The position numbers and the translations under genes were made by a program. From Vibrio sp. 10N.286.49.B1 (GTDB lineage: Bacteria; Pseudomonadota; Gammaproteobacteria; Enterobacterales; Vibrionaceae), in contig NZ_MCUW01000068.1 of assembly GCF_002873335.1 (NCBI RefSeq), positions 13,520 to 77,519 on the forward strand: a DNA stretch of 64,000 bases. The letters are read 5' to 3'. Positions 1-64,000 of the stretch are shown here, piece by piece (position 1 is the first letter of the stretch; every line of letters begins with the position of its first letter). The notes below the pieces were generated by a model, which saw only the letters and a list, made by a program, of their open reading frames with translations, ran no database searches and was not told where the DNA came from.

Positions 1-123
1 CTTAAACCAGATAATCAGCGCAAGAATAGCGATGATTTGCCAAGCGGTTTTATTCACGCCTTGAGCGGAAAAATAACCACTGGCAAACACCACCCCCGCC
101 ACGCCTAAATAGAGAAAAGGCAC
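1..123 (-). CDS. Small phage membrane protein, partial (runs off window)
   Basis: This is the first 41 residues of a protein that starts with GTG and continues beyond the left window edge. The GTG overlaps the TAG stop of the upstream gene by one base (TAGTG), which implies translational coupling. The visible part has two hydrophobic stretches, one near the start (FLYLGVAGVVFASGYF) and one further on (IIAILALIIWF), separated by a short polar loop. Tailless membrane-containing phages of the PM2 type encode several tiny virion membrane proteins in their late operon, and the position just after the capsid gene fits that. I do not recognise a specific family, so the role as a virion membrane protein is inferred from context. 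Confidence 0.6.
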   Translation of the reverse strand, partial: MPFLYLGVAGVVFASGYFSAQGVNKTAWQIIAILALIIWFK

Positions 124-470
124 TACTTGCCTCCTTTCATGGCGACATAAGCCCCACCCAATACGACCACCATGATCAACACCACAATCATGAGTGTTTG
201 CCACTGCACCCCTTGCCCACCTGTTTGCACAGGGGCACCATTGGGTTGCTGATAGTCGTTATTGTTGGATCGGTTTTCGTCAGGGTTGGACGTTTTAGCG
301 CGGTCTAACTCGTCATCCATTTTGATGCCAAGCCAATCACCACCAAAGCCGCCGACCACATCGACTGCACCGCCTACAATCTCGCCCGTACTTTCCACTA
401 AGCTGTCCCACCACCCCGAACTGGTCGAGGTGGCCGCGCCTGTCGAAAGATATTCGTCAGGGTATGCCAT
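123..470 (-). CDS. Probable virion membrane protein, 115 aa
   Basis: The protein has a Ser/Gly-rich N-terminal half, an acidic, Asn/Gln-rich middle, and one clear C-terminal transmembrane helix (about residues 90-111, TLMIVVLIMVVVLGGAYVAM) followed by a short Lys-containing tail. Its ribosome binding site overlaps the stop codon of the capsid gene (TAAGGGGGTG), so the two are translated as one late operon. A single C-terminal anchor next to a corticovirus-like capsid gene suggests a protein of the inner phage membrane, as in PM2. This assignment comes from position and topology only; no sequence family was recognised. Confidence 0.7.
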   Translation of the reverse strand: MAYPDEYLSTGAATSTSSGWWDSLVESTGEIVGGAVDVVGGFGGDWLGIKMDDELDRAKTSNPDENRSNNNDYQQPNGAPVQTGGQGVQWQTLMIVVLIMVVVLGGAYVAMKGGK

Positions 471-481
471 GAGTCACCCCC

Positions 482-1315
482 TTATTTCGGTTGAGAAATC
501 ACGCCCACTTGCTCGATCGCTTCAATCAATACCGGAATGCTGCCCGCCGCTGATTTCTCGATCTCAAACTGCAATTGTTTATAGGCGTTAGTTGGCAAGC
601 GCCCCTCAACACCAAAGCCGGTACGAACGAAGTCCAAAGAAAACCAGTCTTCATTTTGTTCAAGCTCAGAAAGGGCAAGGTCAAAGGCGTTATCGACTTT
701 ATTGACGTTCATTTCTTCCACGTCATCACGCAGTACGCGAACACGGTCGATAGAGCTGTCTTTAAAGTGAATACGTTTTAGCGATAAGGCAGGGGAACGC
801 TCTGAAAAATCAAACGGCGTTCGACCTGTCGCACTCGCAAACCACGTCAGCGAGTAAATACGAGGCAAGTAGATACGTGTTGATTGCGCCGCCGTTGAAT
901 GGGCACGAGCACGGATACTTGGTGGATTAACGCCACCCGCTTTAGGGGCGAGCTGAATGTAAACAAACCAAATTTCACCGTTCAGTGTCACTAGCTCACC
1001 CGTACGAACGCCCGCTTTTGTGCGCAGTTTTAGATCAGCAAATGGAATGACATAACGACCGGACGATTGGTATTGCTTACGATGTTCCTGAAGGTCAACA
1101 AGATCTTGTCCGGTGAGGTTGTACACCTCTTTACCGTTCAAGGTAATACGCACACGCTCAATATCGGCAGGGTCAGCAATATCAGTAACTAACTCAATAG
1201 ACTGATAAGTAGGACCACTAACAAGGCGCAGTGTGGCTTGGTTGCCCCAATTCACACCCTCAACAGGGTCTAAATCACGAGGACGTGGGTTAAATGGTGT
1301 CGTGAGTAGTTCCAT
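482..1315 (-). CDS. Major capsid protein, corticovirus P2-like
   Basis: This 277-residue protein has no signal peptide or membrane segment and is rich in alternating beta-type segments, as expected for a double jelly-roll capsid protein. Its length is close to that of the PM2 major capsid protein P2 (about 269 residues). It lies directly downstream of a one-helix mini-protein and a packaging ATPase, the core set by which PM2-like prophages are recognised in aquatic bacteria. In PM2 such trimers form the icosahedral shell around a protein-rich membrane. The call is made from context, size and general resemblance; a structure prediction showing two stacked eight-stranded barrels would settle it. 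It appears intact, with no frameshift. Confidence 0.8.
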   Translation of the reverse strand: MELLTTPFNPRPRDLDPVEGVNWGNQATLRLVSGPTYQSIELVTDIADPADIERVRITLNGKEVYNLTGQDLVDLQEHRKQYQSSGRYVIPFADLKLRTKAGVRTGELVTLNGEIWFVYIQLAPKAGGVNPPSIRARAHSTAAQSTRIYLPRIYSLTWFASATGRTPFDFSERSPALSLKRIHFKDSSIDRVRVLRDDVEEMNVNKVDNAFDLALSELEQNEDWFSLDFVRTGFGVEGRLPTNAYKQLQFEIEKSAAGSIPVLIEAIEQVGVISQPK

Positions 1316-1318
1316 AGT

Positions 1319-1447
1319 TTAAAACCACCCTGATTTACCATTGATTTGTTCTTTGAGCGGGTTAAGTGCGCTCACATTGTTGATCATCGCTAATGCGACC
1401 AGAACGGCCACAACCGTGAACAACATGGTTTTGTGTTTTGCTTGCAT
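1319..1447 (-). CDS. 42-residue phage membrane protein
   Basis: This short gene starts with ATG eight bases after a good ribosome binding site (AGGGG) and stops just before the capsid gene start. The product has a basic N-terminus (MQAKHKTM), one hydrophobic helix (about residues 8-26, LFTVVAVLVALAMINNVSA) and a short polar tail. That topology and size match the very small virion membrane proteins of PM2-type phages. It is the first gene of the capsid-proximal late block and lies downstream of a pair of repeated motifs that could be a late-promoter element. Function is inferred from size, topology and position. Confidence 0.7.
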   Translation of the reverse strand: MQAKHKTMLFTVVAVLVALAMINNVSALNPLKEQINGKSGWF

Positions 1448-1526
1448 GGTTTCCCCTGTTTCACAACGTTGGAAATAAAATGAGTTTTAATAAAAACAGT
1501 AAAATGTCATATCGTCACGATGTTTG

Positions 1527-1558
1527 AACCTATAGGTAGAACTTTCAACCTATAGGTT
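1527..1558. promoter_or_regulatory. Twin AACCTATAGGT motif upstream of late genes
   Basis: The 11-base motif AACCTATAGGT occurs twice (1527-1537 and 1547-1557), exactly 20 bases apart, about two helical turns. Each contains the palindrome CCTATAGG. The pair sits in the only sizeable gap of the minus-strand phage operon, about 80-110 bases upstream of the mini-membrane protein and capsid genes. The spacing suggests a binding site for a dimeric or cooperative activator of late transcription; this is an inference. Confidence 0.45.
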
Positions 1559-1568
1559 GGAATGAGCG

Positions 1569-2318
1569 TTAACGGTAGTTTCTAGAGAGCATTTTTCCAG
1601 TTTCACAATTCAATGCGCCCCGTTCTAGGTTGCCAATACCATCACGTACAATTAAGTATTCAGCAATAGCCTTGCCTATTCGCTGCTTGTTTACTTTCGC
1701 GCTTTTGAGATCAGCTATTTCATTGGAGTGAATCCCTTTTTGCTTGGCTACCCAATCGGCATCAACACCGGAATTTACCGCCCCTAACCACCAAATGGAT
1801 GATTGGTTGGTCACGGTTTTAGGCACTTCTTGCCCACGCTGAAAAATAGTGTGTACCACATGCCCAAATTGACGCCCACCACGCAGCAATTCACCCGTTT
1901 TTCCCTCCAGTTTGCCCGAGGTTTCCGCGCAGCTTGCCAACTCTTCAATCACCACATGCAATTTAGGTTTGAATCCATCCCCTAGCGCCCAAGCTATCGT
2001 GCTAAATAACTCAAGCTCAGACATGCACGCCCCTTTTGGAGGAATGTAAGCCAACTTAAACGCGCACCCCATGCGGCGCCCTTGCACCGCCGCTTTAATG
2101 AATTGGGCTGGGTCGGAAAACCCATGGCACATTTGCCCGTGAAATTTACTCCCTGCATAATTTCGGTATGGGTCAAAGAACAGCGTTTGTGCTTTCTTGG
2201 GAACCAATCCAATGTGTTTTACTGCACTGGTTTTGCCACTGCCTGTACCCCCTAAATAAACCGTATGTTCAGCATCAAGAGCAGGGTTAGAATTAATCGG
2301 ATTTACGAGTAACGGCAT
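1569..2318 (-). CDS. Packaging ATPase, PM2 P9-like (FtsK/HerA family)
   Basis: This 249-residue ATPase has a Walker A motif at residues 23-30 (GGTGSGKT), a hydrophobic Walker B with two acidic residues at 122-126 (VVIEE), and a downstream arginine/glutamine motif (RGGRQFG, about 145-151), the pattern of genome-packaging ATPases of membrane-containing tailless phages such as PM2 P9 and PRD1 P9. These enzymes are thought to drive DNA into, or assemble at, the unique vertex. The start overlaps the end of the upstream membrane-protein gene by 26 bases. Length and motifs are typical, with all catalytic residues present, so this unit could still be functional. It is the best diagnostic gene for the prophage type. 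Confidence 0.85.
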   Translation of the reverse strand: MPLLVNPINSNPALDAEHTVYLGGTGSGKTSAVKHIGLVPKKAQTLFFDPYRNYAGSKFHGQMCHGFSDPAQFIKAAVQGRRMGCAFKLAYIPPKGACMSELELFSTIAWALGDGFKPKLHVVIEELASCAETSGKLEGKTGELLRGGRQFGHVVHTIFQRGQEVPKTVTNQSSIWWLGAVNSGVDADWVAKQKGIHSNEIADLKSAKVNKQRIGKAIAEYLIVRDGIGNLERGALNCETGKMLSRNYR

Positions 2319-2736
2319 CGCGCTTATCCTCCTGAACCTTTTTCACTTCCAATGCGGTGATTTGTTTTTTAGACGCCCACCACAAACCCAAGATAGCCAA
2401 GACTAGGGTCATGACATTCATGTAGTCGCCGCATTGCTCCAACACCGCGCCACCGTATTGCTTGGCAACAGGGCGAGCCGCTGCAATGACGCTTTGCTTG
2501 GCGCGTTCATCAAATGAAAAATCAATGTCTTTCATAATGGAGACCGCTTGCTCAACCACCACTAAACCAGTCGTCACCAATGCGTCGAACGCCTCACTTA
2601 CATCGGCTTCCTGCTCTTGCTCTGTCGCATTGGGCTGACCGTCAACGGACGCTGGCGCTTCAGATTGAAGGTTAGCCACATACACATCGAGCGCGGCGAG
2701 GTTATCAGGACAGCTTTCAACCGTTGAATCACTCAT
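2293..2736 (-). CDS. Phage membrane-anchored protein, 147 aa
   Basis: The ATG at 2736 is chosen because a strong ribosome binding site (GGGGGAAG) precedes it. The protein is acidic at the N-terminus, has a central helical region, and a hydrophobic helix near residues 105-121 (YMNVMTLVLAILGLWWA) followed by a highly basic tail (KKQ...KKVQEDKRDAVTRK), giving a likely single-pass membrane protein with a charged C-terminus. It lies between the zinc-ribbon gene and the packaging ATPase, overlapping both, so it belongs to the late operon. A virion membrane protein is likely; I recognise no named family. Confidence 0.65.
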   Translation of the reverse strand: MSDSTVESCPDNLAALDVYVANLQSEAPASVDGQPNATEQEQEADVSEAFDALVTTGLVVVEQAVSIMKDIDFSFDERAKQSVIAAARPVAKQYGGAVLEQCGDYMNVMTLVLAILGLWWASKKQITALEVKKVQEDKRDAVTRKSD

Positions 2737-3241
2737 GATTAGCTTCCCCCTGGTTAACTTTATTCGCTGCCAACATGCGTTTAACCGCAAACAACAACAC
2801 AAGGACGAGCCCCAAACACGCGCCAACCTTTAGAAATTGCGGTTGAAGACGGTTTTCTGGTAATGGTGCTTTATCCGCTGTCGTTTCGGTTGAAAGCGTT
2901 GGTTCAATGGGGGTAACGTCGGTTGATTCAACCAATTCTGACTCATCACTGATTTCGGCTTTTTCCGGTGGCTCAATAGAGGTTTCAACCTTATCGGGCG
3001 CGGCTGGGAGCAAATCAGGGGACGCTTGCATGTGCTCGGTACAATAGGCGCTAACGCTCTTGCTCATTGATGCGTTTCCGCAGTTTGGGCACTTGTAGTA
3101 CAGCAATCCCAAATTGCGCCCATTCTTAACGGTTTCGCCAGAATCAATGAGTTTACCTTCACCAATCATATGAACGGTTGAATTTGTATGGCAGACAGGG
3201 CAAGACACATGCCCCCGTACTGGGTTGGGTGTTTTACTCAT
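2729..3241 (-). CDS. Zinc-ribbon protein with C-terminal membrane anchor
   Basis: The start at 3241 (MSKTPNPVRG) is chosen for its ribosome binding site (GAGGCGG) and short overlap with the upstream gene. Residues about 13-16 and 44-47 form two Cys-x-x-Cys knuckles (CPVC and CPNC) of a zinc ribbon, similar in layout to Ogr/Delta and TFIIS-like phage transcription factors. A long acidic, Thr/Pro/Glu-rich linker follows, then a hydrophobic helix (LKVGACLGLVLVLLFAV) and a short basic tail. PM2 encodes a zinc-finger late activator (P14), but the membrane anchor here is unlike a plain transcription factor, so the role is open. It is 170 residues and intact. Confidence 0.65.
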   Translation of the reverse strand: MSKTPNPVRGHVSCPVCHTNSTVHMIGEGKLIDSGETVKNGRNLGLLYYKCPNCGNASMSKSVSAYCTEHMQASPDLLPAAPDKVETSIEPPEKAEISDESELVESTDVTPIEPTLSTETTADKAPLPENRLQPQFLKVGACLGLVLVLLFAVKRMLAANKVNQGEANHE

Positions 3242-3542
3242 CGGTTGCCGCCTCTTCAATGACCACTGTTGATTGCGTTTTAAGTTGCTGCTTGCGCTGC
3301 TCTCGAATGATGCGGTTTGCCTTGGCGACCAGCTTTGCTTTATCGACGAGTTTTGGATCAAGACCAAGGACGGAAAGCGGGTCAGCGCCACCCATGATCA
3401 CTTTAGGTGCCAGTGACAAAAGCTCAGTGGGTGAGAAGTCTTTGACCTTATCAAACGCGCTTTCTAGCTCTAGTTCTAGCGCGTCAATGGTTTCAATGCG
3501 TGCCAATTCAGCTTGGCACTCTTGTTGTGTCAGTGTTTTCAT
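3234..3542 (-). CDS. Conserved phage protein of unknown function, 102 aa
   Basis: This is an all-helical, charged, soluble protein without cysteines or membrane segments. The N-terminal half is acidic and the C-terminal part (about residues 65-90) is rich in Lys/Arg/Gln (KAKLVAKANRIIREQRKQQLK), suggesting nucleic-acid or protein contacts. It is the first gene after the palindrome that follows the initiator gene and overlaps the zinc-ribbon gene by eight bases. By position it could be a late-transcription factor like PM2 P13, but I have no sequence evidence for that. Confidence 0.6.
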   Translation of the reverse strand: MKTLTQQECQAELARIETIDALELELESAFDKVKDFSPTELLSLAPKVIMGGADPLSVLGLDPKLVDKAKLVAKANRIIREQRKQQLKTQSTVVIEEAATDE

Positions 3543-3580
3543 AAATAGTCCCTGTTTCTCAACGTTGACAGTGGGTTAAG

Positions 3581-3609
3581 AGTATTTGGCCTACGATAGG
3601 CCAAATGCT
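3581..3609. other. Palindrome at 3' end of phage initiator gene
   Basis: The near-perfect 29-base palindrome AGTATTTGGCCTAC-G-ATAGGCCAAATGCT begins at the last base of the initiator stop codon. A perfect version lies at the same place in the decayed second prophage unit (9181-9209). No T-tract follows on either strand, so it does not look like an ordinary intrinsic terminator. It may be a replication, recombination or protein-binding site. Confidence 0.6.
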
Positions 3610-5420
3610 TAGTAAGTGATTAATCGACCTTGTTTGAGCCTAATTTTGCAGTATTGGTCAATGGTGACCGTTCCCCCTTTTGATAATGGTTTGAGAAGAC
3701 ATTCCACCCCCTTCATGCTCCATCCGGTCGCGTCCATAAGCGCTTTAATTATTGGAGAGTTACAGTTATTTTCAGTGCTCCAAGGTACGGCACTCCGTGC
3801 CTTTTGAAGACGCTTCACGTCTTTTTTACGAACGAGGCTATAGCACTCGCTTGCGGTTTTAATGAGAGCCCCAAGCCAAGAAAAGCCAATGATTTTTTTG
3901 TTGGTTTCACCGTACTGATTTTGCTTCGATTCGTATTCGACTCGCGCACCGTTGGCGAGCTGGCAAAACAACGACCACTTTGATGAATCCGCCGCTTGTC
4001 TTAGTTCTTCCAGTTTTGGGTCTATCTTGGTTTGCTCTGCGGTTGCCCTACGAAGATTGCGCCACAGTGAAACAGGCTGACCACCAAATTGTTGAAACTG
4101 TCTGATACGGTGAGTGGATGCCCAAGCGCGAGCACGATAGGCATATTCTTCCGATTCCGTTTCAGGCATATGCTTGCCGTTAATGTTTTTTGAAACGTAC
4201 TTAGCGATGTAGGCCGTTGCCCCGCCTTTTTTTGGATCGGCTTCTTTCACATCAAAGCGTGGTGAAATATCTTTGCCTAACTCGCTCCGGTCTTCCCCTA
4301 TCGCGCACCCTTTTAGAATATTGGTGATCGTGGTTTTGTCCTTCGGTGAGCAAAACAAAAAATAGTGAGAATGGCTCGTTGAATCTTTATGAGGTTCAGC
4401 CACACGGAAACCAAAATACTCAATATTCTCTTTAGCAATAAGAGCACGAGCGACCGCCCACTTTTGCATGAGCGCTTGATGCCCTTCTTTCACAGAGGCG
4501 CCATTCCACTTTCTCGACACTCGGTGATATTTGCTTGGTAATGTCCAAGTGACGAACAAAGCAGTAAACCCTAAGTCCAGTGCAAATTCCTCAAAACCGC
4601 GAGAACGCACCATCATTTCAATGCGTCGATTCTCTGGGTTTGCCGTAGTCCTTTTGATCACTTCCTCTAAATCGAATGCTTCCCCCGTTTCCGTATTCAT
4701 TACTGACATGGCCTCTATGTACTGTTTCGCTTCGCGTTGCTTTTGCTTCCAGTTTGAAAAAGACATGGCACTAATCACCGGCGCTTGGTGCTTACCTTCA
4801 CCAACACGTTCTAGGGCAATTTGTACATATTCGATGTACTGCGATCGCAAATGCAAAAGTCGGCGTACTATCCATTCGTCGGATTGCATCTTGAGCGCGG
4901 CTATTTCGAGATCGCATTCCAGTTCGTCAGGCTTATCCTGTTCCTTCCTGAAATTTATCTTCGGTGGGTTGATATGGATTTCTTGCAAGGTGAAGGATTG
5001 ACGCTCATAAACATGCTTGAGCGCTTCAAGATAGCTATTAAAAATCTCCGGTAGGCTTTCATCACTTAGCATCGTTGAGCACGTATCGGCATAATTTTTT
5101 GCGAGCTTTTCAATGGCATCGTCGCGCATCAAAATATCATGGCTTAATGGTTCAGCACTGGCCTTGTATCGGCTATCCACAAACGAAAATTTATCTTCAA
5201 TGAAACTCGCTCGCTTCAAACCAAACTTAACCGCATCTTCTGCAGCACGAATAAGGTTTTGAGTAGTTGGGTTACTGCGAGTCATGCGCTGTTCGACTTT
5301 ACGTTTCACATCGTTTTTCACCATTTGAGGCAAGCGCGGAAAGAATCGGCGGGTAAACGCTGAAAGGCGTAATACGTCTGCCGCCTCCAACGCTGCCACT
5401 TCATTGATAGCTTTCGTCAT
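3609..5420 (-). CDS. Rolling-circle replication initiator, PM2 P12-like
   Basis: The 603-residue protein is a superfamily I HUH endonuclease. The metal-binding His-x-His motif is at residues 350-352 (HSHYFLF), and the catalytic motif YIAKYVSKN at 404-412 carries two tyrosines three residues apart with the conserved lysine, as in ΦX174 gene A protein. PM2 P12 is of this class and of similar size. It would nick one strand at the phage origin and start rolling-circle replication. I chose the ATG at 5420 because an upstream reading to 5543 would overlap the preceding small gene by over 100 bases. It is preceded by the small genes of the early operon and followed by a palindrome. All key residues are present. 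Confidence 0.85.
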   Translation of the reverse strand: MTKAINEVAALEAADVLRLSAFTRRFFPRLPQMVKNDVKRKVEQRMTRSNPTTQNLIRAAEDAVKFGLKRASFIEDKFSFVDSRYKASAEPLSHDILMRDDAIEKLAKNYADTCSTMLSDESLPEIFNSYLEALKHVYERQSFTLQEIHINPPKINFRKEQDKPDELECDLEIAALKMQSDEWIVRRLLHLRSQYIEYVQIALERVGEGKHQAPVISAMSFSNWKQKQREAKQYIEAMSVMNTETGEAFDLEEVIKRTTANPENRRIEMMVRSRGFEEFALDLGFTALFVTWTLPSKYHRVSRKWNGASVKEGHQALMQKWAVARALIAKENIEYFGFRVAEPHKDSTSHSHYFLFCSPKDKTTITNILKGCAIGEDRSELGKDISPRFDVKEADPKKGGATAYIAKYVSKNINGKHMPETESEEYAYRARAWASTHRIRQFQQFGGQPVSLWRNLRRATAEQTKIDPKLEELRQAADSSKWSLFCQLANGARVEYESKQNQYGETNKKIIGFSWLGALIKTASECYSLVRKKDVKRLQKARSAVPWSTENNCNSPIIKALMDATGWSMKGVECLLKPLSKGGTVTIDQYCKIRLKQGRLITY

Positions 5421-5424
5421 ATGG

Positions 5425-5616
5425 TTAACCCAAACACTCAGAAGCCGTACACACGTATTGCAGAGGGCGTACCTTTTTCGGTTTTGAACGGCCAATGCCG
5501 TGTTTATCACGCAGCTTGTCCAGTAAGTAAATTGAACGTTCACGCTTCTTTGGGTCGGGATTAACCATACCCGCCATATCGGGGCATGGTTTGTGAATAG
5601 GGTTAGTCACTTCCAT
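5425..5616 (-). CDS. Small basic phage protein, 63 aa
   Basis: The protein is rich in Lys, Arg and Pro (NPDPKKRERSIYLLDKLRDKHGIGRSKPKKVRPL) with three cysteines. It stops five bases before the initiator start and begins two bases before the end of the next upstream gene's stop, so it is tightly packed in the early operon. The basic character suggests nucleic-acid binding. No family was recognised. It occupies a frame that also reads as an N-terminal extension of the initiator; the small gene is the more plausible of the two. Confidence 0.55.
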   Translation of the reverse strand: MEVTNPIHKPCPDMAGMVNPDPKKRERSIYLLDKLRDKHGIGRSKPKKVRPLQYVCTASECLG

Positions 5617-5618
5617 CG

Positions 5619-5816
5619 TTAATCCTCCAAGCTTTCTAACAGTTCAGCATCGGCAACAAGCTGATCGTAAATCGGGTGTAGAAACTTAAATTCTGGTGAG
5701 CATGGCGATAACCAGTTCAAGCGAGTACGAACAATGTTCATCAGTTCTCTTGCTTCACTCGAATGAGAAAAATCAATACTGGTGCTATGGATTGGTGTCG
5801 ATACGTTATTCATCAT
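5619..5816 (-). CDS. Small acidic phage protein, 65 aa
   Basis: This is a soluble, mostly helical protein with a Ser/Thr-rich start and an acidic C-terminus (VADAELLESLED). It lies two bases upstream of the next gene and eight bases downstream of the PrtN-like gene, so all are in one early transcript. No family was recognised. Confidence 0.5.
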   Translation of the reverse strand: MMNNVSTPIHSTSIDFSHSSEARELMNIVRTRLNWLSPCSPEFKFLHPIYDQLVADAELLESLED

Positions 5817-5824
5817 TTATTTCC

Positions 5825-6079
5825 CTATGCGTTTACTGAAAGCCAATCACGCTTTGCATCGGCGTGGCGTTGGTCGATGTAGTCGGCAAGATCGTCAATT
5901 TTGATTAGCGATGGACTGCGCTCTGAATCGCGCAATTTAAAGGTGGGAACGGGGAAGTCACAGGCTTTCGCTCTCTGCTCTGCCGTCTTGGGGGTAACGC
6001 CAAAAAACTCTTGGCTTATCTGTTTAAGTTCAACAGTCGGGTTTTCAAATCGTGCTAATAGCGCAAATTTTGTGTTCAT
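5825..6079 (-). CDS. PrtN-like transcriptional activator
   Basis: This 84-residue protein matches the pyocin activator PrtN family: the pattern of a short N-terminal segment, a helix-turn-helix region with the signature 'FFGVTPKTAEQRA', then 'FPVPTFKLRDSERSPSLIKIDDLADYID' is typical. PrtN switches on pyocin genes in Pseudomonas after DNA damage relieves repression by PrtR. Here it is the first gene of the leftward phage operon and is divergent from an S24-type repressor, the same regulator pair. It is probably the early activator, or an excisionase-type DNA-bending protein, whose promoter is blocked by the repressor. The ribosome binding site is GGAGG, five bases from the ATG. Confidence 0.75.
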   Translation of the reverse strand: MNTKFALLARFENPTVELKQISQEFFGVTPKTAEQRAKACDFPVPTFKLRDSERSPSLIKIDDLADYIDQRHADAKRDWLSVNA

Positions 6080-6239
6080 AATTCCTCCATGTAGTACACT
6101 TGAGGTAACTGCAATTAATTCACAATTCCTCAGAATCCCTCAAAGTCGATTTGAGTTAATTATGAGGCATTAATTATCTAATTCAACCTATTTTTGAAGA
6201 ATTGAGGCGACTATGAGCGAGTTTGAGTTAAGTTTGAGG
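6080..6239. promoter_or_regulatory. Divergent phage control region with repeated operators
   Basis: Between the PrtN-like gene and the repressor gene the motif TTGAGG/CCTCAA recurs: TTGAGG at 6100, CCTCA at 6128, CCTCAA at 6138, TTGAG at 6151. A longer direct repeat, TTTGAGTTAA-N3-TGAGG, is found at 6150-6167 and again at 6222-6239 inside the first codons of the repressor gene. This looks like a phage operator array that lets the repressor silence the leftward promoter and control its own gene. The TTGAGG at 6202-6207 doubles as the repressor's ribosome binding site. Confidence 0.55.
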
Positions 6240-6818
6240 AAGCTTAAAGAAGTAACAAATACCTCGACAAATGCAGAGCTAGCAAAGGTTTTAGAGATTT
6301 CTCCAAAGACAATTTATACGTGGAGAGAACGCCAAAATATCCCTGAAAAAATATTCTTAAAAGCACGACAGCTATCACAAAAATCCGTTAGTTTGCCCGT
6401 CGGTTATCTCGCATTAAAATTTTTCGATATTGAAGTAAGTGCCGGACAAGGAGCACTTATCGAGAAAGAAGAAGAATCTAGCGCAATGGTTTTCAGTGAG
6501 CGGTTCATTAGACAAGAGCTTGGATTTAACCCTAATGACATTTTCTTAATGCCTGTCCGTGGTGACAGCATGATCCCCACTCTAAAAAATCAAAGCATCG
6601 TTATGGTGAATCGGGTTGATGGTTTTTCTACAGATGGTATTTACGTATTCCGCTATGACAATCGCTTGATGGTTAAAAGACTCCAATTCCTACCGAACGG
6701 CATAAAAGTGGTGAGTGATAACAGCGCTTATGAGCCTTGGGAACTTGGGAAAGAAGATATTAAAGGGGCTGATTTTAAGATCATCGGTGAGGTGGTTTGG
6801 TCTGGGCAAAGGATGTAA
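6213..6818 (+). CDS. LexA/CI-like self-cleaving prophage repressor (S24)
   Basis: The 201-residue protein has an N-terminal helix-turn-helix of the phage CI type (about residues 5-52, with NAELAKVLEISPKTIYTWRERQ) and a C-terminal S24 peptidase domain. The Ala-Gly cleavage site is at 77-78 (SAGQG), the catalytic serine at 119 in GDSM, and the lysine at 155 in MVKRL. Such repressors cut themselves when RecA is activated by DNA damage, so this prophage is predicted to be SOS-inducible. It is divergent from the PrtN-like gene. Its stop codon lies only five bases from the 3' end of a convergent Qrr-like sRNA gene, so read-through transcripts would be antisense to that sRNA. Confidence 0.85.
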   Translation: MSEFELSLRKLKEVTNTSTNAELAKVLEISPKTIYTWRERQNIPEKIFLKARQLSQKSVSLPVGYLALKFFDIEVSAGQGALIEKEEESSAMVFSERFIRQELGFNPNDIFLMPVRGDSMIPTLKNQSIVMVNRVDGFSTDGIYVFRYDNRLMVKRLQFLPNGIKVVSDNSAYEPWELGKEDIKGADFKIIGEVVWSGQRM

Positions 6819-6822
6819 GAAG

Positions 6823-6928
6823 AAAAAAGCCAGTTACCAAGGGGGTAACTGGTAAATTAATCTATGTGAACAAAGGTATTCACTAACAACGTCAGTTGGC
6901 TAGGTGACCCTCGGCTTAATAAGGGTCG
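6823..6928 (-). ncRNA. Qrr-family small RNA, copy A (at phage repressor)
   Basis: Read on the minus strand, this about 105-nt element has the architecture of the Qrr quorum-sensing sRNAs of vibrios. A 5' stem-loop (GACCCT...AGGGTC, 6906-6911 pairing with 6922-6927) is followed by the hallmark pairing core CTAGCCAACTGACGTTGTTA (ends at 6903), then a GTGAA...TTCAC stem, and a terminator hairpin (CCAGTTACC/GGTAACTGG, 6830-6852) with a six-base U-tract. Qrr RNAs act with Hfq on luxR/hapR-type and other mRNAs. A -24-like TTTGGC lies at 6949-6954, at the right distance, but the -12 GC of a sigma-54 promoter is missing (CTAGA instead). It sits directly after the repressor gene of the intact prophage. 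Assignment to the family is by recognition of the conserved core. Confidence 0.85.
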
Positions 6929-7273
6929 TATCGAAATCTAGAGGAAAAGCCAAATGACCTCCATACCACTTTAGGGTTGTGCGCTGTTCTTATTCGTTAT
7001 TACATGACATAGAACAAAAAGATAGAGAAAACATATAAAACAAAGGTAGTACGGACTTAGTACGTATGACTCGCTTTGAAGCCTGATATAGCTTAAAAGT
7101 GAGTCCAATCGAGCATGGGTGCTATGGAAAGACGGCTTGAATGGAAATCGCTTGTGTTGTCTGGCTTCATCATTGTTTTACCTAAGTTTTTAACCATTCA
7201 AATCCGCTTTGAATATCATGGATATTTCGCCCAAATTCGTCCTGTAGTACCCCTCAAAGAGTAGGACGACGGA
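6929..7273. other. Non-coding stretch right of Qrr copy A
   Basis: I see no convincing gene in these 345 bases. They would hold the promoter of Qrr copy A (minus strand). A direct repeat TAGTACG-gact-TAGTACG-like motif lies at about 7048-7063 and could be an attachment core for the neighbouring integrase remnant, but a second copy was not found in the window. Confidence 0.4.
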
Positions 7274-7628
7274 ATGGCTTCTCTATCAATTGAAAAACGG
7301 CAGCTACAAAGCAACCATCATCGTGAAGAAAAAGCAGGCAATAATACACAGAGAATCGAGAACTTTCAAAAAGAAAGAGCTTGCGAAGACCTATTTCCCT
7401 TATAACTTTGGAAGTGTGACGGCAGGGTTTCAGCGCGTTAGGAATAGTTTAGAGATTGAAGATTTGCGCTACCACGATTTAAGGCGTGAGGGTGCCAGTA
7501 GGCTATTTGAAAAAGGCTACTCTATTGAAGAAGTAGCCCAAGTGACTGGTCATCGGAACTTGAATATTTTGTGGCAAGTTTATACGCAGTTGTTTCCACA
7601 TAAGTTACATAGCAAGAGCTTTGAATGA
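7274..7628 (+). pseudogene. Tyrosine integrase remnant (frameshifted, internally deleted)
   Basis: The gene starts with ATG at 7274 (MASLSIEK...), but the reading frame shifts at about 7290, where the typical N-terminal domain of island integrases continues (NGSYKATIIVKKK...IIHRESRTFKKKELAKT). At about residue 34 it jumps straight into the C-terminal catalytic domain, keeping the HDLRREGASRLFEKG box, the GHRN motif and the final catalytic tyrosine (LWQVYTQL). The core-binding domain and the first catalytic arginine are therefore lost. It probably integrated one of the elements here and is now inactive. It lies between two prophage units, on the strand opposite to their structural genes. Confidence 0.75.
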
Positions 7629-8148
7629 GCTAACCGGCATCTCTGTACAATACAAATCACTTTTTATCGTTTTGCAGCCAAAGGTCACGCTTTTAAACAA
7701 CCAACGGCCACTGTCTTATTTTCACCAAAAATCAAGGTTTTTATTTTTGAAGTGAGCAAAAATAACCCGAATTGCTCGCAAATTAATTTTAAGATATGAC
7801 AACCACTTAGCTGAGTTGTAAGTGGTTACTAACCTTTATATTCCCTTTCGTAAGTTATCCACAGTAATAGCAATTTGTGAACTTGAATTTATTTTGCAGG
7901 GTGCTTATCTTGTACCCAGAAAAACAAAAACAACCATATATAGGGTTTCGGAGGTCAATTATGCATTTAAGATAATAAAAACCCCTAACTAGGTCGCTAG
8001 GGGTAGTGCGACCGTCACATTTACCAAAGTACGATATTACCAGTATCGAAAGGTGAACGTTCAGCTCGACTTGAACAGTAAAAGCTTAACTTCTCCTCCT
8101 TACTTTGGCAAATACAAAAATATCATATTCACTTATGAGGTATTTCTA
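7629..8148. other. Non-coding AT-rich stretch with hairpins and a DnaA box
   Basis: No convincing gene was found in 520 bases. The stretch holds a perfect nine-base stem (AACCACTTA at 7801-7809 pairing with TAAGTGGTT at 7819-7827), a perfect DnaA box TTATCCACA at 7855-7863, and a GAGCAA...TTGCTC inverted repeat near 7753-7779. These are features seen around small replicon origins, but one DnaA box is weak evidence. Confidence 0.4.
7974..8004 (-). terminator. Intrinsic terminator, minus strand
   Basis: The inverted repeat ACCCCTA (7981-7987) and TAGGGGT (7998-8004) is followed on the minus strand by TTTTATT. It would stop leftward transcription coming from the decayed second prophage unit before it reaches the integrase remnant. 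Confidence 0.65.
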
Positions 8149-8409
8149 ATGCCAAAAGACCGAAAAAACACAAAGAAAAGGGGCAACATTGAAGCTTTTC
8201 GTAACAGCATCGTTGCAAAAATATCACTTCGAAGCCCTACGACCACATTCAACTTATCGTTATATTACTCAAAAGCTACAAGACCTAAAAGCAGACATCT
8301 ACAAACTAAAAGGAGCAGTGACGACTCAATAGTAAAAATCGTTTTAATTGGGCTTGGCACAGAAATCCTGAGAGTAGTTTTACACTCACTAGAGTTCCCT
8401 ATAGCTTAA
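8149..8409 (+). CDS. Uncertain small ORF(s), possibly frameshifted
   Basis: An 86-residue frame starts with ATG at 8149 after a GAGG ribosome binding site. Its start is very basic (MPKDRKNTKKRGN) and its end hydrophobic (IVKIVLIGLGTEILRVVLHSL). The overlapping +1 frame from a TTG at 8189 to a stop at 8332 reads more like a natural protein (KLFVTASLQKYHFEALRPHSTYRYITQKLQDLKADIYKLK), with a helical, coiled-coil-like C-terminus. Either two overlapping small genes or one gene broken by frameshifts would explain this. No family was recognised and the call is weak. Confidence 0.3.
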   Translation: MPKDRKNTKKRGNIEAFRNSIVAKISLRSPTTTFNLSLYYSKATRPKSRHLQTKRSSDDSIVKIVLIGLGTEILRVVLHSLEFPIA

Positions 8410-8430
8410 TGCATAGTTGCAGCTAAGTGA

Positions 8431-8466
8431 CGTTGTGGTCAAAACAGACTCTCTTTGACCACAACG
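8431..8466. terminator. Strong hairpin ending the second prophage unit
   Basis: A perfect 13-base stem (CGTTGTGGTCAAA at 8431-8443, TTTGACCACAACG at 8454-8466) with a ten-base loop lies two bases beyond the stop of the last minus-strand gene. There is no clear T-tract, so it may act as a weak terminator or as an mRNA 3' stabiliser. Confidence 0.5.
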
Positions 8467-8467
8467 G

Positions 8468-8641
8468 TTAGCTACATCTAAATACTATTGAGTTTTTTTC
8501 AAGCTCATTCACCTTTTGAATTAGCTTTCCCAGAAGAACATTTGTGTTTCTGATATTCTGCCAAAGCATTCCCAATATCAAAATTTCAGTCGGTTTTAAA
8601 CCCAACTCTGCAAGGACAGGTAATATCGGTAAATCAATCAT
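8468..8641 (-). CDS. Small phage protein, 57 aa, translationally coupled
   Basis: The ATG at 8641 overlaps the stop codon of the preceding gene (ATGA). The product (MIDLPILPVLAELGLKPTEILILGMLWQ...) has a hydrophobic amphipathic N-terminal half and a C-terminal heptad-like helix (NVLLGKLIQKVNELEKN). It is the last gene of a four-gene remnant late operon in the second prophage unit. A similar set of short overlapping genes is usual for phage lysis or virion membrane modules, but no family was recognised. Confidence 0.6.
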   Translation of the reverse strand: MIDLPILPVLAELGLKPTEILILGMLWQNIRNTNVLLGKLIQKVNELEKNSIVFRCS

Positions 8642-8844
8642 TCAGATCCCTTAAACTCATCCCGTATCGCTTCCCACAAGCCAAGCAGTAACGGCGCCAC
8701 TGCGCCAATCACCCCACCCATTTGCACACCGTCAGGCGTAACGCTTGCCGTCAATAACTCAGGGTGACCAGTGACAAGGGCAACACCCGCACCAATTAAC
8801 GCTAACCCTTTTTTTGTTGATGGTTGATTCAAGTCTATTTTCAT
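8638..8844 (-). CDS. Small phage membrane protein, 68 aa
   Basis: The start at 8844 (MKIDLNQPSTKKG) is chosen because the ribosome binding site GGAG lies eight bases upstream; a longer reading to 8868 lacks one. The protein has two hydrophobic, Gly/Ala-rich segments (LALIGAGVALVTG and MGGVIGAVAPLLLGLWEAI) and an acidic tail, a holin- or small virion-protein-like layout. It is coupled to the next gene by an ATGA overlap. It belongs to the late module of the second prophage unit. Confidence 0.65.
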   Translation of the reverse strand: MKIDLNQPSTKKGLALIGAGVALVTGHPELLTASVTPDGVQMGGVIGAVAPLLLGLWEAIRDEFKGSE

Positions 8845-8860
8845 TTGGGTTACTCCTACT

Positions 8861-8950
8861 CTAGCCATTAATACGCTTCCAGATATACGCGCTGATTAAA
8901 GCGGTGAAAATGCCCACCGCGACTCGTTGCATCATTTCTTTTTGATTCAT
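8861..8950 (-). CDS. 29-residue phage membrane peptide
   Basis: The ATG overlaps the TGA stop of the lytic-protein remnant upstream (ATGA). The product MNQKEMMQRVAVGIFTALIS...WKRING is one hydrophobic helix flanked by charged residues. PM2-type phages encode virion membrane proteins of about this size. The gene lies in order with the other overlapping late genes, which supports it despite its length. Confidence 0.5.
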   Translation of the reverse strand: MNQKEMMQRVAVGIFTALISAYIWKRING

Positions 8951-9141
8951 ACCAGGGCGACTCTTTGTTTCGCATCCGGTAGCGAGTAATAGCGCCCGAC
9001 TTCCATAATCGACATAGCGTGAACCAAGCGAGCGAGCAATTCGTTATCGGCTAGGTTGAGCGCGGCGTTTGGTGAGATATTCAATTGCCTTGCCACGAAC
9101 TGCGAGTAATTCGCGGTGTCGTTTTGATTGCTTGGCGCCCA
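8947..9141 (-). pseudogene. C-terminal fragment of a P5-like structural/lytic protein
   Basis: Reading backwards from the TGA at 8947-8949, an open frame WAPSNQNDTANYSQFVARQLNI... up to about 9141 matches the C-terminal part shared by many phage 'structural protein P5'-like muralytic proteins (WAPPxxNDTxxYxxxVSxxLGVxPxxPLNLxDPxxLxxLxxAI). The catalytic N-terminal region is missing: about ten residues upstream of the tryptophan the frame meets a stop codon and non-homologous sequence. It is a deletion remnant of the second prophage unit. The family call is from memory of the conserved pattern. Confidence 0.6.
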
Positions 9142-9180
9142 ACGTCCCCGATGATCTCGTTGGTGCAGTTTAGCTCATAG

Positions 9181-9209
9181 AGTATTTGGCCTATGATAGG
9201 CCAAATACT
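9181..9209. other. Perfect 29-base palindrome, second copy
   Basis: The arms AGTATTTGGCCTAT and ATAGGCCAAATACT are perfectly complementary around a single G. It is the second copy of the palindrome at 3581-3609 and lies likewise between the initiator gene (here a remnant) and the late genes. A half copy (ATTTGGCCTATGAT) occurs at 15165-15178. Confidence 0.65.
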
Positions 9210-9212
9210 TAA

Positions 9213-9470
9213 TCGTTCTAATTTTGTTTCGACTCATAGTCAACTCACACACCGTTGGCAAACTGGCAGTGCAACCATTAGTTAGAGGAGGCCGCGGCTT
9301 TTCTTCAGACTGAGTTCTATCTTGTTTGCTCCGGTGTTTTACAACCAATCTCGTTGTGTTTACTTTCACCGAATCTTCTAAGGCAATAGCAAGATCCTAA
9401 TACAGTTCATCTGGGTTACCTGGTTCCTTACTGAAACGAATGTATCGTGAATTGATTGCAGGGCGAGGCA
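9213..9470 (-). pseudogene. Decayed rolling-circle initiator remnant
   Basis: Two blocks of this stretch can be aligned by eye with the intact initiator gene. Bases 9219-9320 correspond to about 3916-4040 (shared CACCGTTGGC and GGTTTGCTC-like segments) and 9400-9450 to about 4908-4960. About 1.5 kb of the gene is missing and frames are broken. It shows that a second prophage of the same family once stood here. Confidence 0.65.
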
Positions 9471-9483
9471 TCACCGCGCTTGA

Positions 9484-9543
9484 AAAGAAAGAAATATAAG
9501 GGACCGGTTTTGGGCCGCCGGTGAGGTGATAGTGTCAGGATAA
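9484..9543 (+). pseudogene. 3' end of a second S24-type repressor gene
   Basis: This segment aligns without large gaps to the last 60 or so bases of the intact repressor gene (about 6757-6815), sharing CGGTGAGGTG and the A-rich stretch that follows the stop. It is fused to the initiator remnant by a deletion. Its value is that it places Qrr copy B at exactly the same position relative to the repressor as copy A. Confidence 0.6.
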
Positions 9544-9550
9544 AGAATCT

Positions 9551-9656
9551 AAAAAAAACCAGTTACCAAGGCGGTAACTGGTCAATAAATTGATGTGAAC
9601 AAAGTTATTCACTAACAACGTCAGTTGGCTAGGTGACCCTCGGCTTAAAAAGGGTC
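9551..9656 (-). ncRNA. Qrr-family small RNA, copy B (at decayed prophage)
   Basis: On the minus strand this element carries the same parts as copy A: 5' stem GACCCT/AGGGTC, the core CTAGCCAACTGACGTTGTTA (identical), a GTGAA/TTCAC stem, and a terminator hairpin (ACCAGTTACC/GGTAACTGGT, 9558-9582) with an eight-base U-tract, the best of the three. No GG-N10-GC sigma-54 promoter is seen at the expected distance. A TCATGTAAATT stretch at about 9664-9674, shared with copy C, could be a sigma-70-type -10 region. The RNA has been kept intact while the prophage around it decayed, which argues for selection. Confidence 0.85.
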
Positions 9657-9896
9657 ATCTACGAATTTACATGACAACAAGACAATTAACCACACTACTT
9701 TTGTGGTATTTACTTTTCTTTTTCAGACACTTGATATCAATAATCTACAGCCTATCTTGCATCCGGTAGGGCGTGATATCACCAATATCACACACGGTGA
9801 GCGAACAAGTCACTATCAGAAAATGGATTACTGATATTATTCCAGCAATCCATTACCTAAGATTCTAGGTTTCCCCTCATAAAGAATGTTCAACTC

Positions 9897-10817
9897 TTAT
9901 GCAGATACGGTATTCATGGCAGCCTCATTAATTTTATTTCTTAGCCAAACAATCGATGGATCACGATTTCTCGATGTTGACCAATGTACACCGACCTCAA
10001 TTTCTTGTTCAAGGAAACTATTACTTAGTACTTTTAACTTATATAAGTCTGCGTTTTCAACGGCCATTTTTCTAGTAAACACAACCAAATTATCACCATA
10101 TCTGATTGACGATAATAGCCCCCAATAACTTGCGACCTGTCTTTTAACTTGCCTTTTTTTTAACAATTCTACTGTCGCATTAGAAAAACTCTCAAAAGAC
10201 TTATCATTGTCAGAGAGGCTTGAAAGCGTAATGTGATGATGATTTAAGAATTCACTTTCAAGTATCCGACTTCCAGAAAAATCAGGATGATTACTCCTGC
10301 AGACCACCACCAATTCATCCTTATAAATCACCTGTGATTTGATGAAAGGTTCCGTTTTTATCGACCCTTCGATTGAGACATCAATAATCCCCTGCCTCAA
10401 CATATCTCTCGTCTTTTTAGCGCTATGATCATCCACGTAAATAGTGATATTTGGCGCCTCTTTTTCAACCAACCTAAAAAGCTCTGGTATTAAAGAGTGT
10501 TCAAATAGACTCATGGTTGATATTTTGAACACTCGCTTGCTTGAAGCGGGATCAAATCGAGTTTTTGTTGCTGATAGCATGTCTAGCTTTAATATTACAT
10601 CTGCAATATCTGGGTATATTTCTAAAGCAAATGGGGTTGGCCTAACACCTGATTTTTCCCTAATAAAAAGAGGATCATTATAAATATCCCGCAACTTAGA
10701 AATACTCTGACTGACTGACGGCTGGCTAATACCTAATCTCTTCGCTACTTTCGTATACTTTCGCTCCTCTACCACAGCAGCAAAAATAGCTAATAAGTGA
10801 TATTCATTAAATTTCAT
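9897..10817 (-). CDS. LysR-family transcriptional regulator
   Basis: The start at 10817 (MKFNEYHLLAIFAAVVEE) places the winged helix-turn-helix at residues about 5-62 with the typical 'KVAKRLGISQPSVSQSISKLRDIYNDPLFIR' signature; longer readings lack a ribosome binding site. The rest (306 residues in all) is a type-2 periplasmic-binding-like effector domain. The sequence resembles the LeuO/NodD-like branch of LysR proteins. It is divergent from the large lipoprotein gene with 142 bases between them, the usual layout for a LysR protein and its target. The ligand is unknown. Confidence 0.8.
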   Translation of the reverse strand: MKFNEYHLLAIFAAVVEERKYTKVAKRLGISQPSVSQSISKLRDIYNDPLFIREKSGVRPTPFALEIYPDIADVILKLDMLSATKTRFDPASSKRVFKISTMSLFEHSLIPELFRLVEKEAPNITIYVDDHSAKKTRDMLRQGIIDVSIEGSIKTEPFIKSQVIYKDELVVVCRSNHPDFSGSRILESEFLNHHHITLSSLSDNDKSFESFSNATVELLKKRQVKRQVASYWGLLSSIRYGDNLVVFTRKMAVENADLYKLKVLSNSFLEQEIEVGVHWSTSRNRDPSIVWLRNKINEAAMNTVSA

Positions 10818-10959
10818 GGTTCTCATTAGGATATAAAGATTTTTATATCTAATAGTACCAGATTTTATTCTCAAAAAAGTACACTTCATGAGTTTAATAT
10901 CTTAATTACAATAATTTAAATAAAGCACAATAATTTTAAATACGAAGGACGTCCGAGTA

Positions 10960-13900
10960 ATGAAAAAAATCAGCTTGCTAGCAGCAGCGATTACAGTGGT
11001 TTTAACGGGTTGTGGAAGCGATGATTCAAGCTCTTCTAGTACCCCAATAAGCACATCGTTCACTATCACCGCAATTGATGGGTACCTATATAGAGCTAAT
11101 GTCTATACCGGTGATAACTGTGACCAATTTATTGACCAGACTAACCAAGAAGGTCAACTGACACTAACTAATGAAACCATTAACAAAAAAGTTTGTATTA
11201 AAGCCGTAGCCGGTGAAACTATTGATATGACTCGTGGTGTCGTTGTTGATGACTTTGCACTTGCGGCACCTGAAAATTCTGGTCAATCCATTATTGTTAG
11301 TCCGATGACGAATCTGGTTGTTGAGCAAATCAATTTAGCAAGTGCAAGCAATATTGAAGTGACACAAGAAGAAGCGGAACAAGCTGTAATTGATTCTTTC
11401 AATACCCACGAAGATGTTATTTATACACATGAAGATATCTTTGGTGATTATATTGATGCAGCTGACGGTGAAGGTAAAGAGACCGAAAAGGCGAAAACCA
11501 TTAATATTGTAGGTGAAGCTTTAGTTGATAATAATGATGTGCTTGAGGTAAATGATCAACTACAAGTCATTTATGATATTTCAGAAGAAACATCGCATAT
11601 TATTGCCGATGAAGAACAAGCGTTAGACAATAGTTACGCGCCTGTTATTGAAACCGGTGAGAATGGTTATGTTGGCATCATTCCAAATAATCGCCCAGTA
11701 ACAAAAGAAGTTAGTAAACCAAAGACTATCGATTTAGGGACTTCACTTAACTATGCGCTAGACACGTTATTTATTGATAATAATGGTGATGATTTAAGTT
11801 ACACCGTCGATGCCTCAGAAGCCGCTGGCGCCGCTATTACTACAAACACGTCGATGCTGACTATTACCCCCACTTTAGCAGGAACTTATGATGTATTAGC
11901 GTATGCATCTGATGAAGTATCTCGCTCTTACCCGTTAGTGCTAAAAGTCACAGCCGTTACACCAAATACCGCACCAATTTTGAATGAACAAAATACCTTG
12001 CAAGCGGATCTTGATGCTCTAGGGCTGACAGCAACAGTAAGCACCGATGAACGATTGTCGATTAGTGGCTTATTTACAGATGCTGATAACGATCCTCTGA
12101 TTTATGCTGTCACCGACGTGACAGAAAGTGGCTTGAGTATCAACGTAAACAACGCCAATACTGAACTGCATGTTATTGGCACCCCAAGCCAAGAAGGAGC
12201 ATTCACATTTGATATAACCGCTTATGATGGTGTTCACTCAGCAGTGAGCCAGACCTTTACTCTCAATGTTACCAAAGCGCCAAATACTCCCCCTATATTA
12301 GAGCCTACTCAGCACCAACGTGTGGCTGATGATCTAACCGCGCTTGAATTGCGAGTCGGTACTGCTGTTAATGGGTATATTAACATTGAGCAACTGTTTA
12401 GCGATGATGATGAATTAACACTCACTGTACAAGACAAGATCGCTGGCGTCGAAACCAATATCGATGGTGCTATTCTCACCCTATTAGGCACACCGACAGA
12501 ACAAGGCAATCAAGGTTATCCTGCTTTAGACATCACTGCTGATGATGGCGTAAATACTCCTGTATCTGCCTATTTTGACATATTTGTTGCTGAAGAGGAC
12601 AACGTTGATCCGGTAGACCCTGTTACACCAGCCCCTACCCCACTCTTTGAAGAGAAACACTTTATTGGTGGCTATTGGCGTATGGGTGAGATTGGCGAAG
12701 ATATCGGCCTGGAACACGATTTTAACGGTGACCTAGAAATGGGTTGGGCCTCATTGCTGAAAGAACAAGAACAGCACTATTTTTGTTGGGACAAGAGTCT
12801 TGATATCCAAACCCCAGAGCAACTTGAAGAGTTAGAAACACCAGAAAACAAAAAGCTGATAATCAACCCAAACAGTGAGGATTGCAGGCCTGTCGATATC
12901 CAACCTGATGGCACATTATTGGGCGAAGGTAAGATTTACACCCCAGTCTACACCTCAGAAAAAGATGGTGACTATCAGATTGTGTTTGAAATTGAAGGCG
13001 ACTTGTACTGGTTAGATTCCACCCAAGATTTACCATTTACGGCAATGTTACCTGTCCCACCAATGGATAAAACGGTTTATCAGAGTATTGATTGGACCGA
13101 AGGTTCTGGTGTTGAGGTACTCCTACGTAGTGCAGATTTTACCGTTAACGAACAGAATATTTATGCCTCAGACGTAACAAAGTCTGGAACATTTTTCGGA
13201 CGTGAACTCGATGTCAATGACCCGTTAATTTGGATCGGCACCTGGGAGATTTCCAAACCAGGAGAGGATCAAGAGCTATTGAGCTATGACGCACATCACG
13301 CTGCTAGCTACGAACAGCGCTATATGCGCCAATTTAATGGTGGAGAGTTGAGCATTCTTGTTGCACAGCATGGTGACGAAGTTGGTGAAAAAGTAGATAT
13401 CGTATTAGAGTCGAACGATCTAGCTTTATTACGACGTATCAATGCAGTATGGGACCCACAACCTGCGCAACCAACCCCTCTTAATCCAAGCCTACTCGAA
13501 GGGAAGACGTTCTATTTTACTGAAAATGGCGCCGCTACAGGTGGTGGCGAGTCCTTAAAACATCATGTTGTATGGTGTGATGCCGTCAAGTTTGAAGACG
13601 GTAATTATTATTTTAGTCAACGTAATCCGTCGAACAGAACGGCCTGCCCAACAGACGCGGATCTCCTTGACGAAGGCTCGTACTCCATTGATGAGGAAAA
13701 TTCACGCTTAGTTGTTAAGAATGGTATTAACTCCGCAACTCATACCGTCATTGGGGATGCGAGTGACATCTCACAAGGTGCGCTTTCTGTCATATCTAAC
13801 GGTGAACGCTACACCTACTTCACAGATAAAAGCTCTGTTGAAGACCGTTTGGATGCCAAATCCAGCACCAATGGTGAGGCAAGTAATAGCTTTGGCTTCT

Positions 13901-14241
13901 ACTTACCTACGGAGCAAATGAACCACTCTCAACTGGGTAAAATCAGCATCAGTTTGACGCCGTTTAATGCAAATATAACGTTTGAGAAAGAAATCGATGG
14001 TGATGAGATGAGTTGTGAAATAATTCATGACTACTTTGACGGTTTTTGGTTAAGCTCTGGCGATAGCGCTAATTATGAGTGGGAATGTAGTCGCGATATT
14101 CAAGGCATTGTTTCAGTTAACATCCCAAGCAGGTTTGCATTGGATACCAATACTGTATACAGCGTAATTGGCACTTCAGAAAATAAGTATCAAGAATCCA
14201 TAAAATACAGCATTCACTGGGATGAAACATTAGCGGATTAA
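10960..14241 (+). CDS. Large secreted lipoprotein with cadherin-like repeats
   Basis: The 1,093-residue product begins with a lipoprotein signal peptide ending in the lipobox LTGC (cysteine 18) followed by Gly-Ser, which favours outer-membrane sorting, and a Ser-rich linker. Residues about 240-550 hold three tandem Ig/cadherin-like beta domains, each with an 'N-x-APILxxQ ... FTDADNDPL-like ... FDITAYDGV' pattern. The C-terminal half (about 560-1093) is a Trp-, Asp- and Cys-containing beta-rich region that I do not recognise. Such proteins are usually surface adhesins or substrate-binding proteins. It has an AAGGA ribosome binding site and a terminator downstream. The divergent LysR gene probably controls it. 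It lies between two Qrr copies, so it may be island cargo. Confidence 0.75.
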   Translation: MKKISLLAAAITVVLTGCGSDDSSSSSTPISTSFTITAIDGYLYRANVYTGDNCDQFIDQTNQEGQLTLTNETINKKVCIKAVAGETIDMTRGVVVDDFALAAPENSGQSIIVSPMTNLVVEQINLASASNIEVTQEEAEQAVIDSFNTHEDVIYTHEDIFGDYIDAADGEGKETEKAKTINIVGEALVDNNDVLEVNDQLQVIYDISEETSHIIADEEQALDNSYAPVIETGENGYVGIIPNNRPVTKEVSKPKTIDLGTSLNYALDTLFIDNNGDDLSYTVDASEAAGAAITTNTSMLTITPTLAGTYDVLAYASDEVSRSYPLVLKVTAVTPNTAPILNEQNTLQADLDALGLTATVSTDERLSISGLFTDADNDPLIYAVTDVTESGLSINVNNANTELHVIGTPSQEGAFTFDITAYDGVHSAVSQTFTLNVTKAPNTPPILEPTQHQRVADDLTALELRVGTAVNGYINIEQLFSDDDELTLTVQDKIAGVETNIDGAILTLLGTPTEQGNQGYPALDITADDGVNTPVSAYFDIFVAEEDNVDPVDPVTPAPTPLFEEKHFIGGYWRMGEIGEDIGLEHDFNGDLEMGWASLLKEQEQHYFCWDKSLDIQTPEQLEELETPENKKLIINPNSEDCRPVDIQPDGTLLGEGKIYTPVYTSEKDGDYQIVFEIEGDLYWLDSTQDLPFTAMLPVPPMDKTVYQSIDWTEGSGVEVLLRSADFTVNEQNIYASDVTKSGTFFGRELDVNDPLIWIGTWEISKPGEDQELLSYDAHHAASYEQRYMRQFNGGELSILVAQHGDEVGEKVDIVLESNDLALLRRINAVWDPQPAQPTPLNPSLLEGKTFYFTENGAATGGGESLKHHVVWCDAVKFEDGNYYFSQRNPSNRTACPTDADLLDEGSYSIDEENSRLVVKNGINSATHTVIGDASDISQGALSVISNGERYTYFTDKSSVEDRLDAKSSTNGEASNSFGFYLPTEQMNHSQLGKISISLTPFNANITFEKEIDGDEMSCEIIHDYFDGFWLSSGDSANYEWECSRDIQGIVSVNIPSRFALDTNTVYSVIGTSENKYQESIKYSIHWDETLAD

Positions 14242-14277
14242 TTCGGTCTACTAGACGTGATGCTTTGATAAATATAG

Positions 14278-14300
14278 AGCCCTGCAGTGCAGGGCTTTTG
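14278..14300 (+). terminator. Intrinsic terminator of the lipoprotein gene
   Basis: AGCCCTGC and GCAGGGCT pair around a three-base loop and are followed by TTTT, 37 bases after the stop codon. Confidence 0.8.
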
Positions 14301-14593
14301 GGTCATACCTTCGCTCTATTTTCAACTAAGTGATAGCCAAGCGCACCAAGATGCTCAATCTACTGGCCATGCTGCCCCTTTTTGACGACACGTTAAGTTT
14401 GAGTGTTCTAATGTGTATACACATTAAGAGTATTTGAGTATCTCATTCGGAATACCATAACGATAATGATCCCATGATAGTGTCGCTGCCAACTTAGTGA
14501 TGGGACATTGCTACGCATCCGCTTTAGCAAGTAGAACTGACCATTACGCAGAACTCTAAAAGCATAACGATCGTTTGCCTTGGGAAAGAATAA
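14301..14593. other. Non-coding stretch, possible mobile-element scar
   Basis: No gene is supported. At about 14487-14503 the sequence GCTGCCAACTTAGTGAT closely resembles the terminal inverted repeat of IS1 (GCTGCCAACTTACTGAT), but no transposase reading frame is nearby. A few bases before Qrr copy C (about 14575-14598) resemble the end of the prophage repressor gene, which hints at a third eroded unit. Confidence 0.35.
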
Positions 14594-14705
14594 GAAAAGA
14601 TAAGCCAGTTACCATTAATCATAACTGGCTTATACAAGATGTGAACAATGAGTATTCACTAACAACGTCAGTTGGCTAGATAACCTTCAACTTAATAAAG
14701 GTCGT
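14594..14705 (-). ncRNA. Qrr-family small RNA, copy C
   Basis: On the minus strand this copy has the same core CTAGCCAACTGACGTTGTTA and the GTGAA/TTCAC stem, with more divergence elsewhere. In the 5' stem a C-G pair of copies A and B is replaced by T-A (ACCTT/AAGGT), and the terminator stem is a perfect 12-base helix (ATAAGCCAGTTA/TAACTGGCTTAT, 14600-14633) with a different loop. Changes that keep pairing indicate an RNA under structural selection. The U-tract is interrupted (CTTTTCTT). No sigma-54 promoter is seen; TTTTCA-N16-TATATT upstream could be a sigma-70 promoter. It lies 618 bases from zur. Confidence 0.8.
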
Positions 14706-15323
14706 GTAAAATATACATGAAATCGATACTTTGAAAACGCTTACACTTCATAAATGTAACAAAATGTGTGCTCCATTTATAAAACCACACAATTACAGCT
14801 CAAATTAGAGCTTTAACCCCAATTCTCTTAGAAAACCTCAATGCATCAGCAGACAATATGAAGAGGAATGCCTTGTTCATATACGTATATGAACGATGAT
14901 GGTCAAACACCCATAACCGTTAAAATCTCACCTATTAACCAGGCTCGAATCATGCTGCTAGACAACAACTGGTTAAACCCTTTAAAGGAAGGGTTACTAT
15001 AGTCCTTTTACTGCCCCCCCATCATGCATCACGATTTCCTGCTACTCATCGATTCAAGCTATCGTAAGAACAACAAGCCATAAGCAATTGAATAATAATA
15101 AATAAAACCAAAACCACATCATAAAAAACACAACTTTTCGTTTTGAAAATCCTGTACAGATAGCATTTGGCCTATGATGTTCTTTTTACTACTAGAGCTG
15201 TACATCGATGATTTTTCAAAAGGTAACAACACCGCTTTTTTCGTGTTTTTTTAGGTGCCCACTGCTAGGGGCATTGAACGAAATAGTATAAGATGTACGG
15301 ATATCGCTTAGGCAGGTGACCAC
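14706..15323. other. Non-coding stretch between Qrr copy C and zur
   Basis: No gene is supported in these 618 bases. They hold a perfect 20-base palindrome (GTTCATATACGTATATGAAC, 14875-14894), an AACCCTT/AAGGGTT inverted repeat at 14976-14995, and a partial copy of the phage palindrome (15165-15178). The region probably marks the border between the mobile region and the conserved chromosome, and carries the zur promoter near its right end. Confidence 0.45.
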
Positions 15324-15773
15324 GTGAATCAACCGTTAATCAAGCAAGTCGAAGATATTTGTGCCGCTCGTGGCGTTCGTTTAACCCCACAGAGACGTCA
15401 GGTATTTACACTCATATGCGACAATAAAAAAGCATCCAGTGCTTATGAGTTACTGGAACAGTTAAAAGCCAGCGAACCCCAAGCTAAGCCTCCGACTGTA
15501 TACCGAGCTCTAGATTTTCTCTTGGAACAGGGGTTTATTCATCGCGTAGAATCCACAAATAGCTTTGTCTCGTGCTGTTCATTTGGTGAACACAAGCACT
15601 TTTCTCATCTCCTTATTTGTGACAAATGCGGTAATGTCGTTGAATTACAAGATGATAGTCTGATAGCCTTGTTGAATAGCAACGTTGATAAATATGGCTT
15701 TCAATATTCCAACCACGTTATAGAATCTCATGGTACCTGTCAGACGTGTTCGTCATTGGAAGATCACACATAA
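15324..15773 (+). CDS. zur: Zinc uptake regulator Zur (Fur family)
   Basis: This 149-residue Fur-family repressor has an N-terminal winged helix (about residues 1-80, with 'RGVRLTPQRRQVFTLI' and 'KPPTVYRALDFLLEQGFIHRV') and a C-terminal dimer domain. It carries the structural zinc cysteines C99-x2-C102 and C139-x2-C142 and a His-rich sensing cluster (H90, H92, H95). With zinc bound, Zur blocks zinc-import genes. A Zur box is present in front of the zinc import cluster at 34,244, in the same window. The start codon is GTG after an AGG ribosome binding site. The next gene, a CheX-like phosphatase, follows after 12 bases, so both may be co-transcribed. Confidence 0.9.
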   Translation: MNQPLIKQVEDICAARGVRLTPQRRQVFTLICDNKKASSAYELLEQLKASEPQAKPPTVYRALDFLLEQGFIHRVESTNSFVSCCSFGEHKHFSHLLICDKCGNVVELQDDSLIALLNSNVDKYGFQYSNHVIESHGTCQTCSSLEDHT

Positions 15774-15785
15774 ATAGAAGAAGTT

Positions 15786-16247
15786 ATGCGCGCTGAATTT
15801 GTAAATCCGTTTTTAGCCTCACTCATCAATGTGCTAAAAACGATGGCATCAATGGAGATAAAACCATTGAAGCCTAGAATAAAGAAAGATGAAGTCGCAC
15901 GTGGAGACGTGTCTGGGCTGATCGGCATGGTTGGCACTCAATCTCGAGGTTCAATGTCCATTACCTTTGAAGAAGGATTGGCGCTAGAGATTATGCAAAA
16001 TATGCTCGGTGAGCGACCTCACGGCTTGAATGAAGAAGTGACGGATATGGTCGGCGAGATTACGAATATGGTCACAGGCGGAGCGAAACGTATCCTTGCT
16101 GAGAAAGGGTTTGATTTTGATATGGCGACGCCTGTTGTTGTCTCAGGTAAAGGGCACACCATCAGACACAAATGCGATGGCGCCATTATCATCATGCCGT
16201 TTACCTCTGATTGGGGTAATGCTTTTATCGAAATTTGTTTCGAATAA
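15786..16247 (+). CDS. CheX-like chemotaxis phosphatase
   Basis: The 153-residue protein is a CheC/CheX-type phosphatase. It has the ExxN catalytic motif at about residues 90-93 (EITN within DMVGEITNMVTGGAK), where the Glu and Asn act on phosphorylated CheY-like receivers. Length fits a single-domain CheX. It follows zur by 12 bases and is followed by a strong terminator, so zur and this gene form a short operon, an association commonly seen in vibrios. Its receiver partner is not in the window. Confidence 0.8.
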   Translation: MRAEFVNPFLASLINVLKTMASMEIKPLKPRIKKDEVARGDVSGLIGMVGTQSRGSMSITFEEGLALEIMQNMLGERPHGLNEEVTDMVGEITNMVTGGAKRILAEKGFDFDMATPVVVSGKGHTIRHKCDGAIIIMPFTSDWGNAFIEICFE

Positions 16248-16281
16248 AGCCACGCTCTCACAATCGGCCTATCGTTACTCA

Positions 16282-16312
16282 AATGCCAGTTCCTTCGTGA
16301 CTGGCATTTTTT
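16282..16312 (+). terminator. Terminator after zur-cheX
   Basis: ATGCCAGT and ACTGGCAT pair around a loop of nine bases and run into TTTTTT, 35 bases after the cheX-like stop codon. Confidence 0.85.
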
Positions 16313-16423
16313 ATGGCCGTCACCTTCCTTGTCATTGATTTACTCGTGATATCGCCCTACCGCTAATCTCAGCAAAACGAATCAGCAAATCCGCAATAAG
16401 TGGACAGATATTATGTCAGATAT

Positions 16424-16453
16424 AAAAAAACCGATGCCTACGAGAAGCATCGG
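16424..16453 (-). terminator. Terminator of pmbA
   Basis: On the minus strand CCGATGC and GCATCGG form a stem that is followed by TTTTTTT, 30 bases beyond the pmbA stop. Confidence 0.85.
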
Positions 16454-16483
16454 TTTAATCCGGCAACAATTCAGTCGTGAAGA

Positions 16484-17827
16484 TTAATCGCCAGCTACCT
16501 TCATTGATTCAATCAAGATTGAACCGGTTTGAATTTGCGAACGCGTCTCTACGTCACTGCCGACAGCAACAATGTTTTTAAACATGGTTTCTAAATTAGA
16601 AGCAATCGTGATCTCAGAGACAGGGAATTGGATTTCACCATTTTCGACCCAAAAACCAGCGGCTCCACGCGAATAATCACCCGTTACGGTATTCACGCCC
16701 TGCCCCATAACTTCTGTTACAAGCAGTCCAGTACCGAGTGTTTTCAACATTGCATCAAAATCTTGGCCCGTATTTTTCACGTACCAGTTATGAATACCAC
16801 CAGCATGCCCAGTAGGGGTCATGTTCATTTTACGCGCCGCATAACTGGTCAGTAGATAAGTCGCGAGTTGGCCATCTTTGATAATCTCAAGATCTTGAGT
16901 GAATAAACCTTCGCTATCAAATGGGCTCGATGCTAACCCACGTAATACGTGTGGCTTTTCTTCAACCTGAAACCATGTTGGTAAGATAGTCTCACCCAGC
17001 TTATCAAGAAGGAAAGACGATTTCCGGTATAGGTTACCCCCACTGATCGCCATCACTAGGTGCCCCATCAATCCTGTTGCCACATCATTGGCGAACATGA
17101 TTGGATATTGACCAGTTTTAATTTTTTGCGGATCGAGCCTTTGTACGGTTTTCAGTGCCGCTTCTTTGCCAACTCGCTCTGGCGACCAAAGATCATCAAC
17201 ATGGCGAGCTAACGTGTAACTATAATCACGCTCCATATCGCCATTTTTGCCTTCACCAATGACGCTACAGCTAATACTGTGTCGACTCGAGGCGTAACCT
17301 GCAAGCAACCCATGGCTATTGCCGTACACCTTTACGCCGTAATGACTGTCATAGCTTGCACCATCACTTTGTTTGATTCGGTCGCTGTAAGATAACGCCG
17401 CTTTTTCTGCTGCAATAGCGCGTTGCGCAGCGGTGTCAGGGTTTGGCTCATCAGGGTGAAAAAGATCAAGGTCAGGGATGTTCGAGGCCATCAGCTCTTT
17501 AGGTGCAGGACCTGCAAATGGGTCTTCAGACGTATATTGAGCAATGTCCAAAGCGGCAGCGACAGTCTGCGCAATGGCCTTTTCACTCAAATCGGAGGTT
17601 GAAGCGCTACCCTTGCGCTGACCACGATATACCGTGATGCCTAATGCGCCATCACTATTAAATTCGACGTTTTCCACTTCACACAGTCGTGTTGAAACGC
17701 TTAATCCAGTACTTTTTGTAATAGCGACTTCAGCGGCGTCTGCACTTACAGATGCCATGTCCAAAGCTTTAGCTACTGCGGCTTCTAGCTCCGCTTGTTG
17801 CTGTGCGACTTGCTCTCTTACGTCCAT
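16484..17827 (-). CDS. pmbA: PmbA/TldE metalloprotease subunit
   Basis: The 447-residue product is PmbA (TldE), the non-catalytic partner of the TldD zinc metalloprotease that degrades unfolded peptides and, in E. coli, matures microcin B17. Recognisable parts are the N-terminal domain with '[38 protein letters not shown]' and the C-terminal domain with '[34 protein letters not shown]' near the end. The start at 17827 ([10 protein letters not shown]) fits family members; a longer reading lacks support. It is divergent from yjgA with 118 bases in between, as in most vibrios and enterobacteria. Confidence 0.92.
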
Positions 17828-17945
17828 AATCCATCTAACTTTTATCATTTATCTTCGTCTAGAATAACAAGCTTTTCGCTTTCTCCCCAGATTTCTTGCT
17901 AAAATAGCCAATATTCGTAACGAGATAGTGATATAGGCAGAAAAC

Positions 17946-18500
17946 ATGGCTCGCAAAAATCAGAAAGCACCTTGGGAAGAGGAAGAAGAAATCATTTGGG
18001 TAAGTAGAACCGAAATGAAAAACGACATGGAAGCGTTGCAAAAATTAGGCGAAGAGCTTGTAGAGTTGAAGCCTTCCGCGTTGGCAAAATTCCCACTAAG
18101 CGATGACCTAAGAGATGCAATCAAAGACGCGCAGCGCTTTAAAAATGAAGCTCGACGTCGCCAGTTACAATACATTGGTAAGGTCATGCGTAATATCGAC
18201 CCTGAGCCAATTCAAGCCGCGCTAGATAAGCTACGTAACAAGCACTCTCAACTGACCGCGGCTTTCCATAAACTGGAAGAGCTCAGAGACAAGATTGTCG
18301 AAGAAGGCGATACCGCGATTGCAGAAGCAATGGAGACGTATCCAAACCTTGACCGCCATCGTTTACGCCAATTGGCTCGCCAAGCCAAGAAAGAAAAGTC
18401 AGCATCTAAACCGGCTAAGGCTTACCGTGAAATTTTCCAAGCACTGAAAGCGGAAGAAGTCGCGAAAGAAGAAGACCAAGCACAAGACCAAGCCGAGTAA
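17946..18500 (+). CDS. darP: Ribosome-associated protein YjgA/DarP
   Basis: The 184-residue, highly charged helical protein matches YjgA (DarP), a factor that binds late 50S ribosomal precursors and helps shape the peptidyl transferase centre. The conserved middle ([14 protein letters not shown]...[17 protein letters not shown]) and '[19 protein letters not shown]' are clear. The N-terminus is acidic ([14 protein letters not shown]) and the C-terminus is a low-complexity acidic tail. It is divergent from pmbA. A 9-bp hairpin lies just after the stop. Confidence 0.9.
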
Positions 18501-18510
18501 TATGGATTTA

Positions 18511-18539
18511 GGCAGTGAGCGGGACAATCACTCACTGCC
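18511..18539. terminator. Hairpin between darP and thiQ
   Basis: GGCAGTGAG and CTCACTGCC pair around an 11-base loop between the two converging genes. No T-tract follows, so it is a weak terminator candidate for either strand. Confidence 0.4.
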
Positions 18540-18591
18540 AGCTCTTCCTGTGACGTTCGTCTTGAGCACCTAAAAAATGGATAGCGCGCCA

Positions 18592-19308
18592 TTAATGATG
18601 TGCAGCAAGCACAAACTCCGCTAGTTCCGTATTCTCATGCAGGCTATCCAGTTCATTGATGTCTCCCGTCTCAGAAATCTTGCCATTGGACAGAAAAGCA
18701 AAACGATGAGCAATCGCCTTAGCGTCATTTAAATGATGGGTAACCATGATTACGGTAATCTCGTTTTCTTGAGCCAGTGTTTTGACGACCGAAAGCATCT
18801 CCTTTCTTAACAATGGATCCAACGCTGAGAACGGCTCGTCTAGCAACCAAATAGGCCGAGACTGAACAAAGCACCTCGCCAACGCCACGCGTTGTTTTTG
18901 CCCCCCAGAAAGCTCACCAGGTAGTCTATGTAGGTAATCTTGTAATCCCACCTTACTGGCGGCCTCCGTCACCTTCTGAACCACCTCTGGCGTCATTTTT
19001 AAAGAAGGGCGCACACCCAACGCAATGTTTTCTTGTACGGTTAGATGGTCAAAAAGGTTATGGTCCTGGAATAGCATCGCTAATGGGCGTTGATGGGGCT
19101 CTAACGGTAGCAATGACTTTCCGGCAGCAAGAATGTCCCCTGATTCAGGTTCACAAAAACCAGAGACCATCGCCAATAACGTCGACTTCCCCGCTCCACT
19201 CGGGCCAATCAAAGCCACAATGTCGCCTTTATTGACACATAAGGAGAACTCAAACCAATCCTGATGATATCGATATTTCGTTTGATTCAGCTCCAACATC
19301 ATACTCAC
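18592..19308 (-). CDS. thiQ: Thiamine ABC transporter, ATPase ThiQ
   Basis: The 238-residue ATPase energises import of thiamine, thiamine phosphate and thiamine pyrophosphate. Walker A (GPSGAGKST, about residues 37-45), the signature LSGGQKQR (about 133-140) and Walker B (IWLLDEP) are all intact, as is the switch histidine in VTHH. Its ATG overlaps the thiP stop by four bases, and the three genes thiB-thiP-thiQ form one minus-strand operon. No other thiamine genes are nearby. Confidence 0.9.
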   Translation of the reverse strand: MSMMLELNQTKYRYHQDWFEFSLCVNKGDIVALIGPSGAGKSTLLAMVSGFCEPESGDILAAGKSLLPLEPHQRPLAMLFQDHNLFDHLTVQENIALGVRPSLKMTPEVVQKVTEAASKVGLQDYLHRLPGELSGGQKQRVALARCFVQSRPIWLLDEPFSALDPLLRKEMLSVVKTLAQENEITVIMVTHHLNDAKAIAHRFAFLSNGKISETGDINELDSLHENTELAEFVLAAHH

Positions 19309-20900
19309 AATGCGCTCCTTTGCTTATCTTTCACGACTAATCGCTCGGTCAATGAAAACATGCCGATACTGACAGTAAAAAGTACTAACGACACCACGGC
19401 CGCGGCTTGCATTTGATAGCTGCCCAATAATTGATAAAGGTATAACGGCAATGTTTTAAAGTCCTGACTACCAAACAATGCAATCACGGTTAAATCCCCC
19501 AGCGATAAAATAAAGCTCATTGAAAAAGCATGCATCAGTGGCGCTCTTAGCGCTCGCCACTCCATACTGAAAAACCGGGCGACACCAAGAATACCAAGAC
19601 TTTGCCAGAGTAAATGGTACTGTGTGGCGAGTTGAAGCATAGGTTGATTCAAGGTTTTAATCACAAAAGGTAGCGCCATTAACGCATTCACCAAGACAAC
19701 AATAACCACGGCTAAACTAAACACATCCGTGACCCCGCGAAGCATAAGAAACGTTGCCGTACTCAATACCAATGCTGGTGTGACTAAAATTACCGTCCCC
19801 ACCAATTCAATCTTATCCGCCAAGCGTAATTGCTCTTTCAGCCTTAACATTCGCGTCGAGCTTAGTATCAACACACCCGCAACGAGCGCAATAGTCGCGG
19901 ATACAAAGGCAACCTGAATTGACGAAAAAAATGACTGCCAAAACACCACGTCTGTCAATACATCGAATATTTTTTGATTGAGTCCTGCGATGATCACCAT
20001 CAATAACGGCGGGGCGACAAGTAAAAGGCTTACCATGATCCAAAAGGTATCCCACACCCTTTTTCGCCAAGAATCCAAAGGCTGAATCAAAGAGGCAACA
20101 CCAAATGCACTGCCCCCCTCAACAACTCGGCTAAAGCGCCCAACGAACAGCACCAATAAAGAGCATATCGCCATTTGCCAAATAGCTAATACAGCGCCTA
20201 CCTGTAGATCAAAGTCGAATTTAATTGCCTGATATATCGCGAGTTCAATCGTCGTTGCCTTAGGCCCCCCTCCCAGCGCCATCACCGTGGCAAAACTGGT
20301 GAAGCAAAGCATGAATACCAGCCCGATAATATGGGGAAGGTGTTGTTTTATTCTCGGCCATTCCACCAACTTGACGCATGTCCAGCTACTCATTCCTAGA
20401 TGCTTAGCAAGGCGCCGCTGTTCTGTTGGTACACTTTCAATCGTCATTAATAATAAACGAGTTGAAAAAGGCAGATTAAAGAAAACATGCGCAATAAGAA
20501 TGCCGTTCAAACCGTAGATTGAGAAAGGGAGCTTGGCATCAAACACACTCAAAAATTGTGCAAGAACGCCTTGATTGCCGTACATGGCAATGATACCAAA
20601 CACCCCCACCAATACCGGAAGGACCAACGTAGTACCAAAAACCTTAAGTAGTAATCCTCGACCTATAAATTGCCGACGTGATAGTGCATGTGCCACTGGT
20701 AAAGCAAAACCCACGCTTAATAACGTGGATAGCGAGGCTTGATAGAAGCTGAATTTGGCAACATGCAGGTAATAAGCATCGGTCATCAAGTCACTGAAAT
20801 TGCCCAACGACGAATAGGATAATAATGCCCACAGCGATGCCAATACATAAGCGGCAATAATGAAGACAATCACGATACCGGTTTTAGGTGTACGTATCAC
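19305..20900 (-). CDS. thiP: Thiamine ABC transporter, permease ThiP
   Basis: The 531-residue membrane protein is a fused two-domain permease with about twelve hydrophobic segments. Each half has the EAA-type cytoplasmic loop of binding-protein-dependent permeases (around 'HLGMSSWTCVKLVEWPRIKQ' in the first half and 'SLGILGVARFFSMEWRALRAPL' in the second). It forms the channel for thiamine delivered by ThiB and is driven by ThiQ. A terminator-like hairpin separates it from thiB, so it is probably made in smaller amounts than the binding protein. Confidence 0.9.
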   Translation of the reverse strand: MIRTPKTGIVIVFIIAAYVLASLWALLSYSSLGNFSDLMTDAYYLHVAKFSFYQASLSTLLSVGFALPVAHALSRRQFIGRGLLLKVFGTTLVLPVLVGVFGIIAMYGNQGVLAQFLSVFDAKLPFSIYGLNGILIAHVFFNLPFSTRLLLMTIESVPTEQRRLAKHLGMSSWTCVKLVEWPRIKQHLPHIIGLVFMLCFTSFATVMALGGGPKATTIELAIYQAIKFDFDLQVGAVLAIWQMAICSLLVLFVGRFSRVVEGGSAFGVASLIQPLDSWRKRVWDTFWIMVSLLLVAPPLLMVIIAGLNQKIFDVLTDVVFWQSFFSSIQVAFVSATIALVAGVLILSSTRMLRLKEQLRLADKIELVGTVILVTPALVLSTATFLMLRGVTDVFSLAVVIVVLVNALMALPFVIKTLNQPMLQLATQYHLLWQSLGILGVARFFSMEWRALRAPLMHAFSMSFILSLGDLTVIALFGSQDFKTLPLYLYQLLGSYQMQAAAVVSLVLFTVSIGMFSLTERLVVKDKQRSAL

Positions 20901-20910
20901 AAATACCTCG

Positions 20911-20937
20911 AAAAAAGCGGCCTAATATGGGCCGCTT
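20911..20937 (-). terminator. Attenuator hairpin between thiB and thiP
   Basis: On the minus strand AAGCGGCC and GGCCGCTT form an eight-base stem followed by TTTTTT. Its place between the binding-protein gene and the permease gene is typical of partial terminators that set a high ratio of binding protein to permease. Confidence 0.8.
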
Positions 20938-20966
20938 AATAATGATGAGTTGAGTCAATGGTGGCG

Positions 20967-21980
20967 CTACTTAATAAGCGCAGATTGCCATTCACGAATC
21001 CACGTTTTTCGATTTTCTGCCACTTCATCTGGGCTAAAAGCCAACGCTTTGGCCGGCAATGTTAGCGTATCAAAGCCAGCAGGTAACTCGCTATCGATAA
21101 CTGGGTACATCCAGTTTCCTGTCGGTATCTGAGATTGGAAGTCTTCCGATACCACAAACTGCATAAAGGCATCCGCTAGTTCACTGTTTTTAGTACTTGC
21201 GACCTTAGCCGCCACCTCTACTTGTGTGTAGTGCCCTTCTGAGAAGTTAGCCGCCACAAACCGTTCATCTTTTTCAGCGATAACGTGATAGGCAGGAGAG
21301 GTGGTATACGACAGCACCAAGTCGGCCTCTCCTTCTAAAAACATGGAATAGGCTTCAGACCAACCCTTGGTTACTGTCACTGTTTTTTTCGCGAGCTGTT
21401 GCCATGCCTCACTTGCTTGATCACCATAAACTGATTTGATCCACAGCAGCAGGCCTTGACCAGGCGTAGAGGTTCTTGGATCTTGATAAATCACGCTGAG
21501 ATCGTCACGATCCTCAATCAGTGCTTTCAGGCTTGTTGGCGGATTTTTCACTTTTTCTTTGTTGTAAACAAACGCAAAGTAGCCATAGTCAAATGGGACA
21601 AACGTCTTATCTGTCCAACCATTTGGGAGCGTCAGTGCGCTAGTATCAACTCGGTGTTCTGACAGTAAACCGGATGACTTGGCTTCGCTCATTAAATTGT
21701 TATCAAGCCCCAACACAACATCGGCTTTCGTCGATGCGCCTTCTAAACGTAATCGATTCAGTATCGAGACACCATCATCCAAGGCAACAAATTGCAAATC
21801 ACAACCACATTGTGCCTCGAACGCTTTCTCTATTGCTGGGCCCGGGCCCCAATCTGATGCAAAAGAATCATACGTGTACACGGTTAGTGTTGATGCATTC
21901 GCCAGCTGGGCGGCACCAAGAAGAGAAGCCGCCATCGCGACTTTGGAAATAGTAAAATTAAATAAGCGGGGGGAATTCAC
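20967..21980 (-). CDS. thiB: Thiamine-binding periplasmic protein ThiB
   Basis: The 337-residue protein has a Sec signal peptide (about residues 1-29, cleaved after ANA) and the typical mature start STLTVYTYDSFASDWGPGPAIEKAFE of thiamine-binding proteins, in which an aromatic Asp/Trp-rich pocket holds the pyrimidine. It captures thiamine and its phosphates in the periplasm for ThiPQ. The GTG start is supported by an AAGGA ribosome binding site. In many gammaproteobacteria this operon is under a TPP riboswitch; here I see no THI box, but a large stem-loop is present upstream. Confidence 0.9.
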   Translation of the reverse strand: MNSPRLFNFTISKVAMAASLLGAAQLANASTLTVYTYDSFASDWGPGPAIEKAFEAQCGCDLQFVALDDGVSILNRLRLEGASTKADVVLGLDNNLMSEAKSSGLLSEHRVDTSALTLPNGWTDKTFVPFDYGYFAFVYNKEKVKNPPTSLKALIEDRDDLSVIYQDPRTSTPGQGLLLWIKSVYGDQASEAWQQLAKKTVTVTKGWSEAYSMFLEGEADLVLSYTTSPAYHVIAEKDERFVAANFSEGHYTQVEVAAKVASTKNSELADAFMQFVVSEDFQSQIPTGNWMYPVIDSELPAGFDTLTLPAKALAFSPDEVAENRKTWIREWQSALIK

Positions 21981-22060
21981 TGATTCTGTCCTTAGTTATT
22001 ATTCTGCGTTCCATAAGCACAACCTTAATATCGGTCGTTTCGTTGCCATTGCTCGTGATA

Positions 22061-22122
22061 TTGCCCAGCGATCAGTCAGCAACAGCTTGGTGACTGATCT
22101 CACCGCAGCTTGCGCTGGGCAA
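22061..22122. promoter_or_regulatory. Nested stem-loop upstream of thiB
   Basis: A ten-base outer stem (TTGCCCAGCG at 22061-22070 with CGCTGGGCAA at 22113-22122) encloses an eight-base inner stem (ATCAGTCA at 22071-22078 with TGACTGAT at 22091-22098) and a free segment CTCACCGCAGCTTG. It lies 80-140 bases before thiB on its transcribed strand, between thiB and the converging end of ubiX. It lacks the CTGAGA and ACCTGATC blocks of a TPP riboswitch. It may be a different regulatory structure or a terminator-like repeat. Confidence 0.45.
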
Positions 22123-22174
22123 CATTATCGACGCTGAATTGTAACTGTTACGTCACAAATTCACCAACGCTATT

Positions 22175-22825
22175 CTATTGCCTCTGATCATATCCCCAGC
22201 GAGGAACTAACGCTTGCGCAATCCCCATGTGATCTAAGACACGGGCGACAATAAAATCGACCAAGTCATCGATGCTTTTAGGCTGATGATAAAACCCAGG
22301 AGCGGCCGGCATGATCGTCACTCCCATTTGCGATAGCTTGTGCATGTTTTCTAAATGCAGGGTCGAAAACGGTGTTTCACGCACGACTAACAACAGTTGC
22401 CCACGCTCTTTGAGTACGACATCAGCCGCACGCTCAATGAGATTATCCGACATACCATGTGCAATCGCCGCTACGCTCCCCGCAGAACAAGGACAAATGA
22501 TCATTTGCTTGGGCGCGGCAGACCCAGACGCTACGGGTGAAAACCAATCTTCCTTGCCACACACTATCAATTTTTCAGGCTGACAATTGAGTTGAGCCAC
22601 CAGTACCTTATGCGCCGCTTCAGGCCCGCTGGGTAACTTGATATCATGCTCGGTTGCCAATACGACACGAGCGGCCGAGGAGATAAGCAGATGAACCGTG
22701 TAATCCGCCCCCAATAGACACTCTAGTAGTCGCATGCCATAAGGTGCGCCTGACGCGCCAGTAAAGGCAAGGGTGATGGCTTTATCATGAGTGCCGTTAA
22801 CACCAGTGATGCTGTTAGGGTTCAT
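22175..22825 (-). CDS. ubiX: Flavin prenyltransferase UbiX
   Basis: The 216-residue flavoprotein makes prenylated FMN, the cofactor of the UbiD decarboxylase in ubiquinone synthesis. The N-terminal FMN-binding motif '[17 protein letters not shown]' (about residues 18-34), the '[26 protein letters not shown]' segment and '[22 protein letters not shown]' are characteristic. Its ATG overlaps the mpl stop codon (TAATG), so the two genes are translationally coupled. Confidence 0.92.
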
Positions 22826-24174
22826 TACGCCAATGCCTCCAATAACTTGGGATGAATACCACCAAAACCGCCATTGCTCATAACCAATATTTGATCGCCA
22901 GCCTGAGCTTTCGATTGGATGGCTTGAACCAGCTCATCTACACTCTCTCTAACCTCACAAGGTTGAGCACATTGCGCAGCGATGTCAGCAACGGACCAAT
23001 CGATATTATCGGGTTGGAGCAAGAAGATTTCATCCGCATCCTTAAGAGATTCGGCCAATTTATCTTTATGTACACCACGCTTCATTGTGGCAGAGCGAGG
23101 CTCTAACACGGCTAAAATTCGCTTATCACCGACCTTGTTTCTCAAACCATCAAGGGTCAGCGTTATTGCGGTTGGATGGTGAGCAAAATCATCATAAAGC
23201 GAGATTTGGTTCACTTCCCCCTTAAACTCAAGTCGACGCTTAGTGTTAATAAATTGACCTAAGGCTGCACAAGCAAGTTCAGGGGTCACACCAACGTGCC
23301 TCGCGCCCGCGATGGCCATCAGTGCATTGTCGACGTTATGGTCGCCCACTAAATCCCAGCGCACGGTACCCACTTTTTCGCCGTGCAAATATACGTCAAA
23401 ATGAGAGCCATCTTTTTGTTGCTTAACAGCATGCCAATCCGCCGATTCACCGGTATGCTCCACCTCACTCCAGCAGCCACGCCCAAGGACATCTTGAATT
23501 CCGCTATCGGCAGAGGGCGCTAAGATACGGCCATTACCAGGAACCGTTCGAACTAAATGATGGAATTGACGTTTTATTGCCTCTAGATCATCGAAAATAT
23601 CAGCATGATCAAACTCAAGGTTGTTCATAATGAGCGTACGTGGATGATAGTGAACAAACTTAGAACGCTTATCAAAGAATGCACTATCGTATTCATCAGC
23701 CTCGACAACAAAAAACATCGATTCCCCTAAGCGAGCCGATTGACCAAAGTTCCCTAATACCCCCCCCACTAAGAAGCCTGGTTGATAACCACAGTCTTCT
23801 AAAATCCAGCTCAACATGCTGGATGTCGTGGTTTTTCCATGCGTTCCCGAGACAGCAATAACCCAGCGATCATGCAATAAAAACTCTTGCAACCACTGCG
23901 GGCCCGAGGTGTATGTTAGGTTTCTGTTCAATACATATTCAACGCAAGGATTACCTCGGCTCATGGCATTGCCAATCACTACTAAGTCGGGGGCTGGGTC
24001 TAGCTGGCTTGGATCAAAGCCCTCAATAATCTCAATTCCTTGAGATTGCAGGAGCGTGCTCATCGGTGGATAAACATTGGCATCACTGCCGGTCACTCTA
24101 TGACCTAATTGTTGAGCTAAAACGGCAGCGCCACCCATGAAGGTGCCACAAATACCAAGAATATGAATATGCAT
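22825..24174 (-). CDS. mpl: UDP-MurNAc-tripeptide recycling ligase Mpl
   Basis: Mpl joins the recycled peptide L-Ala-gamma-D-Glu-meso-DAP to UDP-MurNAc, returning cell-wall turnover products to peptidoglycan synthesis in the cytoplasm. The 449-residue protein starts with the Rossmann motif [15 protein letters not shown] and has the ATP-binding loop SGTHGKTTT (about residues 110-118) of Mur ligases and the conserved '[10 protein letters not shown]' segment. The start at 24174 has a GAGAA ribosome binding site; an upstream reading adds 20 unconserved residues. It is followed by ubiX in one operon. Confidence 0.93.
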
Positions 24175-24432
24175 GTCGAGTTCTCTTTTGTTCGTGTGCG
24201 TCTTTCTCGCTTTCGCTATATATACCCAAACCACGCTATAAAAGCGAGGAAGTTAACAGTTACGCGGCGTTTTGTGACATTCATCATACAAATAGACCGT
24301 TTATAACGGTTACTTCATTACCATTAAAAAGTTCTGAGCCCTACAATATTTCATGCGTGTAGATGAATACCCCCAAATCATCCATCTGCACTCCTCCCCC
24401 AAGATAATAGTTAGTAGATTAAAGGAAAATCC

Positions 24433-25443
24433 ATGTCTGAAATGCGCACCCTAGGCGAGTTTATTGTTGAGAAACAGCACGACTTCCCCCACGCCAGTGG
24501 TGATTTATCATCCCTAATTTCTTCAATTCGACTTGCCGCTAAGATTGTAAACCGAGAAATCAACAAAGCGGGCTTGGTCGACATTACCGGAGCCGTCGGT
24601 ACGGAGAATGTTCAAGGTGAAGCTCAGCAAAAACTAGACCTTTATGCTAATGACAAGTTCAAAGCAGCACTTGAAGCTCGTGACCAAGTGTGTGGCGTAG
24701 CCAGTGAAGAGGAAGATGAAGCCGTAGCATTCAACAAAGAACTTAATAAGAATGCAAAATACGTTGTACTGATGGACCCACTTGATGGTTCTTCAAATAT
24801 CGACGTTAACGTATCGGTTGGCACCATCTTCTCGATTTATCGTCGTGTGTCTCCGATTGGTACACCGCCAACACAAGAAGATTTTTTACAACCAGGTAAT
24901 AAACAGGTTGCTGCGGGTTATGTGGTTTATGGTTCATCAACCATGCTGGTTTACACCACAGGTAAGGGCGTTAATGGCTTTACTTACGATCCATCCATCG
25001 GCACGTTCTGTCTTTCTCATGAAAACATGATGATTCCTCAAGATGGTTCTATTTATTCAATAAATGAAGGGAACTACATTCGATTCCCGATGGGCGTAAA
25101 GAAGTACATTAAGTACTGCCAAGAAAATGAACCTTCGGAAAATCGCCCGTATACCTCTCGCTACATTGGCTCATTGGTGTCAGATTTTCACCGCAACCTT
25201 TTGAAAGGCGGCATCTATCTGTACCCAAGCACACAAAGCCACCCAAGCGGTAAGCTTCGTTTGCTTTATGAGTGCAACCCAATGGCGTTCATTATGGAGC
25301 AAGCTGGCGGCATCGCGTCCGATGGTAAGCAACGTATCATGGACATAAAACCAACAGAATTACACGAGCGCGTTCCGTTCTTTGTAGGCTCTAAGGTCAT
25401 GGTAGAGAAAGTCGAATCTTTCCTAACTGAATACCCAGAATAA
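24433..25443 (+). CDS. fbp: Fructose-1,6-bisphosphatase class I
   Basis: The 336-residue enzyme removes the 1-phosphate of fructose 1,6-bisphosphate in gluconeogenesis. The metal site '[27 protein letters not shown]' (about residues 111-137) and '[21 protein letters not shown]' with the substrate-binding lysine and catalytic glutamate are intact. It is a single gene with a good ribosome binding site (AAAGGAAAA) and its own terminator. It stands divergent from mpl. Confidence 0.95.
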
Positions 25444-25471
25444 TCATTTAATTCTGAGTAATATAAATTCG

Positions 25472-25499
25472 AAGTGCCTCTCAATGAGGCACTTTTTGT
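25472..25499 (+). terminator. Terminator of fbp
   Basis: AAGTGCCTC and GAGGCACTT pair around a five-base loop and end in TTTTTG, 28 bases after the fbp stop. Confidence 0.9.
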
Positions 25500-25595
25500 T
25501 TGTATTTTAAGCGTATATACTTTGTTTAACCCATTGGAACTACAACGCCTATCCTTAGTATCTATAGGGATTTAGAATAAAGAAGGAATGTCCAA

Positions 25596-26126
25596 ATGAG
25601 CTTAAACCATGTACCTGCAGGTAAATCACTACCTGATGACATCTATGTTGTCATTGAGATCCCTGCCAACGCAGACCCTATCAAATATGAAGTCGACAAA
25701 GATTCTGGCGCCATATTCGTCGACCGTTTTATGTCTGCACCCATGTTTTATCCATGCAACTACGGCTACGTTAATGACACGCTCTCACTCGATGGTGATC
25801 CCGTAGACGTGTTAGTGCCAACCCCATACCCACTCATCCCTGGTGCCGTGATTCGTTGTCGCCCTGTTGGTGTGTTGAAGATGACCGACGAGTCTGGCGA
25901 AGACGCAAAGATTTTCGCGGTTCCGCACAGTAAAATTTCAAAAGAGTATGAGCACATTCAAGACGTCGATGACATTCCCGTGTTACTTAAAGCTCAGATC
26001 ACACAGTTTTTTGAACGATACAAAGAACTCGAAGTGGGGAAATGGGTGAGGGTAGAAGGTTGGGCTGATGCTCAGGCTGCCCGTGATGAAATCCTCTCCT
26101 CTTACGAGCGAGCACAAAAGAAATAG
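25596..26126 (+). CDS. ppa: Inorganic pyrophosphatase
   Basis: The 176-residue family I enzyme hydrolyses pyrophosphate made in biosynthesis. The active-site signature is DGDPVDVLV (about residues 66-74) and the substrate residues K30, E21 region '[16 protein letters not shown]' and '[15 protein letters not shown]' at the C-terminus are all as in E. coli Ppa, which has the same length. It has an AAGGAA ribosome binding site and a downstream terminator. Confidence 0.95.
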
Positions 26127-26137
26127 ATTGATCAAAG

Positions 26138-26161
26138 AAGCGCTCTGGACGAGCGCTTTTA
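26138..26161 (+). terminator. Terminator of ppa
   Basis: AAGCGCTC and GAGCGCTT pair around TGGAC and are followed by TTAATT, 12 bases after the stop. Confidence 0.75.
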
Positions 26162-26190
26162 ATTGATGGAAAACCGATGTGAGCAGTTAT

Positions 26191-26288
26191 CGCTTCAAGT
26201 AATTATTGTTTCAAGTAGCTATCGTTTCGAGTAGCTATCGTTTCGAGTAATTGTCGGTTAAGCTAATCACCGTTTTCAGGTAATCATC
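26191..26288. repeat. Degenerate 16-base tandem repeat, about six units
   Basis: Units of 16 bases following the pattern CGTTTCGAGTAGCTAT start at 26191, 26207, 26223, 26239, 26255 and 26271. Units two to four differ by only one to four bases and the outer ones are more eroded. The array lies between ppa and a convergent lipoprotein gene and has no evident coding role. Confidence 0.8.
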
Positions 26289-26307
26289 CAGAGTGGCGTC
26301 ACGAGTT

Positions 26308-26661
26308 TCATCGCTTAGCTCTAGACTGCTTTCCTCGGTTATATTCTTCTGAGAAACGACGATTAACATCGTTGCAGATACCGTAATAAATCCTACCATT
26401 CAATCCCATAACAAAAGGATCTTGTTGGCAGTACTCATCTTTGCCCGCTTGATAACCCACTTGGTACGCCTTGTACTGCGCACTGGTCAAGGGCGGAGAG
26501 TCCTCTTTCAGCTCATTGTCACTTTTGATGACGTAACCTTTCAGCGCCCAAGCCTGACCAAAATCTTGCCATGCTTGGCTTTCAGTGGCTATTGGTGGCT
26601 GCAGTTGTACGCACCCCGCCATCATAAATCCAACGACCATCACAATGTAATTTTTCATCAT
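26308..26661 (-). CDS. Small DUF2799-type lipoprotein
   Basis: The 117-residue protein has a lipoprotein signal peptide with lipobox MAGC (Cys17) and a mature domain with the repeated 'YQVGYQAGKDEYCQQDPFVMGLNGRIYYGIC' pattern of DUF2799 proteins, in which two cysteines probably form a disulfide. It is anchored to the periplasmic face of a membrane; the biochemical role is unknown. It lies downstream of tamB on the same strand, about 90 bases away, and may be read from that operon or from its own promoter. Confidence 0.75.
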   Translation of the reverse strand: MMKNYIVMVVGFMMAGCVQLQPPIATESQAWQDFGQAWALKGYVIKSDNELKEDSPPLTSAQYKAYQVGYQAGKDEYCQQDPFVMGLNGRIYYGICNDVNRRFSEEYNRGKQSRAKR

Positions 26662-26750
26662 TCACTCCGTGAAAGCGCCCATCGCTAATTATGTAAACAT
26701 GCCTTAACTTTAGCACTGAATCTAAATAGCCACTCAGTCCACACCGAGCA

Positions 26751-29700
26751 TTATTCCACTTCAAATTGATACAGGAATATCACAGAGCTATACAGGCCAG
26801 AAATCGCTTCAACATAAAAGTCTTCAATTATACGATAACGGACGGTGAATTCGCCCAAAGAGTTAAAGATACCCACGCCATATTTAACTTGTAAGCCAGG
26901 CAATACATAGCCACTCACCGTCACTTGAGAGTCATCCCCAGATCCGGCCGTATCCAACTGTAAATCTTTCACACCAAATGCTTGGCCAATTTCACCCACC
27001 ACTTTTCCGCTTTTTGCTAAGCTTAAACCAATCAAGGTCGTGGTTAGGGCGTTGCCTCCTGTTTCACCATCAATATCTTGGCCACGAAGCAAATATGACA
27101 ACGCATTGGCTTGTTGCATGACCGGATCGGAGAATATTTCTATTTTAGGTTCACTTGCGAGCCCCGTGACTTTAACACCAGCCGTGACATCATCCGCTGT
27201 CGTATCAGGGTTTCGAATGGCTTTAATATTTACGTAGGGTTGGTCCACTGGACCCGTCATCAATATCTTACCTTCGTCGATCAGTAAGTCTTGTCCAAAT
27301 GAGCTGTAGGAACCGTTGACGATGTTCACCTCACCTTGAACAAATGGCCCTTTGTCTTTTTGGGACACATGCAGCTTGCCTTGTAAGCCACCTTTAAGAC
27401 CAAAGGCAGAGACCGTAAAGTCATTGCCAATGGAGATGGCAACATCCGTTTCAATATTGAAAGGAACCTGCTCATTATCTTCTTGTGGTGTCATATCAGC
27501 ATTTAGCACCACCTGATCGCCCGATACAGCAACCGCACTTGGTGGAAGCTCTTCAACGGTTATTCGGCCCCATGGCAAAGCAATGGTCCCCGTCACCTTA
27601 GCGAGCTTGGGCGTGGCTTCAATCGTCATATCAGGCACGACTTTGACTTTGACCATTGGCGGTACGTCAACATTCAATTCATCTGCAAACACACGAATCT
27701 TACTGCGCCAATTATCAAGGTCTCGCCAGTTACCATCGCCGTTCACCAACAACTCACCGTCATTGGTTTGGATCTTGGCATCTAAAGTCCCATCATACCC
27801 ATCGAGGTTAAGGACGACGTCACCCGATTCCACCTCTATTGGTGATATATCACCTTGAAGCGACAAATCAGCGATCTTGAAGTCACCGTACACTTGAGGG
27901 TGAAGAACATCACCTTTGATCTTAATTGAAGAACTCAAGTTGGCTTTAAGTTGGTTGAACTCACCGACTATCGGTTTTAAAAAGTCGAGATTAAAAGTGG
28001 TGAGGTCCAGTTCACCGTCAATCTGCTTATCTTCAGCTAAGACATCCGGCAGGGTGACCTTTCCAGATAGGTCGCCATTATCCGTTACATCCAACAACCA
28101 AGACGCATTGAGTTCATCATTGGCTAAGTCGGCTTTTAATTGAATGCTTTCCCACCCTAATACAAGCGGCGACTCTAACTTTTGTGTCACTTGTCCTTTG
28201 GGTATATTGACATCCAATTTCAGCTCTGGGGAGACATCAGGAGCCCATTTTGCCCAAACAGTGGCATTCACGGTTCCTTCAAGATCCGTTTGCTTGGGTA
28301 CATAAGCTTTGATTTGTTCGAAGTTGAAGTTTTTCAGTGTCACTAACGCCTCTCCAGAGGCTCCTGCTTGAATATCTTTTTCTAAACATATCCGCGAACT
28401 CGACTGAGCCCAACAGTGTGCACTCACATCAGCAACCTGCTTCTCAACATCCACTTTTACTTGGATAGGTTGTTGAAGATCGAGTGGTCCTTGCTCCGTT
28501 TCAAAGTGAGCGCTTGCCAACTCTCCGCTCCATATTAGACTTGGCTTATCGACTAAGGTCCCAATGACTTTCAACTTGGCGGATAATAAGCTTGAAACCA
28601 TATCCAAATTTAATTCATGTTCAGCCTGTGTACCTTGTAAGGCTAAATCCACCGAATCTATACGCTGATCCTGATATTGAATATCAGAAGCTTGAAGGCG
28701 AATATTGGCCTTAGCCTTCTCTATCGGTAGCGGTTGGGCATCACCAGAAAGTGACAGCTGCTCAATACTGGCCTCTTGCTCCCATTTCACCTTTTCGACT
28801 CGAAGACCAAGTGAGATATTAGGCTCTTTCATCTTGCCTTTTAGGCCGATATTCCCCATTAACAAGCCCTGTAACTCTGGTACAGTCTTAGCTATATCAG
28901 GAAAGTTAATCGCTACATCCATATTCCACGCGCTGTTGAGATTCCCTTTAGCACTGAGTTGGTTAGGGCCATGGGCAAGCGATAATCCCTTCGTATCGAC
29001 TTTAAATTGTCCTTTTCCTGTAACATCTGAAGCATCAAGCTGGCCTTTAATCAATAAAGGATACTCTCGTAATATGCCGACTATATCTAATTTAGGAACT
29101 TGAACTTTCCAGCCACCAGCATCGGTCAATTCACCAGACGTCACTAACTGACCACTGATATCACCTTCGGCTTCAGGCCACTGTAAGCCGGGTTGAATGT
29201 GGGACAGCGCCACATCCGCTTTCCAGTTCACTGGCGCTTCCCAATTCGCCATCACGGCCCCCTCAACGCTGCCGCCCAATGTATCCAGCTTTAAGGTTTC
29301 AAGGCTAATTTGTGTCAGATCACCGCGACCTTGTACATCAACACTGACATCCGGTATTTGCTTTCCCGACGCCTGTGTTTGCAAATTAATCTCATAGCCA
29401 TCCAGTGAGCCTTTTGCCAGTAGCTTATCTATTGCAACTTTATACTCGCTTTCCCCATTTAATGGCCACGAAGCCTTACCATCGGTTAAGATGAAATCAA
29501 AAGGTAATGTCGGTTCAAGGGGTTGCAAATCACCAGATAACTCTGCATCAATGATGCCAGAAAACTCACTATTTAAACGTAACGTTCCTACACTACCATC
29601 CGCAGTCAGCGCCAGCTTTTGTCCAGCCAAATCGGTTTCTTTTAGGTGAGCGTTTAATACGATGTCGAGTGGATAATCATTGTTTAAAGCAATATTGCCT

Positions 29701-30527
29701 GACAGCGATGCGTCGATCTGCGGCATATCTAATTCAAGGGTTTTGACACGCACATCATGCTTACCAGCAGAGCCCTGCAACCCCAAATGATTAACGATCA
29801 TAGGCTCTTCTTGTTGAAGAGTAAAATCGTAAATATCAATACGTGTAATCTCGACTAACAAGGGTATGAGCACTTCTGGAAGCTGAATTGCTTGTTTCGT
29901 TTGTTCTTCTTGAGGCGCTTGCGCAGTTGTCGGTTCAGGCACCTCCGGCGCGGCATCGCTCGCAGGTAAAGACACCACTGGTGTTGTAAGCTGTGTTTTA
30001 CCAATCGAAAGCTTTGAACCCGTCATTGCTAATGAGGTAGTAAAGGTACCCCAGCTAACGTTAGTGCCCAAAATATTAAGTTTGATATCACTTAAGTTCA
30101 CCGTACCAATGGCCAACGGAATGGGTGTCGAGATAGACGTTAACGGCTCACTAGGCTCTGGAGGAGTATCACTAGGAGCAACCTCAGGCATCGAGAAGTC
30201 TAAACCTTGAACAGATAACTCGTTAACACAGACTCTGGGATCGCTAAGGCAATTTAAATCCACGGCAAGAGTTAATGAATCGGCCTTCAGGTCAATAAAC
30301 AACGACTCATCCTTAAACGAGACGTTGTTCAGTGTAAACTTAGGAAACAACGCCCCTTCTGCCGACTCTACCTTTAATTCTGGTAGGGCTTGGTTCGTCC
30401 CCCATAAAATCGTGGTTAATCCTTTGTTTGTAAAAAGAACAAACGCAATCAACGCCAAGAGCAATACCAGTAGCGCTGTCAGTGTCAATGACACCCACTT
30501 TGTTACGCGCCAAACTTTTAACATCAT
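26751..30527 (-). CDS. tamB: Translocation and assembly module protein TamB
   Basis: The 1,258-residue protein is the inner-membrane, AsmA-like bridge protein that works with TamA in outer-membrane protein and lipid transport. It has one N-terminal transmembrane helix (about residues 13-33, VSLTLTALLVLLLALIAFVLF), a long periplasmic beta-helical body of repeating strands, and the conserved C-terminal DUF490 domain ending in an outer-membrane-protein-like segment (VKYGVGIFNSLGEFTVRYRIIEDFYVEA). Its start overlaps the tamA stop by four bases. Length is typical of the family. Confidence 0.92.
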   Translation of the reverse strand: MMLKVWRVTKWVSLTLTALLVLLLALIAFVLFTNKGLTTILWGTNQALPELKVESAEGALFPKFTLNNVSFKDESLFIDLKADSLTLAVDLNCLSDPRVCVNELSVQGLDFSMPEVAPSDTPPEPSEPLTSISTPIPLAIGTVNLSDIKLNILGTNVSWGTFTTSLAMTGSKLSIGKTQLTTPVVSLPASDAAPEVPEPTTAQAPQEEQTKQAIQLPEVLIPLLVEITRIDIYDFTLQQEEPMIVNHLGLQGSAGKHDVRVKTLELDMPQIDASLSGNIALNNDYPLDIVLNAHLKETDLAGQKLALTADGSVGTLRLNSEFSGIIDAELSGDLQPLEPTLPFDFILTDGKASWPLNGESEYKVAIDKLLAKGSLDGYEINLQTQASGKQIPDVSVDVQGRGDLTQISLETLKLDTLGGSVEGAVMANWEAPVNWKADVALSHIQPGLQWPEAEGDISGQLVTSGELTDAGGWKVQVPKLDIVGILREYPLLIKGQLDASDVTGKGQFKVDTKGLSLAHGPNQLSAKGNLNSAWNMDVAINFPDIAKTVPELQGLLMGNIGLKGKMKEPNISLGLRVEKVKWEQEASIEQLSLSGDAQPLPIEKAKANIRLQASDIQYQDQRIDSVDLALQGTQAEHELNLDMVSSLLSAKLKVIGTLVDKPSLIWSGELASAHFETEQGPLDLQQPIQVKVDVEKQVADVSAHCWAQSSSRICLEKDIQAGASGEALVTLKNFNFEQIKAYVPKQTDLEGTVNATVWAKWAPDVSPELKLDVNIPKGQVTQKLESPLVLGWESIQLKADLANDELNASWLLDVTDNGDLSGKVTLPDVLAEDKQIDGELDLTTFNLDFLKPIVGEFNQLKANLSSSIKIKGDVLHPQVYGDFKIADLSLQGDISPIEVESGDVVLNLDGYDGTLDAKIQTNDGELLVNGDGNWRDLDNWRSKIRVFADELNVDVPPMVKVKVVPDMTIEATPKLAKVTGTIALPWGRITVEELPPSAVAVSGDQVVLNADMTPQEDNEQVPFNIETDVAISIGNDFTVSAFGLKGGLQGKLHVSQKDKGPFVQGEVNIVNGSYSSFGQDLLIDEGKILMTGPVDQPYVNIKAIRNPDTTADDVTAGVKVTGLASEPKIEIFSDPVMQQANALSYLLRGQDIDGETGGNALTTTLIGLSLAKSGKVVGEIGQAFGVKDLQLDTAGSGDDSQVTVSGYVLPGLQVKYGVGIFNSLGEFTVRYRIIEDFYVEAISGLYSSVIFLYQFEVE

Positions 30528-32239
30528 AACTCTGGCCCCAAACTAAAGTGAATTCGCCATTCTGCTTGCGGTTTGTCATCCAACCCTTTTGCAAAGTCAA
30601 ATTTAATTGGACCAACCGGAGAGACCCAACGGATTCCGACACCCGCCCCTCGCTTCCAAACAGGCGAATCGTCAAAGGCATCACCAATATCAAAGAATGT
30701 GGCCGCCCACCAATCGTTGTATATTCGATATTGATATTCTAATGAGCTGGTTGCTAAGTATTGGCCACCCGTTTTATTACCGGCAGAATCTTCTGGAGAA
30801 ATACTTTCATAATCGTAACCCCTAATGCTGTTGTCACCACCAGCGTAAAAACGCAATGATGGAGAAAGCTTAGAAGGGTCATCGGCGATATTGGCACCCA
30901 AGTCAATCTTAAAGAGACCACGATGATTTTCACCAATACTGCTGATCCAGGTAGAGGTGCCTCGCATTCTGAATACTGAGGTTTCGGAGAGTGCTCGTTT
31001 GTCGCCGACCTCAAACATTATGGTTTGCTTGTTACCACTCATCGGCAATACGCCTCCTCGAGAGACGACTCGTGAGTAGGACAAGCCCGGCAAAACAAAC
31101 TGCCCAACATCACCTTCTAAATTTCGTTCGTAGTCTTCAACAAGGTAACGGATATAGGCAGTACGATGCCAACCTCGGTCAAGCACCCAATGGCGCTCAA
31201 ATGCTAGGTTAGATTCCAAGGTTTTCTTATCACTACGATTGACATTTTTTAGGCCATATTGGATGACGTAATAATCCTTTAATACATCGTCTAACGGAAT
31301 TTTATAAGCTGCTGTGACCTGTTGCTCAGGAATAGAAAGATCGAGGCTGGTATTGAAGCTATGCCCGCGTTGGTTAATCCACGGTTTCTTCCATTTGAAC
31401 TTAACCTTAGCGCCAACATCGGTTGAATAGCCTAAACCGGTTTCAAATTGATTTTTTACTTGTGGCGCCAAGGATACCTTCATCGGTATTTCACGGCCGT
31501 TACCCACCTGAGTGAGATCAGGTTCAACGAAAACCGAAGAGAACCATTCTGTATTTGACAGGTTTTGGTTATGCTCTCCCACCTTCCCGACTTGGTAGAA
31601 ATCTCCACTTTTATAAGGCTGTAAAGACTGCACTCTATCAATATCGATCTGACTTCCTGTAATCGTTGCCTGCCCAAATTGATAGCGAATCCCACTATCA
31701 AAATGCAAACGAATAAAAGCTTGGTTGAGCTCAGGAACGACCTCGAGGCGACTCAACGAATAAGTACCATCAAAGTACCCCTTTCGCAAAGCGAGGTTAC
31801 GAATGCTAGATTTCAATGAGTCATATTGACTATGGTTAAGAACTTGACCTTCTTTGAGCGGTGTCACTCTGATAAGACGCAAAAAGTCGGCATCGTCTTT
31901 CGCTTCACCTGTCAAAACAATATCCATCAGTTTGACGCGCATAGGTTCGCCCGGCGTTACTGTCACCGTCAACTCATCTTGCTTGTCGTTCACTGAGAAA
32001 TCACTTTTGGCGTGGTAGTAGCCTAAAGCACTGAGAGCAACATCAATGTCTTTGGTCAGGCGTGACTGAAAACGCAGTGATGTTGAATATTCACTCGGTG
32101 AAATGGCAGACACATACGCATCCACATTATCTTGCAAGGGGCCGCTCAATCCATTGATGTTCAGGCTAATCTCATCCTTTGCCATCACTGACATGGACGC
32201 TAGCATAAACATTAGCGGTGGAAAAACTCTCTTTATCAT
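30524..32239 (-). CDS. tamA: Outer-membrane assembly protein TamA
   Basis: TamA is a BamA-like (Omp85) outer-membrane protein. The 571-residue precursor has a signal peptide (cleaved after about residue 20, VMA), three POTRA domains (about residues 22-260) and a 16-stranded barrel, with the Omp85 motif around 'SIRGYDYESISPEDSAGNKTGG' and the C-terminal strand 'AEWRIHFSLGPEL'. It inserts autotransporters and other barrels with TamB, its downstream operon partner. It is divergent from msrA. Confidence 0.92.
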   Translation of the reverse strand: MIKRVFPPLMFMLASMSVMAKDEISLNINGLSGPLQDNVDAYVSAISPSEYSTSLRFQSRLTKDIDVALSALGYYHAKSDFSVNDKQDELTVTVTPGEPMRVKLMDIVLTGEAKDDADFLRLIRVTPLKEGQVLNHSQYDSLKSSIRNLALRKGYFDGTYSLSRLEVVPELNQAFIRLHFDSGIRYQFGQATITGSQIDIDRVQSLQPYKSGDFYQVGKVGEHNQNLSNTEWFSSVFVEPDLTQVGNGREIPMKVSLAPQVKNQFETGLGYSTDVGAKVKFKWKKPWINQRGHSFNTSLDLSIPEQQVTAAYKIPLDDVLKDYYVIQYGLKNVNRSDKKTLESNLAFERHWVLDRGWHRTAYIRYLVEDYERNLEGDVGQFVLPGLSYSRVVSRGGVLPMSGNKQTIMFEVGDKRALSETSVFRMRGTSTWISSIGENHRGLFKIDLGANIADDPSKLSPSLRFYAGGDNSIRGYDYESISPEDSAGNKTGGQYLATSSLEYQYRIYNDWWAATFFDIGDAFDDSPVWKRGAGVGIRWVSPVGPIKFDFAKGLDDKPQAEWRIHFSLGPEL

Positions 32240-32406
32240 GCTTTATTATCGAGACTGAAATTCGCTATTTTTGTTATTAGTTTGAATGATAACCTTGTTC
32301 AATTTGTAAGTCTTTATCTAACAACCCATACCGATCGAAAAGTATCATTTTCATACGACTGTTAGCGATGTTGTCTCACTATAGTAGTCCAAAAAAGGAA
32401 GAACTC

Positions 32407-33027
32407 ATGCGAAAAACAGACATGATCACCAAACAACAAGCCCTTCCTGGTAGGGAAAGCGCCATCGCGACAATGGAACCACACTATATCTATCATAATG
32501 ATTTACAGGCGCCTTTAACGAATGATGAAGACAGCATCATTGTCGGCTTAGGGTGTTTTTGGGGAGCAGAGCGAGTGTTTTGGCAACTACCCGGGGTCAC
32601 CAATACCTCCGTTGGATACGCGGGAGGGTATACGCCTAATCCGACATACGAGGAGGTTTGTTCCGGTATGACAGGACACACAGAGGTCGTCCGCATTGTT
32701 TTTGACACAACACAAATCAGTCTTTCGGAGCTTCTTAAAGTGTTCTGGGAAACTCATGATCCGACACAAGGCATGCGTCAAGGTAATGATGTGGGGACTC
32801 AATATCGTTCCGCTATTTATTACCACAATGATGCACAGCGAGATATTATCGAGACAAGCGTTCGTTTGTTTCAGACAGCGCTGGGGGACTCAAGACCGAT
32901 TCAAACAGAAATAGCCCTAGCGAGTGACTACTACTTTGCCGAGGTGTATCATCAGCAGTATCTTGCTAAAAATCCAAATGGGTATTGTGGCATAGGCGGC
33001 ACTGGCGTTTGTTTTCCACCAGAATAA
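32407..33027 (+). CDS. msrA: Peptide methionine sulfoxide reductase MsrA
   Basis: The 206-residue enzyme reduces methionine-S-sulfoxide in proteins. The catalytic motif GCFWGAE (about residues 48-54) and the resolving region '[10 protein letters not shown]' near the C-terminus, with a second cysteine, are present. The start at 32407 has an AAGGAA ribosome binding site; a longer reading from 32368 lacks one. It is divergent from tamA and followed by a bidirectional terminator shared with the converging ytfK. Confidence 0.93.
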
Positions 33028-33063
33028 CGATGCGTAAACCCAAAGGGATGCCCAGTAAACAAA

Positions 33064-33093
33064 AACGCCTCAGAACAAGTCTGAGGCGTTTTA
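33064..33093. terminator. Bidirectional terminator between msrA and ytfK
   Basis: AACGCCTCAGA and TCTGAGGCGTT pair around ACAAG, with A-rich and TTTTAA flanks on both sides, so it can serve both converging genes. Confidence 0.85.
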
Positions 33094-33119
33094 ACGCTCG
33101 GGATGAGACCGCCTTATAC

Positions 33120-33320
33120 TTACAAAGCTAAGGCAGCAATCTCTCCATTAATTTCTTTAAAAGCATCCAATTTGCGTCGGTCTTCCATGCCGGGCAACAA
33201 TACCTTGCCATTATCAAACATGAACAACCCTAGCCCTGCAATAAAAAATTGCCCTTTGAATAACGTTTTGACAAATTTTGCTATCTGTTTGGGACGATAA
33301 ACCGTAAATTTTCGCAGCAT
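33120..33320 (-). CDS. ytfK: YtfK (DUF1107), stringent-response modulator
   Basis: The 66-residue protein matches YtfK: 'RKFTVYRPKQIAKFVKTLFKGQFFIAGLGLFMFDNGKVLLPG' corresponds to the conserved 'YNPLxVAKYVKxLFRGRLYIxxVGxFEFDxGKILIP' of the family. In E. coli YtfK stimulates ppGpp build-up through SpoT under phosphate or fatty-acid starvation. The neighbourhood (msrA, tamA, tamB on one side and ytfJ on the other) is the same as in E. coli, which supports the call. Function in vibrios is an inference. Confidence 0.8.
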   Translation of the reverse strand: MLRKFTVYRPKQIAKFVKTLFKGQFFIAGLGLFMFDNGKVLLPGMEDRRKLDAFKEINGEIAALAL

Positions 33321-33597
33321 AACCTAACCTCAATATCCGTTTGAGTAAATCTAGTGTCAAACACCTTTAAAGTGTCTCGCAATATCTTTTGCGTCTGACT
33401 AGAAGTATACCTGAACTTTTGTATTAGACAAAACAAAAATTAACATCTTTGCAACAAGTTATAAATCACTGTTATGCTTGTAGTGATTTTATCAAGTATA
33501 GGACATATCTTGGTCAGATCGAACTCTATAAGTTGTAGTTAACCTAAGGCTCGCCTATGGTTAGCCCGAAATCTAATAAAAATATGGAAATATAATA

Positions 33598-34149
33598 ATG
33601 AAACTAAAGTCTCTCCTGTCATTAACACTTATCTTTATACCTACTCTTGCAATGGCGACGAATGTACAAGTGGGTGGCAATGCTCGCTCCGTTTCAGTCA
33701 AAGCGCACGGTGAACTTATTTTAGACAGTGATACCATTAATTATACAGAGTGGAAAAGCCAACAAATGCTCGGTAAAGTACGCGTCATCCAAGCCATTGC
33801 TGGGCGCAGTAGTTCTAAAAAAATGAATGCAGCGTTAATGACGGCCATTACCGACGCTAAATTCCCCGAAGACAGCTATCAAACCACCACTATTATCAAT
33901 CAAGACGATGCGATTTGGGGAACCGGATCCTTCGTTAAGTCTTCAGCAGAAGACAGTAAAAAAGAATTCCCTTGGTCTTCAATGGTACTCGATGAGCATG
34001 GCCTCGTTGCCAATGCATGGCAATTACAAGAAGAAAGTTCTGCCATCATTCTGCAAGATAAGTCAGGTAAAGTCCTGTTTGTAAAAGAAGGCGTACTGAG
34101 CGATGACGAGATTAAATCCGTTCTCGGTTTAATAACACAAAGCTTATAG
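33598..34149 (+). CDS. ytfJ: YtfJ family periplasmic protein
   Basis: The 183-residue protein has a signal peptide (about residues 1-20, cleaved after AMA) and a mature thioredoxin-like fold without a CxxC motif. The conserved features are 'YTEWKSQQMLGKVRVIQAIAGRSSSKKMNAALMTAI' and 'FPWSSMVLDEHGLVANAWQLQEESSAIILQDKSGKVLFVKEG'. Its biochemical role is unknown; it is commonly kept next to ytfK. A terminator follows. Confidence 0.85.
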   Translation: MKLKSLLSLTLIFIPTLAMATNVQVGGNARSVSVKAHGELILDSDTINYTEWKSQQMLGKVRVIQAIAGRSSSKKMNAALMTAITDAKFPEDSYQTTTIINQDDAIWGTGSFVKSSAEDSKKEFPWSSMVLDEHGLVANAWQLQEESSAIILQDKSGKVLFVKEGVLSDDEIKSVLGLITQSL

Positions 34150-34165
34150 TCCCTGCGTCATTGGT

Positions 34166-34190
34166 AAAAGGGAGTATGTCTCCCTTTTAT
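34166..34190 (+). terminator. Terminator of ytfJ
   Basis: AAAAGGGAG and CTCCCTTTT pair around five bases and run into TAT, 17 bases after the stop codon. It separates ytfJ from the Zur-controlled cluster. Confidence 0.8.
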
Positions 34191-34243
34191 ATTCACAAAA
34201 AATAAAAACAATCCTACCGTTTCATCTGGCAAATTCTATCGAT

Positions 34244-34258
34244 TGTTATACTATAACA
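34244..34258. promoter_or_regulatory. Zur box in front of the zinc import cluster
   Basis: TGTTATA-C-TATAACA is a perfect palindrome and matches the core of the gammaproteobacterial Zur operator (GTTATAnTATAAC). It lies 29-43 bases before the first gene of the cluster, a place where bound Zur would block RNA polymerase. The zur gene is at 15,324 in the same window. Confidence 0.85.
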
Positions 34259-34286
34259 CTCACTTTTTCATGGAAGAGCGTAATTC

Positions 34287-34580
34287 GTGCCACATACTCC
34301 AGCCACAACATCGAGTACACATTTGTATTATGCGCTCGCATTGAGCCTGCTCTTACTATCGATCAACTTTATTTCAATCGACCATCGCTATGATTTTCAT
34401 GGCGATCATCAACATCATCACTGCGCGCTCTATGCAAAAGGCACACATTCCCTTCCTATTGTTGACCTCAAAGTATCGCCTATCGTCACCTACACAGTCT
34501 CAACGATAGTGTTGAATCATGGTATCGATAACACGTTGCCTCTTTCTGTTTCAGCCCGATCTCCACCTTCTACGCTGTAA
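34287..34580 (+). CDS. Small His-rich membrane protein of the zinc cluster
   Basis: The 97-residue protein has one N-terminal hydrophobic helix (YALALSLLLLSINFI) followed by a metal-binding-like motif HGDHQHHHC (about residues 38-46). The start codon is GTG with a GGAAGAG site upstream. As the first gene after a Zur box, and next to a zinc-binding periplasmic protein, it is probably an accessory zinc-uptake factor. It resembles DUF2607-type proteins of vibrios; the exact role is unknown. Confidence 0.7.
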   Translation: MPHTPATTSSTHLYYALALSLLLLSINFISIDHRYDFHGDHQHHHCALYAKGTHSLPIVDLKVSPIVTYTVSTIVLNHGIDNTLPLSVSARSPPSTL

Positions 34581-34636
34581 ACCATACGGCCGACACCAAT
34601 AAATATATTTACTCAGATTTTTAACAAGGACTCACC

Positions 34637-35281
34637 ATGAAACTACGTATGACTTTACTGGCAACGATGATTGTCTCTTCTACGGCAATGGCAAATGACG
34701 AATTTCGCCAGCACGATGCTCATGTCCACGGGCAAGTAGCAATGAACATTGCTCAAGACGGTCAAGATTTATTGTTTGAAATTACTGCACCAGGTGCTGA
34801 TGTCGTCGGATTTGAGCATACCGCGAATACTGAGGCTGAAAAAAAGAAGATCGCAAACGCAGAAATGCTCCTAGCAAAAGCTGATAATATCTTCACGCTA
34901 CCTAGCTCACTCGGCTGTACTAGTGTTGATACTCACATTGAGCATGGGTTAAGCGCTCACGACGAACACAGTGACCATGATGATCACGGACATGACGATC
35001 ATGAACACGACAAGCATGACGATCATGGACATGACGACCATGGGCACGATAATCACGCCGATCATAGTGACCACGACCACGACCACGACCAGCATGATGG
35101 ACACGGTGAATTCACTGTGCAATATCAATTTACTTGTTCGAACCTGACAGACCTCTCAGAAATTGAAACGCAATGGTTTACTCATTTCCCTTCAACTGAG
35201 AAGATATCCGTCAACTTGTTTACAGATAAAGGCCAGTCGGCTCGCGAACTGAATTCAACATCGACCACAATCAAATTTTAA
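34637..35281 (+). CDS. zrgA: Periplasmic zinc-binding protein ZrgA (DUF2796)
   Basis: The 214-residue protein has a cleavable signal peptide (about residues 1-19, ends AMA), a DUF2796-type N-terminal domain starting DEFRQHDAHVHGQVAMNIAQDGQ, and a very long His/Asp-rich stretch of about 45 residues (repeats of HDDHGHDDH) that can bind many zinc ions. A short C-terminal domain with a conserved Cys follows. In Vibrio cholerae the zrg operon imports zinc under Zur control and this type of protein is the periplasmic zinc collector. A hairpin (CGCCCTG/CAGGGCG, 35304-35328) separates it from the ATPase gene and may lower expression of the transporter part. Confidence 0.82.
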   Translation: MKLRMTLLATMIVSSTAMANDEFRQHDAHVHGQVAMNIAQDGQDLLFEITAPGADVVGFEHTANTEAEKKKIANAEMLLAKADNIFTLPSSLGCTSVDTHIEHGLSAHDEHSDHDDHGHDDHEHDKHDDHGHDDHGHDNHADHSDHDHDHDQHDGHGEFTVQYQFTCSNLTDLSEIETQWFTHFPSTEKISVNLFTDKGQSARELNSTSTTIKF

Positions 35282-35345
35282 ACGCATTCCGTTTGAGTCA
35301 CCTCGCCCTGTATGTTTTATGCAGGGCGTCGTCAATGAGGTCTTT

Positions 35346-36035
35346 ATGACGAAAGTAATTGAGCTCAGCAATGTCACCTTTTGCTGGCAAAAAAATCAGC
35401 CTCCAACACTTGAGATTCCAGAGCTCATCATTGAGCAAGGCGAACACCTGTTTTTAAAAGGACCAAGTGGTAGTGGAAAATCCACATTGTTGAGTCTTCT
35501 AACCGGTATTAATACGGCCACATCTGGCGATATAAAAACACTCGGACAATCACTGAGTCAATTATCGTCTCGTCACCGTGATCGTTTTCGTGCCGACCAC
35601 ATTGGCTACATATTTCAACAATTTAACTTAATTCCATATTTGTCGGTGATTGACAATGTGACCCTACCTTGCGAGTTCTCTCAACACCGTCGCAATAAAG
35701 TCTCTGGCTCTATTCAAAACGAAGCCAAGCATCTACTTGAACAATTGAGGCTATCAAAAGATTTGTGGGTTAAGCCAGTCACTGAACTGAGCATAGGACA
35801 GCAGCAAAGAGTCGCGGCGGCACGTGCTTTGATTGGTCAACCCGAGTTTTTAATTGCCGACGAACCCACGTCTGCCCTTGATCATGATAACCGAGAAGCA
35901 TTCATCGAGTTACTCATGGAACAAGCCAATAAAGCGCACTCAACTCTAGTGTTTGTCAGTCACGATCCGAGTCTGGAATCACTGTTTAGTCGCAGTGAAA
36001 ACCTCACCGATCTCAATCAAGCGAGGCAATCATGA
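35346..36035 (+). CDS. Zinc-cluster ABC transporter ATPase
   Basis: The 229-residue ATPase belongs to the MacB/LolD group, with Walker A GPSGSGKST (about residues 38-46), the signature LSIGQQQR and Walker B FLIADEP. The start at 35346 follows a GAGG site. It pairs with the FtsX-type permease that starts within its last codons (ATGAG overlap). Together they are the transport part of the zrg-type system. The gene is part of the Zur-box operon. Confidence 0.85.
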   Translation: MTKVIELSNVTFCWQKNQPPTLEIPELIIEQGEHLFLKGPSGSGKSTLLSLLTGINTATSGDIKTLGQSLSQLSSRHRDRFRADHIGYIFQQFNLIPYLSVIDNVTLPCEFSQHRRNKVSGSIQNEAKHLLEQLRLSKDLWVKPVTELSIGQQQRVAAARALIGQPEFLIADEPTSALDHDNREAFIELLMEQANKAHSTLVFVSHDPSLESLFSRSENLTDLNQARQS

Positions 36036-37291
36036 GTATCACGATTAAACTGGCATGGAAAAGCCTACTCAATCGTAAAACCACCGCCATGCTAACGGTC
36101 TTGACCGTCGCTATCTCAGTGATTTTATTAATGGGTGTTGAGCGTATTCGAACGCAAGCAAAAAGCAGCTTTGCCAATACTATTTCTGGTACAGACCTCA
36201 TAGTAGGTGGACGTTCGGGTCAAATAAATTTATTGCTATATTCTGTTTTCCGTATTGGCAATGCCACGAATAATATTGACTGGAAAAGCTATGAAGAATT
36301 TAGCCAACACAAGGCTGTGGACTGGACAATTCCAATCTCTCTGGGTGACTCTCATAAAGGTTTCAGGGTCATGGGTACCGACCACAGTTATTTTGAGCAT
36401 TACCAGTATGGCCAAAAACAAGCATTAACCTTTGCCAAAGGCCACGAGTTCAATACGGTATTTGAAACCGTTTTGGGATCGGATGTCGCAAAGTCATTAG
36501 GCTACGACATAGGCAGTGATATCATCATCGCACACGGCATCAGCGATGTGAGCTTTAGTCGTCATGATAACCTTCCCTTTACCGTTGTTGGTATCTTAGC
36601 GCCAACCGGTACACCCGTCGATAAAACGGTCCATGTCTCACTGGGTGCCATTGAGGCGATTCATGTTGGGTGGGAGTCCGGTGCTAACCTAGGCAATGCC
36701 CCGAGCAAAGCGCAGTTAGAAAAAATGGATTTTCAACCAAAACAAATCACCGCAATGTTGGTTGGTCTAAAGAGTAAGATTCAGACTTTTGCTTTGCAGC
36801 GACAAATCAATACTTATAAACAAGAACCACTGAGTGCCATCATGCCGGGTATTGCTTTGCATGAATTATGGGGACTCATGAGTGTCGCTGAGCAAGCTTT
36901 GCTCATCGTGTCGATCTTTGTAGTGATAGCAGGGTTGATGGGTATGCTGTCTAGCCTACTAACGAGTTTACAAGAACGTCGACGTGAGATGGCTATCTTA
37001 CGAGCAATGGGAGCCAGACCAAGGCATGTCTTTGCCCTACTGGTCAGCGAAGCCACTGTGTTAACAACCATTGGTATCACATTGGGTGTTGCAGGGACTT
37101 ATGCATTATTAGCCATTGCAAGTCCGGTCATTGCGTCGCATTATGGCATCCATATTGCGTTAACAGGCATCACTAGCCATGAATGGCTATTACTTGGTTT
37201 TGTGCAGTTGGCTGGAATCATTATTGGTTTCTTCCCTGCTTTACGCGCCTACCAACAATCTTTAAGTGATGGTATGACCATCCGTGTATGA
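36032..37291 (+). CDS. Zinc-cluster ABC permease (FtsX/MacB type)
   Basis: The 419-residue protein has the FtsX-family layout: one N-terminal helix (about residues 18-38, AMLTVLTVAISVILLMGV), a large periplasmic domain, and three C-terminal helices (about 290-410), with the cytoplasmic motif 'QERRREMAILRAMGARPRHVFALLVSEA'. This type usually does mechanical work on periplasmic partners instead of forming a solute channel, which is unusual for a metal importer. In V. cholerae the zrg genes are nevertheless needed for zinc uptake. It overlaps both neighbours. Confidence 0.83.
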   Translation: MSITIKLAWKSLLNRKTTAMLTVLTVAISVILLMGVERIRTQAKSSFANTISGTDLIVGGRSGQINLLLYSVFRIGNATNNIDWKSYEEFSQHKAVDWTIPISLGDSHKGFRVMGTDHSYFEHYQYGQKQALTFAKGHEFNTVFETVLGSDVAKSLGYDIGSDIIIAHGISDVSFSRHDNLPFTVVGILAPTGTPVDKTVHVSLGAIEAIHVGWESGANLGNAPSKAQLEKMDFQPKQITAMLVGLKSKIQTFALQRQINTYKQEPLSAIMPGIALHELWGLMSVAEQALLIVSIFVVIAGLMGMLSSLLTSLQERRREMAILRAMGARPRHVFALLVSEATVLTTIGITLGVAGTYALLAIASPVIASHYGIHIALTGITSHEWLLLGFVQLAGIIIGFFPALRAYQQSLSDGMTIRV

Positions 37292-37301
37292 TGAGACCTT
37301 T

Positions 37302-37823
37302 ATGAACCTATTAGTTCGAACGATGTGTGTCTTCACCCTGGCATTTGGAGGGCTCCAGGCTCCTGCAATCGCACAAGAGGATGCGCAGACCGATAGTGAA
37401 ATCTTAACGCTAGATTGGATTGATTTAATCCCAGAAGCAGAGCGTAATCAATTTGATGCGATCGGTATGCCGGTGACGAATCACTCTGGCGGGCAGATGG
37501 AGCAATCCATGATTGGCTCAGTCAGGCCAGAATTAAATGGCAGTACCGTAAAAATTCCTGGATTTGTGGTTCCACTAGAAGGAGATGAGGATACGGTTAC
37601 CGAGTTTCTACTGGTGCCATACTTTGGCGCATGTATTCATGTACCGCCACCGCCACCAAACCAAATCATTTACGTGAAATTTAAACAAGGTGCCCCTGTG
37701 CATCGACTTTGGGATGTCATCTACGTCGTGGGGACATTGAAAACAGAGACCGTCAATTCAGAGCTAGCCGAAACTGGCTACTTAATTGAAGGCCTCAGCA
37801 TTGAAGATTACGATGACAACTAG
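37302..37823 (+). CDS. Periplasmic DUF3299 protein of the zinc cluster
   Basis: The 173-residue protein has a signal peptide (about residues 1-24, ends AIA) and a DUF3299 domain with 'LTLDWIDLIPEAE', 'VKIPGFVVPLEGDEDTVTEFLLVPYFGACIHVPPPPPNQIIYV' and a Cys-x-His pair (CIHVPPPPPNQ), a likely metal site. The start at 37302 fits the signal peptide. It is the last gene of the Zur-box operon; in vibrios such a protein accompanies the zinc importer. The exact role is unknown. Confidence 0.78.
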   Translation: MNLLVRTMCVFTLAFGGLQAPAIAQEDAQTDSEILTLDWIDLIPEAERNQFDAIGMPVTNHSGGQMEQSMIGSVRPELNGSTVKIPGFVVPLEGDEDTVTEFLLVPYFGACIHVPPPPPNQIIYVKFKQGAPVHRLWDVIYVVGTLKTETVNSELAETGYLIEGLSIEDYDDN

Positions 37824-37875
37824 AATCTACGCAACAATTGCGTAACGAAAACAACAGTTTGCTAGTGTATCTCAT

Positions 37876-37980
37876 TTAGCCAATGTAGGTAGAGAGATAC
37901 GCTAGCACGCCAATGTAAACACAGAGCAACAGGGCTGTTGAGATGTGTTTCTTGAATTTATACTCTCTTGAGTAATTCAT
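37876..37980 (-). CDS. 34-residue single-helix membrane protein
   Basis: The ATG at 37980 has an almost ideal ribosome binding site (AAGGAGGG, six bases before the start). The product begins MNYSREYKFKKHISTALLLC, then continues VYIGVLAYLSTYIG, a basic N-terminus and one membrane-spanning helix. The reading frame ends in TAA just after the helix. It stands alone in a 346-base gap on the strand opposite to its neighbours. No family was recognised, but the start signal and clean topology make a real gene likely. Confidence 0.65.
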   Translation of the reverse strand: MNYSREYKFKKHISTALLLCVYIGVLAYLSTYIG

Positions 37981-38169
37981 AAACTCCCTCCTTACTCACC
38001 CACTAAATTTAACAAATATTTATCATTTATCCTAGGTTTTTTTACAACCTAACCCCTCTAATTATTAAAGCGGAAAATAGCTCACATAAATAGCACTAGT
38101 CATTTTGAGCAAACCCCGTTAAATTTATGACTTCCCTTCACTCTTATTCAGACGGTTAAGTGCATAACT

Positions 38170-39078
38170 ATGAGTAACCTATCGGCCGGCAGCTCATCTC
38201 CAACAGCTGAACCTACCGCTCATCACTATGAGCAAAAAAATCAAAAAAAGAGTTCGCCGATGCGCGACAGCGCCAGTCGAATCAAAGCCATTGCACAGAC
38301 TCACATCCTTGATGCACTTATTACTGAAGAAGCGTCAGAAAAAAGTGTCTTCGAGCGTGCTATTTTGCGGGATAAGCAACGAAAAGAGCAACGTCAGAAA
38401 AACCTAGAGCATATCGTAAAGCTAGCACTGCAAGCGTGTAATAGTGAGGTGGCTAGTGAGCCAGATTTTGATTGGTTACTGCGGTTTTTTGATATGGCTC
38501 AGGATATCCATAATACCTCGATGCAAAAACTGTGGGCACAGGTACTGAAGCGAGAGGTAACCAATCCTGGCTCCACCTCTATGAAAGCCTTAAAAACCCT
38601 CAAAGATATGACGCCTAAAGAGGCGCAAACCTTGCAACGCGCTGCCTCACTTGCCTGCAGCTTTGGTGCTGACAGCAGCAGAAAATTACTACTCGGCATC
38701 AAGCATCATGCCGGGCTGTTTAGTTTTTCAAAAAGAGACAGTTTCGATGAACTGAGCTTGGGTGAATTTAATCTTCCCTACTCCAGTCTATTATTGTTAA
38801 TCGAGCTAGGTATTCTTCTCGGTACGGAACTCGAATCCGGCGAGATTGCGCAAGAGCCAGCCTTAAATCTCAATTACCAAGGTAGCGAGTTTCAACTGCA
38901 ATCTAAGTTAAAAGGCATTAGGCTCACCTATTATCGTTTTACCCCAACAGGCAACGAACTATGCCAACTGCTGGGGCACCGCGGAAACATGCAGTATCAA
39001 GAGAAGTTGGTGAACCTACTCAATAGGAAATTCACCGTTGCTGGCGAAGCCGCCACTTCTTTTCATCACAAGGTATAA
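38170..39078 (+). CDS. TIGR03899 family protein
   Basis: The 302-residue cytoplasmic protein is a conserved gammaproteobacterial protein of the TIGR03899 type. It has a disordered, polar N-terminus, a helical middle with the family pattern 'PDFDWLLRFFDMAQDIHNTSMQKLWAQVLKREVTNPGSTSMKALKTLKDMTPKEAQTLQRAASLA', and a C-terminal part with 'LRLTYYRFTPTGNELCQLL'. The function is unknown. It converges on cysC; a hairpin (AATATGCT/AGCATATT, 39093-39119) lies between them. Confidence 0.75.
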   Translation: MSNLSAGSSSPTAEPTAHHYEQKNQKKSSPMRDSASRIKAIAQTHILDALITEEASEKSVFERAILRDKQRKEQRQKNLEHIVKLALQACNSEVASEPDFDWLLRFFDMAQDIHNTSMQKLWAQVLKREVTNPGSTSMKALKTLKDMTPKEAQTLQRAASLACSFGADSSRKLLLGIKHHAGLFSFSKRDSFDELSLGEFNLPYSSLLLLIELGILLGTELESGEIAQEPALNLNYQGSEFQLQSKLKGIRLTYYRFTPTGNELCQLLGHRGNMQYQEKLVNLLNRKFTVAGEAATSFHHKV

Positions 39079-39146
39079 CGGACAGCGCCGCCAATATGCT
39101 GCGATGAAAAGAGCATATTGACCCACATACGCGACATCGATTTAAA

Positions 39147-39764
39147 TTAAGCGATGATATTCTTTGCTTTCAAGACGGCTAAACACTCAGTGACCAACGT
39201 TGCCACATCGTGATCACTCGCTTGAAGGTGTATGTCAGGTTGAAGGGGCTGCTCATACTTAGAATCAATTCCAGTAAAATTGGCAATCTCTCCCGCACGT
39301 GCTTTCTTGTACAATCCTTTTGGATCTCGGGATTCGCAAACCGCCAAACTTGCATCAACAAACACTTCTAGAAATTCTCCTTTTGGAAGTAAGGATTTAA
39401 CCAAAGCACGCTCTTCTCTATGCGGAGAAATAAAGGCCGATAGGACAATCAATCCTGCATCCGCCATCAGTTTTGCCAACTCACCAACACGACGAATATT
39501 TTCTCGTCGATCTTGTGCTGAAAAGCCAAGATCACGACATAAACCATGCCTAACGTTATCACCATCCAATAGATACGTATGGTGACCCAAGCGAATCAGC
39601 TCAGTTTCTAATGCCCCCGCTACCGTCGATTTACCAGCACCAGAAAGACCAGTAAACCAAAGGACGACAGGCTGCTGTTTTTTCAGCTCAGAGCGTTCCG
39701 ATTTTGTTACGTAATGCTGATGCCAAATGACGTTCTCATCTTTTTCTAAAGTAGTATCTGACAT
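39147..39764 (-). CDS. cysC: Adenylylsulfate kinase CysC
   Basis: The 205-residue enzyme phosphorylates APS to PAPS in sulfate assimilation. The P-loop is GLSGAGKST (about residues 38-46), and the APS-binding '[38 protein letters not shown]' is complete. It is the last gene of the minus-strand cysD-cysN-transporter-cysC group. No cysH or cysIJ is in the window. Confidence 0.95.
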
Positions 39765-39797
39765 ATAAATCCTTAATTGTCACGAATCATAAAAACA

Positions 39798-41522
39798 TTA
39801 AAATGGGAAAAAATACGGAATCAGTGCTAATACCAATACGGAATAGACGATTGAAATAGGAATACCGATCCGAAGGTAATCTTTAAGCTGATAATTGCCC
39901 ACGCTGTACACCAACAAATTAGTTTGATATCCGTAAGGAGAAATGAAGCTAGCACTGGCGCCAAATAAAACGGCCATAATGAATGGCATGGGATCAACCC
40001 CATAGCCCACAGCCATGCTATAACCAATAGGAAACGCTAGGGCCGCCGCCGCATTATTGGTGATGAGCTCGGTTAGAATGAGAGTAACGAAGTAAGTCGC
40101 CACTAACGCACCAAATACCCCCCAACCATTGAACAACTCCATAAACATCTCGCCCATCCGTTCGGACAGCCCTGTCGATATCATCAGTTGAGCAATAGAT
40201 AATGCAGAGCCGACGATGACCACGATATCGGTAGGAAAACGACGTCTTAGTTCTCCGAAATTAACAATTCCGAACGCTAAAATAGCAATAAGATAGAGTG
40301 CTAGGCCCTTAATGATAGGAAGGACGTTAGTAAGCGCTAACACTATCACCGTAATGAAGCCGAACAACACATAGCTCGATTTGGCAAAATCAAGCTTAGC
40401 GCTCGAATCTAAGTCGTTGACTAACACAAACTCTTTTCGGTGCTTGCGCCTTTCATCGTCGAATCGTTTACCTGGCGCCAAGACAAGGGTATCGCCAGCT
40501 TGCAGTACAATATTACCCAATCCGCCTTCTAAGCGTTCGTGTCCACGACGAATTGCGACGACCACGGCATCAAATTTATCGCGAAAGTGACTCGATTTTA
40601 GGGTTTTATTGCAGAAAGTAGCTGAGGAACTCACCACTACCTCTAACAGGTTTTGACCGTTTAGATGATGCTGCCCAAAGAAAGTCAGGCCATTGATTTC
40701 TTGTAAGGTATTGACGCTCTCTACATCACCGCAAAATAGTAGCCTGTCTTTTGCCTTGAGTACGAAGTCCGGATCAACAGAAGCCAGCGTTTCACCATCG
40801 CGCACCACTTCAGCTAAGAATAGCTTTCTCAGTGCTCTCAAGTTATTTTCGGCAATACTGCCTCCGACTAAAGGCGACCCAGGCTCCACTCTAGCTTCCA
40901 AGAAATACGGTAAATCATCTTGGCTAATATCGTCATAGTTTGGCAGGAGATAGCTCAAGGGGATAAGCACAATCACCCCACCAATCAATACACTCAAACC
41001 AATCCAAGTCGGTGCAAAAAAGTCTAAACTGGGCAGCCCAACGTCCTCAACAAAGCTATTAATAATTAGGTTTGTTGAGGTACCAATCAGCGTTAGTGTG
41101 CCTCCTAATATTGCAGCGTAGGACAAGGGGATCAGTAACTTTGAAGGGGCGTGGCGCTGATTCCGTTTTATCGCACCGATAAGAGAAACAACAACAGCAG
41201 TATTATTGGTAAATGATGAAAGAAGCGCCGTAGAAATACCAAGCTTCGCCACAACGGAACCCAGTTTCCCTGTCGCAATAGAGCGACTAACCCAACTGAT
41301 CAGGCGTGTCTTCTCCAAAGCGGCAGAAGACATGATGAGCAGCACCAATGTCAGTAATGACGAGTTGGTGAAATTGGTCGCAATGACGCTTAACTCCGTC
41401 ATTCCTGTAATGAAGGAAATAAATGCCGCGCCAGCGAAAATAAGGCTGGGTTTAATTTTAGTGGCCACTAAGCAGCTAATGATTGACATCAATAGCGCTA
41501 AAACCACTCCTTGTTCCCACAT
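39798..41522 (-). CDS. SLC13/DASS-type transporter with TrkA-C domains
   Basis: The 574-residue membrane protein has about ten hydrophobic segments in two blocks of a DASS/ArsB-like permease, separated by two soluble TrkA-C domains (about residues 200-370, e.g. 'KLFLAEVVRDGETLASVDPDFVLKAKDRLLFCGD'). The 'SFTNNTAVV' and 'LITNNAAAALAFPI' motifs are typical of sodium/sulfate or dicarboxylate transporters. Its place between cysN and cysC strongly suggests sulfate uptake, driven by sodium. The start at 41522 follows AAGGA. Confidence 0.82.
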   Translation of the reverse strand: MWEQGVVLALLMSIISCLVATKIKPSLIFAGAAFISFITGMTELSVIATNFTNSSLLTLVLLIMSSAALEKTRLISWVSRSIATGKLGSVVAKLGISTALLSSFTNNTAVVVSLIGAIKRNQRHAPSKLLIPLSYAAILGGTLTLIGTSTNLIINSFVEDVGLPSLDFFAPTWIGLSVLIGGVIVLIPLSYLLPNYDDISQDDLPYFLEARVEPGSPLVGGSIAENNLRALRKLFLAEVVRDGETLASVDPDFVLKAKDRLLFCGDVESVNTLQEINGLTFFGQHHLNGQNLLEVVVSSSATFCNKTLKSSHFRDKFDAVVVAIRRGHERLEGGLGNIVLQAGDTLVLAPGKRFDDERRKHRKEFVLVNDLDSSAKLDFAKSSYVLFGFITVIVLALTNVLPIIKGLALYLIAILAFGIVNFGELRRRFPTDIVVIVGSALSIAQLMISTGLSERMGEMFMELFNGWGVFGALVATYFVTLILTELITNNAAAALAFPIGYSMAVGYGVDPMPFIMAVLFGASASFISPYGYQTNLLVYSVGNYQLKDYLRIGIPISIVYSVLVLALIPYFFPF

Positions 41523-41611
41523 AATCCTTATCCTCGCCAACTGACCATTTTGTCACGCACCATTCGGTGTGCTGTTGCTCGTGCTACGCCTTATAAGCTA
41601 TGGCCACAAGC

Positions 41612-43024
41612 TTATATCTTGGCATCCCACTCAGGGAAGTGCTTCAATATCAGCGATTTAAGCTCGCTTTCAAACGCCCCCATGCGCTCCTTAGGAGAAC
41701 GCTGCTGCTCAGCAAGTGCATCTCGAACTAAGCCTGCCCCTACTGTCACATTGGTGAGGCGATCGATGATGATAAAGCCACCTGTATCTTGCACGGCATC
41801 ATAATTATCAATGGCTACCGATTCAGTAAGTGACCACTCACATAGCCCAATACCATTAATTGGCAGGGTTTCAGTATCGAAAGATGCCAGCGTATTGATA
41901 TCGTATTGATGACGAACCGCTTCTAGCTGTCCTTGTGTTTTCTTGCCGGCGATTTTAATGTCGTAGGTTTTGCCTGCCGTCAATGCGTCATCCGTCATCC
42001 AGACGACATCCGCTAGCAGACGATTCGATGATGTCACTTTTGCATCTTGTTTGACGATAAGGTCACCACGGCTGATATCGATTTCATCCGTCAAGGTTAA
42101 CGTCACGGCTTGCCCTGCAAATGCTACGTCGAGATTGCCGTCGAATGTCACGATGCTTTCTATGGTCGACGTCTTTCCAGACGGCAGCGATTTTATCTCA
42201 TCGCCTACACGGATCTCTCCAGAGCCAACGGTACCAGCAAACCCACGAAAATCGAGGTTAGGGCGATTCACATACTGCACGGGGAATCGAAATTCGCCGT
42301 AGCGTTTATCTTGGTCAATATCGACGGTTTCCAATAACTCCAACAACGGCTTGCCTTGATACCACGGCATGTTCTCACCCGCGTCGACCACGTTATCGCC
42401 ATCAAGCGCTGATAACGGAATAATTTGAATATCAATGCCTTTACCGAGTTTCTCAGAAAACGCTAAATAATCATCACGAATGGACTCGAATCGCTCTTGA
42501 GAAAAGTCCACTAAATCCATTTTGTTCACGGCAACAACAAATTGCTTAAGCCCGAGTAAACTAGCAATAAAGGAATGACGACGAGTCTGATCCAACATGC
42601 CTTTACGCGCGTCAATCAAAATAACCGCAAGATCACACGTTGATGCTCCCGTAGCCATATTACGCGTATATTGTTCATGCCCTGGTGTATCAGCAATGAT
42701 GAACTTTCGTTTCTGCGTAGAGAAATAACGGTACGCCACATCAATGGTGATGCCTTGTTCACGCTCAGCTTGCAAGCCATCAACCAATAAAGCGAGATCA
42801 GGTTTGTCGCCAGTGGTTCCCACTCGTTGGCTATCCGAGTGCACCGCGGCTAGTTGATCTTCGTAAATTTGTTTCGAGTCATGGAGCAAGCGTCCAATTA
42901 AGGTACTTTTGCCATCATCCACTGAGCCACAGGTCAGGAATCGAAGTAAAGATTTGTGCTGATGCTGGTTGAGGTAACCCTCGATACCCAGCTCGGCAAG
43001 TTGTGTTTCAACTACGCTATTCAT
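41612..43024 (-). CDS. cysN: Sulfate adenylyltransferase subunit 1 CysN
   Basis: CysN is the GTPase subunit that couples GTP hydrolysis to adenylyl sulfate formation by CysD. The 470-residue protein has the EF-Tu-like G domain with G1 GSVDDGKST (about residues 33-41), G3 DTPGHEQ and G4 NKMD, and then two beta-barrel domains. It lies directly downstream of cysD with 18 bases in between. All GTP-binding motifs are intact. Confidence 0.95.
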
Positions 43025-43042
43025 AATGTGTCCCTTCGATCC

Positions 43043-43951
43043 TTAGAAATATCCCTGACGTTTTTTAAGCTCCATCGATCCTGACTGATCATGATCGATC
43101 GCCCGACCTTGCCGTTCGCTTGAGGTCGCGACAAGCATTTCTTCAATGATCTCAGTCAGTGTGGATGCCGTTGATTCGACCGCTCCTGTCAGTGGGTAAC
43201 AACCAAGCGTTCTAAAACGTACGCTCTTATTTTCCACTTTTTCATCAGGTTGGATCTCCATACGCTCATCATCAACCATGATCAGCATGCCATCTCGCTC
43301 AACGACAGGACGCTCTGCCGCTAAATACAGTGGTACCATCTCGATATTTTCGAGGTAGATATATTGCCAAATATCCAGCTCCGTCCAATTCGATAGCGGG
43401 AATACTCGGATGCTTTCGCCTTTATTTATTTGACCGTTATAGGTATTCCACAATTCTGGACGTTGATTTTTAGGATCCCATGTATGGTTTTTATCCCTAA
43501 ACGAATAGACTCGCTCTTTTGCTCTAGACTTTTCTTCATCGCGACGAGCTCCACCAAATGCCGCATCAAAGCCGTATTGATTGAGTGCTTGCTTCAAACC
43601 TTGGGTTTTCATGATGTCGGTATGTTTTGATGAGCCATGCACAAAGGGATTGATCCCCATTTCCAGGCCTTCTGGATTTTTATGAACCAAAAGCTCAAAC
43701 CCATACTTCTTGGCGGTACGATCTCGAAAATCAATCATTTCTTTGAATTTCCAGTCGGTATCCACGTGTAACAAAGGAAATGGGATTTTTCCTGGGTAAA
43801 AGGCTTTTCTAGCCAGGTGCAACATGACGGAAGAATCTTTACCGATTGAATACATCATGACCGGGTTATCAAATTCAGCAGCGACTTCACGAATAATGTG
43901 AATGCTCTCCGCTTCAAGTTGCTTAAGGTGAGTGAGTCTTTCTTGGTCCAT
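43043..43951 (-). CDS. cysD: Sulfate adenylyltransferase subunit 2 CysD
   Basis: CysD transfers AMP from ATP to sulfate. The 302-residue product has the PP-loop motif [17 protein letters not shown] (about residues 36-52) and the conserved '[23 protein letters not shown]'. I chose the ATG at 43951 ([17 protein letters not shown]), which gives the usual family length and has an AAAGGAAG site; a longer reading overlaps cobA. The gene is the second in the minus-strand order cobA-cysD-cysN. Confidence 0.95.
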
Positions 43952-44009
43952 TTGTTGTGCTTCCTTTTTTGCGAGTGGAGACTCATTGCATCTCCACAAG
44001 ACTGAATTC

Positions 44010-44957
44010 CTATGCACTCTTTACACTAAGCGCGTGATTGATTTTGTTTCCGAAGCTAACAGTCTTATTAAGACCCGTTGCCTCTCCGGTATTGTTTGTA
44101 TCACCAAACCAAGCAAGCTCTCTTGCTAGTTCAACCACCTCGCCCACCACGATCAATGATGGCGCTTGTGCATTCTTTGCAAGATCGGAAAGATCCTTTA
44201 GCTGACCTATTAATACTTTTTGGTTTTGCTGAGTGCCACGTTCAATAATCGCCACTGGTACATCAAGACGTCGTCCATGACGCACCAATTGCTGCTGAAT
44301 ATACTCTGACTTCATTAGGCCCATATAAATGACTAAGGTTTGATTGGGCCTTGCGAGTGTCGACCAATCCATATCGTCGCTTCCAGGCTTGAGATGGCCA
44401 GTAACAAATAGCGCAGACTGGGCATAATCACGATGAGTCAGAGGAATACCTGCATAAGCTGTCGCGCCAGCTGCAGCTGTAATACCGGGAACCACTTGAA
44501 ATTGAATACCGGCTTGAGCAAGAACCTGGAGTTCTTCTCCCCCTCTGCCAAACATAAAGGAGTCCCCGCCCTTAATTCGCACAACCTTATGACCACTTTG
44601 AGCAAAATCGAGCAGTAATTGATTGGTCTTATCTTGAGGAACGCTATGATGCCCTGCTCGCTTACCCACACATACCAGCACAGTGCTATCCGGTACCAAG
44701 GCCATAATTTCTTCGGAAACAAGGTAGTCGTACAAAACCACATCAGCTTGCTGTAAAAAATTCAGAGCTTTGAGAGTGAGTAACTCAGGATCGCCTGGGC
44801 CAGCACCAACCAAAGCCACTTCACCGGCTTTTAGTTTTGAAGAAGGCAATCTAGGTTTGACTGTACTCGCCACCAACTGAGGTGTAGGTTTTAAGTCTGT
44901 CGAGTGGTTATGAGCTTGGTCCATATTGGCAGTCCATCGCGTATCTGATGTTGGCAT
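44010..44957 (-). CDS. cobA: Uroporphyrinogen-III C-methyltransferase
   Basis: This SAM-dependent enzyme makes precorrin-2, the first step to siroheme, the cofactor of sulfite reductase, which explains its place before cysDN. The 315-residue protein has the [14 protein letters not shown] motif (about residues 52-65), '[17 protein letters not shown]' and '[23 protein letters not shown]'. The N-terminal 45 residues are unconserved, so the start is uncertain: ATG at 44957 or an internal ATG 33 bases later (MDQAHN) with a GGA site. It has an extra C-terminal tail of about 25 residues. Confidence 0.88.
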
Positions 44958-45239
44958 TATGACCAACTGGCTATATTACCTGAAATTCTAAAATTTCATT
45001 TTTTATTCCAAAAACCACTATAGGACGAATTTGCCACTTTTTACCGAAGTAAAAGGACGCATTCACGCGTTCCCTTCTACTATTGATATTGGGGTGGCCT
45101 CGAGATGAGACATACGAATCAAAACTCACAATAACAACCAATTTAGATCACACTTTCTTTATGTATGAAAAATATCTTTCATAACAAATTGATACAATTG
45201 GCATGTTTTGAAACAGAATTCCATAGAAAGGATATGAAG

Positions 45240-47207
45240 ATGAAAGTGGCAGTGAAACCTATTTCAATCGCAGTGCTTGGCGGCATGCTAGCAATAGCAG
45301 GCCCGGTAATGGCAGATGAAATTAAATTAAGAATAATCGAAACAACTGATATTCATACTAATGTCATGGATTATGACTACTACAAAGACAAGCCTTCACA
45401 AAAAATCGGCTTAGCCCGTGCTGCCACACTGGTCAAAGAAGCACGCAATGAAGTCAACAACAGTGTGCTCGTGGACAATGGTGATCTGCTACAAGGTAGT
45501 CCTATGGGCGATTACATGGCAGATAAAGGCGTGAAGCCGGGCGATATACACCCCGTTTACAAAGCGATGAATCAACTCAGCTATGATGTAGGTAACATCG
45601 GTAATCACGAATTTAACTATGGTTTAGATTTCTTAGCGGCTTCATTGAAGGGCGCTAACTTCCCGTATGTCAATGCTAACGTTTTTGATCAAGCAACCGG
45701 TGAGCACTACTTTAAGCCTTACCTCATCAAGACACATACCTTCCAAGATACCGATGGCAATGCACAACAAGTAAAAGTTGGTTACATTGGTTTTGTTCCA
45801 CCACAAATCATGGTTTGGGATAAAAAAAATCTAGAAGGCAAAGTCTTTGCTAAAGACATCAAGACGACCGCTGAAGAACTAGTGCCTCAAATGAAAAAAG
45901 AGGGAGCCGATATCATTATCGCTATTCCTCACTCAGGCGTATCTAGCGACCCATATAAAGCAGGCGCTGAAAACTCAACGTACTACCTTTCAGAAGTAAA
46001 AGGCATTGACGCGATCGCGTTTGGTCACTCCCATGCGGTATTCCCAGGTAAAGGGTTTGAAAATATCCAAGGCGTCGATAACGAAAAAGGCACCATCAAT
46101 GGTGTTGCGGCAGTGATGCCGGGTCGTTGGGGTAGCCATGTGGGTGTGATGGATCTCATGCTGACTAAAGATGGGGACACATGGAAAGTCGCACAAACAC
46201 AAACGCAAACCGAAGCTCGACCAATTTTTGATGCGGTCAGTAAGAAACCGTTGGTTGATGCCGATAAAGGCATCGTCGATGCGGTTAAAACCGATCATGA
46301 TGCGACACGTGATTTTGTTAACCAGCCAATCGGCAAAGCAAATGATGTTATGTACAGCTTCCTAGCTCTGGTTCAGGACGATCCTACCGTACAAATCGTC
46401 AATCTTGCGCAAATAGATTATGTTGAAACCATGATTCAAGGCGATCCTGATCTTGATGGATTACCAGTATTATCTGCCGCTGCACCTTTTAAAGCCGGTG
46501 GAAGAAAAAATGACCCAGCGAACTTCACCGAAGTTGAATCTGGACAGCTCACCTTCCGAAATGCGGCGGACTTATACCTTTATCCGAATACGTTAGTTGC
46601 ATTGAAAATGACAGGAAAAGAGGTCAAGGAATGGCTGGAATGCTCAGCGGGTCAATTTAATCAAATTGATGTTAGCAGTGATAAACCACAGTCTTTGATC
46701 GATTGGGATAATTTCCGTACCTATAACTTCGACGTTATGGACGGAGTTAACTACCAGATCGATGTAAGCCAAGCCGCTCGTTATGATGCTAACTGTCAGC
46801 CGCTTAATGAAAACAGCGAGCGTATTGTCGACTTAACCTATCAAGGTAAGCCTATAGACTTAACCCAAACGTTCCTTGTTGCGACTAACAATTATCGTGC
46901 TTACAGCAACAAATTCCCTGGAACTGGTAGCGAATTCATTGCATTTGATTCACCCGATGAGAACCGCACCGTTGTGGCGAGTTACATCACTAATGTCAGT
47001 AAAGACAAAGGTGAAGTCACCCCGAGCGCGGATAACAACTGGACATTTGCTCCGCTTCAATCTGATGTAAAACTCGATGTTCGCTTTGAAACTTCGCCAT
47101 CAGAAAAAGCCGCGAAATTCATCAAAGATAAAGGTCAGTACCCAATGGAAAAAGTGGCAACAGATGATGTTGGCTTTGCCGTTTATCGTATTGATCTACA
47201 GAAATAA
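45240..47207 (+). CDS. cpdB: 2',3'-cyclic-nucleotide 2'-phosphodiesterase CpdB
   Basis: The 655-residue periplasmic enzyme hydrolyses 2',3'-cyclic nucleotides and 3'-nucleotides for scavenging. A signal peptide (about residues 1-22, ends VMA) precedes a metallophosphoesterase domain with metal-binding motifs '[19 protein letters not shown]', '[15 protein letters not shown]' and '[12 protein letters not shown]'. The 5'-nucleotidase C-terminal domain carries the nucleotide-binding '[18 protein letters not shown]'. The start at 45240 gives the best spacing to AAAGGA. It is a single gene with a terminator. Confidence 0.92.
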
Positions 47208-47226
47208 CCACTAAGCTATCAGTATA

Positions 47227-47253
47227 AAGCCACGCGAATGCGTGGCTTTTTTT
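47227..47253 (+). terminator. Terminator of cpdB
   Basis: AAGCCACGC and GCGTGGCTT pair around GAAT and are followed by a T7 tract, 20 bases after the stop codon. Confidence 0.9.
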
Positions 47254-47302
47254 ATACCCGCAGTTTACTCTAAATCAAACACACCACATAAGAGACAAAG
47301 CA

Positions 47303-47755
47303 ATGCTTATCTGGAAAATAAAAAAATTTAACGAGCTAACCACACAAGAACTTTATCAATTATTAAAGTTACGTATTGATGTTTTCGTCGTAGAGCAAAC
47401 GTGCCCTTATCCAGAACTTGATGACAAAGACCACCAAGCCGGTGTCTATCATCTTGCCGGCTACCGCGAGGATGAACTCATTGCTTGCGCAAGACTTTTG
47501 CCAAAAGGCATCAGCTATGAGGAGGTCAGTATTGGCCGAGTTGCCACAAATAGTAATCATCGTGGCAATGGTTTAGGCCATGAACTCATTAGCTATGCGA
47601 TAAAAGCATGCGAAGATTTATGGCCAAATGAAGATATTACAATTGGCGCGCAATACCATTTACAAAATTACTATGGTAAACATGGCTTTCAGCCTTGCTC
47701 AGAGCAATATCTGGAAGATGATATCCCGCACGTAGATATGAGACTGACGCGCTAG
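47303..47755 (+). CDS. elaA: ElaA-type GNAT acetyltransferase
   Basis: The 150-residue protein matches ElaA: it starts 'WKIKKFNELTTQELYQLLKLRIDVFVVEQTCPYPELDDKDHQ', typical for this GNAT subgroup, and has the acetyl-CoA-binding loop 'IGRVATNSNHRGNGLGHELI' (about residues 75-94). The acceptor is unknown. It is encoded alone, converging on the OapA-like gene. Confidence 0.9.
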   Translation: MLIWKIKKFNELTTQELYQLLKLRIDVFVVEQTCPYPELDDKDHQAGVYHLAGYREDELIACARLLPKGISYEEVSIGRVATNSNHRGNGLGHELISYAIKACEDLWPNEDITIGAQYHLQNYYGKHGFQPCSEQYLEDDIPHVDMRLTR

Positions 47756-47772
47756 CGTCAGACTTGATTGCC

Positions 47773-48384
47773 TTATTTACTCCGGCCAAATCCGCCGTCA
47801 GACAACCTGAAGAACATGATAGATTGTTCGCCTTTTTCGATCTGCAGAATGTCCAACTGGCCCTCTTGGCTATATTTAAAGCGGATGAGCTGGCCTTGTT
47901 TAATTCGGCTTAGTGGTTTGTCAGCCCCTTCGACTCGAGCAAGAGAGTTTAAATCCGCCATCGGCAATTGGTTTTTTCTGAAAACCTGAGCAAGGGTATC
48001 GCCTTTCTTAACCGTATATTCTCTCCAATCGGTCTCAGTCACTTGCTCCAAATCCTTTTGAGCACTTTGTTCACTCAACGACTGCGCATTAACACTGACG
48101 GTCACACGTTGGTTGGTTGGACTAGGCTCAATAGGTGATGTTGTCTTATGACTAGGCCAAAGCAATAACATGACTACGATGGGTACAATCACGCTTAGTA
48201 ATCGACGGTGCAACAATGGCAAGTTGAACCAAAAGGATGAAAATTTTGCTTTCAACGCCAATAGATTCGGTTTACCAAGCGCTTGACTCTTGGTTTTGAT
48301 TTTAGAAAAATCCATCTTAGCCCACAGCGCTTTTAATGGCTGTAAATGATCGATTTTTTGTTTCTTCCTTTGACGACGATTCAT
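47773..48384 (-). CDS. OapA-like membrane protein with LysM-type domain
   Basis: The start at 48384 (MNRRQRKKQKIDHL) has a good GGAG/AGGA site. The 203-residue protein has a basic cytoplasmic N-terminus, one transmembrane helix (about residues 72-90, LLSVIVPIVVMLLLW) and a periplasmic C-terminal LysM/OapA domain ('REYTVKKGDTLAQVFRKNQLPMADLNSLARVEG...LSRIKQGQLIRFKY'), which binds peptidoglycan. Opacity-associated protein A of Haemophilus and the cell-division-linked YtfB have this layout. The cell-wall or division role is an inference from the family. Confidence 0.82.
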   Translation of the reverse strand: MNRRQRKKQKIDHLQPLKALWAKMDFSKIKTKSQALGKPNLLALKAKFSSFWFNLPLLHRRLLSVIVPIVVMLLLWPSHKTTSPIEPSPTNQRVTVSVNAQSLSEQSAQKDLEQVTETDWREYTVKKGDTLAQVFRKNQLPMADLNSLARVEGADKPLSRIKQGQLIRFKYSQEGQLDILQIEKGEQSIMFFRLSDGGFGRSK

Positions 48385-48596
48385 TCCTATCCGTCTCCTA
48401 CTAAACAACGGGTCCAGTTTAAAAAAACCCACGATCAGAGTATAGGAAAATCGTAGGAAAACCTGTTTATAGCAGTCTAATGTCACAAGTTTTACAACTT
48501 ACTCAAATTAAATAGTAAAACTTCTTAAGAGCATTCCGGTTTTATTTAAGAACTGGTATCCTTTGCGCTTCATTCGATAAGCAAAGAGAGACCGTC

Positions 48597-49220
48597 ATGT
48601 CTGACGTGAAATTAGAAACTGTAGAACAAAAAGCTAGCTACGGTATTGGTCTACAAATGGGCCAACAACTAGCAGGAAGCGGCCTAGAAGGTCTTAACGT
48701 TGATGCAATCGCTAAAGGTATTGCAACTGCGCTTACTGGTGACATGCCAGAAATCGAAATTGATGAGATTAACAATGCTCTTCAAGACCTACACACTCGT
48801 GCAGAATCAGCTCGCCAAGAAGCGGCTAAAGCGGCATCTGCTGATAGTGAAGTATTCCTATCAGACAACGCACTTCGTCCAGAAGTTACCGTTCTTGAGT
48901 CTGGTCTTCAATACGAAGTAATCACTGAAGGTACTGGTGAAATCCCAACTGCAGACAACACAGTACGAGTTCACTACCACGGTGAGCTAACTGATGGAAC
49001 TGTATTTGATAGTTCAGTATCTCGTGGCCAACCAGCTGAATTCCCAGTAACAGGCGTAATCAAAGGTTGGGTTGAAGCACTTCAACTTATGCCTGTTGGT
49101 TCAAAATGGAAGCTTTGCATTCCACAAGACCTTGCATATGGCGAGCGTGGCGCTGGCGCTGCAATCCCACCATTTGCAGCACTTGTTTTTGAAGTAGAGC
49201 TTCTAGAAATCCTAGGTTAA
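48597..49220 (+). CDS. fklB: FKBP-type peptidyl-prolyl isomerase FklB
   Basis: The 207-residue protein is FKBP22: an N-terminal dimerisation domain (about residues 1-85, 'KASYGIGLQMGQQLAGSGLEGLNVDAIAKGIA') and a C-terminal FKBP domain with 'VRVHYHGELTDGTVFDSSVSRGQPAEFPVTGVIKGWVEALQLMPVGSKWKLCIPQDLAYGERGAGAAIPPFAALVFEVELLEI'. No signal peptide, so it is cytoplasmic and assists protein folding. It has a GAGAGA site and a strong terminator. Confidence 0.94.
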   Translation: MSDVKLETVEQKASYGIGLQMGQQLAGSGLEGLNVDAIAKGIATALTGDMPEIEIDEINNALQDLHTRAESARQEAAKAASADSEVFLSDNALRPEVTVLESGLQYEVITEGTGEIPTADNTVRVHYHGELTDGTVFDSSVSRGQPAEFPVTGVIKGWVEALQLMPVGSKWKLCIPQDLAYGERGAGAAIPPFAALVFEVELLEILG

Positions 49221-49243
49221 TCTCCATAAACATAAAATTATTT

Positions 49244-49271
49244 AAGCAGTGATTCGTCACTGCTTTTTTTA
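49244..49271 (+). terminator. Terminator of fklB
   Basis: AAGCAGTGA and TCACTGCTT pair around TTCG and run into a T7 tract, 24 bases past the stop. Confidence 0.9.
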
Positions 49272-49313
49272 TTGTCTAAACTTACGGTCATGAACAACAA
49301 AATGGACTATATC

Positions 49314-49784
49314 ATGATCAAAATAACCCCTGCCGTGCTCGCACTCTCTCTCGTTACTTTACCTGCAATGGCCGAGTTTGACTTGCCAACATTAGATTCA
49401 GATTCAACAAACAGCATGCTCAATAGCGCAGCGTCGCTAAGCCAGACACAAAATTCTGCAGTTGTCGGTGACCTTGTCGATAATTTATCGATTACACCTG
49501 AGCAAGCAACGACTGGCGCAGGTGCGCTGTTATCGTTAGCTCAAAATAGTTTAGGAAGTGGACAAGCATCTGAACTGAGTTCACTGATCCCAGGAATGTC
49601 ATCGTTAAGCAGCAGTGGTTTATTAACGTCAGTTGAAAATATGGAAAGCGTTAAGAATATTTTCGCATCGGTAGGGCTAGATCCTAGCATGATCTCGCAA
49701 TTCGCGCCTGTCGTGCTCGATTATTTAGGTACGCAAGGTGCAAGTTCTGAGTTATTAGGATCGTTAACGAGCTTATGGCAATAA
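49314..49784 (+). CDS. Secreted DUF2780-like protein
   Basis: The start at 49314 (MIKITPAVLALSLVTLPAMA) provides a clear signal peptide cleaved after AMA. The mature protein is Ser/Leu-rich and helical with 'LSITPEQATTGAGALLSLAQNSLGSGQASELSSLIPGMSSL', the pattern of DUF2780-type proteins. It is likely periplasmic or secreted; the function is unknown. It shares a bidirectional terminator with the ribosomal alpha operon. Confidence 0.7.
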   Translation: MIKITPAVLALSLVTLPAMAEFDLPTLDSDSTNSMLNSAASLSQTQNSAVVGDLVDNLSITPEQATTGAGALLSLAQNSLGSGQASELSSLIPGMSSLSSSGLLTSVENMESVKNIFASVGLDPSMISQFAPVVLDYLGTQGASSELLGSLTSLWQ

Positions 49785-49817
49785 ATCGTACTGATAAATA
49801 AGCCAGATTTCAGACAC

Positions 49818-49848
49818 AAAAAAGCCGAGTATAAATACTCGGCTTTTT
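49818..49848. terminator. Bidirectional terminator at end of the alpha operon
   Basis: AAAAAAGCCGAGTA and TACTCGGCTTTTT pair around TAAA. On the minus strand it ends the rplQ transcript; on the plus strand it ends the DUF2780-like gene. Confidence 0.9.
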
Positions 49849-49862
49849 AATGCTTCGAACTA

Positions 49863-50249
49863 TTACTCAGCAGCAGCTTCTTCAGCAGCTTCTGGGCGAT
49901 CTACAAGCTCAATGAAAGCCATTGGAGCTTTATCGCCGGTACGGAAACCAGCTTTTAGGATACGTGTGTAACCGCCTTGGCGGGTAGCAAAACGTGGACC
50001 TAGTTCGTTGAATAGTTTCGCAACTACTTCGTTATCACGAGTACGTGCAAATGCTAGACGACGGTTAGCAACGCTGTCAGTCTTAGCTAGTGTAATCAAA
50101 GGCTCAACTACGCGACGTAGCTCTTTTGCTTTAGGCAATGTAGTCTTGATTACTTCATGACGTACAAGAGAGCTAGCCATATTGCTGAACATCGCTTTGC
50201 GATGACTGCTGTTGCGGTTGAGTTGACGACCACTCTTACGATGGCGCAT
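49863..50249 (-). CDS. rplQ: 50S ribosomal protein L17
   Basis: The 128-residue protein is bL17, recognised by its start [21 protein letters not shown] and '[30 protein letters not shown]'. It has a short acidic C-terminal tail (EAAEEAAAE). It is the last gene of the alpha operon and is followed by a terminator. Confidence 0.96.
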
Positions 50250-50275
50250 GACCTAATCCTTCTAACTAGTATCGA

Positions 50276-51268
50276 TTAATCTTCAGCGATAGACGCTGGT
50301 GGCCAGTTTTCTAGGCGCATGCCCAGAGAAAGACCACGTGATGCAAGTACGTCTTTAATCTCAGTAAGAGATTTTTTACCAAGGTTTGGCGTTTTAAGTA
50401 GCTCAACCTCAGTACGCTGTACAAGATCACCGATGTAGTGAATCGCTTCTGCTTTCAGACAGTTAGCAGAGCGAACTGTTAGTTCAAGATCGTCTACAGG
50501 ACGCAGTAGAATAGGATCGAACTCCGGCTTCTCTTCTTTCTCCTCAGGAACTCGTACATCACGAAGATCTACGAATGCATCCAGTTGTTCAGCTAAAATA
50601 GTAGCTGCACGACGGATAGCTTCCTCAGGTTCCAGAGTACCGTTCGTTTCCATGTCGATGACAAGTTTGTCCAAGTCAGTACGTTGTTCTACACGAGCTG
50701 CTTCAACAGCATAGGCGATTTTATCGACTGGGCTGTATGTAGCATCTACAAGTAGACGACCGATTGGGCGCTCATCTTCTTCAGTATGGATACGAGCTGA
50801 AGCTGGAACGTAACCACGACCACGTTCTACTTTGATACGCATAGCGATCTCAGCGTTGTCATCCGTTAGGTGACAAATAACGTGTTCTGGGTTAGCGATC
50901 TCTACATCACCATCATGGGTGATGTCACCTGCAACAACAGGGCCTGAGCCTGATTTATTCAGTGTAATGAATACTTCATCTTTGCCTTCGGCTACGCGAA
51001 CAGCTAGACCTTTCAAGTTAAGCAATATCTCTAGGATATCTTCTTGAACGCCTTCTTTAGTGCTGTACTCGTGCAAAACGCCTTCTATTTCAACTTCTGT
51101 TACAGCACAACCTGGCATAGAAGATAGTAGAATACGACGAAGTGCATTACCTAGAGTGTGGCCAAAGCCACGCTCTAATGGCTCAAGAGTTACTTTTGCG
51201 TGTGTCGTGCTGATTTGTTCAATATCAACAAGACGTGGCTTAAGAAATTCTGTTACAGAACCCTGCAT
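50276..51268 (-). CDS. rpoA: RNA polymerase alpha subunit
   Basis: The 330-residue subunit has the N-terminal assembly domain (about residues 1-235, starting [18 protein letters not shown]) and the C-terminal domain (about 250-325) that contacts UP elements and activators ('[57 protein letters not shown]'). It is encoded between rpsD and rplQ as usual. Confidence 0.97.
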
Positions 51269-51292
51269 TGTGTCCTCTCTTTATATTAAACC

Positions 51293-51913
51293 TTACTTAG
51301 AGTAAAGTTCGACGATCAAGTGTTCGTTAATGTCAGCAGATAGATCTGAACGCTCAGGCATACGCTTGAATGTTCCTTCCATCTTACCAGCATCTACTTC
51401 AATCCAAGTTGGTTTTTCACGTTGTCCAGCAACTTCTAGAGCCGCTTTAATACGAGATTGCTGTTTAGCTTTCTCGCGGATAGTAACAACGTCATTAGCC
51501 GAAACTTTGAAAGAAGGAACGTTTACAACTTTACCGTTAACTACGATAGCTTTGTGGCTAACTAGTTGACGTGCTTCTGCGCGAGTTGCGCCAAAGCCCA
51601 TGCGGTAAACTACGTTGTCAAGACGACCTTCAAGAAGCTGAAGCAGGTTTGCACCTGTGTTGCCCTTAAGGCGAGCAGCTTCTTTGTAATAGTTACGGAA
51701 TTGTTTTTCTAGAACGCCATAAATACGACGAACTTTTTGCTTCTCACGAAGCTGAACGCCATATTCAGATAGACGACCGCGACGAGCGCCGTGTACACCT
51801 GGTGCGTTATCAATTTTACACTTGGTATCGATCGCACGTACACCAGACTTAAGGAATAAGTCTGTGCCTTCGCGACGGCTAAGCTTCAGCTTAGGACCCA
51901 AATATCTTGCCAT
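51293..51913 (-). CDS. rpsD: 30S ribosomal protein S4
   Basis: The 206-residue protein is uS4, a primary 16S rRNA binder and, in E. coli, the translational repressor of this operon. It starts [20 protein letters not shown] and has the S4 RNA-binding domain '[38 protein letters not shown]'. The four-cysteine zinc site of some S4 proteins is absent. Confidence 0.97.
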
Positions 51914-51948
51914 GATTCTTCTCCAATTATCCCAGAAACGTTATACGT

Positions 51949-52344
<396 letters not shown>

Positions 52345-52356
52345 CTACCTTCCCGA

Positions 52357-52713
52357 CTATTTCTTGATCGGCTTACGCGGACCCTTGCGGGTGCGAGCGT
52401 TGGTTTTAGTACGCTGTCCACGTAGTGGTAGACTGCGACGATGACGAAGACCTCTGTAACAACCAAGGTCCATAAGACGCTTGATGTTCATTGAGACTTC
52501 ACGACGTAGATCACCTTCTACAGTGTATTTTGCAACACCATCACGCAGTTGATCGATCTGTTCTTCATTTAGTTCACTGATCTTAACATCTTCAGCAATA
52601 CCCACTTCAGCTAGAATAGCTTGAGAGCGAGTCTTACCAATGCCGTAGATCGCAGTTAGTGCGATTACAGCGTGCTTTTGATCAGGAATGTTAATGCCTG
52701 CTATACGGGCCAT
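52357..52713 (-). CDS. rpsM: 30S ribosomal protein S13
   Basis: The 118-residue protein is uS13 of the 30S head, which contacts the P-site tRNA and the 50S subunit. It starts [19 protein letters not shown] and ends with the basic tail '[20 protein letters not shown]'. It is the first gene of the alpha operon proper. Confidence 0.97.
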
Positions 52714-52864
52714 TATTCACTCCATAAAGTGTTTCGTAAAAGAATTATCCGCAACAAAGCCCGTTTAGGATACGTTGCGGGATACTACTTCTTTTGCACG
52801 CAAAAGGTAGGTCGAGGAATATACTCGACCATACCTCATATTTCAAGTAAAAATTTCTGCTTTA
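52714..52864 (-). promoter_or_regulatory. Leader region of the alpha operon
   Basis: The 151 bases between rpmJ and rpsM contain a hairpin (TAGGTCGAG...CTCGACC, about 52808-52828) and several G/C-rich short helices. In E. coli this region holds a promoter and the pseudoknot to which S4 binds to repress translation. I see structure potential, but I cannot confirm the pseudoknot by eye. Confidence 0.45.
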
Positions 52865-52978
52865 TTAGCCTTGGCGCTGTTTGTGCTTTGGCTCACTGCA
52901 AATTACGCGCACAACACCGTTGCGCTTGATAACTTTACAGTTACGGCAGATTTTTTTAACGGAAGCACGAACTTTCAT
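52865..52978 (-). CDS. rpmJ: 50S ribosomal protein L36
   Basis: The 37-residue protein is bL36, with [19 protein letters not shown] as its start and a C-terminus containing [13 protein letters not shown]. It keeps the zinc-binding Cys/His set (C11, C14, C27, H32), so this is the C+ zinc form, which is replaced under zinc limitation in bacteria that have a C- paralogue. It is the last gene of the spc operon. Confidence 0.95.
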
Positions 52979-53005
52979 TGCTAAACTCCGTAAATTAAAT
53001 CTGAA

Positions 53006-54340
53006 TTAACGGCCTGAGCCTTTCAGATTTGCTTTTTTCAACACAGAATCATACTGTTGAGACATCAGATGAGTCTGTACCTGTGCCATAAAGTCCATGA
53101 TAACAACCACTACGATTAGTAGTGATGTGCCGCCAAAATAGAAACGTACGTTCCAAGCGACCATCATAAACTCGGGAATCAGACAGATAAAGGTAATATA
53201 TAGAGCACCAGCTAGGGTTAATCTAGTCATTACTTTATCAATATACTTCGCTGTCTGCTCTCCTGGGCGGATACCGGGTACGAATGCACCAGACTTCTTC
53301 AAATTATCTGCTGTTTCTCTTGGGTTGAAAACCAACGCCGTATAGAAGAAACAGAAGAAAATTATCGCTGCTGCATAAAGCATTACATACAATGGTTGAC
53401 CTGGGCTAAGAGCTAAAGACACATCAGTTAACCAACCGAATGCGCTGCTCTCTCCGTTTTGACCAAACCACTGAGCCAATGTTCCTGGGAACAGGATAAT
53501 GCTCGATGCGAAAATTGCTGGAATAACGCCTGCCATGTTGATTTTCAACGGCAAGTGCGTACTTTGAGCAGCAAATACTTTGCGGCCTTGTTGTCGTTTT
53601 GCATAGTTAACGACGATACGACGTTGACCACGCTCCATGAACACCACAAAATAAATAACTGCGAAAGATAACACAGCAATAAACAACAAAAGAAGTACGT
53701 GCAGTTCACCTTGACGCGCTTGCTCGATTGTTTGACCAATTGCCGAAGGCAATCCAGCAACAATACCTGCAAAAATAAGAATGGAAATACCATTCCCGAT
53801 TCCACGCTCTGTAATTTGTTCACCTAACCACATCAAAAACATGGTACCGGTTACTAAACTTACGGTAGCAATCAGCGTAAACATGGTTTGGTTGATAACA
53901 ACCAGATTATTGACCATGTTTGGAAGGCCAGTTGCAATACCTATTGCCTGGAATGTTGCAAGTACAAGCGTACCATAACGCGTATATTGGCTAATCTTAC
54001 GACGCCCTGCCTCACCCTCTTTTTTGAGTTCGGCTAACGCTGGATGAACTACAGTTAGCAACTGGACAACAATAGATGCCGAAATATACGGCATGATGCC
54101 CAGTGCTAAAATAGATGCACGCTCTAGAGCACCACCGGAGAACATGTTAAACATTTCTACGATGGTACCTTTTTGCTGTTCGAACAAATCGGCAAGTACA
54201 GCCGCGTCAATACCAGGAATCGGCACAAAAGAGCCGGCACGGAACACTAATAGCGCACCAAGTACGAATAAAAGGCGCGATTTGAGCTCGTTTAAGCCAC
54301 TTTTAGCACTGTTAAAATCTTGTCCTGGTTTCTTAGCCAT
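53006..54340 (-). CDS. secY: Protein translocase subunit SecY
   Basis: The 444-residue protein is the channel subunit of the Sec translocon, with ten transmembrane helices and conserved loops such as '[58 protein letters not shown]' and '[30 protein letters not shown]'. It sits between rplO and rpmJ, the standard place. Confidence 0.97.
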
Positions 54341-54360
54341 CTGTACCTCGTCCCTCGAGA

Positions 54361-54795
54361 TTATTCCTCGATTTTACCGCCTGCAGCTTCGATTGCAGCT
54401 TTAGCGCCTTTTGTCACGCGTAGACCTTTAACAGTCACAGCTTTCGTTAGTTCACCTGAAAGAACAACTTTTACAAATTCGATGTTCTTAGTGATAACGT
54501 TAGCCGCTTTAAGACTGTTTAGATCAACAACGTCACCAGTTACTTTCGCTAGCTCAGCTAGACGAACTTCAGCAGACACTAGGCTCTTACGAGAAGTGAA
54601 ACCGAATTTAGGTAGACGCTGTTTCAAAGGCATTTGACCGCCTTCAAAGCCTGGACGAACACTGCCGCCAGAACGTGACTTTTGGCCTTTATGACCACGG
54701 CCTGCTGTTTTACCAAGGCCAGAACCGATACCACGACCTACGCGCTTCTTAGAAGGCTTAGAACCCGCAGCCGGTGATAGAGTATTCAAACGCAT
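54361..54795 (-). CDS. rplO: 50S ribosomal protein L15
   Basis: The 144-residue protein is uL15, with the Gly/Arg-rich start '[44 protein letters not shown]'. It is a late-assembly protein of the 50S subunit. It follows rpmD by five bases. Confidence 0.97.
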
Positions 54796-54800
54796 TCTGA

Positions 54801-54980
54801 TTACTCCTCAACTTTAACCATGTAGTAAACCTTGTTGATCATACCGCGTACACACGGAGTATCTTCAAGTTCTACTGTATGGTTGATTTTACGAAGGCCT
54901 AAACCTTTAAGACACGCTTTGTGCTTAGGTAGACGACCGATTGAACTCTTAGTTTGAGTCACTTTAATAGTATTAGCCAT
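54801..54980 (-). CDS. rpmD: 50S ribosomal protein L30
   Basis: The 59-residue protein is uL30, read as [20 protein letters not shown], continuing [20 protein letters not shown] and [19 protein letters not shown]. It lies five bases after rpsE and five bases before rplO. Confidence 0.95.
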
Positions 54981-54985
54981 GGTTC

Positions 54986-55486
54986 TTACTCCGAAATCGA
55001 TTCAACAGTGAGACCACGTTTAGCTGCTACCATTTCTGGAGACTTAACGTCTACTAGACCAGCAATCGTTGCGCGAACAACGTTGATTGGGTTAGTTGAA
55101 CCGTAAGCTTTAGCTAATACGTTGTGAACACCTACAACTTCAAGTACTGCACGCATCGCACCGCCGGCGATGATACCAGTACCTTCTGCAGCTGGCTGCA
55201 TGTAGATCTTAGAGCCCGAATGACGACCTTTCACCGCGTGGTGAAGAGTGCCTTCGTTAAGCGAAATCGTAACCATGTTGCGACGCGCTTTTTCCATTGC
55301 TTTTTGGATCGCTGCAGGTACTTCACGGGCTTTGCCGTAACCGAAACCTACACGACCATTACCGTCACCAACTACTGTTAGTGCAGTGAAGCTCATGATT
55401 CGACCACCTTTAACCGTTTTAGAAACACGGTTAACAGCGATTAGTTTTTCTTGCAAATCACTAGCTTGTTGTTGTTCTCTTGCCAT
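54986..55486 (-). CDS. rpsE: 30S ribosomal protein S5
   Basis: The 166-residue protein is uS5, involved in translational accuracy and mRNA unwinding. The double-stranded-RNA-binding-like N-terminal domain has '[43 protein letters not shown]'. No changes at the known spectinomycin-resistance loop are obvious (VSKTVKGGR). Confidence 0.97.
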
Positions 55487-55500
55487 CTTCCAACCCTACC

Positions 55501-55854
55501 TTAGAATTTCAGACCAGCTTCGCGAGCAGAATCTGCTAGCGCCGCTACTCGACCGTGGTATTGGAAACCAGAACGATCAAATGCAACTGTAGAAACGCCT
55601 TTTTCAAGAGCGCGTTCTGCAATAGCTTTACCTATTGCTTGAGCTGCTTCGATGTTACCAGTGTTCTTAACTTGCTCACGGATCGCTTTTTCTACAGTAG
55701 AAGCAGAAGCGATGACCTCAGAGCCGTTTGATGCGATAACCTGAGCGTACACATGACGCGGAGTACGGTGTACAACTAGGCGAGTTGCACCCAGTTCTGC
55801 AATCTTACGACGCGCACGTGTAGCACGACGGATGCGAGATGCTTTCTTATCCAT
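55501..55854 (-). CDS. rplR: 50S ribosomal protein L18
   Basis: The 117-residue protein is uL18, which brings 5S rRNA to the 50S subunit. It starts [20 protein letters not shown] and contains 'VASASTVEK'-like and '[31 protein letters not shown]' patterns typical of the family. Confidence 0.97.
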
Positions 55855-55863
55855 AGTGTTACC

Positions 55864-56397
55864 TTATTTTTTCTTAGCTTCTTTGGTACGCACATTTTCA
55901 TCTGCGTAACGAACACCTTTGCCTTTATAAGGCTCAGGCTCACGGTAAGAACGAATGTCAGCTGCAACTTGACCTACTAATTGCTTATCGCAACCAGTAA
56001 TGATGATCTCAGTTTGGCTAGGACACTCGGCTTTAATACCCGCTGGCAACTCGTGCTCAACTGGGTGAGAGAAACCTAGAGTTAGGCCAACCGCATTGCC
56101 TTTAATAGCAGCACGGTAACCAACACCCTTAAGAGTCAGTTTCTTAGTAAAGCCTTCGGTAACACCAACAACCATGTTGTTAACTAGTGCACGAGCAGTA
56201 CCTGCTTGTGCCCAAGCGTTAGCAACACCTTCTTTCGGTCCGAAAGTTAGGTTGTTCTCTTCCTGTGCAACAACTACTGCATTGTTAAGAACGCGAGTTA
56301 GTTCACCTTTGCTACCTTTAACAGTAACTTCTTGGCCGTTTAGTTTCACCTCTACGCCAGCTGGAATAGCGACAGGTGCTTTAGCAACACGAGACAT
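55864..56397 (-). CDS. rplF: 50S ribosomal protein L6
   Basis: The 177-residue protein is uL6, with two repeated domains and the C-terminal signature '[24 protein letters not shown]'. It sits near the factor-binding site of the large subunit. Confidence 0.97.
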
Positions 56398-56407
56398 AGT
56401 CTACTCC

Positions 56408-56800
56408 TTAAGCGACGTAACAGATGATTTCACCGCCAAGGCATGCTTTACGAGCAGCACGGTCTGACATCAGACCCTTGGAAGTAGATACGACTGCAAT
56501 ACCCAAACCACCCATTACAGATGGTAGCTCGTTGTTCTTCTTGTAAACACGAAGACCAGGACGAGATACACGTTTGATTTGCTCGATTACAGGTTTAGCT
56601 TGGAAGTACTTAAGTGTAACTTCTAGCTCAGGTTTAGTTTCGCCATCAACAGCGAAATCTGTAATATAACCTTCAGCTTTCAGCAAAGCAGCAATTGCAA
56701 CTTTAAGCTTTGAAGAAGGCATTTTAACAGCAACTTTATTTGCTGCCTGACCGTTACGAATACGGGTCAGCATATCCGAAATCGGATCTTGCATGCTCAT
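56408..56800 (-). CDS. rpsH: 30S ribosomal protein S8
   Basis: The 130-residue protein is uS8, a 16S rRNA binder and, in E. coli, the translational repressor of the spc operon. It starts [21 protein letters not shown] and ends '[31 protein letters not shown]'. Confidence 0.97.
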
Positions 56801-56829
56801 ATGATTTACTCCAAATGATTAAGCGGCAA

Positions 56830-57135
56830 TTACCAGCTAGCCTTACGAAGTCCAGGAATCTCGCCTTTCATGCAAGCTTCACGAACCTTAATACGGCTTA
56901 GACCGAACTTACGTAGGAAACCGTGTGGACGACCAGTTTGGTTGCAACGGTTGCGCTGACGTGATGCACTTGAATCACGTGGAAGAGATTGCAGTTTTAG
57001 AACCGCATTCCAACGATCTTCTTCTGATGCGTTAACATCGCTAATGATTGCTTTTAACGCTGAACGCTTTTCTGCGAACTTAGTTACAAGCTTTGCACGT
57101 TTTGCTTCACGTGCTTTCATTGATTGTTTAGCCAT
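56830..57135 (-). CDS. rpsN: 30S ribosomal protein S14
   Basis: The 101-residue protein is uS14 of the long, zinc-free (C-) form: the usual Cys pairs are absent, and it starts [20 protein letters not shown]. The motif '[43 protein letters not shown]' is complete. Confidence 0.97.
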
Positions 57136-57152
57136 AACAGTAACCCTTCACC

Positions 57153-57692
57153 TTACTTGCGGAATGGGAAGTTAAAGGCAGCCAGCAGAGCTCGGCCTTC
57201 CTCATCGTTTGCAGCAGACGTCGTAATAGTGATGTCTAAGCCACGAACACGGTCTACTTTATCGTAGTCGATTTCCGGGAAGATGATTTGCTCGCGAACG
57301 CCCATGCTGTAGTTACCGCGTCCGTCAAAAGACTTAGCGCTAACACCACGGAAATCACGTACACGTGGAAGTGCGATAGAGATTAAACGCTCTAAAAATT
57401 CCCACATACGTTCGCCACGCAAGGTTACTTTACAACCAATTGGGTAGCCTTCACGAATTTTGAAACCAGCAACAGATTTACGCGCTTTAGTGATAAGTGG
57501 CTTTTGACCAGAGATCGTTGCCATATCAGCAGCTGCGTTTTCTAGCAGTTTCTTATCGTTGATTGCTTCACCAACGCCCATATTTAGGGTGATTTTATCA
57601 ATCCTAGGGACTTGCATGACGCTTGAGTAGCTGAACTCTTTGGTCAGTTCAGCAACTACAGACGACTTGTAGTAATCATGCAGTTTCGCCAT
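57153..57692 (-). CDS. rplE: 50S ribosomal protein L5
   Basis: The 179-residue protein is uL5, which binds 5S rRNA and touches the P-site tRNA. The start [20 protein letters not shown] and '[30 protein letters not shown]' are typical. Confidence 0.97.
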
Positions 57693-57716
57693 AGTAGAAC
57701 TCCAAATTACTTCTAA

Positions 57717-58034
57717 TTAGTTAGAAACAGTTTCGCCGTTAGATTTAAAGAAACGAACTTTCTTACCATCTTCGATACGGAAACCGATGCGGTCTGCTTT
57801 ACCAGTAGCCGCGTTAAAGACTGCAATGTTGGAAGCATCAATAGCTGCTTCTTGTTCAACGATGCCACCTTGTTGACCTAGAGCCGGAACCGGCTTTTGG
57901 TGCTTCTTAACAAGGTTAATGCCTTCAACGATAACTTTACCGGTCGCTAGAACCTTAGTTACTTTACCTTTCTTGCCTTTGTCTTTCCCAGCAAGAACGA
58001 TTACTTCGTCGTTACGACGGATTTTAGCTGCCAT
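57717..58034 (-). CDS. rplX: 50S ribosomal protein L24
   Basis: The 105-residue protein is uL24, an assembly initiator of the 50S subunit, with the KOW motif '[24 protein letters not shown]' at residues about 5-28. Confidence 0.97.
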
Positions 58035-58044
58035 GTGCCGCTCC

Positions 58045-58416
58045 TTACAGAACTTCTGGTGCTAGTGAAACGATTTTCATGAATTTCGCATTGCGAAGTT
58101 CACGCGTCACTGGACCAAAGATACGTGTGCCGACTGGTTGCTCAGTAGTGTCGTTCAACAATACACAAGCGTTGCGGTCGAAGCGAATGACAGAGCCATC
58201 TGGACGACGTACGCCTTTACGGGTGCGAACTACCACCGCCTTCAGGACATCACCTTTTTTAACTTTACCACGAGGAATTGCTTCCTTCACAGTAACCTTG
58301 ATGACATCACCGATGTGTGCATAACGGCGGTGAGAGCCACCCAGGACCTTAATACACATTACTCTACGAGCGCCGGAGTTATCCGCAGCGTCGAGTGTAC
58401 TTTGCATTTGGATCAT
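58045..58416 (-). CDS. rplN: 50S ribosomal protein L14
   Basis: The 123-residue protein is uL14, first gene of the spc operon. It starts [20 protein letters not shown] and contains '[26 protein letters not shown]'. Confidence 0.97.
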
Positions 58417-58484
58417 GTTAGTGCTCCGCTAAATAATAAAAACTAGACCCTCTCGGGTCGGGCTGCCTCTTTAAAGGGACGCGA

Positions 58485-58493
58485 ACTATATCA
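58485..58493 (-). promoter_or_regulatory. Candidate spc operon promoter (extended -10)
   Basis: On the minus strand TGATATAGT is an extended -10 element (TGn plus TATAGT) located in the gap between rpsQ and rplN, about 70 bases before the rplN start. No good -35 is seen, as is common with extended -10 promoters. Confidence 0.5.
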
Positions 58494-58516
58494 CCCTTTA
58501 TCGAGATTGGGTAGAC

Positions 58517-58554
58517 AAAAAATAAGCGGCCCCCAAAATAAATCGGAGCCGCTT
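58517..58554 (-). terminator. Terminator at end of the S10 operon
   Basis: On the minus strand AAGCGGC and GCCGCTT form a stem with a long loop, followed by ATTTTTTGT, just after rpsQ. It separates the S10 operon from the spc operon. Confidence 0.75.
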
Positions 58555-58576
58555 GATTTTTAAGCTAAAAATCTGA

Positions 58577-58831
58577 TTAAGATTTCGCTTTTTCTACGAT
58601 GTTTACCAAAGTCCAAGATTTCATCTTAGACATTGGACGACATTCACGAATCTCAACAGTGTCGCCAATGCCACACTCGTTGTTTTCGTCATGTGCGTGT
58701 ATTTTAGTCGTACGCTTTACGAATTTACCGTAAATTGGGTGTTTCACCATGCGTTCGATTGTCACAACGATAGACTTGTCAGCCTTGTTGCTAAGTACAC
58801 GACCTAGTTGGGTACGAATTTTGTCGCTCAT
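58577..58831 (-). CDS. rpsQ: 30S ribosomal protein S17
   Basis: The 84-residue protein is uS17, last gene of the S10 operon, with '[64 protein letters not shown]'. Its ATG overlaps the rpmC stop by one base (TAATG). Confidence 0.97.
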
Positions 58832-59022
58832 TATGCGCCTGCCTTCTCAGTCAAAACAGTTTTCACACGTGCGATATCACGGCGTACAGCTTTAAGAGTA
58901 TGAGTTTGCTGAAGTTGACCAGTTGCACCTTGCATGCGCAAGTTAAACTGTTCACGTAGCAAATTCAAAAGCTCAGCGTTAAGCTCTTCAACGCTTTTTT
59001 CGCGTAGATCTTGTGCTTTCAT
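58831..59022 (-). CDS. rpmC: 50S ribosomal protein L29
   Basis: The 63-residue protein is uL29 at the peptide exit tunnel, starting [20 protein letters not shown]. The start at 59022 overlaps the rplP stop (TGATG), giving the usual length. Confidence 0.96.
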
Positions 59023-59432
59023 CACATCACCTGCTTAGTTACAAATGTAGTTTTGAACGGCAGTTTGCGAGCCGCTAGGCGGAACGCTTCACGTGCCAAC
59101 TCTTCAGGTACACCGTCCATTTCGTACATAACCTTTCCAGGTTGGATTTGGGCTACCCAGTACTCAACGTTACCTTTACCCTTACCCTGACGAACTTCAA
59201 GTGGTTTTTCTGTGATTGGCTTATCTGGGAACACACGGATCCAGATTTGGCCTTGACGCTTAACGTGACGCGTCATAGCACGACGTGCCGCTTCGATCTG
59301 ACGAGCAGTAAGACGACCACGGCCAACCGCTTTAAGACCAAAAGTACCGAAGCTTACATCAGTACCTTTAGCTAAACCACGGTTACGGCCTGTTTGAACC
59401 TTGCGGAACTTAGTACGTTTAGGTTGTAGCAT
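59022..59432 (-). CDS. rplP: 50S ribosomal protein L16
   Basis: The 136-residue protein is uL16, needed for the peptidyl transferase centre. It starts [19 protein letters not shown] and contains '[63 protein letters not shown]'. Confidence 0.97.
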
Positions 59433-59443
59433 CTGTCGACTCC

Positions 59444-60142
59444 TTACTTACGGCCTTTGCGCTGCTTCTTAGGCTTGTCGCCTTTTGGCTCAACAGCGTT
59501 AGCTGCCGGCATACCGCCTAGAATCTCACCTTTGAAGATCCAGACTTTAACGCCGATCACACCGTATTGGGTGTGAGCCGAAGAAGTTGCGTAATCAATG
59601 TCAGCACGTAGAGTGTGTAGAGGCACACGGCCTTCACGATACCACTCAGCACGTGCAATTTCAGCGCCGCCTAAACGACCGCTTACTTGCACTTTGATAC
59701 CTTTAGCGCCTAGACGCATAGCATTCTGAACCGCACGCTTCATAGCGCGACGGAACATCACACGACGCTCTAGTTGAGACGCGATGCTATCAGCAACTAA
59801 TTTGCCGTCTAGCTCAGGCTTACGTACTTCAGCGATGTTAATTTGCGCTGGTACACCTGCGATTTTAGCTACAGCAGTGCGTAGCTTCTCAACGTCTTCG
59901 CCTTTCTTACCGATAACAACACCAGGACGAGCTGTGTGAATAGTCACACGGATGCTCTTCGCTGGACGCTCGATAACGATGCGTGATAGAGACGCTTTTG
60001 CTAGTTCCTTAGTAAGGAACTGACGTACCTTGAAGTCGCCATCTAGGTTATCAGCGAATTCGTTGGTATTAGCAAACCATGTAGCATTCCAAGGCTTAAC
60101 GATGCCAAGACGAATACCATTTGGATGTACTTTCTGACCCAT
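59444..60142 (-). CDS. rpsC: 30S ribosomal protein S3
   Basis: The 232-residue protein is uS3 at the mRNA entry tunnel. It has the KH domain with '[26 protein letters not shown]' (about residues 69-94) and a C-terminal basic tail. Confidence 0.97.
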
Positions 60143-60159
60143 TGCTTATCTCCTAGCTT

Positions 60160-60492
60160 TTAGCGATCTGCTACAACAACAGTGATGTGGCTTGAACGCT
60201 TCAAGATACGGTCGGCACGGCCTTTAGCACGAGGCATAATACGCTTCATGATAGGGCCTTCATCTACGAAGATTTTAGCGACATTAAGATCGTCGATATC
60301 TGCACCTTCGTTATGTTCCGCATTCGCGATTGCTGATTCTAGAACTTTCTTAATTAATTCAGCAGCTTTTTTGTTGCTGAAAGTAAGTAGTTCTAGCGCT
60401 TGATCCACGTTTTTACCGCGGATTTGGTCTGCAACTAAGCGAGCTTTCTGAGGAGAAATACGAGCAAAGTTATGTTTAGCGATAGCTTCCAT
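60160..60492 (-). CDS. rplV: 50S ribosomal protein L22
   Basis: The 110-residue protein is uL22, which lines the exit tunnel. It starts [20 protein letters not shown]; the tunnel hairpin '[31 protein letters not shown]' shows no deletion of the macrolide-resistance type. The start at 60492 gives the standard length. Confidence 0.96.
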
Positions 60493-60501
60493 CATCTACT
60501 C

Positions 60502-60792
<291 letters not shown>

Positions 60793-60799
60793 TTATAGA

Positions 60800-61624
60800 T
60801 TATTTATTACGACGACGTACAATGTACTTGTCAGTGCGCTTGTTCTTACGAGTCTTAAAGCCTTTAGTAGGCTGACCCCAAGGAGATACTGGGTGACGGC
60901 CACCAGATGTACGACCTTCACCACCACCGTGCGGGTGATCTACCGGGTTCATTACCACACCGCGGACGGTTGGACGAACACCGCGCCAGCGACTAGCACC
61001 AGCTTTACCTAGTTCACGTAGCATGTGCTCAGCATTACCAACTTCACCGAGCGTAGCACGGCCTTCTGATAATACTTTGCGCATTTCACCTGAACGTAGG
61101 CGTAGAGTTACATAAGCACCATCGCGAGCGATAAGTTGTGCGTATGCACCTGCAGAACGAGCAATTTGTGCACCTTTACCAGGCTTCAATTCAACACAGT
61201 GAACTGTAGAACCTACAGGGATGTTACGCATCGGCAGAGTGTTACCTGCTTTGATTGGCGCATCAACACCTGATTGGATAGAGTCACCCGCTTGGATGCC
61301 CTTTGGTGCAATAATGTAGCGGCGCTCACCGTCTGCGTACAGAACTAGAGCAATGTTTGCGCTACGGTTTGGATCGTATTCTAGACGCTCAACTTTCGCT
61401 GGGATACCGTCTTTAGTACGTTTGAAGTCAATCAAACGGTAATGGTGTTTATGACCACCACCGATGTGACGTACTGTAATACGACCGTTGTTGTTACGAC
61501 CACCGTTCTTAGAGTTTTTCTCTAGAAGTGGTGCGTATGGCTTACCCTTGTGCAGGTCAGTGTTAACAACTTTAACAACGTGACGACGACCAGGGGAAGT
61601 CGGCTTACATTTAACAATAGCCAT
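60800..61624 (-). CDS. rplB: 50S ribosomal protein L2
   Basis: The 274-residue protein is uL2, the largest protein near the peptidyl transferase centre. The C-terminal signature '[51 protein letters not shown]' is complete. Confidence 0.97.
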
Positions 61625-61639
61625 TCTTAACTACTCCTG

Positions 61640-61942
61640 TTATTCCGCGCCGCCAACGAAGTCAAGGTCTTGACCTTCAGCCAAAGTAACATACGCTTTC
61701 TTAACGTCGCTGCGGCGACCTTGGCGTAGACCTTGGCGTTTAGTCTTACCCTTAAGAATAAGAGTATTTACAGACTTAACTTCAACTTCAAATAGCTTTT
61801 CTACAGCTGCTTTGATCTCTTTCTTCGTTGCATCTTTCGCTACTTTGAAAACGATAGTATTCGCTTTCTCTGCAGCCATAGTTGCTTTCTCAGAAATGTG
61901 CGGAGCACGTAGAACTTTTAGGATGCGTTCTTCAGTGATCAT
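61640..61942 (-). CDS. rplW: 50S ribosomal protein L23
   Basis: The 100-residue protein is uL23 at the exit tunnel, docking site of trigger factor and SRP. It starts [20 protein letters not shown]. Its ATG overlaps the rplD stop (ATGA). Confidence 0.97.
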
Positions 61943-62541
61943 GCTAGCATCTCCTCAACTTGCTTAACTGCGTCAGCAGTCATTAGAACCTTGTCAAAGC
62001 CGATTAGACTTACTGGATCAATCGCAGCAACGTCACGAGCATCAACTTTGTAAAGGTTACGAGCAGCTAAGAATAGATTCTCATCTACTTCGCTAGTCAC
62101 AATAAGAACGTCCGTTAGCTCAAGATCATTAAGCTTAGCGATTAGCTCTTTTGTTTTTGGTGCTTCAACTGAGAAGTTGTCTACAACAACTAGACGCTCT
62201 TGACGAACAAGCTCAGAAAGAATGCTTTTCATAGCACCGCGGTACATTTTTTTGTTTACTTTTTGGCTGTGATCTTGTGGTTTCGCAGCAAAAGTAACAC
62301 CACCTGTACGCCAGATTGGGCTACGAATTGTACCAGCACGTGCACGGCCAGTACCTTTTTGACGCCATGGCTTAGCGCCACCGCCAGATACTTCTGAACG
62401 AGTCTTTTGAGCACGAGTACCTTGACGAGCACCTGCTGCATAAGCAACAACTACTTGGTGTACAAGAGCTTCGTTGAAGTCACGTCCGAAAGTAGTCTCG
62501 GAAACAGTTAGTGCATCAGCACCTTTAACCATCAATTCCAT
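61939..62541 (-). CDS. rplD: 50S ribosomal protein L4
   Basis: The 200-residue protein is uL4. In E. coli it also represses its own operon by binding the S10 leader. The loop region '[44 protein letters not shown]' is complete. Confidence 0.97.
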
Positions 62542-62557
62542 TACTTACTCCTAGACG

Positions 62558-63187
62558 TTATGCTTTAATAGCTGGTTTAACGATCACGTTGCCGCCTGTT
62601 GAGCCTGGTACCGCACCTTTAATAAGGAGCAAACCGCGCTCAGCGTCAACACGTACGATCTCTAGGTTTTGAGTCGTTACACGCTCAGCACCCATGTGAC
62701 CTGCCATTTTCTTGCCTTTAAATACGCGACCTGGAGTTTGGCATTGACCAATTGAACCCGGTGCACGGTGAGACAAGGAGTTACCGTGAGTCATATCTTG
62801 AGTAGAGAAGTTCCAACGCTTGATAGCGCCTTGGAAGCCTTTACCTTTAGATGTACCAGTAACGTCTACTTTTTTAACGTCGTTGAATAGTTCTACGTTT
62901 AGCTCAGCGCCAAGTTCAAACTCTTCGCCGTTTTCCAAACGGAATTCCCAAAGACCGCGACCTGCTTCAACACCTGCTTTCGCAAAGTGGCCAGCTTGTG
63001 GCTTAGAAACACGGCTAGCTTTCTTCTCGCCTGCAGTAATTTGAATTGCAGCATAACCGTCAGTCTCAAGTGATTTAACTTGAGTTACACGGTTCGCTTC
63101 AACCTCAACTACTGTTACAGGGATAGAAACGCCTTCTTCGGTAAATACGCGGGTCATACCCACTTTACGTCCGACTAGACCAATCAT
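62558..63187 (-). CDS. rplC: 50S ribosomal protein L3
   Basis: The 209-residue protein is uL3, an early assembly protein near the peptidyl transferase centre. It starts [20 protein letters not shown] and contains '[56 protein letters not shown]'. Confidence 0.97.
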
Positions 63188-63201
63188 TATTCTTATCTCC
63201 C

Positions 63202-63801
<600 letters not shown>

Positions 63802-63829
63802 ATTATACAGAACATCAGCGGACTTGCAA
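63802..63829 (-). promoter_or_regulatory. Sigma-70 promoter of the S10 operon
   Basis: On the minus strand TTGCAA (-35, 63824-63829), a 16-base spacer and TATAAT (-10, 63802-63807) form a near-consensus promoter, with the start expected near 63795. Confidence 0.85.
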
Positions 63830-63935
63830 TAGGAGGAGAAAAAATAATCAGCACATAAATAAGGAAAGGATTTTGCAGGGGAAATCAGGGCAGCGATATC
63901 AGTCTTAGGGGCCAGTAGTACTCGTACTACTTCAA

Positions 63936-63965
63936 ATAAAAAGAGGAGCCTAAGCTCCTCTTTTT
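63936..63965. terminator. Bidirectional terminator upstream of S10 operon
   Basis: AAAAAGAGGAGC and GCTCCTCTTTTT pair around CTAA. On the minus strand it would end the gene to the right of the window, probably tuf or a neighbour, which is not visible. A small GTAGTA/TACTAC hairpin lies next to it (63915-63930). Confidence 0.85.
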
Positions 63966-64000
63966 CAGTGCGGTATTCGCAAGATTTTGCTAAAAATTAA

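Follow-up and report, generated by a model that had tools for sequence, protein, structure and literature searches.

A Qrr-type small RNA gene within a PM2-like prophage of Vibrio

The window analysed here is a stretch of 64,000 nt from Vibrio sp. 10N.286.49.B1 (contig NZ_MCUW01000068.1, positions 13,520 to 77,519), and positions without a prefix refer to it. A covariance search with the Qrr model RF00378 (Rfam 15) revealed three full-model matches (model positions 1-108) of 88.7-94.7 bits, all on the minus strand and all above the gathering score of 50. This agrees with an earlier note, made from the letters alone, which had claimed three Qrr elements sharing one core and proposed such a search; its coordinates differ from those of the matches by 0-3 nt. 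The 20-nt core CTAGCCAACTGACGTTGTTA is identical in Qrr1, Qrr2, and Qrr3, these being its three occurrences in the window, all of them exact in a search that permitted up to three mismatches, and it was found in 0 of 100 dinucleotide-preserving shuffles of the window. Folds, pair counts, and a terminator scan disclosed the 5' stem-loop, the GTGAA/TTCAC stem, and the intrinsic terminator in the window Qrrs, the terminator being detected for each of the three genes, and standard pairs made up 96.7% of the stem pair counts. The whole genome contains five Qrr matches, and the two outside the window sit on another contig. Qrr is the RNA that keeps the low-cell-density programme of vibrios on and is a hub of Vibrio quorum sensing.

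Table 1. Features of the Qrr-bearing part of the window
Feature	Position	Strand	Basis or remark
PM2-like prophage, right half	1..7131		left half precedes the window
P2-type double jelly-roll capsid protein	482..1315	-	PF18628, PF25513
Packaging ATPase	1569..2318	-	phrog_2666, 8.5e-51
Replication protein A (GPA family)	3609..5543	-	PF05840, 9.5e-74; true start may be internal to the ORF
PrtN-like / excisionase protein	5825..6079	-	PF11112, phrog_1300
S24/LexA-type phage repressor	6213..6818	+	Pfam Peptidase_S24, Phage_CI_repr; PHROG transcriptional repressor
Qrr1	6820..6928	-	RF00378, 94.5 bits; in prophage between repressor and attR; convergent with repressor gene
Qrr1 intrinsic terminator hairpin	6830..6852	-	terminator scan; T-run next on minus strand
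Putative Qrr1 promoter block TTTGGCTTTTCCTCTAGATTTC	6933..6954	-	alignment; not a canonical sigma-54 box; nothing in sigma-70 scan
attR	7103..7131	+	29-bp repeat (93%) of dus gene 5' end at C68:6674-6702, before the window
Integrase 3' fragment, collapsed second prophage	7394..7615	+	90% identical to intact one
Lysis-region fragment, collapsed prophage	8648..9188	-	92% identical to intact one
Repressor 3' end remnant, collapsed prophage	9487..9548	+	self-comparison 81% over 179 columns including Qrr2
Qrr2	9549..9657	-	RF00378, 94.7 bits, E 9.7e-17; at end of collapsed prophage
Qrr3	14595..14704	-	RF00378, 88.7 bits; orphan sRNA gene upstream of zur-like gene

Qrr1 lies in an apparently complete PM2-like (Vinavirales) prophage of about 13.95 kb (contig coordinates C68:6674-20650) that contains the expected gene set, namely the P2-type capsid protein, packaging ATPase, Rep, repressor, and integrase. 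The dus gene at its border was recognised by eye rather than through a family search, and the core of the attachment site also occurs at the ends of three published relatives. Qrr1 is placed inside the att boundaries, two bases from the repressor gene. An attachment site formed by Qrr itself, with the prophage end duplicating a host qrr, was ruled out because the att repeat consists of the dus 5' end and positions 7103-7131, outside Qrr. The prophage resembles the tailless dus-integrating Vibrio prophages with hotspot H1 (PMC11630473) in its gene content, its dus site, and a variable near-border locus that often has a flanking regulator; that paper proposes that such phages are active. The accessory genes of H1 in the paper are proteins, whereas the slot described here holds an sRNA gene, and the words sRNA and quorum do not appear in the main text of PMC11630473.

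The other two copies have different surroundings. Qrr2 is part of a tandem copy of the prophage that has decayed, and a comparison with the intact prophage showed no recognisable prophage sequence around Qrr3. The proposal of the earlier note that all three genes are tied to a tailless prophage is supported for Qrr1, which has an att core common to published relatives on its far side, extends to a remnant for Qrr2, and is not borne out for Qrr3, whose flanks give no tie. As Qrr2 and Qrr3 illustrate, a copy can land in decayed surroundings, which counts against reading the prophage gene as a captured Qrr.

The arrangement recurs in another species, presumed to be Vibrio methylphosphonaticus, with a Qrr between the repressor and the prophage end. 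Across 30 repressor loci the repressor-side slot contained a Qrr in two, the present genome being one of them; the earlier note had looked to related prophages elsewhere for Qrr copies, and this single further case is what bears it out. Among 14 loci with an att site in reach, the slot was empty in four and filled with other cargo in eight, and in our prophage it holds the sRNA gene and lacks any ORF that reaches 60 aa. From these sequence comparisons, the site of Qrr1 looks like the accessory slot of this phage group. A search of an annotated phage collection with the 109-nt Qrr1 gave no match, and genome DNA searches, in which the matches listed were mostly chromosomal qrr genes, place the phage copies at no fewer than two PM2-like cases.

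Three copies within 8 kb, one of them without surrounding prophage sequence, could also be native chromosomal qrr genes that adjoin a prophage by chance. A Qrr at this site in prophage-free strains was the observation that the earlier note had held would overturn its proposal; the Qrr core was absent from the dus-zur site in 20/20 relatives whose fetched locus has both dus and zur. Since these sites are Qrr-free, the view of Qrr1 as a native gene next to a prophage is rejected; its position, with the repressor on one side and attR on the other, and the empty or otherwise filled slots of relatives argue in the same direction. Native origin is contradicted for Qrr1 and possible for Qrr3, and for the locus as a whole we regard it as highly improbable.

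The control region of Qrr1 differs from that of most chromosomal qrr genes. The sigma-54 pattern was present in 90/90 sampled chromosomal rows versus 0/4 compared rows, and a LuxO-like site of 8/10 or better in 85/87 versus 0/4. The sigma-54 promoter pattern, cited in the earlier note as usual for Qrr genes, is missing in all three window Qrrs. Six further chromosomal rows also lack such sites; one qrr on the host's own chromosome does not have them either. The absence of LuxO and sigma-54 sites is therefore weakened as a phage hallmark, since chromosomal qrr genes without them exist in the host clade itself. A scan for sigma-70 promoters recognised 0 for Qrr1 (0.8 in shuffles). The putative promoter block of 22 nt, TTTGGCTTTTCCTCTAGATTTC, recurs, with a single difference, in the prophage of V. 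methylphosphonaticus, and the repressors of the two prophages are 79% identical.

This conservation bears on whether Qrr1 is passenger DNA, a host qrr that was picked up by chance recombination and is now silent or slowly decaying. The core of the V. methylphosphonaticus copy has one change relative to the window core, and the two prophages differ at 1/27 core positions versus 39/186 positions in the rest of the slot. Constrained positions taken altogether (7/68 versus 39/186 in the slot flanks, p 0.06) are not significantly slower. Both-sided pair changes were observed at three stem pairs, one of which is unpaired in 5/9 rows, and further pair types in the stem counts were not in excess over shuffles (496/500 reach the observed number). 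The low number of core changes, the both-sided changes in the stems, and a promoter-side block shared by prophages with diverged repressors speak against a passenger, while the collapsed prophage around Qrr2, the divergence of Qrr3, the unrecognised promoter of Qrr1, and the count of two PM2-like carriers speak for it; on balance we consider it doubtful. A tree of 81 rows and 113 columns left many forks open with unsettled bootstrap values, placed Qrr3 on a long branch, and clustered the four compared rows in a manner equalled in 74/500 label shuffles.

The convergence of Qrr1 with the repressor gene raises another interpretation, in which the repressor transcript reads through the slot and its 3' part, complementary to Qrr, titrates host Qrr RNAs, or the two convergent genes exert mutual regulation, giving an anti-Qrr effect. 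A terminator scan of 6700-7200 found none on the plus strand, in keeping with such read-through. The hairpin and T-run, however, suit termination of a minus-strand RNA, a structured Qrr would require the stems and their both-sided changes, and in tailed-phage contigs Qrr points the same way as the lysis genes. We judge an antisense sponge unlikely.

In its predicted pairing with the luxR/hapR-type leader of the host, the Qrr1 core is on a par with the host's own Qrrs. In a test restricted to the core, 4/1000 mononucleotide shuffles reached this pairing, a result that separates it from shuffles without telling phage and host Qrr apart, and 2/39 background leaders paired at least as well as the luxR leader; the duplex energy over the whole length was reached by 64/300 shuffles and gave no separation. 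As judged from sequence, retention of the pairing core and absence of the LuxO and sigma-54 sites fit a push of the host towards low cell density. Alternatively, Qrr1 may mainly target mRNAs of phage origin, from this phage or from a competitor, rather than host quorum sensing. According to PMC11315295, induced qrr2 raised lysogeny of phage VP882 independently of OpaR, in agreement with such a role. Among phage leaders none stood out as a self-target, however, the best reaching -19.4 kcal/mol, a value equalled by 2/39 background leaders, and a phage-directed role appears quite improbable.

We favour the interpretation that Qrr1 is a phage-captured host qrr uncoupled from LuxO that pushes its host toward the low-cell-density state, and perhaps toward lysogeny as well, and give it a probability of roughly 0.55. 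A host qrr gene would have been captured and would now belong to a PM2-like temperate phage, which would transcribe it from a promoter of its own keeping that is unresponsive to LuxO. Together with Hfq, Qrr1 would pair along the luxR/hapR-type mRNA leader as far as the Shine-Dalgarno region, and it would also pair with further Qrr targets. A lysogen would in this manner gain Qrr activity at high cell density as well, and would therefore be held nearer the low-cell-density programme. By analogy with the published effect on VP882, Qrr1 could also favour lysogeny.

Tailed phages offer a parallel. Their contigs carry Qrr or Qrr-like leaders directly before lysis genes and co-directional with them, with a conserved promoter-like string on one side and a terminator on the other. 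K303, PhiPS02, L114, and Aliivibrio phage H905 contain only part of Qrr and are named Qrr-like because they fall below the Rfam cut-off. Matches in the viral contigs L113 and L115 were rejected as chance matches to a degenerate core, lying in a protein-coding frame with no Rfam hit. Recruitment of this RNA as a leader ahead of the lysis genes seems to have happened separately in tailed vibriophages. In lambdoid phages, terminated late-leader RNAs are familiar (6S RNA, tR'). The tailed-phage leaders share with these the placement between a promoter-like string and a terminator before lysis genes; they differ in carrying Qrr or its CTAGCCAAC seed, and no Q-type antiterminator was identified. We put forward tentatively, as somewhat short of an even chance, that unrelated Vibrio phages, tailless PM2-like and tailed, each took over a host Qrr that, free of LuxO, holds lysogens or infected cells in the low-cell-density state. 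On this view a class of tailed-phage leaders ahead of the lysis genes retains no less than the CTAGCCAAC seed, which fits the luxR Shine-Dalgarno region, and Qrr mimicry would be a general viral strategy in Vibrionaceae.

Relative to known systems, Qrr1 agrees with the Qrr sRNAs of Vibrionaceae (RF00378) in its full-length covariance match, core, stem-loops, terminator, and predicted luxR/hapR-type leader pairing, and departs from them in its position in a phage accessory slot and its lack of a sigma-54 box and LuxO-like sites. Another phage-encoded sRNA, VpdS of vibriophage VP882, is likewise linked to quorum sensing and the phage decision and reportedly binds Hfq; in passages of the review PMC12197685 it is not described as a Qrr.

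By bringing a Qrr of its own that lacks density-linked control sites, a phage could write to the quorum-sensing circuit and keep its lysogens off the high-density programme. Phages such as VP882 listen to this circuit and respond to host Qrr. Given that qrr2 raised VP882 lysogeny, a phage's own Qrr could, by analogy, bias its own life cycle. The present case suggests that small tailless phages can house regulatory RNAs in their accessory slots, a type of cargo that protein-based surveys would miss. Since this Qrr copy is without the usual quorum-sensing control sites, the virus may steer the group behaviour of its host.

A search of the window with Rfam 15 at gathering scores returned three full-length matches to the Qrr family (RF00378; gathering score 50), in agreement with the three minus-strand elements that the earlier note had described. 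Their common core, a 20-nt target-pairing sequence, occurs three times in the window and in none of 100 shuffles. Genome-wide, RF00378 has five matches, and the two outside the window are both on contig C10 of the same genome. The window also holds an ordinary Alpha operon ribosome binding site (RF00140, 87.1 bits, 52681-52792, minus strand).

Qrr genes of the window, in window coordinates
Gene	Position	Strand	Rfam 15 match
Qrr1	6820-6928	minus	RF00378, full length, 94.5 bits
Qrr2	9549-9657	minus	RF00378, full length, 94.7 bits
Qrr3	14595-14704	minus	RF00378, full length, 88.7 bits

Window positions 1-7000 align to a Vibrio cyclitrophicus Vinavirales record (PQ189334) with 97% coverage and 71.5% identity; 47 phage records match some of this region and three match at least 80% of it. 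Pfam and PHROGs revealed a P2-type capsid, a packaging ATPase, a GPA-type Rep, a PrtN/excisionase-like protein, and an S24 repressor, while the pre-window part of the locus (L013) carries further phage genes and a tyrosine integrase (Pfam), adjoined by a tRNA-dihydrouridine synthase (dus) gene that was identified by eye. On its contig the window spans C68:13520-77519. The dus 5' end (C68:6674-6702) is repeated at window 7103-7131 (attR) over 29 bp with 93% identity, and the core of this repeat is present at both ends of three fetched published relatives. Because this repeat bounds the element and is matched at the relatives' ends, the prophage measures about 13.95 kb with Qrr1 inside, and the claim that a corticovirus-like prophage holds a Qrr gene is supported for Qrr1. 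Between its integrase and lysis genes lies a HEC-01-type defence gene pair (PADLOC HEC-01A/B, L013:8000-9747, pre-window).

The proposed tie to a prophage held for Qrr1 and, through a decayed second copy, for Qrr2. From attR to Qrr2 the DNA retains remnants of such a copy: an integrase end and a lysis region that match those of the intact prophage at 90-92% identity, a stretch of Rep region that matches at 74%, and the 3' end of the repressor gene. These remnants precede Qrr2 in prophage gene order, and this is a collapsed tandem prophage with Qrr2 at its end. Qrr3 has nothing in common with the compared prophages beyond the Qrr itself and is an orphan. Window 9897-14241, between the collapsed prophage and Qrr3, encodes a regulator of the LysR type and a large ORF resembling an Ig-like lipoprotein.

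If the Qrr belonged to the chromosomal site, as the earlier note had considered against its own reading, copies would be expected there in prophage-free strains. The core was found at the dus-zur site in none of the 20 loci holding both genes (from 30 loci around a zur-like gene), and one of these 20, in genome G126, carries an integrase remnant at the site. An Rfam scan covering 20 of the 30 loci, 11 of them with both dus and zur, detected Qrr only in our own locus (Qrr3) and in the prophage of G090, a genome taken as Vibrio methylphosphonaticus. On the loci covered, Qrr1 is thus not native to the site.

The repressor query matched to some degree in 86 of 227 genus genomes, and loci were taken for the best 30 matches, the weaker ones being mostly other S24 repressors, which were left out of the scan. 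Over these related prophages the Qrr model matched in two loci, our own and G090, and in none of the remaining best 30. The repressor end was readable in 23 loci (no readable frame in seven), with att within the flank in 14 of them and none in reach in nine. Between the repressor gene and attR, the 14 att-bounded loci contain Qrr alone in two (286 and 290 bp), nothing in four (61-82 bp), and other DNA in eight (largest ORF 66 to 376 aa), so in its two loci the Qrr has an apparent accessory slot to itself. A search of the annotated phage collection with the 109-nt Qrr1 (E 1e-5) gave no match.

Comparison of Qrr1 with the V. methylphosphonaticus prophage copy disclosed differences at 1 of 27 core positions versus 39 of 186 in the remaining slot (p 0.03). 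Over all constrained positions the two differ at 7 of 68, a count inflated by an alignment shift in the terminator, against 16 of 41 positions that lie in loops or the linker (p 0.0006); constrained positions were not significantly below the slot flanks (p 0.06). Aligning Qrr1-3 and this copy with six close chromosomal genes (9 distinct rows) gave standard pairs in 96.7% of pair cells. Both-sided changes occur in three pairs, one of them unpaired in 5 of 9 rows, versus 0-1 in slid controls, and 25 of 500 shuffles attain three; further pair types were no more numerous than in shuffles. As judged from these alignments, the RNA of the prophage Qrr is kept. In an 81-row tree (113 columns) the four form one branch (96/86), nested in a 98/93 group with host-lineage chromosomal qrr genes (our own at C10:161887, G126, and G090); the tree has many open forks, unsettled bootstrap and a long Qrr3 branch, and 74 of 500 label shuffles cluster the four equally. 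This grouping with host-lineage genes points to capture of the Qrr from a close host.

The upstream sigma-54 pattern is present in 90 of 90 chromosomal qrr rows, sampled by best RF00378 scores or DNA similarity with near-duplicates included, versus none of the four prophage/window Qrrs. A LuxO-like palindrome, scanned with its consensus, scores at least 8/10 in 85 of 87 chromosomal rows; the four prophage/window Qrrs do no better than chance. Both sites are also missing at our own chromosomal qrr C10:24664 and its orthologues in G090 and G126, and at qrr in three other genomes (L194, L197, L198); because some chromosomal genes lack them too, their loss is not a simple phage story. These chromosomal genes (L014:9665-9773; L195, L196; L194, L197, L198) may be Qrr genes that belong to the bacteria and do not depend on LuxO. 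The block TTTGGCTTTTCCTCTAGRTTTC upstream of Qrr1 is common to both prophages with one difference, and TTTGGC within it may be an old -24 half. Sigma-70 consensus scans found no promoter for Qrr1 (shuffles 0.8); for Qrr2 the minus strand had none, and Qrr3 gave nothing above shuffles. Elsewhere, on the Vibrio plasmids pFORC54 and pVN20-VB00237, umuDC is immediately preceded by a Qrr gene (L209:4001-4103, L211:3001-3101), with LuxO-like sites present and an imperfect -12 element; a third plasmid match is from V. cidicii.

A core scan of IMG/VR yielded four tailed-phage contigs, L006-L009, 40-44 kb long. All four contain a Qrr that Rfam recognises at 62-75 bits, followed by a holin gene in L006 and L007 (Pfam on L007) and by a small protein without known function, then a transglycosylase, in L008 and L009. 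A promoter-like string before the leader is common to 13 fetched loci, among which L007 and L204 come from one contig and L184 and L205 appear to be a single element; the full core occurs in 4 of the 13, and CTAGCCAAC is kept in 10, being absent in L203, L206, and L208. Qrr or Qrr-like leaders that directly precede lysis genes of tailed phages, flanked by a promoter-like string on one side and a terminator on the other, occur in L006-L009, L076, L121, L122, L183, L184, and L203-L208. Aliivibrio phage H905 as well as K303 and PhiPS02 have partial Qrr-like leaders, below the Rfam cut-off, just before a holin gene, and a very permissive search, with E values up to 10 and 40 of 84 records listed, placed the K303-type core piece in 82 Vibrio records. 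The tailed-phage Qrr is independent of the PM2-like case, which suggests repeated recruitment that may have run in either direction between host and phage.

A LuxR query matches one homologue in our genome, with 72% identity. The Qrr1 and Qrr2 cores are predicted to pair with its leader at -20.9 kcal/mol, equal to both host Qrrs, over -55 to -7 and into the Shine-Dalgarno region, a value reached by 4 of 1000 mononucleotide shuffles. The Qrr3 core gave -18.0 kcal/mol (33 of 1000), and the V. methylphosphonaticus core, for which the leader comes from a different species, -16.8 kcal/mol (21 of 1000); with whole-length Qrr1 RNA the signal was lost. Two of 39 background leaders in the window pair with the Qrr core at least as strongly as the luxR leader does. 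The strongest (-26.0 kcal/mol, over the Shine-Dalgarno region) belongs to a transporter-like gene, assigned by eye, at 39798-41540 (minus strand) beside a cysC-like gene, a possible host Qrr target by this prediction.

No title or abstract start found in the open-licence literature describes a phage-encoded Qrr; Qrr is absent from the main text of a 2025 review of phage sRNAs (PMC12197685), as are the terms 'quorum' and 'sRNA' from that of PMC11630473. PMC11315295 reports that LuxO-P drives Qrr, that Qrr represses OpaR, and that lysogenic conversion by vibriophage VP882 in the wild type rises from 20% uninduced to 75% with qrr2 induced, an effect for which OpaR is dispensable. The finding is real and unusual, in that the RNA family is known and its carrier new: carriage by the PM2-like prophage is well supported, and the gene is probably under new control. 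Its function we infer as follows. A prophage Qrr without LuxO control would keep Qrr activity on at high density; this persistent activity would lower the LuxR homologue, and lysogeny would be favoured.
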